This document shows, piece after piece, positions 1 through 64,000 of a DNA stretch of 64,000 bases. Source of the stretch: Terriglobia bacterium (GTDB lineage Bacteria; Acidobacteriota; Terriglobia; Acidiferrales; UBA7541); contig JAIQEV010000016.1 in assembly GCA_020073585.1 (NCBI GenBank), positions 1 through 64,000 on the forward strand, in the 5' to 3' direction. Made by a program: the position numbers and the translations under genes. How positions within the stretch are numbered: the stretch's first letter is position 1; the number at the start of each line of letters is the position of its first letter. The notes below the pieces were generated by a model. It had not been told where the DNA came from and made no database searches. It saw nothing but the letters and a program-made list of their open reading frames with translations.

Positions 1-90
1 GATTCCGGGAAAGCGGTGGAGGCCATGAAACAACATATGCTGGAGGAGGAGAAGGCCCTCGTGGCCGCTCTGGAGAAAGGAAAGGCCTGA
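1..90 (+). CDS. 3' end of an upstream gene, possibly the N-terminal half of the hydrogenase small subunit
   Basis: Only the last 29 codons lie in the window, in frame from base 1 to a TGA at 88-90. The tail is charged and helical (ends EKALVAALEKGKA) and carries no motif. The next gene encodes only the C-terminal iron-sulfur half of a [NiFe]-hydrogenase small subunit. The N-terminal flavodoxin-like half, with the Tat signal and proximal-cluster cysteines, must therefore be encoded to the left, and this gene is the natural candidate. That identity is inference from position. Bases 91-163 are non-coding and end in a strong ribosome binding site. Confidence 0.45.
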   Translation, partial: DSGKAVEAMKQHMLEEEKALVAALEKGKA

Positions 91-163
91 GACGGTTTTC
101 TCCCCTTTCCGGGTAAAGGAGACCGCTTCAGAATTTTAATTCACCCAAAAGGAGGAAAGGATT

Positions 164-697
164 ATGGCAAGGGACCTATCATTTATTGGTCGACCCCATG
201 AGTATGAACCCCGGAGGGTATTCTCTCTGACGGGCGCGGATTGGCAGGACCGGGTCAATTTTGACCGTCTCCGAAAGGAGCGTCTTGCCCGAGCCAAGGA
301 ACAAATGGAGATTCACGATCTGGGAGACGAGGGACATCGCAAGGGCTGGTGCCTGTACAAGATGGGTTGCAAGGGGCCAGTGGGCACCTTCAATTGCCCG
401 AACGCGCGCTGGAACGACCAGACCAGCTGGCCGGTAAAGGCCGGGCACGGCTGCCTGGCGTGCGCTTCGCCGCGCTTCTGGGACACCAAGTCGCCGTTCT
501 ACGAGCGGCTGCCGAGCGTGCCGGGATTCGGCGTGGACGTCACCGCCGGGGAGATCGGGCTGGTGCTGACGGGGGCCGTGGCGGGGGCAACGATCGTGCA
601 CGGGATCGCCAGCGCTGTGCGCGACCGCAGACGGGGCTCCGCGGCTCCGCCGCCGGAAACACCTTCCAGCGAGAAAACCACCTCAGGCAAACCTTAG
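164..697 (+). CDS. hyaA: [NiFe]-hydrogenase small subunit, C-terminal half encoded as a separate gene
   Basis: The 177 residues match the C-terminal part of group 1 uptake hydrogenase small subunits, which relay electrons from the NiFe site. Visible are GWCLYKMGCKGP (C63, C69; distal cluster), C78 and the GHGCLAC pair C97/C100 (medial cluster), then FWDTKSPFYERL and a membrane anchor at about 131-151 followed by basic residues, as in HyaA. Normal small subunits exceed 260 residues; the N-terminal domain is missing. The start is sound: AAGGAGG lies just upstream and an in-frame TAA at 137-139 blocks extension. The usual distal-cluster HxxC before RR reads HEYE (H12, E15), so a cysteine ligand is replaced by glutamate. 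About 23 extra residues separate this site from C63. The stop overlaps the ribosome binding site of the large-subunit gene. Confidence 0.85.
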   Translation: MARDLSFIGRPHEYEPRRVFSLTGADWQDRVNFDRLRKERLARAKEQMEIHDLGDEGHRKGWCLYKMGCKGPVGTFNCPNARWNDQTSWPVKAGHGCLACASPRFWDTKSPFYERLPSVPGFGVDVTAGEIGLVLTGAVAGATIVHGIASAVRDRRRGSAAPPPETPSSEKTTSGKP

Positions 698-706
698 GAG
701 GCGTAC

Positions 707-2419
707 ATGGCACGCATCGTAATTGACCCGGTGACGCGGATCGAGGGGCATCTGCGAATCGAGGCGCAGGTCGAGGGCGGCGCCGTGGCGGATGCCTGGA
801 GCTCGGGAACGATGTTCCGCGGGATCGAGCTGATCCTGCAAGGGCGCGACCCGCGCGAGGCGTGGATCTGGACGCAGCGCATCTGCGGAGTGTGCACGAC
901 GGTGCACGCGCTGACCAGCGTGCGCGCGGTGGAGGACGCGCTGGGGATCGAGGTGCCGGACAATGCGCGGCTGATCCGCAACATCATCGGCTCGACGCAG
1001 ACCATCCAGGACCACGTCATCCACTTCTACCACCTGCACGCGCTGGACTGGGTGGACGTGACGCTGGCGCTGAAGGCCGACCCGGGAAAGACGTCGCAGC
1101 TTGCGGAATCGATCTCGGCATGGCCAAAATCCAGCCGGGTGTACTTCAAGATGATCCAGGACCGGGTGAAGGCGCTGGTGGCCAGCAAACAGCTGAGCCT
1201 GTTTTCGAGCGGCTACTGGGGCCATCCGGCCTACAAGCTGCCGCCGGAAGCGAACCTGCTGGCGGTGGCGCACTACATCGAGGCGCTGGAGTTTCAGCGG
1301 GAGTTCATCCGCATCCATGCGGTGCTGGGCGGGAAGAACCCGCACCTGCAGACCTACCTGGTGGGCGGAATGTCCACGGCCATGGATCCCAACGAGCCAC
1401 ACGCGCCGATCAACCCGGAGCGGATCGAGTTCGTGCGCGAGGCGGCCAAGGCCGCGCAGGCGTTTGTGGAGCAGGTGTACATCCCGGACGTGCTGGCGGT
1501 GGCGGGGTTCTACCGCGAGTGGTTCCACTACGGAGAAGGACTGGGGAATTTCCTGGCGTACGGGGAGTATCCGATGCATGGGGTGAAGGACGACAAGAGC
1601 TTCTTCCTGCCGCGCGGGGTGATCCTGAACCGCGACCTGTCCACGGTGCATCCGATGGACCCGAAGAACGTCAGCGAGTACGTGACGCATTCCTGGTACG
1701 ACTACACGGGCGGGAACGGCGCGGCGAAGAATCCCGCCGAGGGCGAGACGCGGCCGAACTACACGGGGCCGAAGCCGCCCTACGAGCAGTTGAACGTGGC
1801 GGAGAAATATTCCTGGCTGAAGGCGCCGCGCTACCAGGACCAGGCGATGGAGGTGGGGCCGCTGTCGCGGATGCTGGTGGCGTATGCGGCGGGGCACGCG
1901 CAGGTGCGCGAGCTGGTGAACGGGGTGCTGGCGAAGCTGAACGCGCCGGCCACGGCGCTCTTCTCGACGCTGGGGCGGATCGCGGCGCGGGCCATCGAGA
2001 CGCAACTGCTGGCGCGCGAGCTGCCCAAGTGGATCGACGAGCTGGACCACAACCTGATGCACGGCAACCTGCGGGTACACAACGGCGAGCGCTGGGACCC
2101 GGCGACGTGGCCAAAGAACGCGCAGGGCTGGGGGTTCCACGAGGCGCCGCGGGGGGCGCTGGGCCACTGGGTGGAGATCGAGGACCGCAAGATCAAGAAC
2201 TACCAGTGCGTGGTGCCGAGCACGTGGAACGCGGGGCCGCGCGACGCCAAGGGGCAGCGCGGAGCCTACGAGGCGGCGCTGCTGAAGACGCCGGTGGCCG
2301 ACCCGGAGCGGCCGGTGGAGTTGCTGCGCACGATCCATTCGTTCGACCCGTGCCTGGCCTGCGCGGTGCACGTCACCGACGCGCGCGGGCACCGGCATGC
2401 CGAGGTTCTGGCCCGCTGA
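707..2419 (+). CDS. hyaB: [NiFe]-hydrogenase large subunit
   Basis: Catalytic subunit that carries the Ni-Fe(CN)2CO centre and oxidises H2. It has 570 residues, normal for group 1 enzymes. The N-terminus VIDPVTRIEGHLRIE is typical. The two active-site motifs are intact: RICGVC (C60, C63) and DPCLACAVH (C549, C552, H555). Fifteen residues follow H555, the usual C-terminal peptide removed by the maturation protease after nickel insertion, and that protease is encoded two genes downstream. The ATG follows TAGGAGG with good spacing. Complete, with no visible defect. Confidence 0.97.
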   Translation: MARIVIDPVTRIEGHLRIEAQVEGGAVADAWSSGTMFRGIELILQGRDPREAWIWTQRICGVCTTVHALTSVRAVEDALGIEVPDNARLIRNIIGSTQTIQDHVIHFYHLHALDWVDVTLALKADPGKTSQLAESISAWPKSSRVYFKMIQDRVKALVASKQLSLFSSGYWGHPAYKLPPEANLLAVAHYIEALEFQREFIRIHAVLGGKNPHLQTYLVGGMSTAMDPNEPHAPINPERIEFVREAAKAAQAFVEQVYIPDVLAVAGFYREWFHYGEGLGNFLAYGEYPMHGVKDDKSFFLPRGVILNRDLSTVHPMDPKNVSEYVTHSWYDYTGGNGAAKNPAEGETRPNYTGPKPPYEQLNVAEKYSWLKAPRYQDQAMEVGPLSRMLVAYAAGHAQVRELVNGVLAKLNAPATALFSTLGRIAARAIETQLLARELPKWIDELDHNLMHGNLRVHNGERWDPATWPKNAQGWGFHEAPRGALGHWVEIEDRKIKNYQCVVPSTWNAGPRDAKGQRGAYEAALLKTPVADPERPVELLRTIHSFDPCLACAVHVTDARGHRHAEVLAR

Positions 2420-2444
2420 GGAACGGCAAAGAAGGAGGCCGACG

Positions 2445-3179
2445 ATGAGTTACATCCCCGTTTACTCCTGGTCCGAGGCCCGGACGGTGGATCCGACGCG
2501 CCGGTCGGTGCGCCTCTACGTCTGGCAACTGCCGGTGCGCATCTCGCACTGGATCGCGGTGCTTTCCGTAGCCGTGCTCTCCTGCACCGGCTACTACATG
2601 CACAATCCGTTCATCATCAGCCGGGGGGCAAACGCGTATCTGATGGGCACGATGCGCTTCATCCACCTGACGGCGGCCTCGGTGTTCATCGGCGCGTTTC
2701 TCCTGCGCATGTACTGGTTCCTGGAGGGGAACAAATGGTCGCGCTGGAGCGCATTCCTGCCGCTGCAGAAGAAGCAGTGGCAAGGCATCGGCCAGATGGT
2801 GAGCTACTACAGCTTCCTGCGCCGGGACCTGATCCACGTCATCGGCCATAATGCCCTGGCCGCCGTCACCTACATGTACATGTTCCTGCTGATGTTCGTG
2901 GAAATCCTGACGGGGCTGGCGCTCTACAGCATGACGCGCAGCAGCCCCCTGCTGAGCGCGCTGATCGGGTGGCTGCCCCGGCTGATTGACATCCAATACC
3001 TGCGCCTCGCGCATTTCTGCATCATGTTCGGCTTCTTCATTTTTGTGATTCACCACGTATACAGCGCGGTGCTGGTTTCCTGGGAAGAGCGCAACGGGCT
3101 GATCGAGAGCATCTTCACCGGCTACAAATTCATGCCCGAGACGGAGCTGGAAGAATCCGAGCGAGACGAAGTGACGTGA
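2445..3179 (+). CDS. hyaC: Hydrogenase b-type cytochrome subunit
   Basis: Membrane dihaem cytochrome b of 244 residues that passes electrons from the small subunit to quinone. It begins YIPVYSWSEARTVDPTRRSVRLYVWQ and then shows four hydrophobic segments. Candidate haem histidines are in RISHW (first segment), the MRFIHLTAA segment, LIHVIGHN and FVIHHVYSA (last segment), as in the HyaC/HupC family. I start at 2445 because AAGGAGG precedes this ATG; the open frame extends 16 codons further upstream into the end of hyaB without a better site. It overlaps the protease gene by one base (TGATG). It implies a periplasm-facing uptake enzyme. Confidence 0.93.
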   Translation: MSYIPVYSWSEARTVDPTRRSVRLYVWQLPVRISHWIAVLSVAVLSCTGYYMHNPFIISRGANAYLMGTMRFIHLTAASVFIGAFLLRMYWFLEGNKWSRWSAFLPLQKKQWQGIGQMVSYYSFLRRDLIHVIGHNALAAVTYMYMFLLMFVEILTGLALYSMTRSSPLLSALIGWLPRLIDIQYLRLAHFCIMFGFFIFVIHHVYSAVLVSWEERNGLIESIFTGYKFMPETELEESERDEVT

Positions 3180-3841
3180 TGCGCGAGGCGATGCGCTTTC
3201 CGGAAGAAGACAGTGACCGCACGCTGGTGCTGGGGCTGGGCAGCCTGATCCAGTCCGACGACGGCGTGGGCGTCTACGCGCAGCAGCAGCTGGAAGCAAA
3301 GCTGCAGGGGAGCGCGCAGGTGGAGTTTCTGGAAGGCGGCACGAAGGGGCTGGAGCTGCTGCCGTATCTACTGGGAGTGCGGCGGCTGCTGGTGCTCGAC
3401 GCCGTGGATGTGGGCGCGGTGGCGGGAGCGGTGATCCGCGTGGCCGGCGAGGAACTGTGCAGCCTGCCGGGCAGCGGCAGCGCGCACGAGATGGCGCTGC
3501 CGGATCTGCTGACGGCGCTGCGCATGCTTGGCCAGGAACCGCCGGAGGTGGTGCTGCTGGGGATCCAGCCAGCCACGACCGAACTGGGCGCGGAGCTCTC
3601 CCCGGTGGTGGCCCGGGCACTGCCGCTGCTGGTGGAAGCGGCGTGGATCGAACTGGCGCGCTGGGCGGCGGTGATTCCCATAACCCGGGGGAGAGGCACC
3701 GAAGCGGTACCCGCCCCGGACGACGTTCTTGGCGACCGCAGAGCGGACGACGTTTTCTGTGACCGCAAAGCGGACAACGTTTTCTGCGACCGCGAAGCGG
3801 TAGACGTTCTTGGTGACCGCAGAGCGGTCGACATGAATTAA
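3179..3841 (+). CDS. hyaD: Hydrogenase maturation endopeptidase with a repeat-encoded C-terminal tail
   Basis: Protease that trims the C-terminus of the hydrogenase large subunit after nickel loading. [14 protein letters not shown] near the N-terminus matches the HybD/HyaD fold. The expected nickel-sensing acidic residues and histidine are present: D in SDDGVG (usually E), D in LDAVD and H in [11 protein letters not shown]. The catalytic family domain ends by about residue 165. The last ~40 residues are four copies of a nine-residue unit resembling DDVxxDRxA, from a 27-bp tandem repeat, and look like an added, probably disordered tail. GTG at 3176 or ATG at 3191 are alternative starts. Confidence 0.9.
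3720..3827 (+). repeat. Four-copy 27-bp tandem repeat inside the hyaD 3' end
   Basis: Four contiguous 27-bp units at 3720-3746, 3747-3773, 3774-3800 and 3801-3827 differ by only a few substitutions. Each contains GACCGCARAGCGG or a close variant. The fourth, with the following bases, forms a perfect GACCGC-AGA-GCGGTC inverted repeat. The reading frame is preserved because 27 is a multiple of three, so the array adds nine residues per copy to HyaD. There are no spacers, so this is not CRISPR. Confidence 0.92.
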
Positions 3842-3900
3842 GACTTCCCTGCCCCGCGGCCCGGTCTGCGGTGTAGAATCCGGGCAGGGGGCACGTTCTT

Positions 3901-4170
3901 ATGTGTCTCGCCATACCCGGCAAGATCCTCGCAATTTCCCAAGACAATGGTGTGCGCGCGGGCCGCGTGGAATTTGGCGGCATCGTGCGCGCGGTGTGCC
4001 TGGACTACGTCCCGGAGGCGCAGTCCGGGGATTACGTGATGGTGCACGTGGGCTTCGCCATCAGCCAGGTGGACCGCGAAGAGGCCGAGCGCACCTACGC
4101 GCTGTTGCAGGAAATGGGCCTGCTCGAAGGAGAACTCCCGCCGGAAGAATCGCCCCGCGGGGCGTCATGA
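3901..4170 (+). CDS. hypC: Hydrogenase maturation chaperone HypC
   Basis: Small chaperone of 89 residues that works with HypD to build and deliver the Fe(CN)2CO unit to the large subunit. It begins [10 protein letters not shown]; the N-terminal cysteine is the functional residue of the family. The OB-fold part ([30 protein letters not shown]) is recognisable and the C-terminus is acidic. A GGGGG run about ten bases upstream may serve as ribosome binding site. The last four bases overlap hypD (ATGA), implying coupled translation. About 60 bp separate it from the hyaD repeat tail. Confidence 0.96.
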
Positions 4171-5264
4171 AATATCTCGACGAATACCGCGACGAGCGCA
4201 TCGCGCTGGGCCTGGCGGAGCGCATCCGGGAGCGCGTGACGCAGCCCTGGGTGCTGATGGAGATCTGCGGCGGGCAGACGCACACGATCATGAAGTACGG
4301 CATCGAGGATCTGCTGCCGGAGGGCGTGGAGTACGTGCACGGGCCGGGCTGCCCGGTGTGCGTGACGCCGCTGGAGACGATCGACAAGGCCATCGAACTG
4401 GCGTCGCGGCCCGGGGTGACGCTGGTGTCCTACGGAGACATGCTGCGGGTGCCGGGCTCGCAGACCGACCTCTTCCATGTGAAGGCCCAGGGCGGCGACG
4501 TGCGCATCGTCTATTCGCCGCTGGAGGCGCTGAAGATCGCGCGGGGCAACCGCGAGCGCCAAGTGGTGTTCCTGGCGATCGGGTTCGAGACGACGGCGCC
4601 CCCCAACGCCATGACGGTGTGGCAGGCGCAGCGGGAGGGGCTGGAGAATTTTTCCGTGCTGGTGTCGCACGTGCTGGTGCCTCCGGCAGTGCGCTTGCTG
4701 CTGAATTCGCCGGAAAACCGCGTGCAGGGGTTCATCGCGCCGGGGCACGTGTGCACGGTGATGGGCTACCGGCAGTATGAGGAACTGGCGCGGGACTTCC
4801 GCGTACCCATCGTGGTGGGCGGGTTCGAACCGGTGGACCTGCTGGAGGCCACGCTGCTGGCGGTGACGCAACTGGAGCGGGGCGAGGCCCGGGTCGAGAA
4901 TCAGTACGCGCGGTCGGTCACGCGCGCGGGGAACGTGCCGGCGCAGGAGATGGTCGAGCGGGTCTTCGAAGTGGGCGACCAGAAGTGGCGGGGCATCGGC
5001 ACCATCCCGCAGAGCGGGCTGCGGCTGCGCGCGGAGTTTGCGACGTACGATGCGGACAAGCGCTTCGGCATCTCCGACGTGCACGTGGAAGAGCCGGCGG
5101 AATGCATCAGCGCGCTGGTGTTGCAAGGCATCCGCAAGCCGACCGACTGCCCGGCGTTCGGCACGCGGTGCACGCCGGAAAAGCCGCTGGGCGCGCCGAT
5201 GGTTTCCGCGGAAGGCGCCTGCGCGGCCTACTATCACTACCGGCGGCACCGGGTGGCGAGCTGA
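4167..5264 (+). CDS. hypD: Hydrogenase iron-cofactor assembly scaffold HypD
   Basis: Iron-sulfur scaffold of 365 residues on which the CN and CO ligands of the hydrogenase iron are assembled, together with HypC and HypE. Signature motifs are CGGQTH (about residues 34-39), the GPGCPVC motif (about 58-64) and [10 protein letters not shown]. The C-terminal cysteine-rich stretch with DCPAFGTRC ligates the 4Fe-4S cluster. It starts inside the hypC stop codon and is followed after 9 bp by hypE. The frame can be read further upstream through hypC, but the N-terminus MKYLDEYRD matches the family. Confidence 0.97.
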
Positions 5265-5273
5265 ACGGACCTC

Positions 5274-6335
5274 ATGGCCGAGAAAAGCCCCACGCTGAAC
5301 GGATTCTCCTGTCCCCTGCCGCTGGCGGCGGGCGAGCGCATCTTGCTGGGCCACGGCAGCGGGGGAAAACTGAGCGCGGACCTGCTGCGCGAGCTGATCC
5401 TGCCGGCCTTCGGAAACGAGACCCTGCTGCGGATGGACGATCAGGCGGTGGTGCGCGTGAACGGCTCGCGCCTGGCCTTCACCACCGATTCGTTCGTGGT
5501 GAAGCCGCTGTTTTTTCCCGGTGGGGACATCGGCACGCTGGCGGTGAACGGCACGGTGAACGACCTGGCGATGGGCGGGGCGCAGCCGCTGTGCCTGAGC
5601 ATGGCGTTCATACTGGAGGAAGGGCTGCCGCTGGAGACGCTGCGGCGGGTGGTGTGGTCCTGCCGGGAAGCGGCGCGCGCCGCGGGCGTGGAGATCGTGA
5701 CGGGCGACACGAAAGTGGTGGAAAAAGGAAGCTGCGACGGAATGTTCGTGAACAGCTCGGGTATCGGGGTGGTGCCGGAGGGCGTAAAGCTTTCCGCGGA
5801 CCAGGCGCGGCCGGGCGATCGGGTGATCTTGAGCGGGCCGATCGGCGACCATGGCATCGCCATTCTGGCGCAGCGCGAGGGGATCGAGTTCGAGGGGGCG
5901 CTGGAGAGCGATAGCGCGCCGCTGCACGAACTGGTGGCGGCGATGCTGGCGTATGCGCCGGCGATCCGCTGCCTGCGCGACCCGACGCGCGGCGGGCTTT
6001 CCAGCACGTGCAACGAGATCGCGGGGCAGTCGCGCGCGGGAATGCTGCTGGAAGAGCGGGCCATCGGAGTGCGCGACGCGGTGCGCGGAGCCTGCGAGAT
6101 GCTGGGGCTGGACCCGCTGTACGTGGCGAACGAAGGCAAGCTGGTGGCCGTAGTGGACGCGGGGGCGGCGGAGAACATTCTGAAGGCGATGCGCGGGCAC
6201 GCGCTGGGGCACGAGGCGCAAATCATCGGCACGGTGACGGACGGGCCGCCCGGGCGGGTGCTATTGCGCTCGCGGCTGGGCACCACGCGCATCGTGGATA
6301 TGCTTGCGGGAGATCAACTGCCGCGCATTTGTTGA
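5274..6335 (+). CDS. hypE: Hydrogenase maturation dehydratase HypE
   Basis: Converts a carbamoyl group on its C-terminal cysteine to the thiocyanate that donates cyanide to the hydrogenase iron. It has 353 residues with GHGSGGK near the start, the AIR-synthase-like nucleotide-binding motifs DDQAVV and NDLAMGGAQP, and ends in PRIC, so the essential terminal cysteine (C353) is present. HypF, which loads the carbamoyl group, is not in this window and must be elsewhere if the pathway is complete. Confidence 0.97.
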   Translation: MAEKSPTLNGFSCPLPLAAGERILLGHGSGGKLSADLLRELILPAFGNETLLRMDDQAVVRVNGSRLAFTTDSFVVKPLFFPGGDIGTLAVNGTVNDLAMGGAQPLCLSMAFILEEGLPLETLRRVVWSCREAARAAGVEIVTGDTKVVEKGSCDGMFVNSSGIGVVPEGVKLSADQARPGDRVILSGPIGDHGIAILAQREGIEFEGALESDSAPLHELVAAMLAYAPAIRCLRDPTRGGLSSTCNEIAGQSRAGMLLEERAIGVRDAVRGACEMLGLDPLYVANEGKLVAVVDAGAAENILKAMRGHALGHEAQIIGTVTDGPPGRVLLRSRLGTTRIVDMLAGDQLPRIC

Positions 6336-6339
6336 CGCC

Positions 6340-6687
6340 ATGCACGAACTCGCGATAGCCAACTCGGTCCTGGAAGCCGCACGCACGGAGGCGGAAAAGC
6401 GCCCGGGGATGCGCCTGGCCAAGATCGTGGTGCGCATCGGGGACCTGGCCGGGGTGGACGCCGACTCGCTCTCCTTCTGCTACGAAGCGCTGGTGAAAGA
6501 GACCGACCTGGAGCGCTGCGCGCTGGAGATCGAGCGCATCCCGCAGAGCAACGAGTGCCCACGCTGCCGGCACAATTTCACGGTGGCCAATTTCGAGATC
6601 GCCTGCCCGGCGTGCGGCTCCGTGGAAACGCGCTTCGCGGGCGGCGACGAGCTGGAGCTGGCCTACCTGGAGATGGAGGACGCATGA
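6340..6687 (+). CDS. hypA: Hydrogenase nickel-insertion protein HypA
   Basis: Nickel metallochaperone of 115 residues that hands Ni2+ to the large subunit with HypB. The start is fixed by the family N-terminus MHELAIANSV, whose His2 binds nickel; an upstream in-frame ATG at 6304 would bury this motif. The structural zinc site is CPRC and CPAC, in the second half. It lies 4 bp after hypE and overlaps hypB by four bases (ATGA). Confidence 0.96.
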   Translation: MHELAIANSVLEAARTEAEKRPGMRLAKIVVRIGDLAGVDADSLSFCYEALVKETDLERCALEIERIPQSNECPRCRHNFTVANFEIACPACGSVETRFAGGDELELAYLEMEDA

Positions 6688-7358
6688 ACGTCGTACCCCT
6701 GGAAGGGAAAATCCTCAAGGAGAACGACCGCGTCGCCGCGGAGCTGCGCGCGCGCTTCCAGGAGCATGGGATTCTGTGCCTGAACCTGGTGAGCTCGCCG
6801 GGGGCAGGCAAGACCAGCCTGCTGGAGCGCACGCTGGAATCGTTCGCGCCGGGCGAGCGGGTGGCGGTGCTGACCGGCGACATCCAGACGGACAACGACG
6901 CGGTGCGCCTGGCGCGCGCGGGTTTTCCGGTGCAGCAGATCACCACCGGCGGCACCTGCCATCTCGATGCGCGGATGATCGAAAAGGCGCTGGCGGCGTG
7001 GAATCTCGAGGAGCTCGACCTGCTGCTGATCGAAAATGTGGGCAACCTGGTATGTCCTTCGAATTACGACCTGGGCGAAGCGGCCAAGGTGGTGGTGCTG
7101 AGCGTGGCGGAGGGCGAAGACAAGCCGCTGAAATATCCGGCGATGTTCTTCCGCTCGGAGCTGCTGATCCTGAACAAGGTGGACCTGCTGCCGCACGTGC
7201 CCTTCGACCTGCGCCAGGCGCGCGCGAACGCGCAGCGCGTGCATCCGGGGATCGAGATCCTGGAAGTTTCCTCGCTGACCGGAGAAGGGCTGCCGCGCTG
7301 GCGCGACTGGCTGCAGGCGCGGCGCGCGGCGCTGCGGCGCAGTCTGGCCGCGCCCTAA
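6684..7358 (+). CDS. hypB: Hydrogenase nickel-insertion GTPase HypB
   Basis: SIMIBI-class GTPase of 224 residues that drives nickel insertion with HypA. It has a P-loop SSPGAGKTS, the metal-site TGGTCHLDARM, ENVGNLVCP and the NKVDLLP base-recognition motif. Unlike many HypB proteins it has no N-terminal histidine-rich nickel-storage region and no CxxCGC motif, so its only metal site is the GTPase-domain one. It is the last gene of the hyp run; the next genes are on the other strand. Confidence 0.96.
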   Translation: MNVVPLEGKILKENDRVAAELRARFQEHGILCLNLVSSPGAGKTSLLERTLESFAPGERVAVLTGDIQTDNDAVRLARAGFPVQQITTGGTCHLDARMIEKALAAWNLEELDLLLIENVGNLVCPSNYDLGEAAKVVVLSVAEGEDKPLKYPAMFFRSELLILNKVDLLPHVPFDLRQARANAQRVHPGIEILEVSSLTGEGLPRWRDWLQARRAALRRSLAAP

Positions 7359-7457
7359 AAAGCTGCGCTTGCCACCCAGAGGAGCCCCGAGCAGCCCGGG
7401 GACCCCCAGGGATTTCCGCTGCCAGCGGCTGCAGGACTTTCCCATTTTCAGCAGGTG
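7359..7457. other. Convergent intergenic spacer with short inverted repeats
   Basis: The 99 bp between the ends of hypB and pntB contain CCCCG-agcagcc-CGGGG and CCGCT-gcc-AGCGG inverted repeats but no T-tract, so I do not call a terminator. In one frame the DNA reads CHPEEPRAARG, a string I associate from memory with dispersed intergenic repeats in acidobacterial genomes. That link is unverified. Confidence 0.4.
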
Positions 7458-8858
7458 CTAGCCGTGGGAGCCGCCGCCGGCGAGTTCGCGGACGATGCTG
7501 CCGACGAAGGCTTTGGCGTCGCCGAAGAGCATCAGGGTGCGGTCGAGATAGTAGAGCGGGTTGTCGATGCCGGCGAAGCCCGGGCTCATGCTGCGCTTGA
7601 TGACCATCACCGTGCGGGCCTTGTCCACGTCGAGGATGGGCATGCCGAAGATGGGGCTGGAGGCGTCGGTGCGCGCCGCGGGATTGGTGACGTCGTTCGC
7701 GCCGATCACCAGGGCCACGTCGGTCTGCGGAAAGTCGGAGTTGATCTCGTCCATATCCAGCAACTTGTCGTAGGGAATGTCCGCTTCGGCGAGCAGGACG
7801 TTCATGTGCCCGGGCATGCGGCCGGCCACGGGGTGAATGGCGAACTTCACGTCCACACCGCGCTTGGTGAGGGCGTCGTACAGCTCGCGAACCTTGTGCT
7901 GCGCCTGGGCCACGGCCATGCCGTATCCCGGCACGATCACGACCTTGTTGGCAGCGGCCAGAATCTGCGCGGCTTCCTCGGCGGTGGCGCTGCGCACGGT
8001 CTTCTCTTCCGCCCCGGCCGCGGCGGCCGGCTGCACCTGGCCGAAGGCTCCGAAGAGCACGTTGGTGAAGGAGCGGTTCATGGCCTTGGACATGATGACC
8101 GAGAGGATGAAGCCGGAAGAGCCGTCGAGCGCGCCGGCGATGATCAGCAGCTTGCTGTTGAGGACGAAGCCCATGGCCGCGGCGGAAAGCCCGGCGTAGG
8201 AGTTCAAGAGCGAGATGACCGTGGGCATGTCCGCGCCGCCGATGGGGATGACCATGAGCACACCGAAGACCAGGGGAATGCCGACCATGAACGGAAAGAA
8301 CTGTTTTGCGCCGGGATGCAACACGAGATAGACGGCCAGGGCGATGGAGACGGCGAGAAAGGAAAGGTTGACGAGGTTCTGTCCCTTATAGGTGATGGGG
8401 CGCTGCGGCAGGATCTCCTGCAGCTTGCCGGCGGCCATCAGGCTGCCGGTAAAGGTGAGCGCGCCGAGAATCACTTCCAGGGAGAGCACGGACATCATGA
8501 AGCGCGGGACTTCGGGCGAGCGGAGATAGAATTCCGCGGTGCCGACCAAGGTGACGCAGAGCGAACCGAAGGCGTGGCTGAGCGCGGTCCGCTGCGGCAC
8601 GGCGGTCATGTGCACCTTGCCGAGGGGGATGCCGATGACCGTGCCGAGCACGAGAGCGATGGCGATCCACTTGTAGTCCACGATGCCGTGGTGCAGGAGG
8701 GTGCCGGCGATGGCTAGGACCATGCCGATCTCGCCGGCGAGGATGCCGCGACGGGCGGTGGCCGGCGAGATCATCCACTTAAGGGCGAGGATGAAAAGGG
8801 CGCTGGCAATGAGATAGATGACTTCGATGACGTGCGTGGTTGCGGGAAGGTTGATCAT
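7458..8858 (-). CDS. pntB: NAD(P) transhydrogenase subunit beta
   Basis: Membrane plus NADP(H)-binding subunit of the proton-translocating transhydrogenase, which uses the proton gradient to make NADPH from NADH. It has 466 residues: about nine hydrophobic segments in the first 280, then the cytosolic dIII domain with VPGYGMAVAQAQHKV, HPVAGRMPGHMNVLLAEA, GANDVTNPAAR and VIKRSMSPGFAGI, all family signatures. It is third in the order pntAA-pntAB-pntB, 7 bp after pntAB. Confidence 0.96.
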   Translation of the reverse strand: MINLPATTHVIEVIYLIASALFILALKWMISPATARRGILAGEIGMVLAIAGTLLHHGIVDYKWIAIALVLGTVIGIPLGKVHMTAVPQRTALSHAFGSLCVTLVGTAEFYLRSPEVPRFMMSVLSLEVILGALTFTGSLMAAGKLQEILPQRPITYKGQNLVNLSFLAVSIALAVYLVLHPGAKQFFPFMVGIPLVFGVLMVIPIGGADMPTVISLLNSYAGLSAAAMGFVLNSKLLIIAGALDGSSGFILSVIMSKAMNRSFTNVLFGAFGQVQPAAAAGAEEKTVRSATAEEAAQILAAANKVVIVPGYGMAVAQAQHKVRELYDALTKRGVDVKFAIHPVAGRMPGHMNVLLAEADIPYDKLLDMDEINSDFPQTDVALVIGANDVTNPAARTDASSPIFGMPILDVDKARTVMVIKRSMSPGFAGIDNPLYYLDRTLMLFGDAKAFVGSIVRELAGGGSHG

Positions 8859-8865
8859 GGTCGGT

Positions 8866-9162
8866 TCAGGGCTTGCCCGGGCGGCTGGTCTTGAACATGC
8901 GCAGCATGCGGTCGGTGATCAGGAAGCCGCCGACGATGTTGATGGTGGCGGCGACGATGGCGATGGTGCCGAGCACGGTGGAAAAAGTGGATTTGTGCTC
9001 GCCGGCGAGAACGATGGCGCCGACAACGGCGATGGCGTCCAGGGCATTGGTGAGCGACATCAGCGGGGTGTGCAGCAGCGGGGAGATGCGCCGGATGATT
9101 TCGAAACCGATGAAACCCGCAAGCATGAACACGAACAGTCCGTCAATGAGATTCGACGACAT
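8866..9162 (-). CDS. pntAB: NAD(P) transhydrogenase alpha subunit, membrane part
   Basis: A 98-residue membrane protein equivalent to the C-terminal membrane segments of E. coli PntA, here a separate gene as in many non-enteric bacteria. Three to four hydrophobic segments are visible (LFVFMLAGFIGFEIIRR, LMSLTNALDAIAVVGAIVLAG, VLGTIAIVAATINIVGGFLI). It sits between pntAA and pntB on the same strand and would form the proton channel with PntB. Confidence 0.93.
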   Translation of the reverse strand: MSSNLIDGLFVFMLAGFIGFEIIRRISPLLHTPLMSLTNALDAIAVVGAIVLAGEHKSTFSTVLGTIAIVAATINIVGGFLITDRMLRMFKTSRPGKP

Positions 9163-9215
9163 CCATCCTCCTGCGGAGCACGCTCCGCCACTTCGATTCC
9201 CAGGACCGGGCCGCG

Positions 9216-10394
9216 CTACGCGGCTCCCTGCGGAGCCAGCGCGGGCAGGGCATAGGATTCGCGCACGCGCGCGTTGACCACTTCTCCGCCGCGAGTCAGC
9301 AGCGTTTCGCGGACGATCTCATCCTGCAGGTTGAGCTGCAGCTTGCCGTCCTTAACCAGGTGCAGCAGGAAGGCGCTGACGTTGCGCGCGTACATCTGGC
9401 TGGCATGGTAGGGAACGCCGCTGGCCATGTTGATGCGGCCGATGATGGTGACGCCATGGCGCATGACGACCTCGCCGGGCACGGTCAGCTCGCAGTTGCC
9501 GCCGCGCTCCGCGGCCAGATCGAGAATCACCGAGCCGGGAGCCATGCCCTGGACCATCGCCGCGGTCACCAGCACGGGAGATTTCTTGCCGGGAATGACC
9601 GCGGCGGTGATGACCACATCGCTTTCGGCCACCACGCGGCCGAGTAGCTCGCGCTGGCGGTTGTAGAATGACTCGTCCTGGGCGCGCGCATAGCCGCGCG
9701 CATCCTGGGCATCCTTGGCTTCGATGGGCAGCTCGACGAAGCGTCCGCCGAGGCTCTGCACCTGCTCTTTGGCGGCGGGGCGCAGATCGTAGGCGGAGGC
9801 CACGGCGCCGAGGCGGCGCGCGGTGGCGATAGCCTGCAATCCGGCAACGCCAGCGCCGATGACCAGAACGCGGGCGGGGGTTATGGTGCCGGCGGCGGTG
9901 GTCAGCATGGGGAAGATGCGGGGCAAAGTGTCGGCGGCGAGGAGCACCGCCTTGTAGCCGCAAATGGTGGCCATGGAGGAGAGCGCGTCCATGCTCTGCG
10001 CGCGCGTGGTGCGTGGCATCAGCTCCACGGAGAAAGAGGTTACGCCGGTAGCGGCGATTTGCTGGACGATATCCAGCGAGCCGAGGGGCCGCAGGAAGCC
10101 GACGAGAAGCTGATCGCGGCGCAGCAGGGGCAGGTCGGCCTTGCCGGTGACGTCGTTGGAGCCGTAGCAGAGGACCTGCACAATGATGCCGGCTGCGGAA
10201 AAGACGGCCGCGCGGTCGGGGGCGATCTTCGCGCCCTTTTCCACGTAGTGGGCGTCCGGGTAACCGGCCTCCACGCCCGCACCCGCCTCGATGAGAACTT
10301 CAAAGCCCGCCTTGACCAGGCTGGGAATCACCATGGGAACCAGCGCCACGCGACGTTCCCCGGGATAACTCTCTCTTGGAACCCCGATAATCAC
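9216..10394 (-). CDS. pntAA: NAD(P) transhydrogenase alpha subunit, NAD-binding part
   Basis: Soluble NAD(H)-binding dI domain of transhydrogenase, 392 residues. It begins VIIGVPRESYPGERRVALVP (GTG start). AlaDH/PNT motifs include SMDALSSMATICGYKAVLLAA, VLVIGAGVAGLQAIATARRLGA (Rossmann) and the mobile-loop tyrosine in ARDESFYNRQ-like sequence. The open frame extends 37 codons upstream, but the added residues are unlike the family. GGGAG lies upstream of the GTG at 10394. It is first gene of the pntAA-AB-B set. Confidence 0.94.
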   Translation of the reverse strand: MIIGVPRESYPGERRVALVPMVIPSLVKAGFEVLIEAGAGVEAGYPDAHYVEKGAKIAPDRAAVFSAAGIIVQVLCYGSNDVTGKADLPLLRRDQLLVGFLRPLGSLDIVQQIAATGVTSFSVELMPRTTRAQSMDALSSMATICGYKAVLLAADTLPRIFPMLTTAAGTITPARVLVIGAGVAGLQAIATARRLGAVASAYDLRPAAKEQVQSLGGRFVELPIEAKDAQDARGYARAQDESFYNRQRELLGRVVAESDVVITAAVIPGKKSPVLVTAAMVQGMAPGSVILDLAAERGGNCELTVPGEVVMRHGVTIIGRINMASGVPYHASQMYARNVSAFLLHLVKDGKLQLNLQDEIVRETLLTRGGEVVNARVRESYALPALAPQGAA

Positions 10395-10841
10395 TCGGTT
10401 ATCTCCCTTTCTGCCTGTGTTGCCGACGCTGGCTGCGCCGCGGCTCCGAAACCGACCGCTAGCGCGAAAACTCGCGCCAGCAAAGCACTTCCTGGATCTT
10501 GCCACGGCAGAGCGCGACCGCCTGCCTCAAACGCAACGGCAGATGTGACGGCGGAATCTACTGGTGTTCCCAAGCCTCGAGGAGCATCCAGCGCGGTGTT
10601 CCGAATGTGGACCGCTTGTGGTCGCGCCATACAAGGACGCCGCTCTCCCGGATGGACTGCCAAACGCCCTCCATTTTATCCACAATCCCAGGAAAATCCA
10701 GCGGCGCACTGGCAAAGAGTTCCCGCCGGGAGGGAATCAGTATTGTGCAGGAAAGAGCAACAGGCAGCGATGTGATGGCAGTCACAGCGCAGCGCGATTT
10801 TTGCGCGTTAGAATAACTGTGCTGAACACGGTGCGCTGTTT
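10395..10841. other. 447-bp intergenic region between divergent pntAA and the 10842 gene
   Basis: No convincing gene. It contains a GCGCGA-aaac-TCGCGC inverted repeat at 10462-10477, upstream of pntAA, and a perfect CRP-type palindrome at 10771-10786 near the right end. A 75-codon minus-strand frame (10558-10785, ending in RWMLLEAWEHQ) reads somewhat like protein but has no recognisable family or ribosome binding site. Confidence 0.5.
10771..10814 (+). promoter_or_regulatory. CRP/FNR-like operator and class II-type promoter
   Basis: TGTGATGGCAGTCACA (10771-10786) is a perfect TGTGA-N6-TCACA palindrome. A -10-like TAGAAT lies at 10809-10814, 22 nt downstream, and there is no -35 box. With a start near 10820 the palindrome is centred at about -42, the class II activator position. 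This predicts activation of the 10842 gene by a CRP/FNR-family protein. The same arrangement with the same 22-nt gap occurs before uspA. Confidence 0.65.
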
Positions 10842-11255
10842 ATGGCCCGGGACACTCAAGACCTGTTGCAGATTCTTCGCACAGAACTGGACTTCCTCGA
10901 ACGAGGCGGCTACCGGACACCGCGCAGCCACTGGAGACCGCAGTTTATCTTCGAAGATTCCCCGACATGCCTCAATTTCGGGGACCTCACGCGTTCGAAA
11001 CCGTGCAAGGACTGCGCGCTGATGCAGTTAGTGCCGTCCGACCGGCAGCAGATGGAATTTCCCTGCCGCTTTATCCCGCTAAGCGACAAGGACGAAACAG
11101 TGGATTCGCTGTACCGTTATGCGACGCAGCAGGAACTCGAGGAAGCCCTCGGCAAGTGGTTGCGGGCCACGATCCAGAATCTGGAAGCCGAGCGGACAGC
11201 CGGGAAAACCCCCTTCCCGGAAAGCAGCAAACAAGCAGCTTCAGGGCGTGCCTGA
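10842..11255 (+). CDS. Conserved-looking cysteine-containing hypothetical protein
   Basis: A 137-residue soluble protein of unknown function. It has four cysteines, in SPTCLNF, KPCKDCALM (a CxxC) and EFPCRF, which could hold a metal or form a redox pair. The N-terminus is helical (DLLQILRTELDFLERGGY) and the C-terminus is a charged helix. No signal or membrane segment. It lies about 20 nt downstream of the predicted start of a CRP/FNR-like promoter and 30 bp before another small Cys-rich gene. There is no clear Shine-Dalgarno sequence. I do not recognise the family. Confidence 0.7.
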   Translation: MARDTQDLLQILRTELDFLERGGYRTPRSHWRPQFIFEDSPTCLNFGDLTRSKPCKDCALMQLVPSDRQQMEFPCRFIPLSDKDETVDSLYRYATQQELEEALGKWLRATIQNLEAERTAGKTPFPESSKQAASGRA

Positions 11256-11285
11256 AGGGCATGCACCGCGGATCCAAGGACATCT

Positions 11286-11549
11286 ATGTTTTCCAATTGC
11301 GCGAATCCGAAATGCTCTGTCCCGTTTGAGTACCACCTGGGCGGAGAGTTCTTTCGCTTTCCTCACGATCATCCCGATGCCGACACGGCCGAGCACACGC
11401 ATGGAGTGATCCATTTCTGGCTGTGCCGCCATTGCTGCCAATTCTTCACGTTGGAATATAGAGACGGCCGGAGCCTGCTGCAAGCGCGCGAAGCGCAAGA
11501 GGCTTCCGCCCAGGCCGGGAAAATAGCCGGGGCCATTCTGATCCCGTGA
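11286..11549 (+). CDS. Small zinc-ribbon-like hypothetical protein
   Basis: An 87-residue protein with two cysteine pairs, CANPKC near the N-terminus and CRHCC in the middle, which together look like a zinc ribbon. Several histidines lie between them (FPHDHPDAD, EHTHGVIHFW). The rest is GRSLLQAREAQEASAQ and a hydrophobic end. Function unknown. It follows the 10842 gene by 30 bp on the same strand and probably shares its promoter. Confidence 0.65.
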   Translation: MFSNCANPKCSVPFEYHLGGEFFRFPHDHPDADTAEHTHGVIHFWLCRHCCQFFTLEYRDGRSLLQAREAQEASAQAGKIAGAILIP

Positions 11550-11666
11550 AGAGAGCGGATGGGAATGAACTGCGTGGAAGCGCAGCAGTTAAAGCCGCAT
11601 GAAAAGCGCTGCGTTTAGGGCCCGACGGAACTCCTGGCTTACCGAAAACGTGGCATTGCAAACCGA

Positions 11667-13412
11667 TTAAGATGCCGGTCCGGCGTCGCGGACCAGAGCG
11701 GGGGCGGCGCCCCGTACCATGCCGGGAATGTAGGCGTCGCGAATGTACTGGGAAATCATGCGCTGGGTGTTGAAAAAAGAACCGTTGAGGGCGATGCAGG
11801 AGCGCATCACTTCGGCGTAGGCCTTGGGCCGCGCATAGAACATGGGCAGGATGACGCGCTCGAGCTTGTCGTAGAGCGAGGCGATCTCCACAGCATGGTC
11901 TTCCGGGTCCTGGTCGTAGCCGATGGCCCAGCCGGTCACACCTTCAAAATGGCCTTCGATCCACCAGCCGTCGCGGACGCTGAGGCTGGGTACGCCGTTG
12001 AGAGCCGCCTTCATCCCGCTGGTTCCGGAAGCTTCGTAGGGGCGATGCGGGGTGTTGAGCCAGAGGTCCACGCCACTGGTGAACAGGCGCGCCCAGCGCA
12101 TGTCGTAATTTTCAACATAGACCACGGGAATCGTATCGCGCAGCGCCGCCGCGGCCTGGAAGACCTTGCGAATCACGGCCTTGCCTTCCTCATCGCGGGG
12201 ATGGGCCTTGCCGCCGTAGATGAGTTGCAAGGGGCCGGCGCGCCGGCGGATGGCGCGGAGCTTTTCGAGATCGGCAAAGAGCAGATCGGCGCGTTTGTAG
12301 ACGGCGGCGCGCCGCGCGAAGCCCAGCGTAAGGGCCTGGGACTCGAGCTGCACGCCAGTGGCTTTGGCGACCTCTTCGAGCAGGATCTGCTTGGCGCGCG
12401 CGTGCGCATCCTCGATGGCCTCCAGGTCAATGCCCACAGCGTAGCGGAGATAGAGATTATCCTGGCGCCACTCAGGGATGTGCCGGTCGAAAAGCTCCTG
12501 GAAGGCCGGGGCAGTCCAGGTGACGGCGTGCACGCCGTTGGTAATGGCGTGGATTGGGTAATTTGGAAACAGGCCCCGGGAGATCTCCCCGTGATGCATG
12601 GCTACGCCGTTGATGTAGCGTGAGAAACGCAGTCCCAGGTAGGTCATATTCAGCATACCGCCCAGGCAGCATTGCGTGGCCTCGAGCAGCGCGGTGCGCT
12701 CCGGCCCGAGCACTTGGTGCGCGAGATCGGTGGAAAACTGGTCATAGCCGGCGGGGATGGGGGTGTGCGTGGTAAAGATGCAATTCTGGCGCACGGCCTC
12801 GATGTCTTCCTCGGTCACCGCGGTGTGATTGGGTTTCCCGATGCGCTCTTCGAGCAGCGCCAGGGTCAGCAGCGCAGAGTGCCCCTCGTTCATGTGGAAG
12901 CGCCGGATATTGTGGTGGCCCAGGGCGCGCAGCAGGTAGACTCCACCGATTCCCAGCACCACCTCCTGGCACAGCCGGTAGTGCTCGTCCCCGCCGTAGA
13001 GGAAGTCGGAGAGGGCGCGGCACCAGTCCGGGTTTTCCGGGAGGTCGGTGTCGAGGAAATAGATGGGAACGCGGTGGCCGGCGAGACCCTGCATGACATG
13101 GCGCCAGGCGCGGAGGCGCACAGTTGCGCTGTCAAAGCGCAGGGTACAATCGGCGCCGACAGGTTCCAAGAACTTTTCCGCCTGGCAGTCGTCGGGTAGT
13201 TCCGTCTGTTGCCCCTGGGCGTCGAGGCGCTGCCGGAAGTAGCCCTTGCGGGGGAGCAGCGTAACACCCACGATTGGAACACCCAGATCGGCCGCGCCGC
13301 GCAGCATGTCTCCGGCCAGGATCCCCAGCCCGCCGGCATAGGTCGGGCAATGGGGATCCACGGCAATCTCCATGGAAAAATAGGCAATCCGCGGGGTGAA
13401 TTCCTCGGGCAT
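11667..13412 (-). CDS. glgP: Alpha-glucan (glycogen) phosphorylase
   Basis: Releases glucose-1-phosphate from glycogen or maltodextrin. The 581 residues fit the short bacterial/archaeal alpha-glucan phosphorylase group rather than the ~800-residue animal/enteric type. It has AYFSMEIAVD, YAGGLGILAGDMLR, HMNEGHSALL and EASGTSGMKAALNGVPSLS; the lysine of SGMKA is the PLP lysine. The ATG at 13412 precedes MPEEFTPRIAYFSME and has AAGGA upstream; 47 earlier in-frame codons are unlike the family. No glycogen-metabolism neighbours are present. Confidence 0.93.
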   Translation of the reverse strand: MPEEFTPRIAYFSMEIAVDPHCPTYAGGLGILAGDMLRGAADLGVPIVGVTLLPRKGYFRQRLDAQGQQTELPDDCQAEKFLEPVGADCTLRFDSATVRLRAWRHVMQGLAGHRVPIYFLDTDLPENPDWCRALSDFLYGGDEHYRLCQEVVLGIGGVYLLRALGHHNIRRFHMNEGHSALLTLALLEERIGKPNHTAVTEEDIEAVRQNCIFTTHTPIPAGYDQFSTDLAHQVLGPERTALLEATQCCLGGMLNMTYLGLRFSRYINGVAMHHGEISRGLFPNYPIHAITNGVHAVTWTAPAFQELFDRHIPEWRQDNLYLRYAVGIDLEAIEDAHARAKQILLEEVAKATGVQLESQALTLGFARRAAVYKRADLLFADLEKLRAIRRRAGPLQLIYGGKAHPRDEEGKAVIRKVFQAAAALRDTIPVVYVENYDMRWARLFTSGVDLWLNTPHRPYEASGTSGMKAALNGVPSLSVRDGWWIEGHFEGVTGWAIGYDQDPEDHAVEIASLYDKLERVILPMFYARPKAYAEVMRSCIALNGSFFNTQRMISQYIRDAYIPGMVRGAAPALVRDAGPAS

Positions 13413-13745
13413 GCGTATTCCTTTGCCTCCCAAATCAGTCTGCCCGGCCGTCTGGAGCGGTAAATTCCGCACAAAAAGAGGAATATCCCCCAGAAATCCC
13501 GTGCTACGGGGTGTCCAGCGTGCGGTGCTTGGGTGTAAGTCCTCTCTTCTCAAGGAGAAAGAAAATCACCGGAAAAATCTCCACTATGGAACGTGCAGTG
13601 CAATTGCCAAGATCAGTAGTTTTTGCCAACAGGAAGAATCCTGGTGACGAAACCGTTCGTCGCAGGACGCATCGGTTGCCCGGCGTCTCTGTGCAGAAGT
13701 AAGACTCCCGTGCATCCGAAATCTATTCGAGAACGAGGGACAGGT
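13413..13745. other. 333-bp divergent intergenic region before the cytochrome locus
   Basis: Holds the upstream regions of glgP (minus) and of the TPR gene (plus). The only clear structure is a GACGAA-accg-TTCGTC hairpin at 13646-13661. I looked for a cyclic-dinucleotide (GEMM) riboswitch, as found before some Geobacter cytochrome genes, and saw no convincing match. Confidence 0.4.
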
Positions 13746-14405
13746 ATGTCGCGCCATCTCCCGCAACCGCAACCACAACCTCTGCCGCGGGCCAAGCCTG
13801 TAACCCAGTGGACCACCCGCGGGGTGATACTTCTGGCGCTATTCGCTTTCATGGCTGGCCTGGCCATCGGCTCATTGACCCGCGACGCCTCGCCACCCGC
13901 GCTTACCACGGCAGCTTCCGCGAACCTGCCAGCAGGCGCTGAGCCCCCGGGCGGAACCCCGCAGGCGGTCTCTCCGGAAGCGCTGCAGAAGATGGCGGCG
14001 CCGTTGCTTGCAGCGGTAAAGGCCGATCCGAAGAACCGCGTGGCGCTGATCCAGCTGGGCAATTTCTACTACGATCACAAACAGTTCCAGGAAGCGATTG
14101 AAAGCTACCGCCGCGTGCTGGAGATCGATCCGAAGAACATGGATGTGCGCACGGATCTGGGCACGGCCTATTGGTACCTGGGTTCGGCGGAAAAGGCCAT
14201 CGCCGAGTACGACAAGGCCCTGGCGATTCAGCCGAACTACGCGCCGACGATGATGAACCTGGGGATTATCCGCCAGGAAGGCTTAAAGGACGTCGCGGGA
14301 GCGCTGCTGATCTGGAAAAAGCTGCTGGAGACAAATCCGAATTTTGCGCAGAGGCAGCGCGTGCTTGATCTAATCGTGCAGGCGGAAAACGGGCAAAAGC
14401 AGTAA
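13746..14405 (+). CDS. Membrane-anchored TPR protein (NrfG/CcmI-like)
   Basis: A 219-residue protein with a short proline/glutamine-rich N-terminus, one membrane segment (about 26-44, GVILLALFAFMAGLAIGSL), a low-complexity linker and then about three tetratricopeptide repeats (from residue ~100: ALIQLGNFYYDHKQFQEAI, DVRTDLGTAYWYLGSAEKAI, APTMMNLGIIRQEG). The architecture resembles the periplasmic TPR part of cytochrome c assembly factors NrfG and CcmI. It stands at the head of a locus with three multihaem cytochromes, so a role in haem attachment or complex assembly is a reasonable inference. Upstream in-frame codons from 13623 lack a ribosome binding site. Confidence 0.78.
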   Translation: MSRHLPQPQPQPLPRAKPVTQWTTRGVILLALFAFMAGLAIGSLTRDASPPALTTAASANLPAGAEPPGGTPQAVSPEALQKMAAPLLAAVKADPKNRVALIQLGNFYYDHKQFQEAIESYRRVLEIDPKNMDVRTDLGTAYWYLGSAEKAIAEYDKALAIQPNYAPTMMNLGIIRQEGLKDVAGALLIWKKLLETNPNFAQRQRVLDLIVQAENGQKQ

Positions 14406-14677
14406 AACGGATCCGCCGAAAATTCTGCAAATTTATGACGCCCGCTCGACCGTGAGCGGAGGGAAAAATATTGCATAACTTCTGCCCTGTCAATCATCTG
14501 CGGTTTTTACCCCGAAACTGAGTGAAAACACCCATCACGCAACCGTTATGGAACAGAGTTGCCGTCTACCTCAGCGCAAGTTGTTTATAGAAAAGATGTT
14601 AGGAAGCGAAAAAAGTGCTGATGAGCGGCATGCGAATTGCGTAAGTAAAAGTTAGATCAAGTTGGAGCCTTACCCGA
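14406..14677 (+). other. 272-bp spacer before the 7-haem cytochrome gene
   Basis: AT-richer than its surroundings. It contains a CCGCTC-gaccgt-GAGCGG inverted repeat at 14442-14459 just after the TPR gene, without a T-tract. It probably holds the promoter of the cytochrome genes, but I cannot place -35 and -10 boxes with confidence. Confidence 0.35.
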
Positions 14678-15499
14678 ATGATCTGCTTTTTCTTCTATGC
14701 GCTATGGGTGTGGGCGCTCCCCCCACAGCAGGCGGCCGAGCATCCGGTAGCGCTGGCGGCGGACTTCGACGCCGCGCAGTGCAGCGAATGCCACGCGGAA
14801 AAGCAGCAAGGCAAGCATGTGCATTCGGCAATCGCCATGGGCTGCACGGCCTGCCACACCGTGGAGACCAAAGGGGAAACCACGCGGATCGGGCTGACGA
14901 TGCCTGCCGGGGAGATCTGCCTCACCTGCCATGAGCAGGCCAAAGCCGAAAAAGACGGCATGCTGCATCGCCCCTACGAACAGAAGCGCTGCGTCGTGTG
15001 CCACGACCCGCACAGCTCGGAGTTCACCGCGCAGACGCGCGCGCCGATGAACGCGCTATGCCTGGCCTGCCACAAGGAACGCGCCGAGGTGGGCGAGAGC
15101 GTGGAGCTGTTTGCGGGGCAGAAGCTCAGCGGCGAAGAGTTCAACCAGATTCCCAAGATCGGGCTGGATGCGACGCTGAAGTTTGGCCATCCGATGGGAA
15201 GCCACAAAGTAGCGGATGCGCCCAACCCGCTGCAAGCGGGGGAGAAGATTTCCTGCTTGACGTGTCATGAAAACCACGCCGCCGCGCGGGAGAAGTTGAT
15301 CCGCACGACGGAGTACAAAGGCAAAAAGATGGACGTATGCGATGCGTGCCATCTGGCCAATGACGAAGCCAATATGGCAGAAGCGCAGAAACGGGCGGAC
15401 GAACTCGAAGCGCAGCGGCAGAAGGAAGAGCAAATGCGCTCCAAGCAGCCGTCGACCATGCCGCAAAAGCCGCCCAGGCCCAAAGACAAGAAACCGTGA
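14678..15499 (+). CDS. Periplasmic heptahaem cytochrome c
   Basis: An exported cytochrome of 273 residues with seven CxxCH motifs: CSECH, CTACH, CLTCH, CVVCH, CLACH, CLTCH, CDACH. Several are in doubled CxxCH arrangements with extra histidines (CHDPH, CHENH) for bis-His ligation. An N-terminal hydrophobic stretch (MICFFFYALWVWALPP) acts as signal peptide. The last ~50 residues are highly charged and proline-rich (KPPRPKDKKP) with no haem. It precedes an NHL propeller by 12 bp. The likely role is the periplasmic electron carrier feeding the outer-membrane porin-cytochrome conduit encoded downstream; that role is inference. Confidence 0.88.
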   Translation: MICFFFYALWVWALPPQQAAEHPVALAADFDAAQCSECHAEKQQGKHVHSAIAMGCTACHTVETKGETTRIGLTMPAGEICLTCHEQAKAEKDGMLHRPYEQKRCVVCHDPHSSEFTAQTRAPMNALCLACHKERAEVGESVELFAGQKLSGEEFNQIPKIGLDATLKFGHPMGSHKVADAPNPLQAGEKISCLTCHENHAAAREKLIRTTEYKGKKMDVCDACHLANDEANMAEAQKRADELEAQRQKEEQMRSKQPSTMPQKPPRPKDKKP

Positions 15500-15511
15500 G
15501 ATGAGGCAATC

Positions 15512-16576
15512 ATGAACCAGAACAGAAAAGCAATCCGCCTCCTGCAATTAGCTCTTGTGGTTTTGGGCCTGCCCCTGATCTTAGCAGGGACCGACAAGGG
15601 AAAGCCCCAGGCGCCCAAGGCCGACACGTCGCAACTGCTCTGGCCGCTTCCCCCGGAAAAGCCGCGCGTCAAGTTTCTGCAGCAGTTGTCGAACAACTTC
15701 GACGTAGAGCCGAGGAAGAAAAAGTCCTGGATGGACAAGCTGGTTGGCAATCCCGACCCCAACGCGACGGAGCTGTTCGAGAAGCCCGCGGGAATTGCCA
15801 CCGACTCGCGCGGGCGGATCATCTTCGCCTCCACGCAGCGATCCGCAGTGTTCATCGTGGACCAGGCCCAAAAAACAGTCACCCGCTTGCAGGGTGACCG
15901 GGGCATTGTGCTGCAGACACCGCTGGGCGTGGTGGTGGACGCCCATGACAACATCTACGTATCCGATCCGCTGCAACACATGGTCTTGAAGTTCAACTCC
16001 AACGGGCAACTGCTGGCCACCGTGGGCGGCAAAGACGGCGAAAAGAATCCTACCTTCATGGCCCTGGACGAAGGCCGCCGGCGTCTTTATGTGGTGGACT
16101 CGCACCTGCATCAGGTGCTGGTGTTCGATCCGGACACTCTGGAACTGAAGAATAGGGTAGGCAAGCGCGGCGAGAAGAACGGCGAGTTCAATTTCCCCGT
16201 GGGTATTGCCGTGGGGCCCGACGGCAGTTTTGCAGTCACGGATACGGGAAGCTGCTCGGTGCAGGTGTTTACTCCCGATTTCAAGTTTGTGCGGCGCTTC
16301 GGCAGCCGGGGGGACCGGCCGGGTGAGTTCACCCGTCCGAAGGGCATTGCCATCGATAAAGAAGGCAACTACTGGGTGGTGGACGCCGCCTTCAATAATT
16401 TTCAGATTTTCAGCCCCAAGGGCGTGCTGCTGATGTGGATTGGGCAGTTCGGCAACGTACCTGGGGCCTTTAATCTTCCCCTGGGAATTTACATCGATCA
16501 GAGCCAGAAGGTCTTCGTGAGCGATCAGCTGAATCATCGTTTGCAGATCTTTCAATTCCTGGGGGGCGGAGACTAA
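15512..16576 (+). CDS. Exported NHL-repeat beta-propeller protein
   Basis: A 354-residue protein with an N-terminal signal (about 10-26, LLQLALVVLGLPLILAG) and then a six-bladed NHL propeller from about residue 90 to the end. Blades recur with patterns such as FEKPAGIATDSRGRIIFAS, TPLGVVVDAHDNIYVSDP, FNFPVGIAVGPDGSFAVTDT, FTRPKGIAIDKEGNYWVVDA and FNLPLGIYIDQSQKVFVSDQ. No catalytic residues are evident. NHL propellers accompany filament-forming cytochromes and porins in Geobacter-type electron-transfer loci, and here two such proteins bracket the 4-haem/porin pair. Confidence 0.88.
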   Translation: MNQNRKAIRLLQLALVVLGLPLILAGTDKGKPQAPKADTSQLLWPLPPEKPRVKFLQQLSNNFDVEPRKKKSWMDKLVGNPDPNATELFEKPAGIATDSRGRIIFASTQRSAVFIVDQAQKTVTRLQGDRGIVLQTPLGVVVDAHDNIYVSDPLQHMVLKFNSNGQLLATVGGKDGEKNPTFMALDEGRRRLYVVDSHLHQVLVFDPDTLELKNRVGKRGEKNGEFNFPVGIAVGPDGSFAVTDTGSCSVQVFTPDFKFVRRFGSRGDRPGEFTRPKGIAIDKEGNYWVVDAAFNNFQIFSPKGVLLMWIGQFGNVPGAFNLPLGIYIDQSQKVFVSDQLNHRLQIFQFLGGGD

Positions 16577-16678
16577 GAGTTTCTGTTCCGGCGATGAGCC
16601 GGACAGGGGCCGCGGCAGCCGTGGTTGCTGCAGCGGAGAACGTGCACCAGATAAGCAGTCGTTGTTCAAGGAGGCCGT

Positions 16679-17371
16679 ATGAAACCAGTCGTAAGGGCCG
16701 CTCTGTTGGCCTTGGCGGTATGCATCGCGTTACCAGCGTATGCCGCAAGGGCCCCCAAATCGGCCGTGTATGGTTCCGCTCACGATTTCAAGACGCAATT
16801 GGGCGGCGCCAGCTACACACTTTGTAACTTCTGTCACATTGCCCATAAGTTTGGCAGCGCCCCGACGGGTCCCGGCTATTTGCTGTGGAACCACACCCTG
16901 TCGAGCGTTGCCAGCTATGGCGTTTACACCAGCGATAGCATGCGTTCCACTCCGACTGACCTTGGCGGCCAGTTGGTGGTGAGCAACCTGTGCTTGAGCT
17001 GCCATGACGGTACGGTTGCCATCAACTCTTGGTACGAGGCGCAATCGGCAGCAGACTACTCGCTGCTTCCTCAGGGCACTCTCTTCATGCCCGACGACAC
17101 CACCGTAAGAGACTTGACCAAGCAGCACCCGGTCAATTTCGCTTACCCCGATCCCACCACGGCAGCAGCCATCGGCATATTGCCAGCCGCCGACCAGTTC
17201 TCGGTTGACGGCAACGGCAATGTTCCGCTCTTCGCCGGCAGAATGCAGTGCGCAACCTGCCACGATCCCCATGCAGGCCCCAGCTCGGGAGCGCACCTGT
17301 TCTTCCGGTCGTTCCCCAGCACACCGGCCCAGACTCTGACTGGGACGTCGTGCGTGTATTGCCACCTGTAG
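16679..17371 (+). CDS. OmcE-like tetrahaem cytochrome c, candidate nanowire subunit
   Basis: A 230-residue exported cytochrome (signal about 1-22, cleaved near AYA-ARA) with four haem motifs: CNFCH (49-53), CLSCH (105-109), CATCH (191-195) and CVYCH (225-229). The last ends one residue before the C-terminus. SCHDGTVA and CHDPHAG are typical of the OmcE/OmcS type. Haem number and size match OmcE of Geobacter, which polymerises into extracellular cytochrome filaments. A histidine close to the mature N-terminus (H35, SAHDFK) could serve a neighbouring subunit's haem, as in those filaments. AAGGAGG precedes the ATG. Electron transfer is secure; polymerisation is inference. Confidence 0.85.
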   Translation: MKPVVRAALLALAVCIALPAYAARAPKSAVYGSAHDFKTQLGGASYTLCNFCHIAHKFGSAPTGPGYLLWNHTLSSVASYGVYTSDSMRSTPTDLGGQLVVSNLCLSCHDGTVAINSWYEAQSAADYSLLPQGTLFMPDDTTVRDLTKQHPVNFAYPDPTTAAAIGILPAADQFSVDGNGNVPLFAGRMQCATCHDPHAGPSSGAHLFFRSFPSTPAQTLTGTSCVYCHL

Positions 17372-17379
17372 GAGCAAGA

Positions 17380-17414
17380 GGGAGGGGGAGCGCTTAACCT
17401 CGCTGCCCCCTCCC
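17380..17414 (+). other. Strong intercistronic hairpin
   Basis: A 13-base arm at 17380-17392 pairs with 17401-17414 (one bulged G) across an 8-base loop. It lies 8 bp after the 4-haem stop and ends 9 bp before the porin ATG, which has no Shine-Dalgarno sequence. No T-run follows, so it is more likely an mRNA-stability or translation-attenuating element than a terminator. It could favour high expression of the upstream cytochrome over the porin. Confidence 0.65.
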
Positions 17415-17423
17415 AAATCTTCC

Positions 17424-19304
17424 ATGAGCAGCGCCAAGCCAATTCGGACGATCCTGCTGAGCGCAACCCTGGCGCTGCTGGGGAGCGCACCGGCGCACGC
17501 CCAATATTCCGGCTACGAGCCTCCGCGCTGGCATGTCACCGGATTTGCCGGGATCAGCATCACCCATACCACGCAGAGCATGGTGGGGCAAAAGACAGAG
17601 ACCGGCCAGCTTTTCCCGGTGGGCGACTTTCGCTTGAATAGCGACGGCTTTCTGTTCGATCCCAGGTTCCTGCACCTCAATGCCGGCGTCGACTTTCAAA
17701 AAGGGGCCAACACCTCCGACCGCGGGGACTTGAGCACCGGAGGTATTAACCTGGCCCTAGGCGGGATTTTTTTGCCCAAGAGCCACGTGCCGCTGCGGGC
17801 GAATTACACCAAGAGCAACCACGGGGTCAGCGGGCTCGGCCTGGACCAGACCGATGACAATTCCCGGCTCGACGTACAGTGGGACGTGCTGTTCCCCAAC
17901 CTGCCCCGCATGACCGCATCGTTCCAGGAATATGGCAGCACGGTGCACGTGCCCACGTCGTTCGCCGACCGCACCTACAATGAGAAGGCCTTCAACCTGG
18001 GCATTTCCGACTTCTGGAAGGACTGGCACTGGGCGGGAAATTTTTCCATTGGCGGGGGCAATTCGGCCGGCGTTTCCCAGATCAGCCAAAATAGTCTATT
18101 TGATAATTCCACCCGCGCTGCGGGCTTCAATCTCAATCGCACGTTCTGGGAGAACAAGGCACGCCTGCAGTTCGATAACCGCGAGGTATGGCGGCATGAC
18201 CGTCTTGGGGGTGACGGCACAAGCGACAACAGTGAGTTCACCAACAACGTGACCTTTAACGTGCAGCTTAGCCCGCGGGTATCGCTGGATGCCGGCTACG
18301 CGTTTACTCAGGTGGACTTCGAGGGCGCGGGGTTCGGCAACGTGTTGGTCCCCGGAGGAGGCCCCATCCAGGTGATTTCCCTTGTTTCCAGCACCTCGCA
18401 CGCGGTCAGCGGGCGGGTGGGTTACCGTCCATTCGAAGGGCTGCGCTTGACGCAGGAAGTCCGAACCATACACTCAACTCCCGCCACTGGAGTGCTCGAG
18501 AGCCGGACCTCCTTCACGGAAACCGCCTCCACCGTCTCCGCGGAGCGCCGCTGGTACCATCTTGACCTGATGGGAACCTACATCGGCCGCTTTCAGCTGG
18601 CGGGCACGACTCTCGATCGTTCGCCAAATTCCTGGTCGAACAGCTTCCTGGGGCGTGCAGGCTGGGGCAACGTGCGCTATCTGCGCCTCACCGGATCCGC
18701 TCAGGATATCCGGCTCAATCTGGTGGAGCAGATCGGCGGGTACACCGCGGAGAAGCGCGTGGGAGTAGAGGCGGAGACTCACATCGTGAAATACTTCCGG
18801 CTGCGGGGCGGTGCGGAACACTCACAGGTGGATTTGCTGAACGTCAGCGGGAACACCCACAGCAAGATCACCACGTATTCCGTCCAGGCCGAGCAGCGCC
18901 TGTTCACAGTTACTTTCACCAACTCTTTGATGGATGGCGCTGGCGCCCTCTTCCCTCTTGGCCTGATCGACCGTCAGTTCCTGGTGATTCCGCTGCCCAT
19001 CAGTCAGCTGCTGGCTACTCCTCTGCTGAACCGCACAACCCATAGCCAGGGTCTGAGCATTATCGGAAGGCCGGGGCGCCGGCTGGACGTCTTATTCGCG
19101 TGGCGCAAGGAAGATACACGACTGGTTGCCTCAGACCAGACCTTCAACTATCTGCAGGCCGCTGCGCGCTACCGCCTCGGCCGGTTTTCGCTGGAGGGGG
19201 GCTACTCCCGCAATATAAACGAGGTGACCGTGATTACGGGCCTGACAGGTAATCGTTTGGCGATGTGGTACCTGCGAATTGGGAGGGATTTCAGGATTTT
19301 CTGA
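17424..19304 (+). CDS. Outer-membrane beta-barrel porin of the cytochrome conduit
   Basis: A 626-residue protein with a clear signal peptide (about 1-26, ending APAHA-QYSG). Its sequence is dominated by alternating amphipathic strands rich in Tyr, Trp, Phe, Asn and Ser (RLQFDNREVW, VSLDAGYAFTQVDF, RYRLGRFSLEGGYSRNI). It ends in phenylalanine (RDFRIF), the usual outer-membrane insertion signal. It is flanked by a 4-haem cytochrome and an NHL propeller, with a 7-haem and a 12-haem cytochrome nearby. This resembles porin-cytochrome conduits (MtrB, OmbB) in which the barrel insulates an electron path across the outer membrane. Specific homology to either family cannot be shown by eye. Confidence 0.82.
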   Translation: MSSAKPIRTILLSATLALLGSAPAHAQYSGYEPPRWHVTGFAGISITHTTQSMVGQKTETGQLFPVGDFRLNSDGFLFDPRFLHLNAGVDFQKGANTSDRGDLSTGGINLALGGIFLPKSHVPLRANYTKSNHGVSGLGLDQTDDNSRLDVQWDVLFPNLPRMTASFQEYGSTVHVPTSFADRTYNEKAFNLGISDFWKDWHWAGNFSIGGGNSAGVSQISQNSLFDNSTRAAGFNLNRTFWENKARLQFDNREVWRHDRLGGDGTSDNSEFTNNVTFNVQLSPRVSLDAGYAFTQVDFEGAGFGNVLVPGGGPIQVISLVSSTSHAVSGRVGYRPFEGLRLTQEVRTIHSTPATGVLESRTSFTETASTVSAERRWYHLDLMGTYIGRFQLAGTTLDRSPNSWSNSFLGRAGWGNVRYLRLTGSAQDIRLNLVEQIGGYTAEKRVGVEAETHIVKYFRLRGGAEHSQVDLLNVSGNTHSKITTYSVQAEQRLFTVTFTNSLMDGAGALFPLGLIDRQFLVIPLPISQLLATPLLNRTTHSQGLSIIGRPGRRLDVLFAWRKEDTRLVASDQTFNYLQAAARYRLGRFSLEGGYSRNINEVTVITGLTGNRLAMWYLRIGRDFRIF

Positions 19305-19331
19305 ATTGGAAAGGATGAAGCGGTAGCGATC

Positions 19332-20384
19332 ATGAGCCGCAAGACAAAAGTCGCGCTGCCCGCAGTAGTGAGCGCTGCCGCGGGCGTGCTCGTGCTGGCC
19401 ATCGCCGTCACCGCTTCTTCTTCCACCGCGCCAACCGCGCCGGTCTCCTTGGGGACTGTGGATTACCTGGGCTCCCTGCGCAGTCCCGCGGACGTAAAGG
19501 GCCGGCCGTCAGGTTTCAAGCGCTTCCTGAAAAAGGTGCTTGGGCTGGAAGACGACCACCGCCGCATGATATTGCCCCATGGAATTGCAGTGGACGCCAG
19601 CGGGCGCGTGCTGGTGGCCGACACGAAGGGCCGGGTCGTGCACCTGTTCGACAGCGCCGGACACCAGTACAAACAGCTTCACCCTCCGGCTTCCGACCCC
19701 TTCCTTTCTCCGATTGCCATCGCCCTCGACAGCCAGGGACGCATCTATGTCACGGATTCCGGCCGCTCCCGCATCTTCGTTTTCCGGCCGGACGGCAAGT
19801 TCCTGAGGACGCTCGGCGGACTGGGAAAGGACGAGAGCATCTTCAAGCGCTGCACGGGACTGGCCATCGACCGGCAACGCGACGTCTTGTACGTGGTGGA
19901 TACCGTGTCCATGCGCGTGGTGGTGCTCGACGCGGACGGCAAAGTGCTGGAGCGCTTCGGCAAGCCAGGAAAGGGCCCGGCGGAGTTCAATTATCCGACG
20001 CACATAACGGTCGCCGCCGATGGGACTCTGTGGATCGTGGATTCCCTCAACTTTCGCGTGCAGCACTTGGATGCCTCCGGCAAGTTTCTCTCCGCCTTCG
20101 GACAATTGGGCGAGCATTCCGGGGAATTCGACAAGCCCAAGGGCATTGTCGTAGACAGCCAGGGCCGCATTCTTGTCGTGGAAGGAAGAAACGACCGCGT
20201 GCAGGCTTACGACCCGGACGGACAGATGATCTTTGCTTTCGGCAATACGGGAAGCGCCCCGGGAGAGTTCTTTCTGCCAACCGGCATCGCCCTGGACAAA
20301 GAAGGCAAGATCTACGTCGCGGATGGCCAGAACGGCCGCGTCGAGATCTTTCGCCCCAGGGCCGGCGGGGAAGGAGGCCGCTGA
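19332..20384 (+). CDS. Second exported NHL-repeat beta-propeller protein
   Basis: A 350-residue protein with an N-terminal hydrophobic segment (about 8-30), which may be a signal or an anchor, and a six-bladed NHL propeller. Blades include ILPHGIAVDASGRVLVADT, LSPIAIALDSQGRIYVTDS, YPTHITVAADGTLWIVDS, DKPKGIVVDSQGRILVVEG and FLPTGIALDKEGKIYVADG. It is a paralogue in fold and position of the 15512 protein. Its stop abuts the GTG start of the 12-haem cytochrome, whose ribosome binding site lies inside this gene, so the two are translationally linked. Confidence 0.88.
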   Translation: MSRKTKVALPAVVSAAAGVLVLAIAVTASSSTAPTAPVSLGTVDYLGSLRSPADVKGRPSGFKRFLKKVLGLEDDHRRMILPHGIAVDASGRVLVADTKGRVVHLFDSAGHQYKQLHPPASDPFLSPIAIALDSQGRIYVTDSGRSRIFVFRPDGKFLRTLGGLGKDESIFKRCTGLAIDRQRDVLYVVDTVSMRVVVLDADGKVLERFGKPGKGPAEFNYPTHITVAADGTLWIVDSLNFRVQHLDASGKFLSAFGQLGEHSGEFDKPKGIVVDSQGRILVVEGRNDRVQAYDPDGQMIFAFGNTGSAPGEFFLPTGIALDKEGKIYVADGQNGRVEIFRPRAGGEGGR

Positions 20385-22253
20385 GTGCGCGGCGCAAGAC
20401 ACCTCGCGCTGTTGTTGCTGGCGGGCATCGCGCCTGTGGCGAACGCGCAAACCAGCAGCAAGCCGGCGATCCTGAACAGCAAGCACGATTTCCGCGCTGG
20501 TTCTTCTGCTCAGGTGCGCTCTGTTTCGACGGATGACGCCTGCGTCTTCTGCCACACGCCTCACAATGCCTCGCCGGGCAGTTATCTTTGGAACCACCGG
20601 CTGTCCACACGGGATTTTCCCGTTTACAGCAGCAGCACGCTGCAATCCACGGTTACCGCCATCCAGCCGCAAGACGTTTCCAAGCTATGCCTCAGTTGCC
20701 ACGATGGGACCATTGCCCTGGGTGACACGGTCAATGACGGCGCCATCGCGTTCGTTCAGGGCAACGGCTACACATTGCCGGCGAGTTCCGCGTCCAATCT
20801 CGCCGGCGATCAAACCTTCGCCAATGATCATCCGTTCGGTTTTGTGCCGCAACTGGGCCCGGAAACCGTGAACCCCGCGGCGTCCGATTCCGTCCGCCTC
20901 GACCGAAGCGGCAAACTGCAATGTACGAGCTGCCACGATCCGCATCGGGAAGACGCCGATCCGACAACGCGCAAATTCCTGGTGAAGTCCAACCAGGCAT
21001 CCAGCCTGTGCCTGACCTGCCACCAGAAAATCGGCTGGGATAGTTCGGTGCACAGCCGGCCGCCCGATCCGGTGGAAGACCTTCGCTACACGCAAAGCCA
21101 GGGAGCGCACACCGGGTACACGGGAGTGAGAAATAACGGGTGCGAGAGCTGCCACCGTCCGCACGCGCCTCAGGTTTCGCAGCGCCTGGTGAAGCAAGCG
21201 GAAGAAAACGTCTGCTTCCAGTGCCACGACGGCACGGTGACCAGCCGCAATATCAAAGCGGAGTTTCTGGGCAAAACTTACAAGCACCCGGTGCTGCTGA
21301 CGCCTTCCACGCATGATGCCGCCGAAGATCCCAATTCCGCGCTGCATCCGCTCCCGGAAACCAGCGTGGGGCTGCCGCGTCATACAGAATGCATGGATTG
21401 CCACAACCCGCACATCGCCAGCAGCGCCACGGGGCAGCCGCCGCTGGTGAGCGGGGCCCTGCTGGGCGTAAAAGGCCAGACAGCGGGCAATTCATTCCTG
21501 CCGCAAGCCGTCAACGAATATGAAATTTGCTTTAAGTGCCACGGCGATAGCGCCAATAAGCCGCAGCCTCTCGATTACGGCACGGCAGGCATCGGCTACG
21601 GACGCAATCCGCAGCGGCAATTCGACGCCGGGAGCCTAAACGCATATAACACGCGCATTGAGTTCACGCTGAGCTCCTCATTTCATCCAGTAACCCGGGC
21701 GCGCAACCTGTCGCTGGCCGAAGTGCCGAGTCTGCGGACGAACGTGACGAATTACAGTGGCGCGCCGATCACCAGCCGGCCGCTTTCCGGGGGCAGCCAG
21801 ATCTACTGCACCGACTGCCACAACAGCGATACGGGGCGGAACCTGGGCATTTCCGGCAACCTCCCCAGCGGGCCCCATGGGTCCGATCTGCCGCACATTC
21901 TGGAGCGCGGCAACACGCTGGAAGCTCCTCCGGCCACGCCGGGGAGCAATGGCTCGGGAGTGACCTACACACTATCCAATTATGCGTTGTGCGATAAGTG
22001 CCACGACGTTCAGAACAGCGTGCTGGCCGACCGCAGTTTCGGAAAGCATAGCCTGCACGTTGTGGAACAACGTGCCGCTTGTTCCACGTGTCATGATCCC
22101 CACGCTTCGTCCGCCGCCATGCTGGTGAATTTTGATCGCAGCGTCGTTGCGCCCAACAGCCAGGGCGTGCTGCAGTTTACCCGCAGCAGTCCCGGACACG
22201 GTTCCTGTTCTCTGCGCTGTCATGGCCAGGACCATACGAATGAGTCCTACTGA
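20385..22253 (+). CDS. Dodecahaem cytochrome c, probably outer-surface
   Basis: A 622-residue exported cytochrome starting at GTG with AAGGAGG eight bases upstream. The signal peptide covers about residues 1-21 (ending VANA-QTSS). It has eleven CxxCH motifs (CVFCH at 53, then CLSCH, CTSCH, CLTCH, CESCH, CFQCH, CMDCH, CFKCH, CTDCH, CDKCH, CSTCH) and one CxxxCH (CSLRCH, C608-H613) near the end, so up to twelve haems. The N-terminal HDF...CVFCHTPHNA...LWNH...KLCLSCHDGT block is strikingly like that of the 4-haem protein, indicating shared ancestry. It probably receives electrons from the porin conduit or filament; that is inference. Confidence 0.87.
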   Translation: MRGARHLALLLLAGIAPVANAQTSSKPAILNSKHDFRAGSSAQVRSVSTDDACVFCHTPHNASPGSYLWNHRLSTRDFPVYSSSTLQSTVTAIQPQDVSKLCLSCHDGTIALGDTVNDGAIAFVQGNGYTLPASSASNLAGDQTFANDHPFGFVPQLGPETVNPAASDSVRLDRSGKLQCTSCHDPHREDADPTTRKFLVKSNQASSLCLTCHQKIGWDSSVHSRPPDPVEDLRYTQSQGAHTGYTGVRNNGCESCHRPHAPQVSQRLVKQAEENVCFQCHDGTVTSRNIKAEFLGKTYKHPVLLTPSTHDAAEDPNSALHPLPETSVGLPRHTECMDCHNPHIASSATGQPPLVSGALLGVKGQTAGNSFLPQAVNEYEICFKCHGDSANKPQPLDYGTAGIGYGRNPQRQFDAGSLNAYNTRIEFTLSSSFHPVTRARNLSLAEVPSLRTNVTNYSGAPITSRPLSGGSQIYCTDCHNSDTGRNLGISGNLPSGPHGSDLPHILERGNTLEAPPATPGSNGSGVTYTLSNYALCDKCHDVQNSVLADRSFGKHSLHVVEQRAACSTCHDPHASSAAMLVNFDRSVVAPNSQGVLQFTRSSPGHGSCSLRCHGQDHTNESY

Positions 22254-22283
22254 AGAGACGGGCGGGAACGAAGAAAGGAAACC

Positions 22284-23036
22284 ATGAAGAAAGTCATCTT
22301 AATAGCCACTGGAGTGATCGCGCTTACAGCCGTAGCCTTTGCGCTCATCCGCGCTTCCGCAACACGCCCTTCAATCATGGGCGGCGTTGCCGTCACAGAG
22401 CCTAGTTACACGCAGAAGCTGCTGGCCGGCGTGAAGGCGAACTTCACAACCGGCAAAGCCGAAATTCAGCGTTCCTTCGAGGCCAAGAAAAATGCGCAGA
22501 GCTACCGCATGAAGACCGTGTTGCGGCTGCATCCGGGCCATCCTCTCGAGACCGTAATCGAGGTTTCCTGTCCGGACCGTGAGCGCTTCACCACGACCAT
22601 TGGCGACCGCGCCTTCCATGCTGTGCGCATCGCCAACAAGGCGTACGTCGAGCAGCAGGACGGCACCTGGACGGTGCAGGACACCCCGCCGAGCGGATGG
22701 TCGCCTTGCGGAGAGAACCCGGGCGAGCCCGCCCCCTGGGCGGTGATGAATGAAGGCCGGGAGCTGGTCACCGTTCTGGCGAAAATGTCGGAAAATGCCG
22801 AGATCGCCCGCGGAGCCTTCGTCGGAACCAGCAGCGGCAATTGCCAGCAGTGGGTGGTGAATCTCAAGGTGCCCGGAAGCGCCGGGCAGGGGCATGGCAA
22901 TAATGGCTTGCGCTACACCGTGTGCATCGATCCGAATCAGCATCTGCCCGTGACCGTGAGCATGGGCAGCGGCGGCATGGTCGCCAGTTACTCCGATTGG
23001 AACCATCCCATTCCGATCGAAGCCCCGCCCATGTGA
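22284..23036 (+). CDS. Exported protein of unknown function, LolA/LppX-like in appearance
   Basis: A 250-residue protein with an N-terminal membrane or signal segment (about 4-24). It then has a beta-rich region (YRMKTVLRLHPGHPLETVIEV, AVRIANKAYVEQQDGTWTVQD) that looks like the half-barrel fold of LolA and mycobacterial LppX lipid carriers. Four cysteines could form two disulfides. No haem motif. GAAAGGAAACC precedes the ATG. It is the last gene of the cytochrome locus, 30 bp after the 12-haem gene, and faces the convergent spoIID gene. The fold assignment is tentative. Confidence 0.6.
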   Translation: MKKVILIATGVIALTAVAFALIRASATRPSIMGGVAVTEPSYTQKLLAGVKANFTTGKAEIQRSFEAKKNAQSYRMKTVLRLHPGHPLETVIEVSCPDRERFTTTIGDRAFHAVRIANKAYVEQQDGTWTVQDTPPSGWSPCGENPGEPAPWAVMNEGRELVTVLAKMSENAEIARGAFVGTSSGNCQQWVVNLKVPGSAGQGHGNNGLRYTVCIDPNQHLPVTVSMGSGGMVASYSDWNHPIPIEAPPM

Positions 23037-23143
23037 GCCTCCAGTATTCTCGATGGCTCTTTTGACGGCGAAAGACTAAGGGCAACGCAGGAAGGGCAAT
23101 TCGCGCGCGCCGCGAGCCGTTGCAACTGGCAACAGTCCGCGGG

Positions 23144-24226
23144 CTACTGCTCCGTCGCGTTACCCGCGCGAACGATGGCGGCATTAGGATAGTAATGCTC
23201 GAGAATCTGGCGAAAGCCGGCGCCCGCTTCCGCCATGGCCTGCGCACCGCGCTGGCAGAGGCCGATGCCGTGGCCCTGCCCGGTCCCTTCCAGGAGCACC
23301 CGCCCGCCGTCCGTCCGCGCCGTGAAGTCATTGCTGGGCACGGCGTTCCAGCCGAGCCGCCGGTCCACCGCCAGGCGGCCGGCTTCGCCCTTGCCGAGCA
23401 GGTGCGCGGCATCCTCTGCTGAAACCCGGCGGCTCCAGCGCGCGGGATTCTTCCGGCAGAATTCGCACTCGACGGCAAAATAGGGATAGTCGCGGATGGG
23501 CATGCCGAGTTCCGCGGGAGTGCGCGTGCGGCCCGCGCAACTGCGCGTGAACATGGCGGCAAAGGGCGCTTCTCTCCACGCGAGCAGCAGACCGCGCGTG
23601 GCCCGCGTCGCGATCGCCGCGGGGCTCTCCGGAGGAGGCGGCTCGCGCAGAAACTGGCAGTGCGTAAGGTCGCAGAAATCGAAATTGCGGTGGCGTCCGC
23701 GGCCCGCAATGAAATACGAACGCGCCGCTACCGCCTGCGCCTTCAGCGCTTCGAGCGAAGTCCCCGGCGCGGTCTCGGCCTGCACCACGGAAGCCACCGC
23801 TGTTTCCAACTCCATGGTGACCACGGGTTCGAGAACGCCGCCGGCGGCCCTCACGACGAGCGTGCCGCGATACGCACGACGGATCTTGTCCCTGCCCGCC
23901 GGTCCGGGCACCGCCAGGATGAAGCCGGCTGCGTCATGGCTGCGGCTGGCGGCGTGAATCTCCGCGGTGCGCACAACCTCTCCGCCAATTTCCAGGAGCA
24001 GTGCATCGCCGGAAATGCGAATCTCCGCGGCGTTGGCGCGCGCCTGCGGCTCCAGCACGAAGGTTTTTTCTCCGGCGCGGACGGCCACGGCTTCGCCCGG
24101 GGCGGTGCGCAGCGTGATTTTGCGAGGGTGGAAGAGCCCGAGCACACCGATGCGGACATCCTGGGCGCCGGCGGACGGATTCGCCAGCAGCAGGAAGAAG
24201 AGAAGCGCCGAAGCCCGGTGCGGCAT
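23144..24226 (-). CDS. SpoIID/LytB-domain protein
   Basis: A 360-residue exported protein (signal about 1-21, ending SAGA-QDVR) of the SpoIID/LytB family, peptidoglycan lytic transglycosylases that act on denuded glycan. Key regions are SVVQAETAP (catalytic glutamate), EALKAQAVAARSYFIAGRG and the C-terminal GTGQGHGIGLCQRGAQAMAEAG. It has extra cysteines around FDFCDLTHC and ECEFC. I choose the start at 24226, seven bases after the PBP stop; a longer frame runs through the PBP gene but lacks family similarity. It is last in the six-gene minus-strand operon. Confidence 0.88.
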   Translation of the reverse strand: MPHRASALLFFLLLANPSAGAQDVRIGVLGLFHPRKITLRTAPGEAVAVRAGEKTFVLEPQARANAAEIRISGDALLLEIGGEVVRTAEIHAASRSHDAAGFILAVPGPAGRDKIRRAYRGTLVVRAAGGVLEPVVTMELETAVASVVQAETAPGTSLEALKAQAVAARSYFIAGRGRHRNFDFCDLTHCQFLREPPPPESPAAIATRATRGLLLAWREAPFAAMFTRSCAGRTRTPAELGMPIRDYPYFAVECEFCRKNPARWSRRVSAEDAAHLLGKGEAGRLAVDRRLGWNAVPSNDFTARTDGGRVLLEGTGQGHGIGLCQRGAQAMAEAGAGFRQILEHYYPNAAIVRAGNATEQ

Positions 24227-24233
24227 GCGGGGC

Positions 24234-25109
24234 TTACTCCTCAAGGCGGTGCACCATACGCCCGGCGGTGACCGCGGCGGTGGCGCCCGGAACGCCATGC
24301 ACGCACACCAGGAGCAGCAGTTCGGGCTGCGCGGCGGGCACGAGCACGATGACAAAGCCGTCGCCCGACGCGGGATGCGCGTGGGTGCAGGGCGCGGTGC
24401 CGGTCTTGACCAGCGCGTCACTGTGCAGCAAGGCGCGGCCGACTCCCGCGCCAGTGCCCTGCCGCGCCGACAGCCCCATACCGGCAAGCAGTTCGCGCAC
24501 GCCGGGCTGCTCACGCCGGCGAACCAGCTCCAGATACGCGCGGGCCATGTGCAGTGGCGCGATCCGCCAGCCCTCGCCCAGACCCATGAGCGGCGCTCCG
24601 CTGATCTCCGCGTCCGGCTCTTCCAGGCCAAAACGCCGAGCGACGGGCTGCATCGCCCCGGCGCCGAGGGCCGCGGCCAACACGCGGAAATAGGAGTTGC
24701 ACGAATGCGCGATCGCGGAAACGATGTCCAGCTTTCCGTGCCCGCGGATCTGCCAGCAGCCGCTGGCTTCCCCCCGGCACAGATGCACCGGGTACTGAAA
24801 AGCGTGGGACTCGGCGTAGGCCAGCGCGGTGAACGGCTTGACCAGCGAGCCGAACGGGATGGGCTTCTCGGGCTCTTCCCAGCGCGAGGAGAGCAGGACG
24901 CCGGAGCGCGCATCGAGCAACAGAAATGAGATCTCGCTGGAGGTGAACTCGCGCTCGAGCACCTGGACCGCGGATTGCGCGAAGAGCGACTTCGTCTGCG
25001 CCGCGGGCTCGCGGGGGAGAACGGACTGCGTTTGCGCGGGAGCGCAGACCTGCGGCACCAGCAAGAAAACGCCAGCGAGAAAAGCCGCAAGCCTTCTCAG
25101 CGCGCCCAT
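24234..25109 (-). CDS. Penicillin-binding-protein-like transpeptidase domain protein
   Basis: A 291-residue exported protein (signal about 1-24) carrying the three active-site motifs of penicillin-interacting serine enzymes: SLVK (88-91), SCN (136-138) and KTG (235-237). It is much shorter than class B PBPs and lacks their pedestal domain, so it could be a minimal transpeptidase, a carboxypeptidase-type enzyme or a beta-lactam sensor. The start overlaps the preceding gene by 13 bp and the stop is seven bases before spoIID. The pairing of a transpeptidase and a SpoIID lytic enzyme suggests local peptidoglycan remodelling. Confidence 0.83.
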   Translation of the reverse strand: MGALRRLAAFLAGVFLLVPQVCAPAQTQSVLPREPAAQTKSLFAQSAVQVLEREFTSSEISFLLLDARSGVLLSSRWEEPEKPIPFGSLVKPFTALAYAESHAFQYPVHLCRGEASGCWQIRGHGKLDIVSAIAHSCNSYFRVLAAALGAGAMQPVARRFGLEEPDAEISGAPLMGLGEGWRIAPLHMARAYLELVRRREQPGVRELLAGMGLSARQGTGAGVGRALLHSDALVKTGTAPCTHAHPASGDGFVIVLVPAAQPELLLLVCVHGVPGATAAVTAGRMVHRLEE

Positions 25110-26794
25110 TCGTAGGTGACCGTCTGCAGTACCTTCTCTCCCGCTTCGCGCACCACAATTTTTTCCGTAGCCACGCCGGAAAGCGTGGAGCTCAGGCTGG
25201 CGATATTCCCGGAGAAAAACTGCGGGACGCGCTCCGTTCCCGCACCCGCGTTCTGCCGGTCAAGCAAGGACGTGAGGCGCACGAAGTTTTTCTGTTCCCG
25301 CGCGTGATTGAACCCGGCGACAAACACCGCAGGTTGGCCGCCGGCCACGCGGCTCAGATTGACCAGCAGGCCGTTCAGCAACGCGGGCTCGTCGGAGAGC
25401 AGCAGGTATTTTCCGTGCACCGCGGCGGCGAATGTCCATAGACCGTCCAGTTCCTGATAGCCGGATTTCGGCTGCCAGGCGACGCCCAGCGGACCGGCGG
25501 TCAGCCCGGGCCGCACAAAGTCCACGAGGGCGGAGTGCACCGCGGCTTCATTCCACTCCGCACTGCCTGCGAGAGCCACCGCGGAATGGATACGCACGAA
25601 GACGCCGTCCTTGTCCCGCTCCGTGGCCTGCACCTGCAGGACGGCGCGAACCGGATTTTTCGCGAGCAGCTCCTTCAGCGGAGCCGCACCATCCGCGGAA
25701 ATCGCGTGCTGCACGGGCGCCTGATCGATGCGCGTCTCCAGGTCGGAACTGCTTCCCGTTTCGCCTCCCGTGAGCTGCACCTGCGGCGCGAGCTGTTCGG
25801 CGGCCGCCGGACCGAGGTGCGGCGCAAGGAGCTTGGTCTCCAGCAGAGTGAAACTCGCCTCGGCGGAAGGCGCGGCTTTTGCCTCGTAGAGGCCGGCTTC
25901 GGCGGGAACGAGGCGCAGCAGATCGGCGACGGCGGCTGCACCGTCTCCGGCTGTAGCTTCACCTGCCGTCGCCGCTTTTTTCAGCAGGACCCGCTCCTCG
26001 CGATACTCCGTGCCGGAGCGGAAGAGATCGGACACCGCGGCGCTGTACTGCTTCATGTCCGTGATGTTCTGCTGCACCCAGTAGGAGCGGAAATAGGGGC
26101 TGGGCACGAGCTTTTCAAGATTCAGGACCATGCGCAGATCGCCCGCCGGTCCCGCAGCCGCCACTGCCTGCGTCCACCACTGCTCGCTCTCGACGGTGCG
26201 GTCCTTGCTCCCCGCGAGGAGCTGCAGGGCGCCGGCCATCAGGTCTTCGCGCGTGGCCAGCAGGAGATAGTCGCCGCTGACGGCGAAGGCTACTTCCCTC
26301 TCGGATTCGGGGTCGCGGCGCAGGTAAAAGATCACACCGCCGGCGTTGCGCGTTTCGAATGTCGCGCGCGTCTGCCACAGCGCGGATTGCATGGCGCTGG
26401 CCGAAGCCAGGCGCGTGATGTAGAGAAACTGCAGCTTGCCGATGTCGTAGAGCGCCAGCGCGCTCTGCCGCCCCGCCACTTGCGTGAGCAGGTTCATATC
26501 CGGCGGCAGGCCGGCGGCGGCGTTGAATTGATCGCTTGCGTCTTTCAAGCGGAGAAACAGCCGCGAGCGTGAATAGACCTGGTAGTTGCCGCTCTGCAAC
26601 CACTGCTGCTTCTGCGGCGAGGCATTCCAGTCCGCCAGCAGCGCGGAAAAATCCTGGGTCTGCAGATAGAGCAGCGCGCCGGAGGGACAGTAGCCGGAAA
26701 GCGCCGGCGGTTCGGGCGCCACGGCCTGATACGCCGCCCAGCCCGCGCCCAGGCAGATCGCACCCAGCAGAAGAAACACGAGTACGCGTTTCAT
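25097..26794 (-). CDS. Membrane-anchored protein of unknown function, DUF3352-like
   Basis: A 565-residue protein with an N-terminal membrane segment (about 3-25) and a long extracytoplasmic part. Repeated elements such as ALYDIGKLQFLYITRL and FAVSGDYLLLATREDLMAGALQLLAG resemble proteins annotated DUF3352, whose function is unknown. No catalytic motif is evident. It overlaps the giant TPR gene by four bases (ATGA) and the PBP gene by 13, so it is translated as part of the six-gene operon. The family call is from general resemblance only. Confidence 0.7.
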   Translation of the reverse strand: MKRVLVFLLLGAICLGAGWAAYQAVAPEPPALSGYCPSGALLYLQTQDFSALLADWNASPQKQQWLQSGNYQVYSRSRLFLRLKDASDQFNAAAGLPPDMNLLTQVAGRQSALALYDIGKLQFLYITRLASASAMQSALWQTRATFETRNAGGVIFYLRRDPESEREVAFAVSGDYLLLATREDLMAGALQLLAGSKDRTVESEQWWTQAVAAAGPAGDLRMVLNLEKLVPSPYFRSYWVQQNITDMKQYSAAVSDLFRSGTEYREERVLLKKAATAGEATAGDGAAAVADLLRLVPAEAGLYEAKAAPSAEASFTLLETKLLAPHLGPAAAEQLAPQVQLTGGETGSSSDLETRIDQAPVQHAISADGAAPLKELLAKNPVRAVLQVQATERDKDGVFVRIHSAVALAGSAEWNEAAVHSALVDFVRPGLTAGPLGVAWQPKSGYQELDGLWTFAAAVHGKYLLLSDEPALLNGLLVNLSRVAGGQPAVFVAGFNHAREQKNFVRLTSLLDRQNAGAGTERVPQFFSGNIASLSSTLSGVATEKIVVREAGEKVLQTVTYEWAR

Positions 26795-29700
26795 GGCCGC
26801 TCACCGCCTTTCGCAGAGTCCTTGGCAGGCGGCACGGCGCGCGCCACCAGACGCGGGCGAACCAGGCGATCCTGCTCGAGCTCGGGATGCAGGATCGGCT
26901 GCCGCGCCGCATTGAGTTGCTGCAGCCGCAGACTGCTCTTCACCGCCGCGATTCTCCCGACGATCTCCTTGCGGCGCGCGGCCGTTTTCTCCAGCCGGCG
27001 CGCCAGATCCAAATACGGCAGAGCTTCGTTGAGACGATCGAGCCGGGCCATGGCGTCTCCCACCAGCCATGCGAGTTGCGCCTGCTGCGCGGGCGGGAGC
27101 TTGCTCGCGGAGTAGTCCAGCGCCGGAGATCCTTCCTGCGCGCTCTCGGCTTCGTCGGAGCTCAGGATCTCTTCTTCCACGCGATTCACCCGGGCCGCGG
27201 TGGTACGCAGAAAGCGCTGGCGCAAGAGGGGCTCGAGCGCCGCGAGGGCATATTCATCCGCGTGCAGACTCACCGCGGCCTCGAACAACGGAATGCGCGC
27301 ATCGTCGCGGAGCGGAGTGTCCGCGAGCGCGTTCGCGAGGAGCTGGCGCTTCATGCGCGCATCGCCGGCGTTCTGCGCGGCGCGCAGGCGCGCCTCGTAG
27401 AAGAACGGCTGGTCTGCCGCCGCGCTGGAAATCCCGTGCGCATTGCCGGCCAGAAGTTTCAGCTCGCCGCTTCCGAATTCCGCCTGCGGGCGCGCGCTGG
27501 CCAGAGCCGCCGCGGCTTCGACCCGCAGGGCGTACGAAACATCGGCGCTGGAGGCAATCTTCACGAGCGTGTCCTGCGCGGCGCCGGTGTCCTGTCCGGC
27601 GGCGATGCGGGCTTTCGCCAGGCGGAGGCGGAAGGAAGCCTCCCAGGGCGTGGCTTTGACCAGCTGTGCGAGGAACTCCACGGCCTCCGCGGAATGGCCC
27701 GTTTTTTCCAGCAGCGCCGCGGCCGGATCCAGATTCTCGAACGGGGCTCCGACGACGACCACCAGGCGGCGCAGCAACTCCAGCGCGCCGGGCGTGTCGC
27801 CGGCGGCAATGCGAATTTCTGCCAGGCCCAGGAAGTTAGCGGCGGCCAGTTTGTGCTCGTCGATTTCGCGCGCGAAGACATACTCGAGCACTTTGCGCGC
27901 GGCTTGCTTGTCGCCCGCGGCGAAGAGCTGCTGCGCCGCAGACCGCAGGATCTCCGAAGCCGGCGCACTCTGCGGATCGGCGCGGTAGCCGGCGATCCTG
28001 GCATCCAGCGTGTTGAGCTGCGCGGCTACCTGCAGGTCCAGGGGAACCAGCGCGGCGGCCTCCGCCGTGCGCGTCTCCGGCGGCAGAGAAGCGATCAGCT
28101 CGGCCACTTCGGAGAACTGTTTCGTCCGCAGCAGATGGCTGGCCCAGCGCACTTGCCACGAACGCAGCTCCTGCAGGGCGTACTCCTTCTCGTAACCCTC
28201 GGTCTTGGCAATCCGATTCTGCTTGGCTTCCAGAATGCGTTGGTAGAGCGGCGTGCGCTGTTCCAGGGGAATCCACGGCGTTTCCACCACGTCCGCCAGA
28301 ATGATGGTGGGATCCTGGGCCACGGAAACCAGATCGAGCAGCCATGCGGTCGCCGCCGCCGGATCACCGGCGGCCGTATACGCGGCGCGCAGCACCGCGT
28401 TGGAGCGGTAGTTGCCGTTGCGGCGCAGATAAGCGCGCAGCAGCGCATCCACATCGGGCTTCCGCTCGGCGAACAGATGCCGCGTGCGCAGGTGCTCGCA
28501 GGCGCGCGCGAAGTCCGTCCAGAAGCTTTCCGGCACGCGCGCGGTATTCACCTGCTGCAACAGCGCTGCAAAGACCAGCTTCCACTCCGCGAGCGCTTCC
28601 GCGCGCTGGCCCTGCGCAAAGTAGGCGATGGCCAGCCGGTCATGCACGTCGGCGCGTCCCGGCGCTAGTTCTAGCGTGTGATTGTAATCGGCGATGGCGG
28701 CGCGTGTGTCACCGCTGTCCGCGTAGTAATCGGCCAGCTCCAGGTAGCCGGAGGCGGATGCCGGACTTTGCTCCAGGACGGCGGGGAGAAACGCTTCCGA
28801 ATTTCCCTGCCGGGTGGCGCCAAGATATTCGCCGTAGCGTGAGCCGTAGTAAAACCAGATGCCGCCCGCCAGCCGGTCGTTGCGATTCACCGGCTTGCCC
28901 AGACGCTCGCCGATGGTGCCGTTCCCGAGCGCGCCCAGGAAGGCATTGTTCACTTCCGGCGTCGGCTCGGCAAAATACAATCCCACCAGCGCGCCGTACG
29001 CCTTGTTCCACACGGCGGCGCGGGACCGGCCGCGCGCGGCCACAACCGCGTGCGCCAGTGCCGCGTCGCCATTGGCAACGGCGAAATCGGCAGCTTGCTG
29101 GCCCCAAGGGGACCAAGCCGATGCGAGTTGCACCAGCTCTTGCGGCCGGCGCTGCAAGAGCAGCTCCAGAAAGCGTTTCTGCCCGTCGCGGCCCAGGTAT
29201 GTATAGAAAACCATCGAAAGGACGCGCAGCTCGTTCTCCGCATCCCCCGCGGAACGATAGGCCCTCGCTGCGGCGAGCAGCGTGGAAGCCTGCTGGTACT
29301 GTTGCAGCCGGGGCGCAAGCCGCTCCAACTGCGGGCCCAGCTCGGCGAATTTCAGCCGCCGCCGCTGCAGTTCCGCAAATTCATTCATCTGCCCGAAAAG
29401 GACTCCCGGCTGCGTCGCGGGATCCAGCAGCAGCTCGTACCGCCAGCGCGCTTCCAGATCCGCGAGGCCGGCGCTTTTCACCAGCGGCACCGCGAACTCT
29501 TGTGCATCCGCCGGGCGCATCGCGGCGCGCTGCGCCTGCGCGAATTGCGCGAACGCCGCCTTTTCCTCGGGAGTGAACTGGCGCGCCACCGCGCCGCCCA
29601 TTTCGACAAGCGCGGCGCGCAGTCCTTCCCGGGCATTCTGGACGCGCGTTTCCTGCGTGCGCTTGCGCCACTCGCTGTCGGTCACGGCAGCAATGCCTTC

Positions 29701-32700
29701 CCGGGCCACCTGCTCCTTGAGCACCGGCAACAGTGAAGACGCGGATGCCGCCGCGCTCTGCAGCGTGGTCCAGGCCTTCTCCTGCTGGCGCAGGCGGGTC
29801 ATGATGCGCGCGTAGAGCTTTGCTCCGGCGTGGTGCTCCGTAGCCACCAGCAGATCGCCGCCGGCTACGCTGATTCCCTGCTCCGCAAAGCCGCGCGCCG
29901 GCACCAGCATGCCCCACGCTTCCAGGTGCCCGGCCACTTCGAAGTAGTTCTCCGCCTTTTCCGGGCGCACATCGATCAGCGCCATTTTCAGGGCCACCAC
30001 CACATCCTCGGTCCGGCCCTGGCGCGCGCGCACCTCGGCGATCTTCTCCATCCACTTCGGATCTTTGTACGCCAACTGATAAACGCGCTCGTAATCGGCG
30101 ACCGCATCATCGAAACGCATCAGCCGCTCGTCGAGCGCTGCGCGCGCCACGCGCAGGTCCACGCGGTCCGGCCGGATGGTGATGGACTTGCCGTAGGCGT
30201 CGATGGCCGCGGGGAAATTCTCGAGGCTGGCGTAAATGCGCGCCAGCACCATGGACCAGCGATAGTCCCGCGGTGACTGCAGTACCGTCTTGGCGTAAAA
30301 ATCGATGAGCTGCTGCTGGCGCTTGTAGCGCAGCGTGTAGAGCGCGGCCTCGGTCGCCAGCCCCTCGTCTTCCGGGAAGCCGTTGAGTAACTCGATGTAC
30401 TGGTCCACCGCGCCGGCAAAGTCCTCCAGGTGGGTGAGCGCGGGGATCAGGCCGCGGCGCAGCGCCGCGGTGCGCGCCTTGCGCTCGTCCGCCGGGAACG
30501 GGGCGGTGCGAAACAGCGTGATCTTCTCCAGATAGAACTGCTTCAGGCCCTGCTGATCGCCGGCTTGCGCATAGGTGTCCGCCATGGCTGCCAGGTACTG
30601 CCCGTCATACGGAGCGTCCTTCAGAAGCTGCGCCAGCAGCGCGCGCGCCTGCTCGAACTCCCGCGCCTCCGTGGATTTGCGCGCGGCTTCGAACGTGAAT
30701 TGCGCGCTCAGCGCGGGATAGGCGTCCTTGGCGGCGCGCTGGAGCACCGCGAGGCCCTGCGGATAGAGCTTCCGCCGCCAGTAGAAGTCCACCGTCGAGC
30801 GCACCACGCCGAGAATCGCGGGATTCTCCCGGTAGAGGACCTCAACGTTGCGCTGCGCGGAGGCGAAGTCCTTCCGGCTCTCGTACAGGCGCACCAGCGC
30901 ATAGCGCAGCTGAAGGCGCGCCACGGGATCGCTCGTGAGCGAGGCCTGCCTTTCCAGGGCGTGCTGCCGCACAGCTTCCAGCGATTTCTGCTGCGCCAGC
31001 GTTTCGATCTCCGCGGCCTGTTCGATCGCAGTCGTGCCGTTGAGCACCCCGTCGAGGAAGCTGACCAGCTCCGGCTTACGGTCCTGCGCTTCCAGCACGC
31101 GCACGCGCAAATGCACCGTCGGCGCCGGCGGATTGGACGCCGCCGTAAGTTTCTGCGTCTCGCGGTCCACCAGCTCGCGGAATTTCGGCCGCCGGGCCAG
31201 TTCGAGTAAGCGGTTTTGCGCCGGCGATTCCCCGCCCGCAGCCAGCGCACCGCGCACGTATTCCTGAACAGCGCGCGCATAGTCGTGCTTGTTTTCGCAG
31301 ATGGCGCCGGCTTCGTAGCCATAGAGCTCTTCGTTGCCCAGCTTCTTGCGGCCTTCGTCCAGCAGGCGCAACGCATTGTCGAAGTCGTAGTAATCCCAGT
31401 AGATCGTCGCGGCTTCCAGATAGCCGCCGGCTTCTCCCGGCGCGGTCCGCGGAATGCGCTCCCAGTAGGGCGCGGCGCGGGCGAAGAGTTCGCGGTCGGC
31501 GTAGATGTCGCCGATGCGCGCCAGAATCTCCGTGCTGCCGGGATTGGCCGCGAGCAGGTTGTCTTCGATCTTCACGGCCACGCCGGTTTTCGCGGGATCA
31601 AAACCCGCCAGCGAACGGAACACCGAAGAGGCCGTGCGCCCGAGTTCCGCCTCCGCGGGATATTCCCCCGCCAGAGCCTGCAGCACCGGCGCGCTCTCTT
31701 CGAAGTGCGCGCGCCACAATTGCGCCTGGGCCAGAAATTGCCCCGCGGCGGGATTGCCGCGCACAAACTCGTCCCACGAACCCTTCCCCGCCGCGGGAGC
31801 GTTCTGCTGCACGGCGCGTAGCTCCGCTTCCAGCTTTCCGCTGCTCGTCAGGTACTCGAAAAACTGATCGCGCAGATCCGGCTCCTCGAACCAGTGCTGG
31901 CGCAATAGCGCCTCCCACGCGGCCGGGTCCCAGGTTTCCTTGCGTCTATAGGCGCCCAGCAGATTGCGCACAAAGGCTGGATTGTGCGGAAAGCGCGCGT
32001 GGGCGTACTGGTTCAGGCGCACGTACATCGCCGGCGTGCCCTCGCCGGCGGACTGAAAATATCCTTCCAGGTCGCTGCCGATGAAGCTCTTGACCGCCTC
32101 CTGGGTCAGCCGCTCGAATTCCGCGTTCTTCCGCTGCCGCAGGTAAAACCGCGCGAGCTTGTGATACCAGGAACGGTCCGGGAAGCGCGCCATCGCCCGC
32201 CGGTACACCTCTTCCTGCTCTGCGCCCAGCCGATTCTGTTCCAGAAATACCGCGAGCCGCTCGTACAGCCCGGGATCGTCGTGGTTGTGATCGATCTCGC
32301 GGCGCAGCACGCCCAGCGCCTGCGGGATCTCTTTGCGCTCCACCAGCCGCGCCAGATAGCGCTCCAGCACGCGCGCGTATTCCGGGGAGCGCGCGCCGAC
32401 CTGCGTGGGCGTGGCAGCCGCATTCACTTCAAACGCCGCGTTACGGGCTCGATGCGGCACGCGCTGCAGGGCATCCCCCTCGGTGTCCGCGCTCTCCGGC
32501 TCTTCTTCTGAAGGCTCCGTTTCCGCTTGTGCTTCGGAGGTGTACGCACCGGCAGCGGATCCACCGGGGCCCGCGGCGTCCGGCCCCAGCGGCACCTGCT
32601 CGGCCTTCGCCGCCAGTTCCTGCAGGACGGAATCGTAGATCGCGAACTCTTCCTGGGTCTTCCCGGTGCGCGCGTAGGCATCGGCCATGAGCAGCGCAAC

Positions 32701-34230
32701 CTGCGTGCGCTGGCCCGCGCCGGTGAACTCCGCAAGGAATTTGCTCCCGCCCTTGAGCACCGCCTCGCTCTCGCCGGATGCGGCGTAGAACTCCAGCAGC
32801 CTGGCGTGCAGCGCCGGGCGTTCGGAGTAGTCCGGATATTTCGTGTCCAGCAGCGTCAAAAGCTCGGTGGCGCGCGAACGATGGAAATAAGGCACCGCGC
32901 GCTGCTCTTCCTGAAAGTATTCGCCGCCCGGCCCGGTCGTATTCAGAAGCAGCGAGAGGATGCCGTTAAGGTAGCCCGGCCCCTGATCCATCGTGGCGAT
33001 GTCGCGGTACATGGAAAGCTCGCCGGCGCCCAGGCGAATGGGAGTTTCCGGAGCGGTGAGCAGCAGATTGGCGAGCCCGCCGAGAGCGCGCGCCTGGGCA
33101 TCGGCCATGCCCGAGCTGTTGTAGAGCGCGAAATAGTAGCGCGCCGCTTCCGAATAGGCATGAATGCCGTCGAGCAGGCGCGCGCAAACGTACAATTCCT
33201 GCGCGCTCCAGGCGGATTTGGCCGCCTCTTTGCGCAGCCGGAAGTGCGTGATCGCCTGCAGCGCGGCGTCGCGCTGGCCCTGCTGCTGGTAGTAGTAGAA
33301 CAGGCGCGCCGTGGCGTTCAGATCCTCGGGATTGGCATTCAGCGCGGCGCGCGCTTCGTCCTGAAACCTGCGCAGGCTGTGCGTCTCGCTCAACAGATCG
33401 AAATAGCTCTTGATCAGCTCGGGAGCCCACAGCGGCTGAAAGCTTTTTTCGTATACCGCCAGACCCTGCTGCAGCGAACCCTGCCGGTACTCCACCAGCG
33501 CCTTCGCTTTCACCGGAAAGATCTCCTCGCCGGGAAACTGCTTGCGGTAGCCGGCGATGAGCGCTCCCGCGCTCTCGTACTCCTTCTGCGCGATCAGAAA
33601 CTCCAGAAACCGCGCATACAACGCCTGCTCGCCGGGATAGCGGGTAAGCCACGCGCGGTACTGCGCCTCCGATACTTCCTTCGGCAGGCCCTGCGCGCGG
33701 ATGATGCCGAAGATGCGTTCGAACGCCCGCCAGGAGTGCTGCCCCGCGGGAGGCGTGAATTTCTCTGCGGCATTGGCCGGTGCGCTGCCGACCGCAGCCA
33801 GCGCCTTGATCTCCTCGAGCGGACGCACGCGGCGGTGATAGAAATCCGCCAGGGCCAGCTGCGCGGTTCCCTTGTCCGCGGCATTCTCTGCGGAAAGCTT
33901 CCAGTCCGCTTCGGCAGCCGCAAAATCGAGCTGCTGCTCGTCCTCCCGCGCGCGCAACGCGTAGAGTTCTGCGTCTTTCGGCTGCTTCTTCAGCAATTCG
34001 CTCAGCGCGGCGCGCGTCTCGCGCGGCGGCCGGCGAAAGAGCACTTCGCCACCAGGTAACGCCATCAACCGGAAAAACGCCGCTTCAATTTCCGTACCCA
34101 TTTCGATGTTGCGCATCCAGGAAGGCAGCGCCCCGCTGGCCGTGGCCATCCACCCGGCCGCCACGATCGCCAGCGCCGCCGCGCCGAAGCCCAGCAGAAG
34201 TTTCCGCGAGGTGTTATGGAAGGATCTCAA
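26791..34230 (-). CDS. Giant membrane-anchored TPR protein (2479 residues)
   Basis: One uninterrupted frame encodes 2479 residues. An N-terminal membrane segment (about 10-31, LLLGFGAAALAIVAAGWMAT) is followed by an almost continuous array of helical TPR-like repeats. Clear examples are AALNANPEDLNATARLFYYYQQQGQRDAALQA, AIADYNHTLELAPGRADVHDRLAIAYFAQGQRAEALAEW split across turns. A low-complexity acidic segment (ETEPSEEEPESADTEGD) sits near residue 570. No enzymatic domain is evident. It probably acts as an envelope scaffold. It overlaps the VIT/VWA gene by 17 bp and the next gene by 4 bp. Length is extreme for a bacterial TPR protein, and coding quality looks uniform throughout. Confidence 0.85.
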   Translation of the reverse strand: MRSFHNTSRKLLLGFGAAALAIVAAGWMATASGALPSWMRNIEMGTEIEAAFFRLMALPGGEVLFRRPPRETRAALSELLKKQPKDAELYALRAREDEQQLDFAAAEADWKLSAENAADKGTAQLALADFYHRRVRPLEEIKALAAVGSAPANAAEKFTPPAGQHSWRAFERIFGIIRAQGLPKEVSEAQYRAWLTRYPGEQALYARFLEFLIAQKEYESAGALIAGYRKQFPGEEIFPVKAKALVEYRQGSLQQGLAVYEKSFQPLWAPELIKSYFDLLSETHSLRRFQDEARAALNANPEDLNATARLFYYYQQQGQRDAALQAITHFRLRKEAAKSAWSAQELYVCARLLDGIHAYSEAARYYFALYNSSGMADAQARALGGLANLLLTAPETPIRLGAGELSMYRDIATMDQGPGYLNGILSLLLNTTGPGGEYFQEEQRAVPYFHRSRATELLTLLDTKYPDYSERPALHARLLEFYAASGESEAVLKGGSKFLAEFTGAGQRTQVALLMADAYARTGKTQEEFAIYDSVLQELAAKAEQVPLGPDAAGPGGSAAGAYTSEAQAETEPSEEEPESADTEGDALQRVPHRARNAAFEVNAAATPTQVGARSPEYARVLERYLARLVERKEIPQALGVLRREIDHNHDDPGLYERLAVFLEQNRLGAEQEEVYRRAMARFPDRSWYHKLARFYLRQRKNAEFERLTQEAVKSFIGSDLEGYFQSAGEGTPAMYVRLNQYAHARFPHNPAFVRNLLGAYRRKETWDPAAWEALLRQHWFEEPDLRDQFFEYLTSSGKLEAELRAVQQNAPAAGKGSWDEFVRGNPAAGQFLAQAQLWRAHFEESAPVLQALAGEYPAEAELGRTASSVFRSLAGFDPAKTGVAVKIEDNLLAANPGSTEILARIGDIYADRELFARAAPYWERIPRTAPGEAGGYLEAATIYWDYYDFDNALRLLDEGRKKLGNEELYGYEAGAICENKHDYARAVQEYVRGALAAGGESPAQNRLLELARRPKFRELVDRETQKLTAASNPPAPTVHLRVRVLEAQDRKPELVSFLDGVLNGTTAIEQAAEIETLAQQKSLEAVRQHALERQASLTSDPVARLQLRYALVRLYESRKDFASAQRNVEVLYRENPAILGVVRSTVDFYWRRKLYPQGLAVLQRAAKDAYPALSAQFTFEAARKSTEAREFEQARALLAQLLKDAPYDGQYLAAMADTYAQAGDQQGLKQFYLEKITLFRTAPFPADERKARTAALRRGLIPALTHLEDFAGAVDQYIELLNGFPEDEGLATEAALYTLRYKRQQQLIDFYAKTVLQSPRDYRWSMVLARIYASLENFPAAIDAYGKSITIRPDRVDLRVARAALDERLMRFDDAVADYERVYQLAYKDPKWMEKIAEVRARQGRTEDVVVALKMALIDVRPEKAENYFEVAGHLEAWGMLVPARGFAEQGISVAGGDLLVATEHHAGAKLYARIMTRLRQQEKAWTTLQSAAASASSLLPVLKEQVAREGIAAVTDSEWRKRTQETRVQNAREGLRAALVEMGGAVARQFTPEEKAAFAQFAQAQRAAMRPADAQEFAVPLVKSAGLADLEARWRYELLLDPATQPGVLFGQMNEFAELQRRRLKFAELGPQLERLAPRLQQYQQASTLLAAARAYRSAGDAENELRVLSMVFYTYLGRDGQKRFLELLLQRRPQELVQLASAWSPWGQQAADFAVANGDAALAHAVVAARGRSRAAVWNKAYGALVGLYFAEPTPEVNNAFLGALGNGTIGERLGKPVNRNDRLAGGIWFYYGSRYGEYLGATRQGNSEAFLPAVLEQSPASASGYLELADYYADSGDTRAAIADYNHTLELAPGRADVHDRLAIAYFAQGQRAEALAEWKLVFAALLQQVNTARVPESFWTDFARACEHLRTRHLFAERKPDVDALLRAYLRRNGNYRSNAVLRAAYTAAGDPAAATAWLLDLVSVAQDPTIILADVVETPWIPLEQRTPLYQRILEAKQNRIAKTEGYEKEYALQELRSWQVRWASHLLRTKQFSEVAELIASLPPETRTAEAAALVPLDLQVAAQLNTLDARIAGYRADPQSAPASEILRSAAQQLFAAGDKQAARKVLEYVFAREIDEHKLAAANFLGLAEIRIAAGDTPGALELLRRLVVVVGAPFENLDPAAALLEKTGHSAEAVEFLAQLVKATPWEASFRLRLAKARIAAGQDTGAAQDTLVKIASSADVSYALRVEAAAALASARPQAEFGSGELKLLAGNAHGISSAAADQPFFYEARLRAAQNAGDARMKRQLLANALADTPLRDDARIPLFEAAVSLHADEYALAALEPLLRQRFLRTTAARVNRVEEEILSSDEAESAQEGSPALDYSASKLPPAQQAQLAWLVGDAMARLDRLNEALPYLDLARRLEKTAARRKEIVGRIAAVKSSLRLQQLNAARQPILHPELEQDRLVRPRLVARAVPPAKDSAKGGERP

Positions 34231-36604
34231 TGTCCACCCCCTGCGTCGCGATGTTGTGGGCGATATCCTCGGCAGTGACCGTGAGCTTGTACGTACCCGG
34301 TATCGCCTGCTCGGGAATCGCCAACTGCCCGGTATTCGCCCCCGCGCGCGCGTCCCATTTCAATCCCACGGGAGCGGCGCCTTCCAGCCGCGCTACCAGC
34401 GTGTGCGTGCTCTGCGAAGCCGCCACTTTCAGATCCAGCATCTGCCCGCGACGAAAGCGTTTGCGGTCCAGCTTGATCTGCACTACCGGCGGCTTGCTGG
34501 CGATCACAAAGGTCTTCGCTTCCCGGTAGGTATGCCCGGCGCGGTCGCGCAGCACCAGACGGACCGTGTAGGTGCCATCCTGCATGTCGCTGGGCGCGTA
34601 GAACCGCGTCTGCCACACATCTTCCGCCGCGAGATGCCGCAACCTCTGCACCAGCCCGAAGGGAAACAGCGCGACCACGGAGACGATGGCTTCGTCGGTC
34701 TTCACCCGCAGCACCGGATCTCCCGGACGGATCACCCGCGGTCGCAGCAGCGCGCGCGGCACCGCCAGAAACGACGTATACGGCGTGACGAACTTGTACT
34801 GCCGTGCCAGGCGCATGATCTCCTCGATCGTGGCCGTGTCTTCCCCTTCGCGCTGGATCTTTTCCAGCAGCGCATCCACGCGCGCGCGCGCCCACAGCCG
34901 CGGCAACTGCGCGTGCTCGAAGGATTCCTTCGGGAGACTGGCCTTGCTGGTCATCTCCAGAGGCGTTGCGTCGCGCACGCCGCGCACCGCGAAGCTCACG
35001 TCCGCCCGCGGCTGCGCGTACCGCCCGACCCACGCCGCCAGCGATCCCGAAAAAGCCGCATCCTGCAGCGCATAGACGCTGTCCACTCCGGCGTCCTGAG
35101 ATACATCCAGACGCAATTGCCCGACGGGACTGCGCCCGATCTTGGAGAGAAAAGAAGCGAGCTTGAAGTCCATGGGCTCGGTGGAAAGCACATTTTCGAG
35201 CAAGCCATCCTGGCGCGCGAGCAGGCGCAGCAGCGGCAGGTTGGCGTCGTCGCCCACGCCGAAAATATAGGTTTTCGGGCGCTGCGCTTCCGGCAAGCGC
35301 TTCCAGCTCGCCGCGTAGCTCGCGGCGAGCTTGCCGTTCTGGATCGGCCCGCGCGTCGCGCCGCCGTCGCTGAGCAGGAGAAGGTAGAGGTTGCCGCTGC
35401 CCGCGGAGGCGCACTGCTGCAGCGCGCTCTCCAACGCCGCTTGCATGTCCGTGCCGCCGCGCAATCGGCTGGCGCGCACGAAATCCAGCGCGCGCTGAAT
35501 GCCTCCGCTGTCCGCGGCCACCGGCGCGGGCTGGAACGTAAACGTCTGGCTGTTGAACAGCACCAGATTGAAGCGGTCCGCGGGCCGCAACGTCCGCAGC
35601 AGCGTCTCCAGCGCCCGGTAGCTGCGCTCCAGCTTCTCCCACTGCATGGACAGTGAAGTATCGAACAGAATGATCAGCGTTTTGGCCGGGCCGCCGTTCG
35701 CCGCGCCACCCGCCGCGGGCGCGGGAGCCTGCGGCCCATAGCCCAGCAGCGCCTCCGCCGCGAAGAACCCGGGCTCGTTGGTGCTGCGCACCGGCGCCGT
35801 TTCCGTGGGCGAGGGCTGCCCGCTAACCGGATTGCGGTAGGTCAGCACCTGCAGGGTGTCGCTCCCTGCGCGGTCCAGATCGTAGGTGGTCACGAAGTCT
35901 TCCGTGAGGTTTACGTTCTGCCCTTCGAAGCGCCCTTTGACGAGGTGCGGGGTGTTCTGCTCGAGCTGCAGCGGATAGCTCTTCGCCGCGGCCTGGAAGT
36001 TGGCGATGGCGTGCGCCGAGCGTAATTCGAAGTTGATCCACAGATGCCGCGCGGCCTGCGCCTGGTAGGCGTCCGGGCGCAGCGCGATGGCGAAGTAGGA
36101 CTTCAGATTCTCGACGGGGATGGACTCATGGTATTCGAATTCCAGGCGCTTGGTGCCGTAGGGCGGGATGGGCACGATGCGCGCGCTGAAAACCGCGCTG
36201 CGCTTGGCCTCTTCCGCGCCGCGCTCCCCCATCTGCAGCAGACCGGGGTCGATGGCCTGCTGCTTGAGCTGCGTATAGATCTCTTCGGCGCGCTTGCGCT
36301 CCAGGATCACCGCGGGAATGCGCGTCGGCCCGTCCCACACCGCGAAATCGGAGACCGTAGCGCGGCTGGGCAGGGCGAAGACGTAGTTGCCCTCCTCGAT
36401 ATGGTTGGTGTGATTGGCGAAGACCTGGCGCACGAAGACGCGGGCATCGCCGTTGTCGATGCGGATGGTGATCTCCATCTCTTCGAGCGAGAGGATCGCC
36501 GGGTCGGGTTGCGCCTTGTCGCGCGGGATCAGCACGCCGCCATCGGCAAAAACCAGAGCGGGCGTGCACAGCAGCAGGACCATCGCGATCAGTGGTGTTT
36601 TCAT
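34214..36604 (-). CDS. VIT and von Willebrand factor A domain protein
   Basis: A 796-residue exported protein (signal about 1-20, ending VFA-DGGV). Residues ~25-170 form a VIT (inter-alpha-trypsin) domain (VFVRQVFANHTNHIEEGNY, YGTKRLEFEY). Residues ~310-480 form a VWA domain with an intact metal site DTSLS, GGTD (RLRGGTDMQ) and LSDGG. The C-terminal ~100 residues look Ig-like (TYTVRLVLRDRAGHTY, GTYKLTVTAEDIAHN). Such proteins mediate metal-dependent protein binding outside the cytoplasm. It overlaps the propeller gene by 4 bp and the giant TPR gene by 17 bp. Confidence 0.88.
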   Translation of the reverse strand: MKTPLIAMVLLLCTPALVFADGGVLIPRDKAQPDPAILSLEEMEITIRIDNGDARVFVRQVFANHTNHIEEGNYVFALPSRATVSDFAVWDGPTRIPAVILERKRAEEIYTQLKQQAIDPGLLQMGERGAEEAKRSAVFSARIVPIPPYGTKRLEFEYHESIPVENLKSYFAIALRPDAYQAQAARHLWINFELRSAHAIANFQAAAKSYPLQLEQNTPHLVKGRFEGQNVNLTEDFVTTYDLDRAGSDTLQVLTYRNPVSGQPSPTETAPVRSTNEPGFFAAEALLGYGPQAPAPAAGGAANGGPAKTLIILFDTSLSMQWEKLERSYRALETLLRTLRPADRFNLVLFNSQTFTFQPAPVAADSGGIQRALDFVRASRLRGGTDMQAALESALQQCASAGSGNLYLLLLSDGGATRGPIQNGKLAASYAASWKRLPEAQRPKTYIFGVGDDANLPLLRLLARQDGLLENVLSTEPMDFKLASFLSKIGRSPVGQLRLDVSQDAGVDSVYALQDAAFSGSLAAWVGRYAQPRADVSFAVRGVRDATPLEMTSKASLPKESFEHAQLPRLWARARVDALLEKIQREGEDTATIEEIMRLARQYKFVTPYTSFLAVPRALLRPRVIRPGDPVLRVKTDEAIVSVVALFPFGLVQRLRHLAAEDVWQTRFYAPSDMQDGTYTVRLVLRDRAGHTYREAKTFVIASKPPVVQIKLDRKRFRRGQMLDLKVAASQSTHTLVARLEGAAPVGLKWDARAGANTGQLAIPEQAIPGTYKLTVTAEDIAHNIATQGVDIEILP

Positions 36605-38526
36605 GGATGCAGCTTCTGCTCCGGAATGCGTACCAGCCCGTTGTCCGTTCCCACGTAGAGATAGCCGTTGCTCTCGGCCAGCGCGGTCACATTCGCCGAC
36701 GGCAGGCCCTGCGTCAGCGCCGACCAGCGCCCCGACTCGCGCTCATAGACATACAGGCCCTGGCCCAGCGTGCCTGCGAAGACATGCCGCGGCGTCACCA
36801 GCATCGCGTTGGGATTCACTTCGAACGCGCCGCTGCCCTTCTCGAAGGGATGGAAGCGCCCCGCGCGATCCAGCCCGGCGATCCCCGCGCCGTAGGTGCC
36901 GACCATCCACTCCTCGCCCACGGGAACCACGGCGGTGATCCAGTTGTGCTGGAGCCCCGAGGTCGCGGTCGTGTAACTCGCCTGCACATCACCCTTGCCG
37001 ATCATCGAAAGCCCGCCCAGCGTGCCCACCAGCAGCTCGTCGCCCGCAACCCCCAGCGCATAGATGTGGTTGTTCACCAGCCCATGAAAGGCGTAGAGGC
37101 TGCGCGCCCCGCCGGCGTCCAGAAACGTCAGCCCCGCGGGCGTGGCCACCGCCAGGCCGTCGCGATAGGCCACCACGTCGGTCACGTGATCGGCGATCAG
37201 TCCGTCGGCGCGCGTCAGCACCTGCTCCTGGCTTCCCGCGGCGTCGAAGCGCACCAGGCCGTTGGCGGTGGCCACCGCCACGCTTCCCGTGCGCGCATCC
37301 GGCAGGATGCGGTTGATGCAGAAGACGTGCTCGTTCTCGATGTGCGTGGCCCGCCCGCGATCCGCCGGCAATTCATCCAGGCCGCGATCGAAATAGCCGA
37401 TCCACAGCCGCCCGCTCTTGTCCGCCGCCAGCGCCGAGATGTTGCGGTCGCTGAGCACCGCGGGGCCCGGCTGCAGCACCTGCTGCCAGCCAAACCCGCG
37501 CCCGCTCATGCGATACAAGGCATTGCGCGTCAGCGCATAGATCGCTTCGCCGGACTCGAAGAACTGCCGCACCTCCGTCAATTCCGCGGATGTTCCCGCG
37601 CTGGCGTTGGGCCGCCGCCCCTCGAGCGGAATGGCCAGCACGCCCTGATCCTCGGAGCCCACAAAGAGCTCGCCCCGCGTGGCCAGCACCGCGCTGGTGA
37701 GCACGCCCGGCACCAGCACCCGCGAGAAACGCCCGCGCTCGAAGACCGCCACACCCAGCACCGTGCCGGCGTAAGTCTTTTCCCCGGCAATGGCGATGGC
37801 TTGCACCTGGCGGTCCGGCAGCCCCTGCTCTTCTCCAAAGGTTTCCGTGGCCCCGGCGTGCCAGTGCAGCACGCCTTGATCCAGCGTGCCCACCCACAGA
37901 TCCGATTCCGTGCCGGCGAGCGCCGTCACGTAGAGATTGCTCAAAGTGGAATGCAGCGGCGTGATCTGCTTTCCGTCGTAGAGCAGCACGCCGCGCTTCT
38001 TTGTCCCGATCAGGAGATGCCCGGCGGCCACCGGCAAAATGGAAGTGATGGTGCGCACGCCGGGGTCCTGCGGAAATATCTGCCGGAAGCCGCGCCCATC
38101 GAACGCCAGCAAGCCTTCCTGCGCCGTCGCCACCACAAGTTCCGGCTCGCGCGCATCCGCCAGCACTGCCGGCGCCAGCGCCACCAGCGGCGAGGACGGA
38201 AGATCCCGCCCCACGGCAAACTGCCGCAGCGGTGTGCCGTTGGGATCGTATTCCAGAAGTCCCGCAGGCCCGGCGATATATAGATGTTCCTGAAAGCGCG
38301 CCGCCTGGAGGAACACCGCCGGCGCGCTGACCAACTCGAAATTCTGTTCCGCCGGTGTGGCGAAGGGCTGCACGGAAAAGCGGATCTCGCGCTCGGAGCG
38401 GACTTCTTCCCGGGAGAGGCGCAGCGCCCGGGAGGCGCGCCAGCCCGCAAAACCCACGGCCAAAAGAAAAAGTGCCAGACCCGCTGCCGCAACCGCCCGC
38501 CCTGACACTCTTCCGGCCTGGAGCAT
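36601..38526 (-). CDS. Membrane-anchored propeller protein (two-component-regulator-propeller type)
   Basis: A 641-residue protein with one membrane segment (about 9-29, AVAAAGLALFLLAVGFAGW) followed by repeating beta-propeller blades. Examples are HLLIGTKKRGVLLYDG, DLWVGTLDQGVLHWHAG, ELFVGSEDQGVLAIPL, RLWIGYFDRGLDELP and YLYVGTDNGLVRIPE. The blades resemble the sensor propellers of hybrid two-component regulators, but no kinase or DNA-binding domain follows. GGAGAGG lies just upstream of the ATG at 38526; an in-frame extension of 104 codons covers the promoter and is rejected. It is first gene of the six-gene operon. Confidence 0.85.
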   Translation of the reverse strand: MLQAGRVSGRAVAAAGLALFLLAVGFAGWRASRALRLSREEVRSEREIRFSVQPFATPAEQNFELVSAPAVFLQAARFQEHLYIAGPAGLLEYDPNGTPLRQFAVGRDLPSSPLVALAPAVLADAREPELVVATAQEGLLAFDGRGFRQIFPQDPGVRTITSILPVAAGHLLIGTKKRGVLLYDGKQITPLHSTLSNLYVTALAGTESDLWVGTLDQGVLHWHAGATETFGEEQGLPDRQVQAIAIAGEKTYAGTVLGVAVFERGRFSRVLVPGVLTSAVLATRGELFVGSEDQGVLAIPLEGRRPNASAGTSAELTEVRQFFESGEAIYALTRNALYRMSGRGFGWQQVLQPGPAVLSDRNISALAADKSGRLWIGYFDRGLDELPADRGRATHIENEHVFCINRILPDARTGSVAVATANGLVRFDAAGSQEQVLTRADGLIADHVTDVVAYRDGLAVATPAGLTFLDAGGARSLYAFHGLVNNHIYALGVAGDELLVGTLGGLSMIGKGDVQASYTTATSGLQHNWITAVVPVGEEWMVGTYGAGIAGLDRAGRFHPFEKGSGAFEVNPNAMLVTPRHVFAGTLGQGLYVYERESGRWSALTQGLPSANVTALAESNGYLYVGTDNGLVRIPEQKLHP

Positions 38527-38548
38527 GGCACCTCTCCGACGAAGCTGC

Positions 38549-38576
38549 ACTATACCCTCAAAACGAAGCCCGTAAA
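38549..38576 (-). promoter_or_regulatory. Predicted promoter of the six-gene envelope operon
   Basis: Reading the minus strand, TTTACG (38576-38571) and TATAGT (38554-38549) are separated by 16 bases, a reasonable sigma-70-type pair. The start would fall near 38542, leaving a short leader that contains the GGAGAGG ribosome binding site of the propeller gene. Confidence 0.5.
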
Positions 38577-38781
38577 ATAGTACGCACCCAAAATGCCACG
38601 CCTGACCGGATTGAAAAGAAAGGCGTTGTGGCGGAAGGCCCCGGAGCGGGCGCGTGTATCGCCATACACGCTGTGTCGCCCACACCATACCCGCCTTTCT
38701 GGAATGCCTGCTCGCGCACAAAATCCCGGGCGGATCCGGTGCGAACGCTGCATTTTCGAAATCTTCCATCAAAACTTCGCA

Positions 38782-38810
38782 TTGACAGACCCGAAAAGAT
38801 TCTTTACTCT
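38782..38810 (+). promoter_or_regulatory. Sigma-70-type promoter of the his operon
   Basis: A perfect -35 box TTGACA (38782-38787), a 17-base spacer and a -10 box TACTCT (38805-38810) lie just upstream of the His leader peptide. Transcription should start near 38817, only about five bases before the leader ATG at 38822. That explains the lack of a Shine-Dalgarno sequence there and implies a leaderless or near-leaderless mRNA. Confidence 0.75.
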
Positions 38811-38821
38811 TCTCCTTCGCA

Positions 38822-38893
38822 ATGTTCAGCACACCCAACCGCCGGGCGCATCATCATCACGGTCACAGGCCGCGCCCGATAAGGTGTGCATAG
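38822..38893 (+). CDS. hisL: Histidine operon leader peptide
   Basis: A 23-codon frame from ATG to TAG encodes four consecutive histidines, a glycine and another histidine (residues 10-15, HHHHGH). It sits between a strong promoter and a Rho-independent terminator upstream of eight his genes. This is the hallmark of a histidine attenuator: ribosome stalling at the His codons when charged tRNA-His is scarce allows an antiterminator to form. There is no ribosome binding site, and the ATG lies a few bases from the predicted transcript start. Confidence 0.8.
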   Translation: MFSTPNRRAHHHHGHRPRPIRCA

Positions 38894-38931
38894 CGATTCG
38901 CTAAACAAAGCACTCATCGGCCCGCTGGCGC
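38843..38931 (+). promoter_or_regulatory. His attenuator: alternative RNA pairings
   Basis: CGGGCGC (38843-38849) can pair with GCGCCCG (38872-38878), enclosing the His codons. The same downstream strand can instead pair with later bases: GCGCC (38872-38876) with GGCGC (38927-38931), and CGAT (38877-38880) with ATCG (38916-38919). This second pairing occupies part of the left arm of the terminator. A small TAGCG-CGCTA hairpin begins at the leader stop (38891-38903). This is the switch geometry expected of leader-peptide attenuation. Confidence 0.6.
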
Positions 38932-38958
38932 AAAAAGCCCCAGCGGGTTTTTTGTTTT
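38921..38958 (+). terminator. Rho-independent attenuator terminator before hisI
   Basis: CCCGCTGG (38921-38928) pairs with CCAGCGGG (38940-38947) and is followed directly by TTTTTTGTTTT. It lies 29 bp before the hisI ATG and downstream of the His leader peptide, so it acts as the regulated terminator of the operon. Confidence 0.85.
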
Positions 38959-38986
38959 AGGGCGATGGTTTCGGGAGGAAAGCACC

Positions 38987-39376
38987 ATGGAAATCGCATT
39001 CGAAAAAAGCGGCGGTCTGGTTTCGGCCATCGTTCAGGACCATGACACCGGCGAAGTGCTGATGCTCGGCTTCATGAACGCAGAGGCTCTGGCCGAGACG
39101 CAGCGGACCCGCGAGGTCGTGTTCTTCAGCCGTTCCAGAAATCGCCTCTGGAAGAAGGGCGAATCCAGCGGGCATGTGCTGAAAGTACGCGAGCTGCTCG
39201 TGGATTGCGACGCCGATGCGCTGCTCGTGCGCGTCGAGGCCGTCGGGCCCGGGGTTTGCCACGAAGGCTACCGCACCTGCTTCTTCCGCAGAATGGACGG
39301 CGATGGAAGCGTCGCCGTGACCGCCGAGCGGACCTTTTCGCCGGAAAAAGTGTACGGACAGGAGAACAAACGATGA
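38987..39376 (+). CDS. hisI: Phosphoribosyl-AMP cyclohydrolase
   Basis: Third step of histidine synthesis, opening the adenine ring of PR-AMP. It has 129 residues with the family motifs [26 protein letters not shown] and [10 protein letters not shown]. It is monofunctional: the HisE pyrophosphohydrolase domain that is fused in many bacteria is absent, and no hisE is found in the window. Its position first in the operon is unlike the enteric order. GGGAGGA precedes the ATG. It overlaps hisG by four bases. Confidence 0.96.
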
Positions 39377-40245
39377 GTCGGCTGAAGCTGGGAATCCCCA
39401 AGGGCAGTCTGCAGGAAGCGACGATCGACCTCTTGACGCGCGGGGGCTGGAAGGTCACGCTGAGTTCGCGCAGCTATGTGCCGGCGATTGACGACGTGGA
39501 GATCGAATGCCTGCTGGTACGCGCGCAGGAGATGGCGCGTTACGTCGAGACCGGGGCTCTCGACGCCGGCATCACCGGACACGACTGGGTCGTCGAAACC
39601 GGTGCGACCGTCGAGGAACTGGCCGAGCTGGTTTACGCCAAGCAGAGGCTGGCGCGGGTGCGCTGGGTGCTCGCGGTGCCGGAGGATTCGCCCATCCGCT
39701 CGCCAAAGGATCTGGAAGGCAAAGTCATCGCGACCGAGGTGGTACAAATCACCGAGAAGTATCTGGCGCGGCATGGCGTGCAAGCGCGCGTGGAATTCTC
39801 CTGGGGCGCTACGGAAGTGAAGGTGCCGCGGCTCGCCGATGCCATCGTGGAAGTCACCGAGACCGGCTCCTCGCTGCGCGCCAACCGCCTGCGCATCGTG
39901 GATACCATTCTCGAATCGGCGACGGTGTTCATCATGAACCGCGGAGCGGCTGCGGACCCCTGGAAGCGCGAGAAGGCGGAGAGCCTGATCCTCATGCTGC
40001 AGGGGGCCATCGCCGCGGCCAGCAAGGTGGGGCTGATGCTCAACGTGCGGCGCGAGGATCTGGCGGCCGTACTGGGCGTGCTGCCGGCGCTGAAGAATCC
40101 CACGATATCGCCGCTGAGCGATTCCGATTGGGTGGCGGTGAACACCATCATCGAGGAAGCGGTGGTGCGACAGATTCTGCCCAGGCTCAAAGCTGCGAAC
40201 GCGCAGGGGATTGTCGAGTATCCCTTGAACAAGATTGTGCTCTAA
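39373..40245 (+). CDS. hisG: ATP phosphoribosyltransferase, long form
   Basis: Commits ATP and PRPP to histidine synthesis. With 290 residues it is the long form, with a C-terminal ACT-like regulatory domain (about 215-290) that gives histidine feedback and removes the need for HisZ. Motifs are [27 protein letters not shown] and the PRPP-site [19 protein letters not shown]. It starts within the hisI stop (ATGA) and overlaps hisD by one base (TAATG). Confidence 0.96.
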
Positions 40246-41498
40246 TGCGCATCCTGAAACTCACACCGGCGCTCGAGAAACAGCTTCTGCGGGCGCGCCA
40301 GCAGCGCGACGTCGAGGCGGAACGGATTGCGTCGCGGATTATTGCCGACGTGCGCAGGCGCGGCGATGTGGCCCTTGCGGCATGGGCCAGGAAACTGGAT
40401 GGAGTGGATTTGCGGCGTCAGGGCGTGTGGATTACGCGCCGCGAGATGCGAGCCACGGGCCGCGGCGTGAGCGCTGAATTCCTACGCGCACTGCGCCATT
40501 CCGTCAAGAATGTGCGACGGGTTGCAGAGAAGCAGTTGCCTCGCCCGTGGACGCTCGAGATCGAGCCGGGCGTGAAGATCGGCCAGATGATTCGGCCCAT
40601 CGAGTCCATCGGCTGCTATATCCCCGGCGGACGATTTGCCCTGGTCTCGACGCTGGTCATGACGGTGGTTCCAGCGCTGGCCGCCGGAGTGCCGCGCATT
40701 GTGGTGGTCTGCCCCAAGCCGAATGCGGAGTTGCTGGCCGCGGCCAAGCTCCTCGGTGTCGTCGAAGTCGCCAGGATTGGCGGCGCGCAGGCCATCGCGG
40801 CGCTGGCTTATGGAACGCGCGAGATCCGGCGTGTGGACAAGATTTTTGGACCCGGCAACCGCTACGTCACCGCCGCAAAACAACTGGTCAGCAGCGATTG
40901 TGCGATCGATCTGCCGGCGGGCCCCACGGAAGCCATCGTCCTGGCGACGAAGGGCAATCCGCGCTGGATTGCGGCGGACCTACTGGCCCAGGCGGAGCAT
41001 GCGCCGGATGCGGGCAGCTTTCTGGTGACCACATCGGCGGAGCTCGCGCGAGCTGTCGCTGTGGAAGTAGAAACGCAACTAAAGAGTTTTCCGCCGGCCA
41101 ATCCAGCTCACCTGTCCATGCGCCGCACGGGAGCTATCGTGCTCGCCGCTTCGCTCGGCGCCGCATGCGATTTCGTCAATCGATTTGCCCCGGAGCACCT
41201 CAGTCTTCCGGACAATTCACAGGGGCTGCTGCAGAAGATCCGCGCGGCGGGAACCGTGTTTCTGGGGCCCTGGGGCGCGCAGCCCTTGGGCGATTACATG
41301 AGCGGCAGCAACCACGTCCTGCCGACAGGAGGCTGGGCGCGCATGCGCGGCGGGCTCTCCGCAGCGGATTTCGTGAAGTGCATCAGCGTCCAGTCCATCG
41401 GCCCCCGCGGATTCGCCCGTCTGGCGTACGATGTCCGGACGCTGGCCGGAGCGGAAGGATTGCTGGCACACGCGAATGCCGTGGAGGTACGCCAATGA
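40245..41498 (+). CDS. hisD: Histidinol dehydrogenase
   Basis: Zinc-dependent oxidation of histidinol to histidine, the last two steps of the pathway. It has 417 residues. GCYIPGGRFAL, RVDKIFGPGNRYVTAAK, DLPAGPTEA, QAEHAPDAGSFL (zinc ligands and NAD region), APEHLSL and SGSNHVLPTGGWARM are all present and intact. It overlaps hisG by one base and hisC by four. Confidence 0.97.
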   Translation: MRILKLTPALEKQLLRARQQRDVEAERIASRIIADVRRRGDVALAAWARKLDGVDLRRQGVWITRREMRATGRGVSAEFLRALRHSVKNVRRVAEKQLPRPWTLEIEPGVKIGQMIRPIESIGCYIPGGRFALVSTLVMTVVPALAAGVPRIVVVCPKPNAELLAAAKLLGVVEVARIGGAQAIAALAYGTREIRRVDKIFGPGNRYVTAAKQLVSSDCAIDLPAGPTEAIVLATKGNPRWIAADLLAQAEHAPDAGSFLVTTSAELARAVAVEVETQLKSFPPANPAHLSMRRTGAIVLAASLGAACDFVNRFAPEHLSLPDNSQGLLQKIRAAGTVFLGPWGAQPLGDYMSGSNHVLPTGGWARMRGGLSAADFVKCISVQSIGPRGFARLAYDVRTLAGAEGLLAHANAVEVRQ

Positions 41499-42598
41499 AA
41501 GTCCAGTTGCCGGTCCGCAGAGCCATCCTCGAGCGGCGCACGTATGAGCCGCTCGCGGAGGGCCGGCGAAACAAGCTGCGCCTCGATTTCAACGAAAACA
41601 CCGCGGGCTGCTCGCCGGCGGTGCCGCGCGCCCTCGCGAAGCTCAGCACGAAACAGCTCGCCATGTATCCCGAGTACGAAGCGTCCACGCAGCGCTTGGC
41701 GCGTCATTTCGGCGTGCACCCGCAAGAACTGCTGCTCGCCAATGGCGGAGACGATGCCCTGCGCGTCTTCTTCGACGCATTCGTGGATGCCGGAAGTCGC
41801 ATTCTGATCTGCGAGCCGACATTTCCGATGTACCGCTACTACGCGGAGATCTTTGCCGCGCGCATCGACGCAATACATTACAGCGCCGAGATGCAGTTTC
41901 CGCTCGAGGACGCGTTCCTGGCATTGCGCAAGAAGCCGCGCGTCCTGTTCCTCGCCAATCCCAATAATCCCACGGGCACGCTGCTCCAGAAGGCGCAGTT
42001 GCAGGCGATTCTGAAGGCCGCGACGCATACCGCCGTGGTGATTGACGAAGCCTATGCGGACTTTTCCGGCCTGACGCTCATCCCGTGGATACGCCGGTAT
42101 CCACAGCTGTTTGTGGCCCGGACATTTTCGAAGGCTGCGGGACTTGCCTCCTTGCGCCTGGGCGCGGTGATCGCCTGCGCCGAGTCGCTCGCGCTCTTGC
42201 GGCGCGCCATGCCTCCCTACCCCGTCAACCTGGCAGCCCTCGTTGCCGCCGATGCCGCGGTGCGCGACCGGGCGGCGATGCGCAGGTATGTGAAGGATGT
42301 GAAACGCGTGCGTACTTGGTTTGCGGCGGAGCTCAAGCGCTTGGGCGTGACGACGTATCCAAGCGCGGGAAATTTCTTGCTTGCGGATTTCGGGCCGGGC
42401 GGACCGGCATTATTCGAAAAGTTCGCTCGCCGGGGGATTCTGGTGCGCGAACGAAGCAAAGAAATCGGGCCGGGGTTTGTGCGCATTACGATTGGCACGG
42501 CAGCAGAGATGCAGCGGCTATCAAAAGCAATCCAGACGAGTGGATTCTCGCCCGCCAGCTCGGAACGACGGTGGCGCAGGCGTACCGGAACAATTTGA
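41495..42598 (+). CDS. hisC: Histidinol-phosphate aminotransferase
   Basis: PLP-dependent fold-type I aminotransferase of 367 residues that transfers the amino group from glutamate to imidazole-acetol phosphate. [50 protein letters not shown] and the PLP-lysine motif [14 protein letters not shown] are visible. The last ~20 residues are arginine-rich ([13 protein letters not shown]) and outside the family fold. It overlaps hisD by four bases and ends 7 bp before hisB. Confidence 0.95.
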
Positions 42599-42605
42599 GG
42601 TGAGC

Positions 42606-43196
42606 ATGCCACGAAGGGCCACGATTCATCGCAAAACGAACGAGACTGACATCCATCTGCGCTTGAATCTGGACGGACGCGGAAGGGCGAGCGTGACGAC
42701 CGGCATCGCTTTCTTCGACCACATGCTGGATCTGGTGGCCCGGCACGGCGCCTTCGATCTGGATTTGCGTGTGCAAGGCGATCTGGCCGTGGACCAGCAC
42801 CATACCGTGGAAGACACTGGCATCGCCCTTGGCGAAGCGGTGCTGCAGGCGTTGCGCACAAAGCGCGGCATTCTGCGCGCCGGCTATTTCCTGATGCCCA
42901 TGGACGAGACCCTCGCGGCAGCCGCGGTGGACCTCGGCGGGCGGCCCTACTGCGTGGTCAAGGGCCGGATCGCAGCGGCACGAGTCGGGGATTTTCAAAC
43001 CGAGCTGGTGGAGGATTTTTTCCAGGGCTTCGCCCAGGCCGCGCGGGCCAACGTCCATCTCCGGGCGCTTTACGGACGATCGTCGCACCACCAGGTCGAG
43101 GCCATCTTCAAGGCCTTCGCGCGGGCGCTGCGCTTCGCGGTCTCTCGGGACAGGCGCCTGCGCCGGGTGCTGCCCAGCACGAAGGGATTGCTCTGA
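42606..43196 (+). CDS. hisB: Imidazoleglycerol-phosphate dehydratase
   Basis: Manganese enzyme of 196 residues that dehydrates IGP. The metal-binding signatures [29 protein letters not shown] and the second-half [17 protein letters not shown] are present. It is monofunctional, lacking the N-terminal histidinol-phosphatase of the enteric fusion, so that activity must come from another gene. I start at MPRRATIHR; an upstream in-frame extension lies inside hisC. One base separates it from hisH. Confidence 0.96.
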
Positions 43197-43197
43197 C

Positions 43198-43803
43198 ATG
43201 AAAGTGACACTCGTGGATTACGGCGCGGGAAATGTTCCGTCCGTCGAACGCGCCTTGCAGCGCCTGGAGGCCGTTTCGGAGCGCGCTAGCTCGCCGGACG
43301 GCATTTCGAAAGCCGCGGCGCTGTTGTTGCCCGGCGTCGGGCATTATGCGGCGCTGATCCGCGCCCTGGATGAGCGGGGACTGCGCGGCCCGCTAACCGA
43401 AGCGATCGGCCGCGGCGTGCCGTTTCTGGGGATTTGCCTCGGACTTCAGGCGCTCTACGAATCCAGCGAGGAAGCACCCGAATTGGCCGGCCTGCAATTG
43501 CTGCCCGGGCACGTGCGCTCCCTGCCGGACACCGTCAAGCTGCCGCACATGGGCTGGAACCAGTTGCAGCCACGCCGTGAATCCCGGCTGCTCGAAGGGA
43601 TCGGCCGGGGCTCCTACTTTTATTTTGCGCATTCCTATGCCGCAGCGAGCGCGGACGCGGATGTGGTGGCGACCTGCACGCACGGAACGGACTTTGTGGC
43701 GGCTTTGGAAAAGGAAAATCTTTGCGCCGTGCAGTTTCACCCGGAAAAGAGCGGCGAGGCCGGCGCACGCGTTCTGCAGAACTTCCTGAGGATGGCGGCA
43801 TGA
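43198..43803 (+). CDS. hisH: Imidazole glycerol phosphate synthase, glutaminase subunit
   Basis: Class I glutamine amidotransferase of 201 residues that supplies ammonia to HisF. VDYGAGNVPSVERAL and LPGVGHY are family signatures. The catalytic triad is present: nucleophile cysteine in LGICLGLQAL, and His and Glu in QFHPEKSGE. It overlaps hisF by four bases, consistent with obligate complex formation. Confidence 0.96.
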   Translation: MKVTLVDYGAGNVPSVERALQRLEAVSERASSPDGISKAAALLLPGVGHYAALIRALDERGLRGPLTEAIGRGVPFLGICLGLQALYESSEEAPELAGLQLLPGHVRSLPDTVKLPHMGWNQLQPRRESRLLEGIGRGSYFYFAHSYAAASADADVVATCTHGTDFVAALEKENLCAVQFHPEKSGEAGARVLQNFLRMAA

Positions 43804-44564
43804 GCCTGGCACGCAGAATCCTTCCCTGCCTCGATACCGACGGCGCACGCGTGGTCAAAGGCGTCAATTTTGCCGGCCTCCGCGATGCCGGCGACCCCGT
43901 CGAGCTGGCCGCACGCTACAACGCGGAAGGCGCCGATGAACTGGTGGTGCTGGACATTGCGGCGTCGCGTGACCGCCGCCCCACCTTCCTCGATACCATC
44001 CGCCGTGTGGCGGCAGAGATGGCCATTCCTCTGACCGCAGGCGGCGGCATCCGCACCCTCGAGGACGCTCGCGCGGTCGTGCGCGCGGGCGCGGACAAGG
44101 TCACCGTCAACACCGCCGCCGTGCAGCGCCCGGAGCTGATCTCCGAGCTCTCGCGTGAATTCGGAGCGCAGGCAGTGGTCCTGGCCATCGATGCCAAGCG
44201 CAAAGCCGCTTCCTGGGAGGTCATGGTGCGCGGGGCGCGGGAATCTTCCGGGCGCGACGCCATCGTCTGGGCTCAGGAAGGCGTTGCGCGGGGCGCGGGG
44301 GAAATTCTGCTGACGTCGGTGGATCGCGACGGCACACAAAGCGGTTTCGACATCACCCTCACCGCCACGATCTCGCGAGCGGTCTCCGTGCCGGTCATTG
44401 CCTCGGGCGGCGCGAAATTGCCGGAACATTTCGTGGAAATCTTTACCGAAGGCGCGGCCGATGCGGCGCTGGCCGCCTCGATTTTTCATGACCAGTTGCA
44501 GCCCATTCGCGAATTAAAACAGTTTCTCGCGGCGCGCGGCGTCGAGGTACGTCTGCCATGCTGA
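43800..44564 (+). CDS. hisF: Imidazole glycerol phosphate synthase, cyclase subunit
   Basis: TIM-barrel cyclase of 254 residues that makes IGP and AICAR with HisH. Catalytic aspartates are in RILPCLDTD and VLAIDAKR. The phosphate-binding ends TAGGGIRTLEDA and IASGGAKLPEHF are intact. Here hisF precedes hisA, the reverse of the enteric order. The last seven bases overlap hisA. Confidence 0.96.
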   Translation: MSLARRILPCLDTDGARVVKGVNFAGLRDAGDPVELAARYNAEGADELVVLDIAASRDRRPTFLDTIRRVAAEMAIPLTAGGGIRTLEDARAVVRAGADKVTVNTAAVQRPELISELSREFGAQAVVLAIDAKRKAASWEVMVRGARESSGRDAIVWAQEGVARGAGEILLTSVDRDGTQSGFDITLTATISRAVSVPVIASGGAKLPEHFVEIFTEGAADAALAASIFHDQLQPIRELKQFLAARGVEVRLPC

Positions 44565-45247
44565 TTCCCTGCATCGATCTGCAGAACGGACAAGCGGTGC
44601 AGCTTGTGCACGGACGAAAGCGCGAGCTGGCCGTGGCGGATGTGTTTGGCCTGCTCGACAAATTCCAGAACTACCCCTGGCTGCACATCATCGATCTGGA
44701 TGCCGCGATGGGCAAAGGCGCCAATGACCGCCTCGTGCACGACCTCTGCTCGCAAGCGAAAAAAAAGTACGGAATGCAGGTGCGGGTCGGCGGCGGAATT
44801 CGCACGGTTGCCAGGGCCGCGGAAGTGATTGACTGGGGCGCGGAGCAGGTGATCATCGGCAGCGCGGCATTCGCGCGTGGCACGGTCAACGCACCCTTCT
44901 TCCGGCAGCTTGTAAAGAAAGTGGATCGCAAGCGCATCCTCGTGGCGCTGGATACAAAAAGAGGACACATCACGATTCACGGATGGCGCAAAGGCTTGGC
45001 TCTGCGCGCGGAGAGCCTCATGCCGGAACTGGAACCGTTCTGCGGCGGATTTCTTTGCACGGATGTGGACCGCGAAGGCACGATGAGCGGAGTGAATCTC
45101 GAGTGGTTTCGCAAGCTGCGCGGCGTTACCACGCATCCCATCATCGCCGCGGGGGGAATCAAGACGCGCCACGAAATCGCCGCCCTCGCGAAGATAGGCA
45201 TGGATGCTGCCGTGGGCATGGCCGTCTACAAAAATCGCCTGCGCTAA
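44558..45247 (+). CDS. hisA: ProFAR isomerase (HisA)
   Basis: TIM-barrel isomerase of 229 residues for the fourth step. IPCIDLQNGQAVQLVHG carries the catalytic aspartate. RVGGGIRTV and IAAGGIKTRHEI are the phosphate-binding loops, and CTDVDREGTMSGVNLEW holds the second acid. There is no sign of tryptophan-pathway dual function that can be judged by eye. It is last gene of the operon; about 100 bp of featureless sequence separate it from the convergent receptor gene. Confidence 0.94.
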   Translation: MLIPCIDLQNGQAVQLVHGRKRELAVADVFGLLDKFQNYPWLHIIDLDAAMGKGANDRLVHDLCSQAKKKYGMQVRVGGGIRTVARAAEVIDWGAEQVIIGSAAFARGTVNAPFFRQLVKKVDRKRILVALDTKRGHITIHGWRKGLALRAESLMPELEPFCGGFLCTDVDREGTMSGVNLEWFRKLRGVTTHPIIAAGGIKTRHEIAALAKIGMDAAVGMAVYKNRLR

Positions 45248-45350
45248 ATCGCCGGAGACGGTTCGCTGCGGTGCCCGGCGCTATCCGGACGAGCTGGCCC
45301 TCCTGGTGATTACTAGGCCGGGGCTTGGGTTCTTCTGCCGCAGGAATTCA

Positions 45351-47870
45351 TCAGAATAGAACGTCAAAATCGAGCAAAACCCTGCGGTGGATATTTCCGA
45401 AGAAGATGCCGTATCGCGGGTCTGCCGCATTCGCATGTACTTCCAGAGGATTGAAGTGATTCGTCAGATTCTGAACGGTTGCGGATAACCGGACTGCATA
45501 TTTGGGCATGACCTGGAAATCCTTGGACCCTCGCAGGTCAAAGGAAAAGTAATACGGAAATCGCTTCTGCGTGCCAGAGCCTTGCAGGACGTACTGCTGG
45601 TACACATCCGTCGGCTGGTAAGGAAAGCCATTCCGCAGTTCGATGTGCGGGGTTATCCGCACCTTCCGTGGCAGGGCGTACGTTCCCCAGAAAAGAAACC
45701 GATTGGGAATTTCACTGGGCAAGCTCGCGATCAAATTCTGCCGCACGATCGGGAATGGAAGATCTCCCAGATATTCGTTCGCATCGCCAATGTTTCCGCG
45801 CGCAAATTGCCGGACGTACGATGCGAAGAACTGCCGCCGTCCTTCGCCGCCTATCCTGGCGGTGAACTCATATTGGCGCGTCCGCGCAACCCCCGTCGAG
45901 CCCAGCACGAGAGCGTTCTGGTTCTGAATGATTTTGGGCTGGATCGAGATCAAATCTTGGGCCACGCTCTGCAGGTACTTCACCCGCAGGGTCACCAGAC
46001 GCGTTACCGGCCGCTCGACCTCGACATTCCATGCCAGGCTATACGGAGCAAAGTTCCCGCTGGTCTGCGATCGATCCACGAACGGGAACTTCGATTGCGC
46101 CTTCTGCTCCGTAATGTTGAGGTACTGGATCGGATTCCCGAGAATCCCGCCGGAAGGGCCGTACCAAGTGACGGTCTGCAGGGGATAGCTGCCGAATGCA
46201 TAGACATTCAGCGGCACGGAATCGTAGAACACGCCAGCCCCGCCGCGCACCACCGTCTTTCCGTCCCGGAACGGCGTCCACACGAATCCCAAGCGCGGCG
46301 CGGTGCGCGTGGTATGGCTGATGGTCTGCCCTTCGACGCGAATCCCGGCCTCCAAGGCCAGGCGCGGATTCAAAACCCAATGATCCTGCGCGTAAAGCGC
46401 CGGTTCCGTGTCGGAAAGTGCGAACCTGCCGCTGCCGCTGAAGACAATCCGCTGCAACAGGTGTCCGCTGGCATCCTGAATCTGCACCGGGCTGCCCGAG
46501 AACTGGCCTTCGTTTTCACTGTGTCCCAACAGCGAACCGATTTGCAGCGTGTGTTCCCCGCTAAAATGCAGCTTCGGCAGCGTCCAGTTTTCTATCCATG
46601 CAAATCGTGTGGCGTCTCGATTTTGCCGGCTGAAGTAATTCCCCTGATTCCCGGCCGGATTCAGAATCATGTCTGCCGGGCCCTGCGGTTGCTCCCCGCT
46701 CCCGATGCGCGTAACGGCGAATGTGCTTTGCAGTACACCGCCGGCAATCGACAGCCGGTCCAGAATCGCGCTGGTGGACTCATGAACATTGGCGTTGGGC
46801 GTGACGGGCTGCGGATTGAAGTAATCCAGCCCCGCATACCGCACGGAATGCGGCGCGAGATGGTAGCTAAAGGTAAGCACCTGGGTGGAGGAAACGATCC
46901 AATCCGCCTGCGTGAAGGAATTGATCGCCGTGGATCGTGTTTCATTCACGGGGAATGGCAGCGTGCGCACCTCCTCCTTGTTGAGCAGGTATTCCGCACC
47001 TTCCAGGAAATAGAGCCGGTTGGCGATCAAGGGACCGCTGAAGTTCAGCCGCGGAGTCGCCGTCTTCAGCCCCACCAGGTGTCCGCTCCGAATTCGAAAT
47101 TCCGGCAGCGGGTCATTCAGGCTGAACTCCCACTTGTCCCCTCCCCGGCGCGTCTCTGCGGTGACCACCCCGGCCGTGAATCTTCCGTATTGCGCCAGGT
47201 ACGGCATCTCCGAAACGGAGATCGTTTCCACGCTATCGATGGGCACGCTCAGTCCGAAGCTTCCCGTGGCGGGATCGGTCACATCCACGGAATTGACGAG
47301 CAGCGCGCTGTGGTTTTCGCCATAGCCGGCGATTCTCACAGTGCCGTCTTTGCCGCGCACGATTCCCGGAATGAGCGGCAGCGCGTCCGCCAGCGTTGCG
47401 GGTCGCGAGGGCGTTTCCTTGGCTTCTGCTGGCGCCAGGGTCGTCTGGCTACTGGAGCTTTCCGCGACCGGATCTGTGACCATTCCTTGTACCGTGATGC
47501 TCTGCTGGTTCAAAATCTGCTTAGCCAGGACGATGTCAATCTCCGGAGTATCACGATTGGCCTGGATTTCTACCGTAATTTGATTGCTGACGTAACCCTC
47601 TTTACTGATCGTGATGAGATAGCTTCCAGGACCCGGAACGCTGAGACTCACCTTTCCGTTTGCGTCTGCCGGCAGGCTCGCCACGAGCTTTCCTTCGCGG
47701 CGGATCTCCCCCAGCGCGCCCTCTACCTGCTGATTCTTCTCATCAATTACATTGATGTGGATGTTGACCGCTTCGCGGTCGCTCGCCGGTCCGAGATCTC
47801 GATTCGTCGCCCGTACCGGGACGCTGAAAACCACATGCAACGCAAGGCAGACGGCCAGTAGCCGCACCAT
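45351..47870 (-). CDS. TonB-dependent-receptor-like outer-membrane protein with a carboxypeptidase-regulatory-like domain
   Basis: An 839-residue outer-membrane protein. A signal peptide (MVRLLAVCLALHVVFSVPVRA) is followed by a carboxypeptidase-regulatory-like beta-sandwich (INVIDEKNQQVEGALGEI, GPGSYLITISKEGYVS). Next come a plug-like region (LADALPLIPGIV, LLVNSVDVTDPATG) and a long beta-barrel ending in phenylalanine (LLDFDVLF). This architecture is abundant in Acidobacteriota and Bacteroidota; the substrate cannot be deduced. I start at 47870 because the signal begins there; in-frame starts at 47924 and 47960 add residues before it. No transport partners are adjacent. Confidence 0.82.
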   Translation of the reverse strand: MVRLLAVCLALHVVFSVPVRATNRDLGPASDREAVNIHINVIDEKNQQVEGALGEIRREGKLVASLPADANGKVSLSVPGPGSYLITISKEGYVSNQITVEIQANRDTPEIDIVLAKQILNQQSITVQGMVTDPVAESSSSQTTLAPAEAKETPSRPATLADALPLIPGIVRGKDGTVRIAGYGENHSALLVNSVDVTDPATGSFGLSVPIDSVETISVSEMPYLAQYGRFTAGVVTAETRRGGDKWEFSLNDPLPEFRIRSGHLVGLKTATPRLNFSGPLIANRLYFLEGAEYLLNKEEVRTLPFPVNETRSTAINSFTQADWIVSSTQVLTFSYHLAPHSVRYAGLDYFNPQPVTPNANVHESTSAILDRLSIAGGVLQSTFAVTRIGSGEQPQGPADMILNPAGNQGNYFSRQNRDATRFAWIENWTLPKLHFSGEHTLQIGSLLGHSENEGQFSGSPVQIQDASGHLLQRIVFSGSGRFALSDTEPALYAQDHWVLNPRLALEAGIRVEGQTISHTTRTAPRLGFVWTPFRDGKTVVRGGAGVFYDSVPLNVYAFGSYPLQTVTWYGPSGGILGNPIQYLNITEQKAQSKFPFVDRSQTSGNFAPYSLAWNVEVERPVTRLVTLRVKYLQSVAQDLISIQPKIIQNQNALVLGSTGVARTRQYEFTARIGGEGRRQFFASYVRQFARGNIGDANEYLGDLPFPIVRQNLIASLPSEIPNRFLFWGTYALPRKVRITPHIELRNGFPYQPTDVYQQYVLQGSGTQKRFPYYFSFDLRGSKDFQVMPKYAVRLSATVQNLTNHFNPLEVHANAADPRYGIFFGNIHRRVLLDFDVLF

Positions 47871-48311
47871 TGCCGGAGCAGTTACGTTGTCAATTTTTGT
47901 CGGGCGCAACAAAGGCAGAGCCATTTCAAAAATCCATTTCAGACCGCACAACTTTCGCACTCATCCGGCTTCAGGATGTCCGGGGCTTTCCCGTCTAAGA
48001 TGTCCACCACTATTGGAGAGTTGCTTCCCCGAACCAGGAGACTGTTGCCTTGAGTCAGTCTACCTCACACAGCCGCAGACCGTGCAATTGGATTTAGCTC
48101 GCATTTCGATGGCGTTTGTGCGGACGATGGGAGACGTGAACCGCTTCCGGCGCGGGAAGCAGGTAGCGAGTTACCCGGGACTGATTCCGCAGGGGGATAG
48201 ATCGCTAGATGCCGCCCTGGTTGACCGCTTCGTGGTCACGTCAGAAACGGGCGACTCTGTTCTCTTTCCCGAGAAAAGGTGTGGAAAAAGGATGCCGGGT
48301 TATGGCTCTGC
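47871..48311. other. 441-bp region between the receptor gene and rho
   Basis: Contains the upstream region of the minus-strand receptor, possible in-frame extensions of it to 47960, and an IS110-type transposase remnant at about 48106-48210. The rest up to the rho stop shows no gene, RNA or clear terminator. Confidence 0.5.
48106..48210 (+). pseudogene. Remnant of an IS110-family transposase
   Basis: A plus-strand stretch encodes MAFVRTMGDVNRFRRGKQVA and continues SYPGLIPQGD. This resembles the conserved C-terminal transposase_20 region of IS110/IS116/IS902 transposases (pattern GDVxRFxxxKQVASYxGLxP). The similarity stops abruptly after about 35 codons, there is no start codon or catalytic DEDD domain, and no flanking repeats are visible, so it is a dead fragment. 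The match is from recognition of the motif. Confidence 0.6.
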
Positions 48312-49571
48312 TCAAGCTGGCGCGGACATGGAGCCGAGGAACTCGCCGTTGGACTTAGTCTTGGTCAGGCGGCTGAGGAGCAGTTCCATGGCTTCCACGG
48401 TCGAAAGCGGGCTCAGCACCTTGCGCAGCACCCAGATGCGGCTCAGCTCGTCGGGCGGCAGCAGGATCTCGTCCTTACGCGTGCCGGAGCGCTGGATGTC
48501 GATGGCCGGAAAGACGCGCTTGTCGGAAAGGCGCCGGTCCAGGTTGATTTCCATGTTGCCGGTGCCCTTGAACTCCTCGAAGATCACGTCGTCCATGCGG
48601 CTGCCGGTGTCGATCAGCGCCGTGGCGATGATGGTCAGCGAGCCGCCTTCTTCGATGTTGCGCGCGGCGGCGAAGAAGCGCCGCGGGCGCTGCAGGGCGT
48701 TGGCGTCAATACCGCCGGAAAGGACTTTTCCGGAAGGCGGGGTGACCGAGTTATAGGCGCGCGCCAGGCGGGTGACCGAGTCCAGCAGGATCACCACGTC
48801 GCGCTTGTGCTCGACCAGGCGCTTGGCCTTTTCCAGCACCATTTCCGCGACTTGCACGTGGCGCTGCGGCGCCTCGTCGAACGTCGAGCTGATGACCTCG
48901 CCCTTCACCGTGCGCTGCATGTCCGTGACTTCCTCGGGCCGCTCGTCAATCAGCAGCACGATCAGCGCGACTTCCGGATGATTGGTGGTGATCGAATTCG
49001 CAATGGACTGCAGCATCATGGTCTTGCCGGTACGCGGCGGCGCCACGATCAGCCCGCGCTGCCCCTTGCCCACCGGGCACAGCAGGTCCAGCACCCGCCC
49101 CGTCAGGTTTTCCTTGGTCGTCTCCATTTTCAGGCGGCCCTGGGGATAGAGCGGCGTCAGGTTGTCGAAGAAAATCTTGCTGCGCGCCACTTCCGGATCT
49201 TCGAAATTGACCGCTTCCACCTTGATCAGCGCGAAGTATCGCTCGCCGTCCTTCGGCGGGCGCACTTGGCCGGAAACCGTGTCCCCGGTGCGCAGGTCGA
49301 ACTTGCGGATCTGCGACGGCGAGACGTAGATGTCGTCCGGCCCGGGGAGATAGTTGTATTCCGGCGCGCGGAGAAACCCGAAGCCGTCCGGCAGGCATTC
49401 CAGCACGCCCTCGGAGAAGATCAGCCCGTTCTTCTCGGTCTGCGCGCGGAGGATCTGGAAGATCAGCTCCTGCTTGCGCATGCCCGAGGCGCCCGGGATG
49501 TTCAGTTCCTTGGCGATTTTCGCCAGGTCCGTGATGTTCTGTTCTTTCAGTTCCGCAAGACTAATGCTCAT
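48312..49571 (-). CDS. rho: Transcription termination factor Rho
   Basis: Hexameric RNA-dependent ATPase of 419 residues that ends transcription. It has an N-terminal Rho-N helical domain ([20 protein letters not shown]), a cold-shock-like RNA-binding domain ([23 protein letters not shown] split over two strands) and an ATPase domain. The P-loop is APPRTGKT, with [25 protein letters not shown] and the R-loop SGGIDANAL. It lacks the long insertions seen in some high-GC Rho proteins. Single gene with ~210 bp upstream to lon. Confidence 0.97.
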
Positions 49572-49783
49572 GTACGTGTTTCCTTCGTGAGTTTCTGATA
49601 ACCGGGATTACCGATGAAAGCCTAGAAATACCGGATTGTTTCTATGGCGGCGCACCGCACTGGCGGATGAAAGCTTCTTACCCTGCCAGGATGGGCAAAC
49701 CAAATTCATTGCCACTGGTCGCAGCGCCAGACTTCGCAAACCCCTGCGGCCCGCGAAGCGGACCGGTCTGAACCGGGCGCTGC

Positions 49784-52189
<2,406 letters not shown>

Positions 52190-52229
52190 TAGGGCCCCTG
52201 AACTTCTCCCAGCGGCTCGGCGAGCGGCC

Positions 52230-53483
52230 TTAGCCGGCCTTTTCCAGCAAGCTCCAGTTGATCTCGTGGCCGCGCACCATCTCCGCGGTCACCACGAAGT
52301 CCCGCAACTTGCGCTGCATCGGCAGGTGATACATCAATTCCAGCATCAGGTCTTCCAGGATCATGCGCAGCCCGCGCGCCCCGACCTTGCGCTGCAGCGC
52401 CATGTCCGCCACCGTCTCCAGGGCGTCGTCGGTGAAGCGCAGCCGCACGTTTTCGAATTCGAACAGCCGCTGGTACTGTTTCAGCAGCGCGTTCTTCGGC
52501 TCGGTCAGGATGCGCACCAGCGCATTCTTGTCCAGATCGTTCATCACCCCCACCACCGGGAGGCGCCCCACGAATTCCGGGATCAGCCCGTAGCGAATCA
52601 GGTCCACTGGCTGCACGTGCTCGAGAATCTCGGTGTTGCGGCGCTGCGGCGTCGACGGCGTGGCGTCGGTGTGGAAGCCCAGCGAGCGCCGCCCGGAGCG
52701 CTTCTCGATCACCTTCTCCAGCCCCACAAACGCGCCCCCGCAGATGAACAGGATATTCGTCGTATCCACCGGCGTGAATTCCTGGTGCGGGTGCTTGCGC
52801 CCGCCCTGCGGCGGCACGTTGGCGACTGTCCCTTCCAAAATCTTCAGCAGCGCCTGCTGCACGCCCTCGCCGGAAACGTCCCGGGTGATCGACGGGTTCT
52901 CGTCCTTCTTGGCGATCTTGTCGATCTCGTCGATATAGATGATGCCCTGCTGCGCCTTCTGCACGTCGCCGTCGGCGTTCTGCAGCAGCTTCAAAATGAT
53001 ATTTTCCACGTCCTCGCCGACGTAGCCCGCTTCCGTCAGCGTCGTGGCGTCCACGATGGCGAAGGGCACGTCCAGCATGCGCGACAGCGTCTGCGCCAGC
53101 AGCGTCTTGCCCGTCCCCGTGGGCCCGATCAGCAAAATGTTGGACTTCGTCAGCTCGATCTCGCCCGGCTGCTTGTTCAGGAAGATCCGCTTGTAGTGGT
53201 TGTACACCGCCACCGCCAGCTTCTTCTTCGAGCGGTCCTGCCCGATCACGTAGCCGTCCAGAAACTGCTTGATCTCCGGCGGCCGGGGCAGGCGCTTGGC
53301 CGGCGCCGCCGCGCTCTGCTCCTTCTTCTCGTCCTCCAGGATGGTCTGGCAGACGTTCACGCACTCGTTGCAAATGTACGCCCGCGGATAGTCGGACGGC
53401 GAGCTGATCAGCTTTTCCACCTGCTCCTGCGTCTTATGGCAGAAGGAACAGCGCAACGGCTCGTCTGGATTGAATTTTTTCAC
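52230..53483 (-). CDS. clpX: ClpX unfoldase of the ClpXP protease
   Basis: AAA+ unfoldase of 417 residues that feeds substrates to ClpP. The N-terminal zinc-binding domain has CSFC and CNEC. Walker A GPTGTGKT, Walker [11 protein letters not shown], the pore-loop GYVGED and the ClpP-docking LGF loop (RRSLGFH) are present. It lies between clpP and lon on the same strand, the conserved arrangement. Confidence 0.97.
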
Positions 53484-53632
53484 CGGTGTAATGGCCTCAC
53501 GAAAACTTCGCCGTGGCGAAGCTTTACTTCCCTTAGTCTAGGCCGAATTTTCTCCGGGCGCGCACGAGAAACCCCGGAACGCTACTAACTGATTGAACAT
53601 CGCGCGGGGACGGCGGCGCGCCCGGCAGGCGC

Positions 53633-54253
53633 TTAGCGCTGCTTGTAAATGATGTCGTCAATGAGCCCGTATTCCTTGGCCTGCGCCGAGGTCATGATAA
53701 AGTCGCGCTCCACGTCCTTCTCGATGCGCTCCAGGGGCTGCCCGCTGTGGTGCGCCAGCAGCTTGTTCAGCGTATCGCGCATGCGCACGATCTCTTTGGC
53801 GTGAATGTCGATGTCCGTGGCCTGCCCGCCCAGCCCGGAGATCCACGGCTGGTGAATCAGGATGCGCGCGTTGGGCAGCGCGAATCGCTTCTTCGGCGCG
53901 CCCCCGGCCAGCAGCACCGCCGCGATGGAGGCCGCCTGGCCCACGCAGGTGGTCACCACGTCCGGCTTCACGAACTGCATGGTGTCGTAAATCGCCAGCC
54001 CCGCCGTGATCGACCCGCCCGGGGAATTGATGTACAGCTGAATGTCCTTCTCCGGATCTTCGGCCTGCAGGAAGAGCATCTGCGCCGCCGCCAGGTTGGC
54101 CACGTGGTCGTCAATCGGAGTCCCGATGAAGATGATGTGTTCCTTCAGCAGGCGCGAAAAAATGTCGTAGGCGCGCTCGCCCCGGCTGGTCTGCTCGACC
54201 ACCATGGGTACCAAGGTCGTGGCGTGATAGGAAGGTCCGTCGTAATTTTTCAT
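53633..54253 (-). CDS. clpP: ClpP protease proteolytic subunit
   Basis: Serine peptidase of 206 residues forming the ClpXP chamber. The catalytic serine lies in [11 protein letters not shown], the histidine in RILIHQPW and the aspartate further on near [23 protein letters not shown] is the substrate-binding strand region. It sits between tig and clpX. Confidence 0.97.
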
Positions 54254-54301
54254 GGTTTGGAAAGTTGCGCTCGCAGGATCCGGTTTCGCACTGCTTCCTT
54301 A

Positions 54302-55588
54302 TTATTTGGCTTCGGTTGCGGCTGCGGCGACCGTCCGAATGCGGGCATTCTGCGCAAGCCAGTCGAGAGTTTTGTCACTTCGCAGCTTGGCTTTCATCCT
54401 ATCGAGCGACCCCTGCTTTGTCAACCGAGCCCGGATGGCTTCCGCCGATTCTCCGCTGTGTCCCGCGAGGTGTTCGATCTCCGCGTCCACATCCGCTTCG
54501 CTCACGTCGATCTTTTCCTCCGACGCGATGCGGTCCACGATCAGCTCCGCCTTCACGTCGTCGCTGGCGCGCTCCTGCTGGCGCTTGCGCAGCGACACCC
54601 AGTCCAGGTTGACCGCCCGCGGATCCACGCCCTGCGAAGCCAGCGAGCGCACCACCCGCTCCAGCCGCACGTCCATCTGGTGTTCCACCAGCGCTTCCGG
54701 CACCGGGAACTCGTGCAGCTTGACCAGCGCTGCCAGCAGCTTCTCGTGCACCTGCTCCTTCTTGCGGTGGTCGCGCGCCTCTTCCATGCGCTTGCGGATG
54801 TCCGCGCGCAGCTCCTCCAGCGTCTTCAGGTCGCTCACGTCCTTGGCGAATTCGTCGTTCAGCTCCGGCAGCTTCTTGGTCTTCAGCCCCTGCACGTCCA
54901 CCGCGTACTGATAGGTCTTGCTCGCCAGCTTGGCGTCCGGGTAGTCCGCCGGATAGACCACCTCGAATTCCTTGTGGTCTCCGGCCTGCACGCCCTTCAG
55001 GTTTTCGTTGAACGCTTCCAGCGTCTCTTCCGCGCCCAGGTGGCACAGCACGCGCTCCGCCGCGATCGGCTCGCCCTCGCCCGCCGGCGTGCCGTGCAGC
55101 TTCATCTCCACGAAATCGTCCTTCTCCGCCGCGCGCCCCTCCACCGGAGCGAACGTCGAGGCCCGCTCGCGCATCTCCTCCAGCGTCTTGGCCACGTTCT
55201 CGTCCGTGACGTGCATCTCCTCGACTTCGATCTCCAGGCCCTTATATTCCCCCAACGCGAACTCCGGCATCACTTCGAAGCTCGCGCGGAACTTCAGCGG
55301 GCCCCCCTCGGCGTAATCCAGCTTGTCCACCTGCGGCTGCGAGACCGGCGTCAGCTTCTGCTCCGCCACCGCGCGTTCCACGTGTTCCGGCACCAGCGAC
55401 TGCAGCACTTCGCCCTTGATGTCCTCCGCGAAGCGCCGACGGATCAGCGACAGCGGGGCCTTTCCAGGCCGGAAGCCCGGCACGCGCGCCACCCGCGCCA
55501 GTTCGCGGGCCACCTTCTCGGTCGCCTTCTGCACCTCTTCGGCGGGTACTTCCAGTTCCAATTCGCGGCGGCAGCTTGCTTCACTCAT
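54302..55588 (-). CDS. tig: Trigger factor chaperone
   Basis: Ribosome-bound chaperone and prolyl isomerase of 428 residues. The N-terminal ribosome-binding domain carries GFRPGKAP, the conserved docking loop. A PPIase-like middle domain (about 150-240; KDDFVEMKLHG) and a helical C-terminal arm domain follow. It heads the tig-clpP-clpX-lon cluster, which links folding of new proteins with their degradation. About 48 bp separate it from clpP. Confidence 0.95.
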   Translation of the reverse strand: MSEASCRRELELEVPAEEVQKATEKVARELARVARVPGFRPGKAPLSLIRRRFAEDIKGEVLQSLVPEHVERAVAEQKLTPVSQPQVDKLDYAEGGPLKFRASFEVMPEFALGEYKGLEIEVEEMHVTDENVAKTLEEMRERASTFAPVEGRAAEKDDFVEMKLHGTPAGEGEPIAAERVLCHLGAEETLEAFNENLKGVQAGDHKEFEVVYPADYPDAKLASKTYQYAVDVQGLKTKKLPELNDEFAKDVSDLKTLEELRADIRKRMEEARDHRKKEQVHEKLLAALVKLHEFPVPEALVEHQMDVRLERVVRSLASQGVDPRAVNLDWVSLRKRQQERASDDVKAELIVDRIASEEKIDVSEADVDAEIEHLAGHSGESAEAIRARLTKQGSLDRMKAKLRSDKTLDWLAQNARIRTVAAAATEAK

Positions 55589-55755
55589 TCGTCTTCCTTG
55601 TCTGGTGTGGCGCCGGGCTGGCCCGGCCGCCCTTCACGCTGGAAATAGATCCTCGCACTGACTTGGGTCGTACACTGCGTCGCGCCTTCACTGCTTGGGA
55701 CGCTTCCGAAAGTGGCAGGAAAAGGCCAACCGGCGAGAAAGCAACGCGAAGTTCA

Positions 55756-55784
55756 AGTATAGGGCACCCCTCGCGGACCGTCAA
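55756..55784 (-). promoter_or_regulatory. Sigma-70-type promoter of the tig-clp-lon cluster
   Basis: On the minus strand TTGACG (55784-55779) and TATACT (55761-55756) are separated by 17 bases, each one base from consensus. The start would be near 55749, about 160 bases upstream of the tig ATG. No heat-shock-type operator (CIRCE) is seen nearby. Confidence 0.7.
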
Positions 55785-55860
55785 CGGCGCCGGAGTTCCG
55801 GACGGAGTGCCTGCGGGGCGCCGGTTTCAGGTACAATCAGGACTTTTGCGGGAGACCCCG

Positions 55861-56715
55861 GTGAAAAATAGCGCCATTCTTCTCGTGCAGTGCCCGGACC
55901 GCAAAGGCCTCGATGCCACCCTCGCCGATTTCGTTTACCGCCATGACGGCAACGTCCTCCATTTCGAGCAGCACGTGGCCGCCGAGCTGGGCCTCTTCCT
56001 GGCGCGCATCGAATGGGACCTCGCCGGCTTCCAGATGGACCTGAAGGACTTCCCGCGCCTCTTTGCCCCGGTCGCCGAGCGCTTCCAGATCAAGTGGGAG
56101 CTGGCGCTTTCCGCGCACCGCCCGCGCGTCGCCCTTTTCGTCTCCAAGTACGACCACTGCCTCGTCGATCTCCTCTACCGCTGGCACAGCGGCGAGCTGC
56201 GCTGCGAGATCCCGCTGATCATCAGCAACCATCCCGACGCTCAGCGTCACGCCGATTTCTACAATATTCCCTATCACGTCATCCCCGTGAGCAAAGAGAA
56301 CAAGCCCGAAGCCGAGCGCCGTCAGCGCGAACTCCTCGCCGAGCACGGCGTCGAACTCGTCGTGCTGGCCCGCTACATGCAAGTCCTCTCCCCGGATTTC
56401 ATCCGCCACTATGCCCAGCGCATCATCAATATCCACCACTCTTTCCTCCCGGCCTTCATCGGCGCCCGGCCCCACCAGCAGGCCTTCGAGCGCGGCGTCA
56501 AGCTCATCGGCGCCACCGCCCACTATGTCACCGAAGTCCTCGACGACGGCCCGATCATCGAGCAGGGCGTCACGCGCATCTCCCACCGCGACACCCTCGA
56601 AGACCTGGTCCAGAAAGGCCGCGACCTCGAAAAAGTGGTCCTCTCCAGCGCCGTCGCCTGGCACCTCGAAAACCGCATCCTCCTCTACGGCAACAAAACG
56701 GTAATCTTTGATTAG
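55861..56715 (+). CDS. purU: Formyltetrahydrofolate deformylase
   Basis: Hydrolyses 10-formyl-THF to THF and formate, supplying formate for purine synthesis. It has 284 residues: an N-terminal ACT domain (AILLVQCPDRKGLDATLADF) and a formyltransferase domain with NHPDAQRHADFYNIPYH, NIHHSFLPAFIGARPHQQAF and the catalytic-aspartate region TEVLDDGPIIEQ. The start is GTG at 55861 with GGGAGA upstream. An open frame continues 95 codons further upstream through the tig promoter and is not used. Confidence 0.95.
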   Translation: MKNSAILLVQCPDRKGLDATLADFVYRHDGNVLHFEQHVAAELGLFLARIEWDLAGFQMDLKDFPRLFAPVAERFQIKWELALSAHRPRVALFVSKYDHCLVDLLYRWHSGELRCEIPLIISNHPDAQRHADFYNIPYHVIPVSKENKPEAERRQRELLAEHGVELVVLARYMQVLSPDFIRHYAQRIINIHHSFLPAFIGARPHQQAFERGVKLIGATAHYVTEVLDDGPIIEQGVTRISHRDTLEDLVQKGRDLEKVVLSSAVAWHLENRILLYGNKTVIFD

Positions 56716-56760
56716 AAAAAAGTTCAAAGAGTAAAAAAACGAAAAGTTTAAGAGTTGAAG
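56713..56760 (+). repeat. A-rich intergenic tract with AGAGTTGAAG
   Basis: A purine-rich run (A-tracts, GTTCAAAGAGT, AAGTTTAAGAGTTGAAG) directly follows purU. AAGAGTTGAA recurs in opposite orientation at 58050-58089 on the other side of the Rieske gene. It may be a dispersed intergenic repeat. Confidence 0.45.
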
Positions 56761-56805
56761 CGCGGAAGGATAGCCTGTTTCGACGGCAGCTCCTCTCTGA
56801 CTCTT

Positions 56806-57924
56806 TTACTCCTGCACATTCCCCTTCAGTAGATCCGCATGCAGCAGCCGGTGGAAGAGATGTTCGCCCGCTTCCCGCCGCACCGACAGCCGCCCCGCGA
56901 CGTAGGCCCGCGAGCCCAGCCCGCGCTGCACCGCGTCGCAGATGGCCATGTCCTCGTCCTGCACCTGCTCGCTCACCGCGATGCTCTCGCGGTTGTGCTC
57001 CTCTGCCGCCATGCTGGTGTCCGCGAAGTAATAGTCGAAGACCACCGCGCAGCGGTCCACCCCCAGCGGCAGCACCAGGTTGGTGTCCATCACTCCCACG
57101 TAGGCGTTGATCATGAAGTTCGGATACACCCACAGATAAAAGGCCCGGCCCTGCCGCGTCGCGGAAACCGCCGCTTCCGACCCCGCGTCCGCGGAAAGCG
57201 GGCTGGACTGCAGGCAGCAGCGCTCGTAATTCTCAATGGTGTACTGCGGGTAATCGATCACGCTGCTCAGCCCCTTGTGCGCGTGCGGCACGTGGTAGCC
57301 ACCGTCCAGGTAATTGTCCACGTACACTTTCCAGTTGCAGTTCAGGGTGTAAACGCGGCGGTCGAAGAAGTACAACCTCTTGGCCAGCTCCAGCGGCGCG
57401 GTCAAGGCCACGGCCTGGCCCAGAAACTCCGCCAGCGGCGCTGCATCTCCGCCGAGGTTCACGAAGACGAAGCCCTCCCAAGTGTCCACGCGCGCTGCCA
57501 CCAGCCCGTTCTGCGCCCGGTCGAAATCGCACACTCCCTCGAACTCCACCATCCCCTTCAGCGCCCCGTCATTCCCGTAGGTCCACCCGTGATACGGGCA
57601 GCGGAACTGCTTCGCGCAGCCCTGCGCCTCGGTCACCACCGCCGCCGCGTGGTGCCGGCACACGTTGTAGAACGCGCGCAGTTGTCCGTCCTCCCCGCGC
57701 GCCACCACCAGCGGCTCCCCGGCCACATCCGCGGTGAAAAACTGCCCCTTCTCGCGCACCTGCTCCGCTCGCCCGGCCACCTGCCAACTCGCGCCGAAGA
57801 CGCTTTGCCGCTCCAGCTCCGCGATCCGCGCATCGAAGTACCACGGCGCGGGAATCGTCCACGCCCGCTCCAGCGGAGCGCCCGGATTGTACAGATTGAG
57901 TATCTCGCGAACGCTGCGCCCCAT
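56806..57924 (-). CDS. Rieske-type aromatic-ring-hydroxylating/choline-monooxygenase-like oxygenase, alpha subunit
   Basis: A 372-residue oxygenase subunit. The Rieske 2Fe-2S motif is CRHH and CPYHGW (near residues 87-110). The mononuclear iron site DNYLDGGYHVPHAH provides the two histidines and the bridging aspartate. Overall similarity is to the GbcA/CntA/choline-monooxygenase side of the family, which attacks quaternary amines, but the substrate is not certain. No reductase or ferredoxin partner is adjacent. The start at 57924 follows AGGAGAGG; an upstream in-frame GTG at 57945 would place that site inside the gene. Confidence 0.88.
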   Translation of the reverse strand: MGRSVREILNLYNPGAPLERAWTIPAPWYFDARIAELERQSVFGASWQVAGRAEQVREKGQFFTADVAGEPLVVARGEDGQLRAFYNVCRHHAAAVVTEAQGCAKQFRCPYHGWTYGNDGALKGMVEFEGVCDFDRAQNGLVAARVDTWEGFVFVNLGGDAAPLAEFLGQAVALTAPLELAKRLYFFDRRVYTLNCNWKVYVDNYLDGGYHVPHAHKGLSSVIDYPQYTIENYERCCLQSSPLSADAGSEAAVSATRQGRAFYLWVYPNFMINAYVGVMDTNLVLPLGVDRCAVVFDYYFADTSMAAEEHNRESIAVSEQVQDEDMAICDAVQRGLGSRAYVAGRLSVRREAGEHLFHRLLHADLLKGNVQE

Positions 57925-58049
57925 GAACCGCACCTCTCCTCGCACATTGGACGAGCCCGCTTGAGCGGGCTGCAGGGCAGTTCATACCCCGAAACGCTAA
58001 TTCTGCAAAGGAAAAATCGAGGAGGGCAGGACTCGGAAAGCCCCGCAGG

Positions 58050-58089
58050 AAACTCTTCTCTTGCTTTTTCAACTCTTCAACATCTTCTC
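58050..58089 (-). repeat. Inverted counterpart of the A-rich AGAGTTGAA tract
   Basis: On the minus strand the region reads GATGTTGAAGAGTTGAAAAAG followed by AGAAGAGTTT-type sequence, sharing AAGAGTTGAA with the tract after purU but in opposite orientation. It ends at the 3' end of uspA. The two copies bracket the Rieske gene. Confidence 0.4.
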
Positions 58090-58091
58090 GC

Positions 58092-58529
58092 TCAGCGTCC
58101 GCCCGCCAGCCGCACGACCTGCACCGAACACGGCGCATGCCGCACCACGAATTCCGCCACGCTCCCCAGCAGGAATCGCTGCACTCCGCGCCGCCCGTGC
58201 GAGCCGATCACAATCAGCCCGGCGGGCCAGGCCGCCGCCGTATCAATGATCTTCTCCCGGACGTCGCCTTTCTCCACCGCCGCTTCCACCTTGAACCCCG
58301 CCCCGCGCAGCGTCTGTGCCGTCCGCTCCACCAGCTCCCGCGCCTGCTTCTCTTGCGCTTCCAGCTCCGGGGCATACCCCGCCGCCATTTGCGGCGGCGC
58401 CGAGAGTGCGATGGGCTGCAGCACGTGCAGCACCCGCACCTCCGTGCCCTGCGGCGGAAACTGCCCGGCCACCGTCTTCACCGCTGCTTCGGAAAACTTG
58501 GACTCGTCCACCGCCAAAAGGATTTTCAT
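58092..58529 (-). CDS. Universal stress protein, UspA family
   Basis: Small ATP-binding stress protein of 145 residues. It begins MKILLAVDESKFSEAAV and ends with the nucleotide-binding pattern GSHGRRGVQRFLLGSVAEFVV (G-x2-G-x9-GS, written across two segments), so it is the ATP-binding type. The 58529 start fits the family; earlier in-frame codons do not. A CRP/FNR-like palindrome with a -10-like box lies upstream on the same strand, which suggests induction by a redox or cAMP-type regulator. Confidence 0.9.
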   Translation of the reverse strand: MKILLAVDESKFSEAAVKTVAGQFPPQGTEVRVLHVLQPIALSAPPQMAAGYAPELEAQEKQARELVERTAQTLRGAGFKVEAAVEKGDVREKIIDTAAAWPAGLIVIGSHGRRGVQRFLLGSVAEFVVRHAPCSVQVVRLAGGR

Positions 58530-59040
58530 GAGTGCCTCCAGGTCCGGGAATCTACTGCCTGGCCGACGCCTCGCGCGAAGAGGGGGATTGCGCAAGGCCC
58601 GCGTGGCGGCGCGCTTGCCGTCTGCCTGTGGCATACACCGCACCCGCCCCGCAGCAACCTGCCGGAGTGCTCCGGCCCTTCCTTTGTAATCCGGGCCGCC
58701 GGAAAATTGCTGTGATTGGCATCACAGTGTGCTGGTGAGCAGGGCAACCGCCCCGCCTGCCCCCCTCCGGTGACCCCCGTCACTCTCCTCGGTAATCCCG
58801 CGCACATCGCCCTGCCCCCCGCTCCCCGACCATGGCCCGTGTGGGGCCCTCGCGGGGCTTTCGCCGGAGCCCAAAAAGAGCGAAAATGAACAGGCAAGAG
58901 CCGGCGGCACGGCGGTTCTGTGCTGTCCCCCTCCACGCAGGAACTCACCGTTAGCCATGTCCGGCGCAGTGCTCCGCAGACGCGATCGGCCCACCGAGGC
59001 GGACGCGGAAGATCTTCCAGCCGCACCAGGAGAGACCACC
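58530..59040. other. 511-bp divergent region between uspA and the baeRF gene
   Basis: Non-coding. Holds the CRP/FNR-like palindrome at 58711-58726, a GTGAC-cccc-GTCAC inverted repeat at 58770-58783 and a GGAGAG ribosome binding site at its right end. In-frame upstream codons of both flanking genes enter it but lack ribosome binding sites. Confidence 0.55.
58683..58726 (-). promoter_or_regulatory. CRP/FNR-like operator and class II-type promoter for uspA
   Basis: TGTGATTGGCATCACA (58711-58726) is a perfect TGTGAT-N4-ATCACA palindrome. Reading towards uspA, a -10-like TACAAA lies at 58688-58683, 22 nt away, placing the palindrome near -42. The spacing is identical to that of the site before the 10842 gene. 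The predicted leader is about 147 nt. Confidence 0.6.
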
Positions 59041-60225
59041 ATGCTCATCCCCGCTCGCGTCCAGTTTCTCTTGCAGTTGCCCGCTCCCCTGCTGACCGCC
59101 TACGTCAGCACCAAGCCCACAGGGCGCTTTCAGCACCGCCTCACCCCCGAATATCTCATCTGGCTCGACAAAGAAGCCAAGGCCATTGCCCTGACCCTGG
59201 CGGGCTCCGAGCAAGAACTCTTCCAGGAGCAGCTCGGCCGCACCAAGAACTTTCTGCGCACCTGGAAGCCGGAAGAGAAGGGCCTGGTCGTCTTTGCCGG
59301 AGCCGCCGCCTGGAATCTCGTGCCCTTGCGTCTGGACGTGGAAAACGAGCTGCGCTGGGGCCGCCCCGCGCTTACGCAATACCTGCGCCTTCTCAGCGAG
59401 AACAAACCCTGCGGCATCGTCCTCGTGGACCGCACCGGCGCGCGCTTTCTGCGCTATCGCCTCGGCGAATTGACCGAGTCCGCCGAGAAGCAGTTCGTCG
59501 TGGACATCTCGCAATGGAAGAAGTCGGAAGTGGGCCACTTCTCGCGCGCCGGCGGCACCAAGCGGACCCGCGGCTCGCAGCGCGATGTCTTCGAACACCG
59601 CATGGACGCCCGCTACGCCCGCTTGTTCAGCGCCACCGCCAAACAGGCCGTGAATCTCTGCGCCAGGGAGGGCCTCACCGCGCTCTTCCTGGTCGGCTCC
59701 GAGCGCCTGCTCGAGCCCATCAAGGAATCCTTTCCCCAGGAGTTCCGCGCCCGCGTCGTCTCCATCCCCGAAGACCTTTCCGGCCTTTCCGCGCCCGAGC
59801 TGCAGCAGCGCCTTGAGCCGCGCCTCGTGGCCTGGTCCCTCGAACAGGGCGCCGCGCTGGTCGCCTCCCTCCTCGCTGACGAAGCCGCCACGGTTGTCGG
59901 CTTCGACAAGACTCTCGTCCATCTCCAGAAGGACAAGATCCGCACCATCGTGCTCACCCGCGACCTCGACGCCATCCTCCGCCAATGCCTCTCCTGCAAC
60001 TGGATGGACCGCTCCGCCGATCCCCGCTGTCCGGCCTGCGGCGGCAAGCGCAGCGCGGTCACTTTGCGCGATGTTCTGCCCGGTCTGGCGCACGCCCACA
60101 AAGTCGAGGTCGAGGTCGTCAGCGGCGCAGCCGCGGACCGCTTGCAAGCGGAAGGCGGCATGGGCGCCTGGCTCCGCCAGCCCAAGCAGGCACGCCTCCG
60201 CCGCGCCATCAAACGCGCCAGCTAG
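59041..60225 (+). CDS. Bacterial archaeo-eukaryotic release-factor-like protein (baeRF family)
   Basis: A 394-residue cytoplasmic protein with the layout of baeRF proteins, relatives of eRF1 and Vms1 thought to act on stalled ribosomes. It has an eRF1 domain 2/3-like core ([56 protein letters not shown]) and a C-terminal zinc ribbon (CLSCNWMD and CPACGG). It starts at 59041, after AGGAGAG. It is divergent from uspA and upstream of acs. The molecular function in this lineage is unproven. Confidence 0.75.
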
Positions 60226-60298
60226 CGCGGCGCCGCCAAAGGTTTTGCAGCGGTTTTCAAGCGGGCTCCCGCGAGTTCGTGCGCTCCTGGAGAACCAC

Positions 60299-63057
<2,759 letters not shown>

Positions 63058-63061
<4 letters not shown>

Positions 63062-64000
63062 CCAAGATGACCTATCGCGAAGCCGTCCGCGCCGCCCTGC
63101 GCAAAGCCCTGCGCAGCGATCCCCGCGTCTTTCTCATGGGCGAGGACGTCGGACGTTACGGCGGCGCCTTCGCCGTCAGCCACGGCCTTCTCGAAGAGTT
63201 CGGCCCCGAGCGCATCCGCGACACCCCGCTCTCCGAATCCACCTTCCTCGGCGCCGGCATCGGCGCCGCCCTCGGCGGCCTGCGCCCCATCGTCGAGATC
63301 ATGACCGTCAACTTCAGCCTCCTGGCCATGGATCAGATCCTCAACAACGCCGCCACGCTCCGGCACATGTCCGGCGGCCAGCTCAACGTTCCGCTGGTCG
63401 TGCGCATGGCCACCGGCGGCGGACGCCAGATGGCCGCGCAGCATTCCAACAGCCTGGAAGGCTGGTACGCGCACATTCCCGGCATCCGGGTCCTCGCGTC
63501 CGCCACCGTGGCCGATGCTTACGGCATGCTCCTCGGCGCGCTGCGCCAGCCCGATCCCGTCTTTATCTTCGAGCACGCCACCCTCTATCCTCTTGAAGGC
63601 GAAGTGGACGAATCCGCCGAGCCGCTGGAGATCACTCGCGCCGCCGTGCGCCGCTCCGGCGGCGATGTCACCCTCATCACCTACTGCGGCTCGCTTGGCA
63701 AAACCCTGCAGGCCGCCGAGATCCTCGCCCAGGCCGGCATCGCAGCCGAGGTCCTCGATCTGCGCTCGCTCCGCCCGCTCGACACTCCGGCGATCCTGGC
63801 CTCCGTCGCCAAAACCCACCGCGCCGTCGTCGTCGACGAGGCCTGGCGCACCGGCAGCCTGGCCGCCGAGATCAGCGCGCGGATCATGGAGCAGGCCTTC
63901 GACGATCTTGACGCCCCCGTGGCCCGCGTCTGCAGCGCCGAGGTTCCCATGCCCTACGCCAAACATCTCGAAACGGCGGCCCTGCCCAAGGTCGAAGAGA
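63058..64000 (+). CDS. pdhB: Pyruvate dehydrogenase E1 component, beta subunit (runs off the right edge)
   Basis: The first 314 codons of a transketolase-type beta subunit; the normal length is about 325. It has [67 protein letters not shown] and the C-terminal [15 protein letters not shown]. The start overlaps pdhA (ATGA). An E2 gene would be expected next, beyond the window. No stop codon is reached before base 64000. Confidence 0.94.

Follow-up and report, generated by a model that had tools for sequence, protein, structure and literature searches.

A predicted Uet-type outer-membrane electron conduit with OmcE-family cytochromes in an acidobacterial genome

Results

Gene content of the locus

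The window analysed here (the whole 64-kb stretch of DNA) is part of contig 53 in a draft genome of 4.03 Mb and carries eight co-directional plus-strand genes (Table 1), whose coordinates and haem counts, as given in the original prediction, were verified from the open reading frames (ORFs). The gaps between them, in gene order and beginning between the TPR and 7-haem genes, are 272, 12, 102, 52, 27, 0 and 30 bases. Plus-strand ORFs of at least 200 aa contain 22 CxxCH motifs in total, whereas 200 second-order Markov shuffles gave a maximum of 3 over all ORFs of at least 60 aa; hence, the haem motifs are not due to chance. Among ORFs of at least 40 aa in the 64-kb window, the 7-, 4- and 12-haem genes alone contain two or more such motifs. 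Scans for promoters and terminators remained near chance: 4 promoter-like sites were counted where shuffles averaged 2.2, and 10 terminator-like sites where they averaged 10.8. Contig 21 of this genome carries a second complete gene set.

Table 1. Genes of the locus, with positions in the window.
Product	Coordinates	Strand	Features
TPR protein	13746..14405	+	TPR_11, E 2.9e-17; TPR_CcmH_CycH under cut-off; N-terminus hydrophobic (by eye)
c7h, 7-haem cytochrome	14678..15499	+	7 CxxCH, 273 aa; signal-like N-terminus
NHL1, NHL beta-propeller	15512..16576	+	Pfam NHL, E 8.4e-30
c4h, tetrahaem cytochrome, OmcE family by sequence	16679..17371	+	4 CxxCH, 230 aa; signal-like N-terminus
Porin, predicted outer-membrane beta-barrel	17424..19304	+	28 predicted strands
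NHL2, NHL beta-propeller	19332..20384	+	Pfam NHL, E 2.7e-38
c12h, 12-haem cytochrome	20385..22253	+	11 CxxCH and one CxxxCH, 622 aa
Protein with hydrophobic N-terminal segment	22284..23036	+	Without Pfam or NCBIfam family

The TPR protein is a possible helper in cytochrome maturation, and its gene has homologues in the loci of the same genus (L008 and L009), and homologues of the last gene were seen in near relatives only (L008, L009, L014 and L125). The locus had been described as complete, which is overstated, since the inner-membrane quinol step is absent among its genes. Found on contig 110 are genes for several large multihaem proteins, a cytochrome b and a domain of the NapC/NirT type; this cluster could link the locus to quinols if the contig belongs to the genome, and it may be a binning error (assembly contamination 3.34%).

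It had further been proposed that an uptake hydrogenase and the locus together sustain H2-driven respiration of an external acceptor. The NiFe hydrogenase upstream of the locus was confirmed, and a full-length large subunit is encoded by four of the eight genomes with the locus; in the other three of these four, hydrogenase and locus are on different contigs (of draft assemblies). The hydrogenase is therefore real, but its link to the locus is one of proximity within the window, unmatched in relatives, and we have dropped H2 as the driver.

The 7-haem cytochrome and the porin

The 7-haem protein c7h matched MtrA (6r2q_A) over part of its length at E 1.1e-8, in agreement with the electron carrier that had been predicted; MtrA has 10 haems against the 7 of c7h. 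Its match to the DmsE family reached 58 bits, against a cut-off of 192. On this similarity, c7h is a candidate periplasmic-side wire or porin plug.

Neither Pfam nor NCBIfam gave a match to the porin at E 0.1. Its AlphaFold2 model, built with 60 relatives aligned, has 28 strands (mean pLDDT 82.5, pTM 0.73), so that the barrel expected from the sequence is indeed predicted and the original prediction is not refuted on this point; MtrB has 26. The best Foldseek match of the model was MtrB (6r2q_B, E 5.9e-12; runner-up 6.2e-9), the fold match being modest (TM 0.51, rmsd 12.3) and VIA-align placing MtrB level with other large barrels. The porin profile matched no PDB sequence at E 1. Judging from the model, the porin may be the sheath of a conduit. 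At E 0.001 it was found in 7 of the 151 genomes searched, its own included and one of the seven being weak; hence, the locus does not belong to the core gene set of the lineage.

The MtrC/OmcA family (TIGR03507) was far under its cut-off for c7h and c4h and was not listed for c12h. No typical lipobox was seen by eye on the cytochromes, which leaves their surface attachment unexplained.

Conservation and spread of the gene set

A synteny search, as suggested with the original prediction, showed that six related genomes share the gene order of the core block, which consists of multihaem, NHL, 4-haem, porin, NHL and 12-haem genes; the 7-haem gene of L011 and the 7- and 4-haem genes of L012 are present, though missed by the gene caller. 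The nearest named relatives of the 12-haem gene are Acidobacteriota, in line with the host assumed from the sequence, the nearest among the matches listed being Candidatus Angelobacter sp. Gp1-AA117 (73% identity). A plasmid search with c12h gave no match.

Named genomes were scanned with two patterns, both inside the OmcE-like domain, which gave at least 584 stretches and at least 559 confirmed relatives, a number that may include tetrahaem proteins; the best 80 of these, i.e., those most similar to the window locus, were kept. Among the best 80 of at least 559, 72 loci belong to 14 phyla and 8 are without phylum assignment, phyla being the NCBI lineages of record titles and mostly those of metagenome bins. 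The carriers include the cultured Aromatoleum tolulyticum ATCC 51758 (L063) and Desulforhopalus sp. IMCC35007 (L032). In sixty of these best 80, the sequence upstream of the 12-haem gene spans 5.5 kb or more, and within these sixty we found a tetrahaem gene within 10 kb in 57 loci, at least one NHL gene nearby in 59, at least two in 57 and a porin candidate in 50. Tetrahaem gene, two NHL genes and porin occur together in 48 of the 60, which represent 12 named phyla and two unassigned loci. Porin candidates had been pre-selected for length, absence of CxxCH and a C-terminal F/W/Y/L, and 63 of the resulting 81, none further than 6.2 kb from a 12-haem ORF, were recognised as relatives by an iterated profile, a result which the pre-filter favours and in which iterated profiles can drift; 61 of the 63 were aligned, L021 and L024 (under 560 aa) being dropped.

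In other phyla, the genes often follow the order tetrahaem, NHL, 5-haem, porin, NHL and 12-haem. Between the tetrahaem and porin genes, further loci from Acidobacteriota, such as L013 and L016, encode a peptidyl-prolyl isomerase of the parvulin/SurA type; the count of isomerase genes near the 12-haem genes, which started from a single-sequence seed, is a lower bound. In a phylum sample, 39 of 396 genomes had a match, of which, by table reading, 29 had the long form, which is fragmented in some of them, and 10 the OmcE-like part alone; OmcE-like proteins hence also exist without a 12-haem protein. Such hardware is found in Acidobacteriota, Verrucomicrobiota, Planctomycetota and others, a range far past Geobacter.

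The tetrahaem cytochrome

As a single sequence, c4h matched OmcE of Geobacter (PDB 7TFS, 7tfs_A) over most of its length at E 1.2e-10, and a profile of six sequences matched it at E 4.1e-28 over profile positions 11-226 of 227; a second solved protein matched was PDB 9YUQ. Each of the four distal histidines in common with OmcE is conserved in 64 or more of 65 tetrahaem proteins, and the C-terminus lies 1-2 residues past the fourth motif in 63 of the 65 (4 and 7 residues in the other two). By its sequence, c4h is an OmcE homologue and a member of the OmcE family, and as such a candidate nanowire subunit. Of the two filament types named originally, OmcE is thus borne out, whereas a relationship to OmcS was rejected, since c4h has 4 haems and its profile gave no OmcS match at E 0.1.

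The 12-haem cytochrome

Residues 15-215 of c12h matched OmcE at E 1.3e-21 as a single sequence, and a profile of 79 sequences did so at E 2.4e-48. In the predicted model (mean pLDDT 83.7), residues 33-214 superposed on 7TFS with Z 13.5 and rmsd 2.4 (VIA-align), and Foldseek matched the model to the same structure at E 2.5e-8. As judged from alignment and model, c12h is an OmcE-like tetrahaem domain (residues about 33-214) fused to an eight-haem part. Searched alone, this eight-haem part gave weak PDB matches, the best being a multihaem cytochrome at E 0.02. In the model, residues 138-582 overlay MtrA (Z 9.5 over 219 residues, rmsd 3.8; VIA-align, 12 chains), which may reflect shared haem packing; the 79-sequence profile matched MtrA weakly, at E 2e-7 over short stretches, and residues 215-622 alone had no MtrA match at E 10.

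All twelve haem motifs, CxxxCH included, are invariant in the 79 aligned c12h sequences, as are 15 non-motif histidines, for 12 haems. The alignment consists of the window protein and those of 78 of the 80 loci, rows being chosen with at least 10 CxxCH (L021, with 6, and L075, with 9, were left out), so that the invariance of the 12 motifs is partly selected for. Free of this choice, 78 of the best 80 of at least 559 have one CxxxCH, and 76 of the same 80 have exactly 11 CxxCH. Given the invariant CxxxCH beside 11 CxxCH, the published label 'undecahaem' for such proteins is probably, judging by the motifs, one haem short.

The two OmcE-like domains

The N-terminal domain of c12h has the same four distal histidines as the tetrahaem proteins in 81 of 81 cases. 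An extra histidine, H223, stands just past haem 4 in all 81 c12h N-domains and in none of 65 tetrahaem proteins; because the latter end at that point, the contrast is one of extension and not of substitution, and c12h continues by eight haems from exactly where the tetrahaem proteins stop. In a domain tree with 146 members, the tetrahaem and 12-haem kinds are split by one branch (SH-aLRT 94, just below the 95 threshold, in a quick search with long branches), and 0 of 500 shuffles scored as low. On the strength of this split, the tetrahaem protein and the c12h N-domain look like old paralogues that have been kept together.

Discussion

Our proposal is that the eight genes specify a Uet-like conduit for electrons across the outer membrane, ending in an OmcE-type cytochrome; we assign this reading a probability of roughly 70%. 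From the gene content, the family membership of the cytochromes, the predicted barrel and the conserved co-occurrence, we infer the localisation and role of each part, polymerisation and the direction of flow as follows. A haem wire across the outer membrane would be sheathed by the porin, and the MtrA-like 7-haem protein would serve as the wire on the periplasmic side. The 12-haem protein would relay electrons between the conduit and the outside, where the tetrahaem OmcE homologue would polymerise, or at least act, on the cell surface. The two NHL propellers may be assembly or docking factors. Haem-copper oxidases were found in all eight carriers tested and a RuBisCO large chain in none of them, which slightly favours flow out of the cell, with minerals, humics or partner cells as acceptors and, e.g., under oxygen limitation, over autotrophic uptake. 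The same hardware could run inwards, taking up electrons from Fe(II), a mineral or a cathode, as proposed for Uet, which the accessible part of the literature describes from cathode-oxidising Tenderiales and Gallionella iron oxidisers (PMC10734462); the oxidases of the eight carriers make O2 a possible sink. Since the absence of RuBisCO speaks against this direction (for the RuBisCO route only), we regard inward flow as the less probable direction, with odds well below even. Respiration of a specific substrate (DMSO, nitrite or sulfite) with similar conduit proteins could account for the matches to the DmsE, NrfB and NrfH families, but these are far under the curated cut-offs, and no catalytic reductase is found among the eight genes or recurs in the conserved block. 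We consider such a pathway very improbable and have dropped it, including the soluble nitrite/sulfite route against which the original prediction had set its own interpretation.

Which protein lines the barrel, and what the OmcE homologue forms outside, can each be read in another way. The eight-haem part of c12h might itself be the wire inside the porin, leaving the 7-haem protein as a periplasmic shuttle; the MtrA overlay of model residues 138-582 (Z 9.5), the weak profile match to MtrA (E 2e-7, short stretches) and the variability of the adjoining multihaem gene, whose haem number ranges across loci from 5 to 16 or more, against a nearly constant 12-haem protein, point that way. However, the MtrA match proper (E 1.1e-8) belongs to the 7-haem protein alone, c12h residues 215-622 having none at E 10, and fold matches of this sort can arise from shared haem packing, here among 12 chains compared; we therefore think this arrangement doubtful. 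There is a somewhat better chance, though still short of even, that c4h stays monomeric as a surface electron shuttle and forms no filament: being homologous to a filament subunit is no proof that a protein polymerises, and c4h is further from OmcE than the 12-haem domain (E 1.2e-10 vs. 1.3e-21). Against this, the distal histidines shared with OmcE are kept at every position in at least 64 of the 65 tetrahaem proteins, and each subunit of the OmcE filament has one haem ligated by the adjacent subunit, as stated in the available portions of three papers (PMC12307469, PMC12954529, PMC12203936), one of which specifies haem 2, ligated through a histidine (PMC12203936).

With regard to such a filament, we speculate that c12h might serve as a nanowire coupler, its N-terminal OmcE-like domain acting as a specialised terminal subunit on which c4h would polymerise and its eight-haem part leading into the porin conduit; both OmcE domains, as old paralogues, would have stayed together with the porin in no fewer than 12 named bacterial phyla. 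The filament fold, the C-terminal eight-haem extension and the position of the gene beside those for the subunit and the porin fit what is expected of a terminal subunit. In a simpler account, H223 ligates haem 5 and the OmcE-like domain is a relic of common descent with no filament contact, and we put the coupler forward as a tentative idea, more likely wrong than right. A coupler of this kind, if it exists, would physically connect cytochrome filaments to the cell; in Geobacter, the route of electrons from cytochrome filaments into the cell is poorly understood, according to the part of PMC10553843 at hand. A conserved OmcE-type subunit, a porin and a cytochrome with a paralogous domain offer testable parts for this filament-to-cell question. 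In the open-access literature, as far as its text was accessible, we found neither the OmcE identity of both cytochromes nor the twelfth haem, though the primary Uet paper may note OmcE homology, and no mention of a coupler, the primary Uet paper aside.

Several described systems share parts with the locus. Like MtrCAB and related porin-cytochrome conduits (6R2Q), it combines a predicted barrel, with MtrB as the best Foldseek match, and a 7-haem protein resembling MtrA, but none of the eight genes encodes a protein of the MtrC/OmcA family above cut-off. With the OmcE nanowire of Geobacter sulfurreducens (7TFS), c4h has in common the tetrahaem sequence family and the ligand histidines; OmcE being compared as a protein, the differences are that the c4h gene sits with a porin, two NHL genes and a 12-haem gene, that the 12-haem partner itself has an OmcE-like domain, and that polymerisation of c4h is presumed. 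An OmcE homologue together with two NHL proteins is described from Geoalkalibacter in the consulted excerpt of PMC12016550. The OetABI and OmcKL systems of ANME-partner sulfate reducers and Geobacter are likened here by their description alone, again from the accessible part of PMC10553843: a conduit is clustered with nanowire-type cytochromes, as in our locus, but these are OmcX and OmcS-like cytochromes. Porin-cytochrome clusters in Acidobacteriota bins and an undecahaem-centred conduit group in cave metagenomes are mentioned in the available text of PMC13264449, and UetJ with its porin is placed in the Leptothrix group in that of PMC13386937.

The closest described system is, by analogy of parts, Uet ('undecaheme electron transfer') of Candidatus Tenderia, of which the locus appears to be a variant. 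The accessible sections of PMC10734462 list an undecahaem cytochrome (UetJ), an extracellular tetrahaem cytochrome (UetA), a porin (UetC), two NHL proteins (UetHI), a peptidyl-prolyl isomerase (UetB) and three periplasmic trihaem cytochromes (UetDEG). Compared with this list, the eight genes include no peptidyl-prolyl isomerase by Pfam, and ORFs of at least 40 aa in the 64-kb window include no trihaem cytochromes; the locus has a 7-haem MtrA-like protein in their place and, in addition, a TPR protein and an extra exported protein. Common to both parts lists are the cytochrome with 11 CxxCH, the tetrahaem cytochrome, the porin and the two NHL proteins, and through its two OmcE-like cytochromes the locus would connect Uet with the family of the OmcE nanowire protein.

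Results and Discussion

The genome that carries the window locus possesses another complete conduit cluster, on contig 21. Additionally, its contig 110 encodes a petB-type cytochrome b, a NapC/NirT-type domain, a fusion of cytochrome b561 with a segment bearing 13 CxxCH motifs, and ORFs with 19 and 10 such motifs; this cluster is a candidate quinol link, and the contig is possibly a binning error. The original prediction tied an uptake hydrogenase to the conduit: the NiFe hydrogenase is real, but its linkage to the conduit is not found in relatives.

The twelfth haem motif of the 12-haem protein is CxxxCH, and counters scoring CxxCH alone give 11 haems. A single CxxxCH occurs in 78 of its 80 best relatives (of at least 559). 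The 2479-aa open frame of the window had no match in Pfam at E 1e-10.

Features of the window, its genome and related loci
Feature	Location	Position	Strand
NiFe hydrogenase large subunit, cytochrome b561, HypD, AIR-synthase-like (HypE-type) gene	window	707-6335	
CxxxCH motif (residues 608-613)	window	22206-22223	
2479-aa open frame	window	26791-34230	-
16-haem, NHL, 4-haem, porin, NHL, 12-haem cluster	contig 21 (L124)	4205-12421	
Cytochrome b/multihaem cluster	contig 110 (L138)	4504-18400	
Secretin and a pair of proteins whose N-terminal methylation motifs resemble those of type IV pilins	L012	13100-16328	
TPR gene	L054	2307-3344	
Thioredoxin-TPR gene	L041	13678-14805	

In six loci of relatives (L023, L025, L047, L049, L052 and L068), an additional five-CxxCH OmcE-like protein adjoins the cluster, possibly as another filament or docking subunit. 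The secretin of L012 and the two proteins there with pilin-like motifs, which immediately adjoin the cluster, could constitute its export route. The TPR and thioredoxin-TPR genes near clusters of other phyla (L054 and L041) are possible cytochrome-maturation helpers, and resemble in their placement the TPR gene of the window locus.
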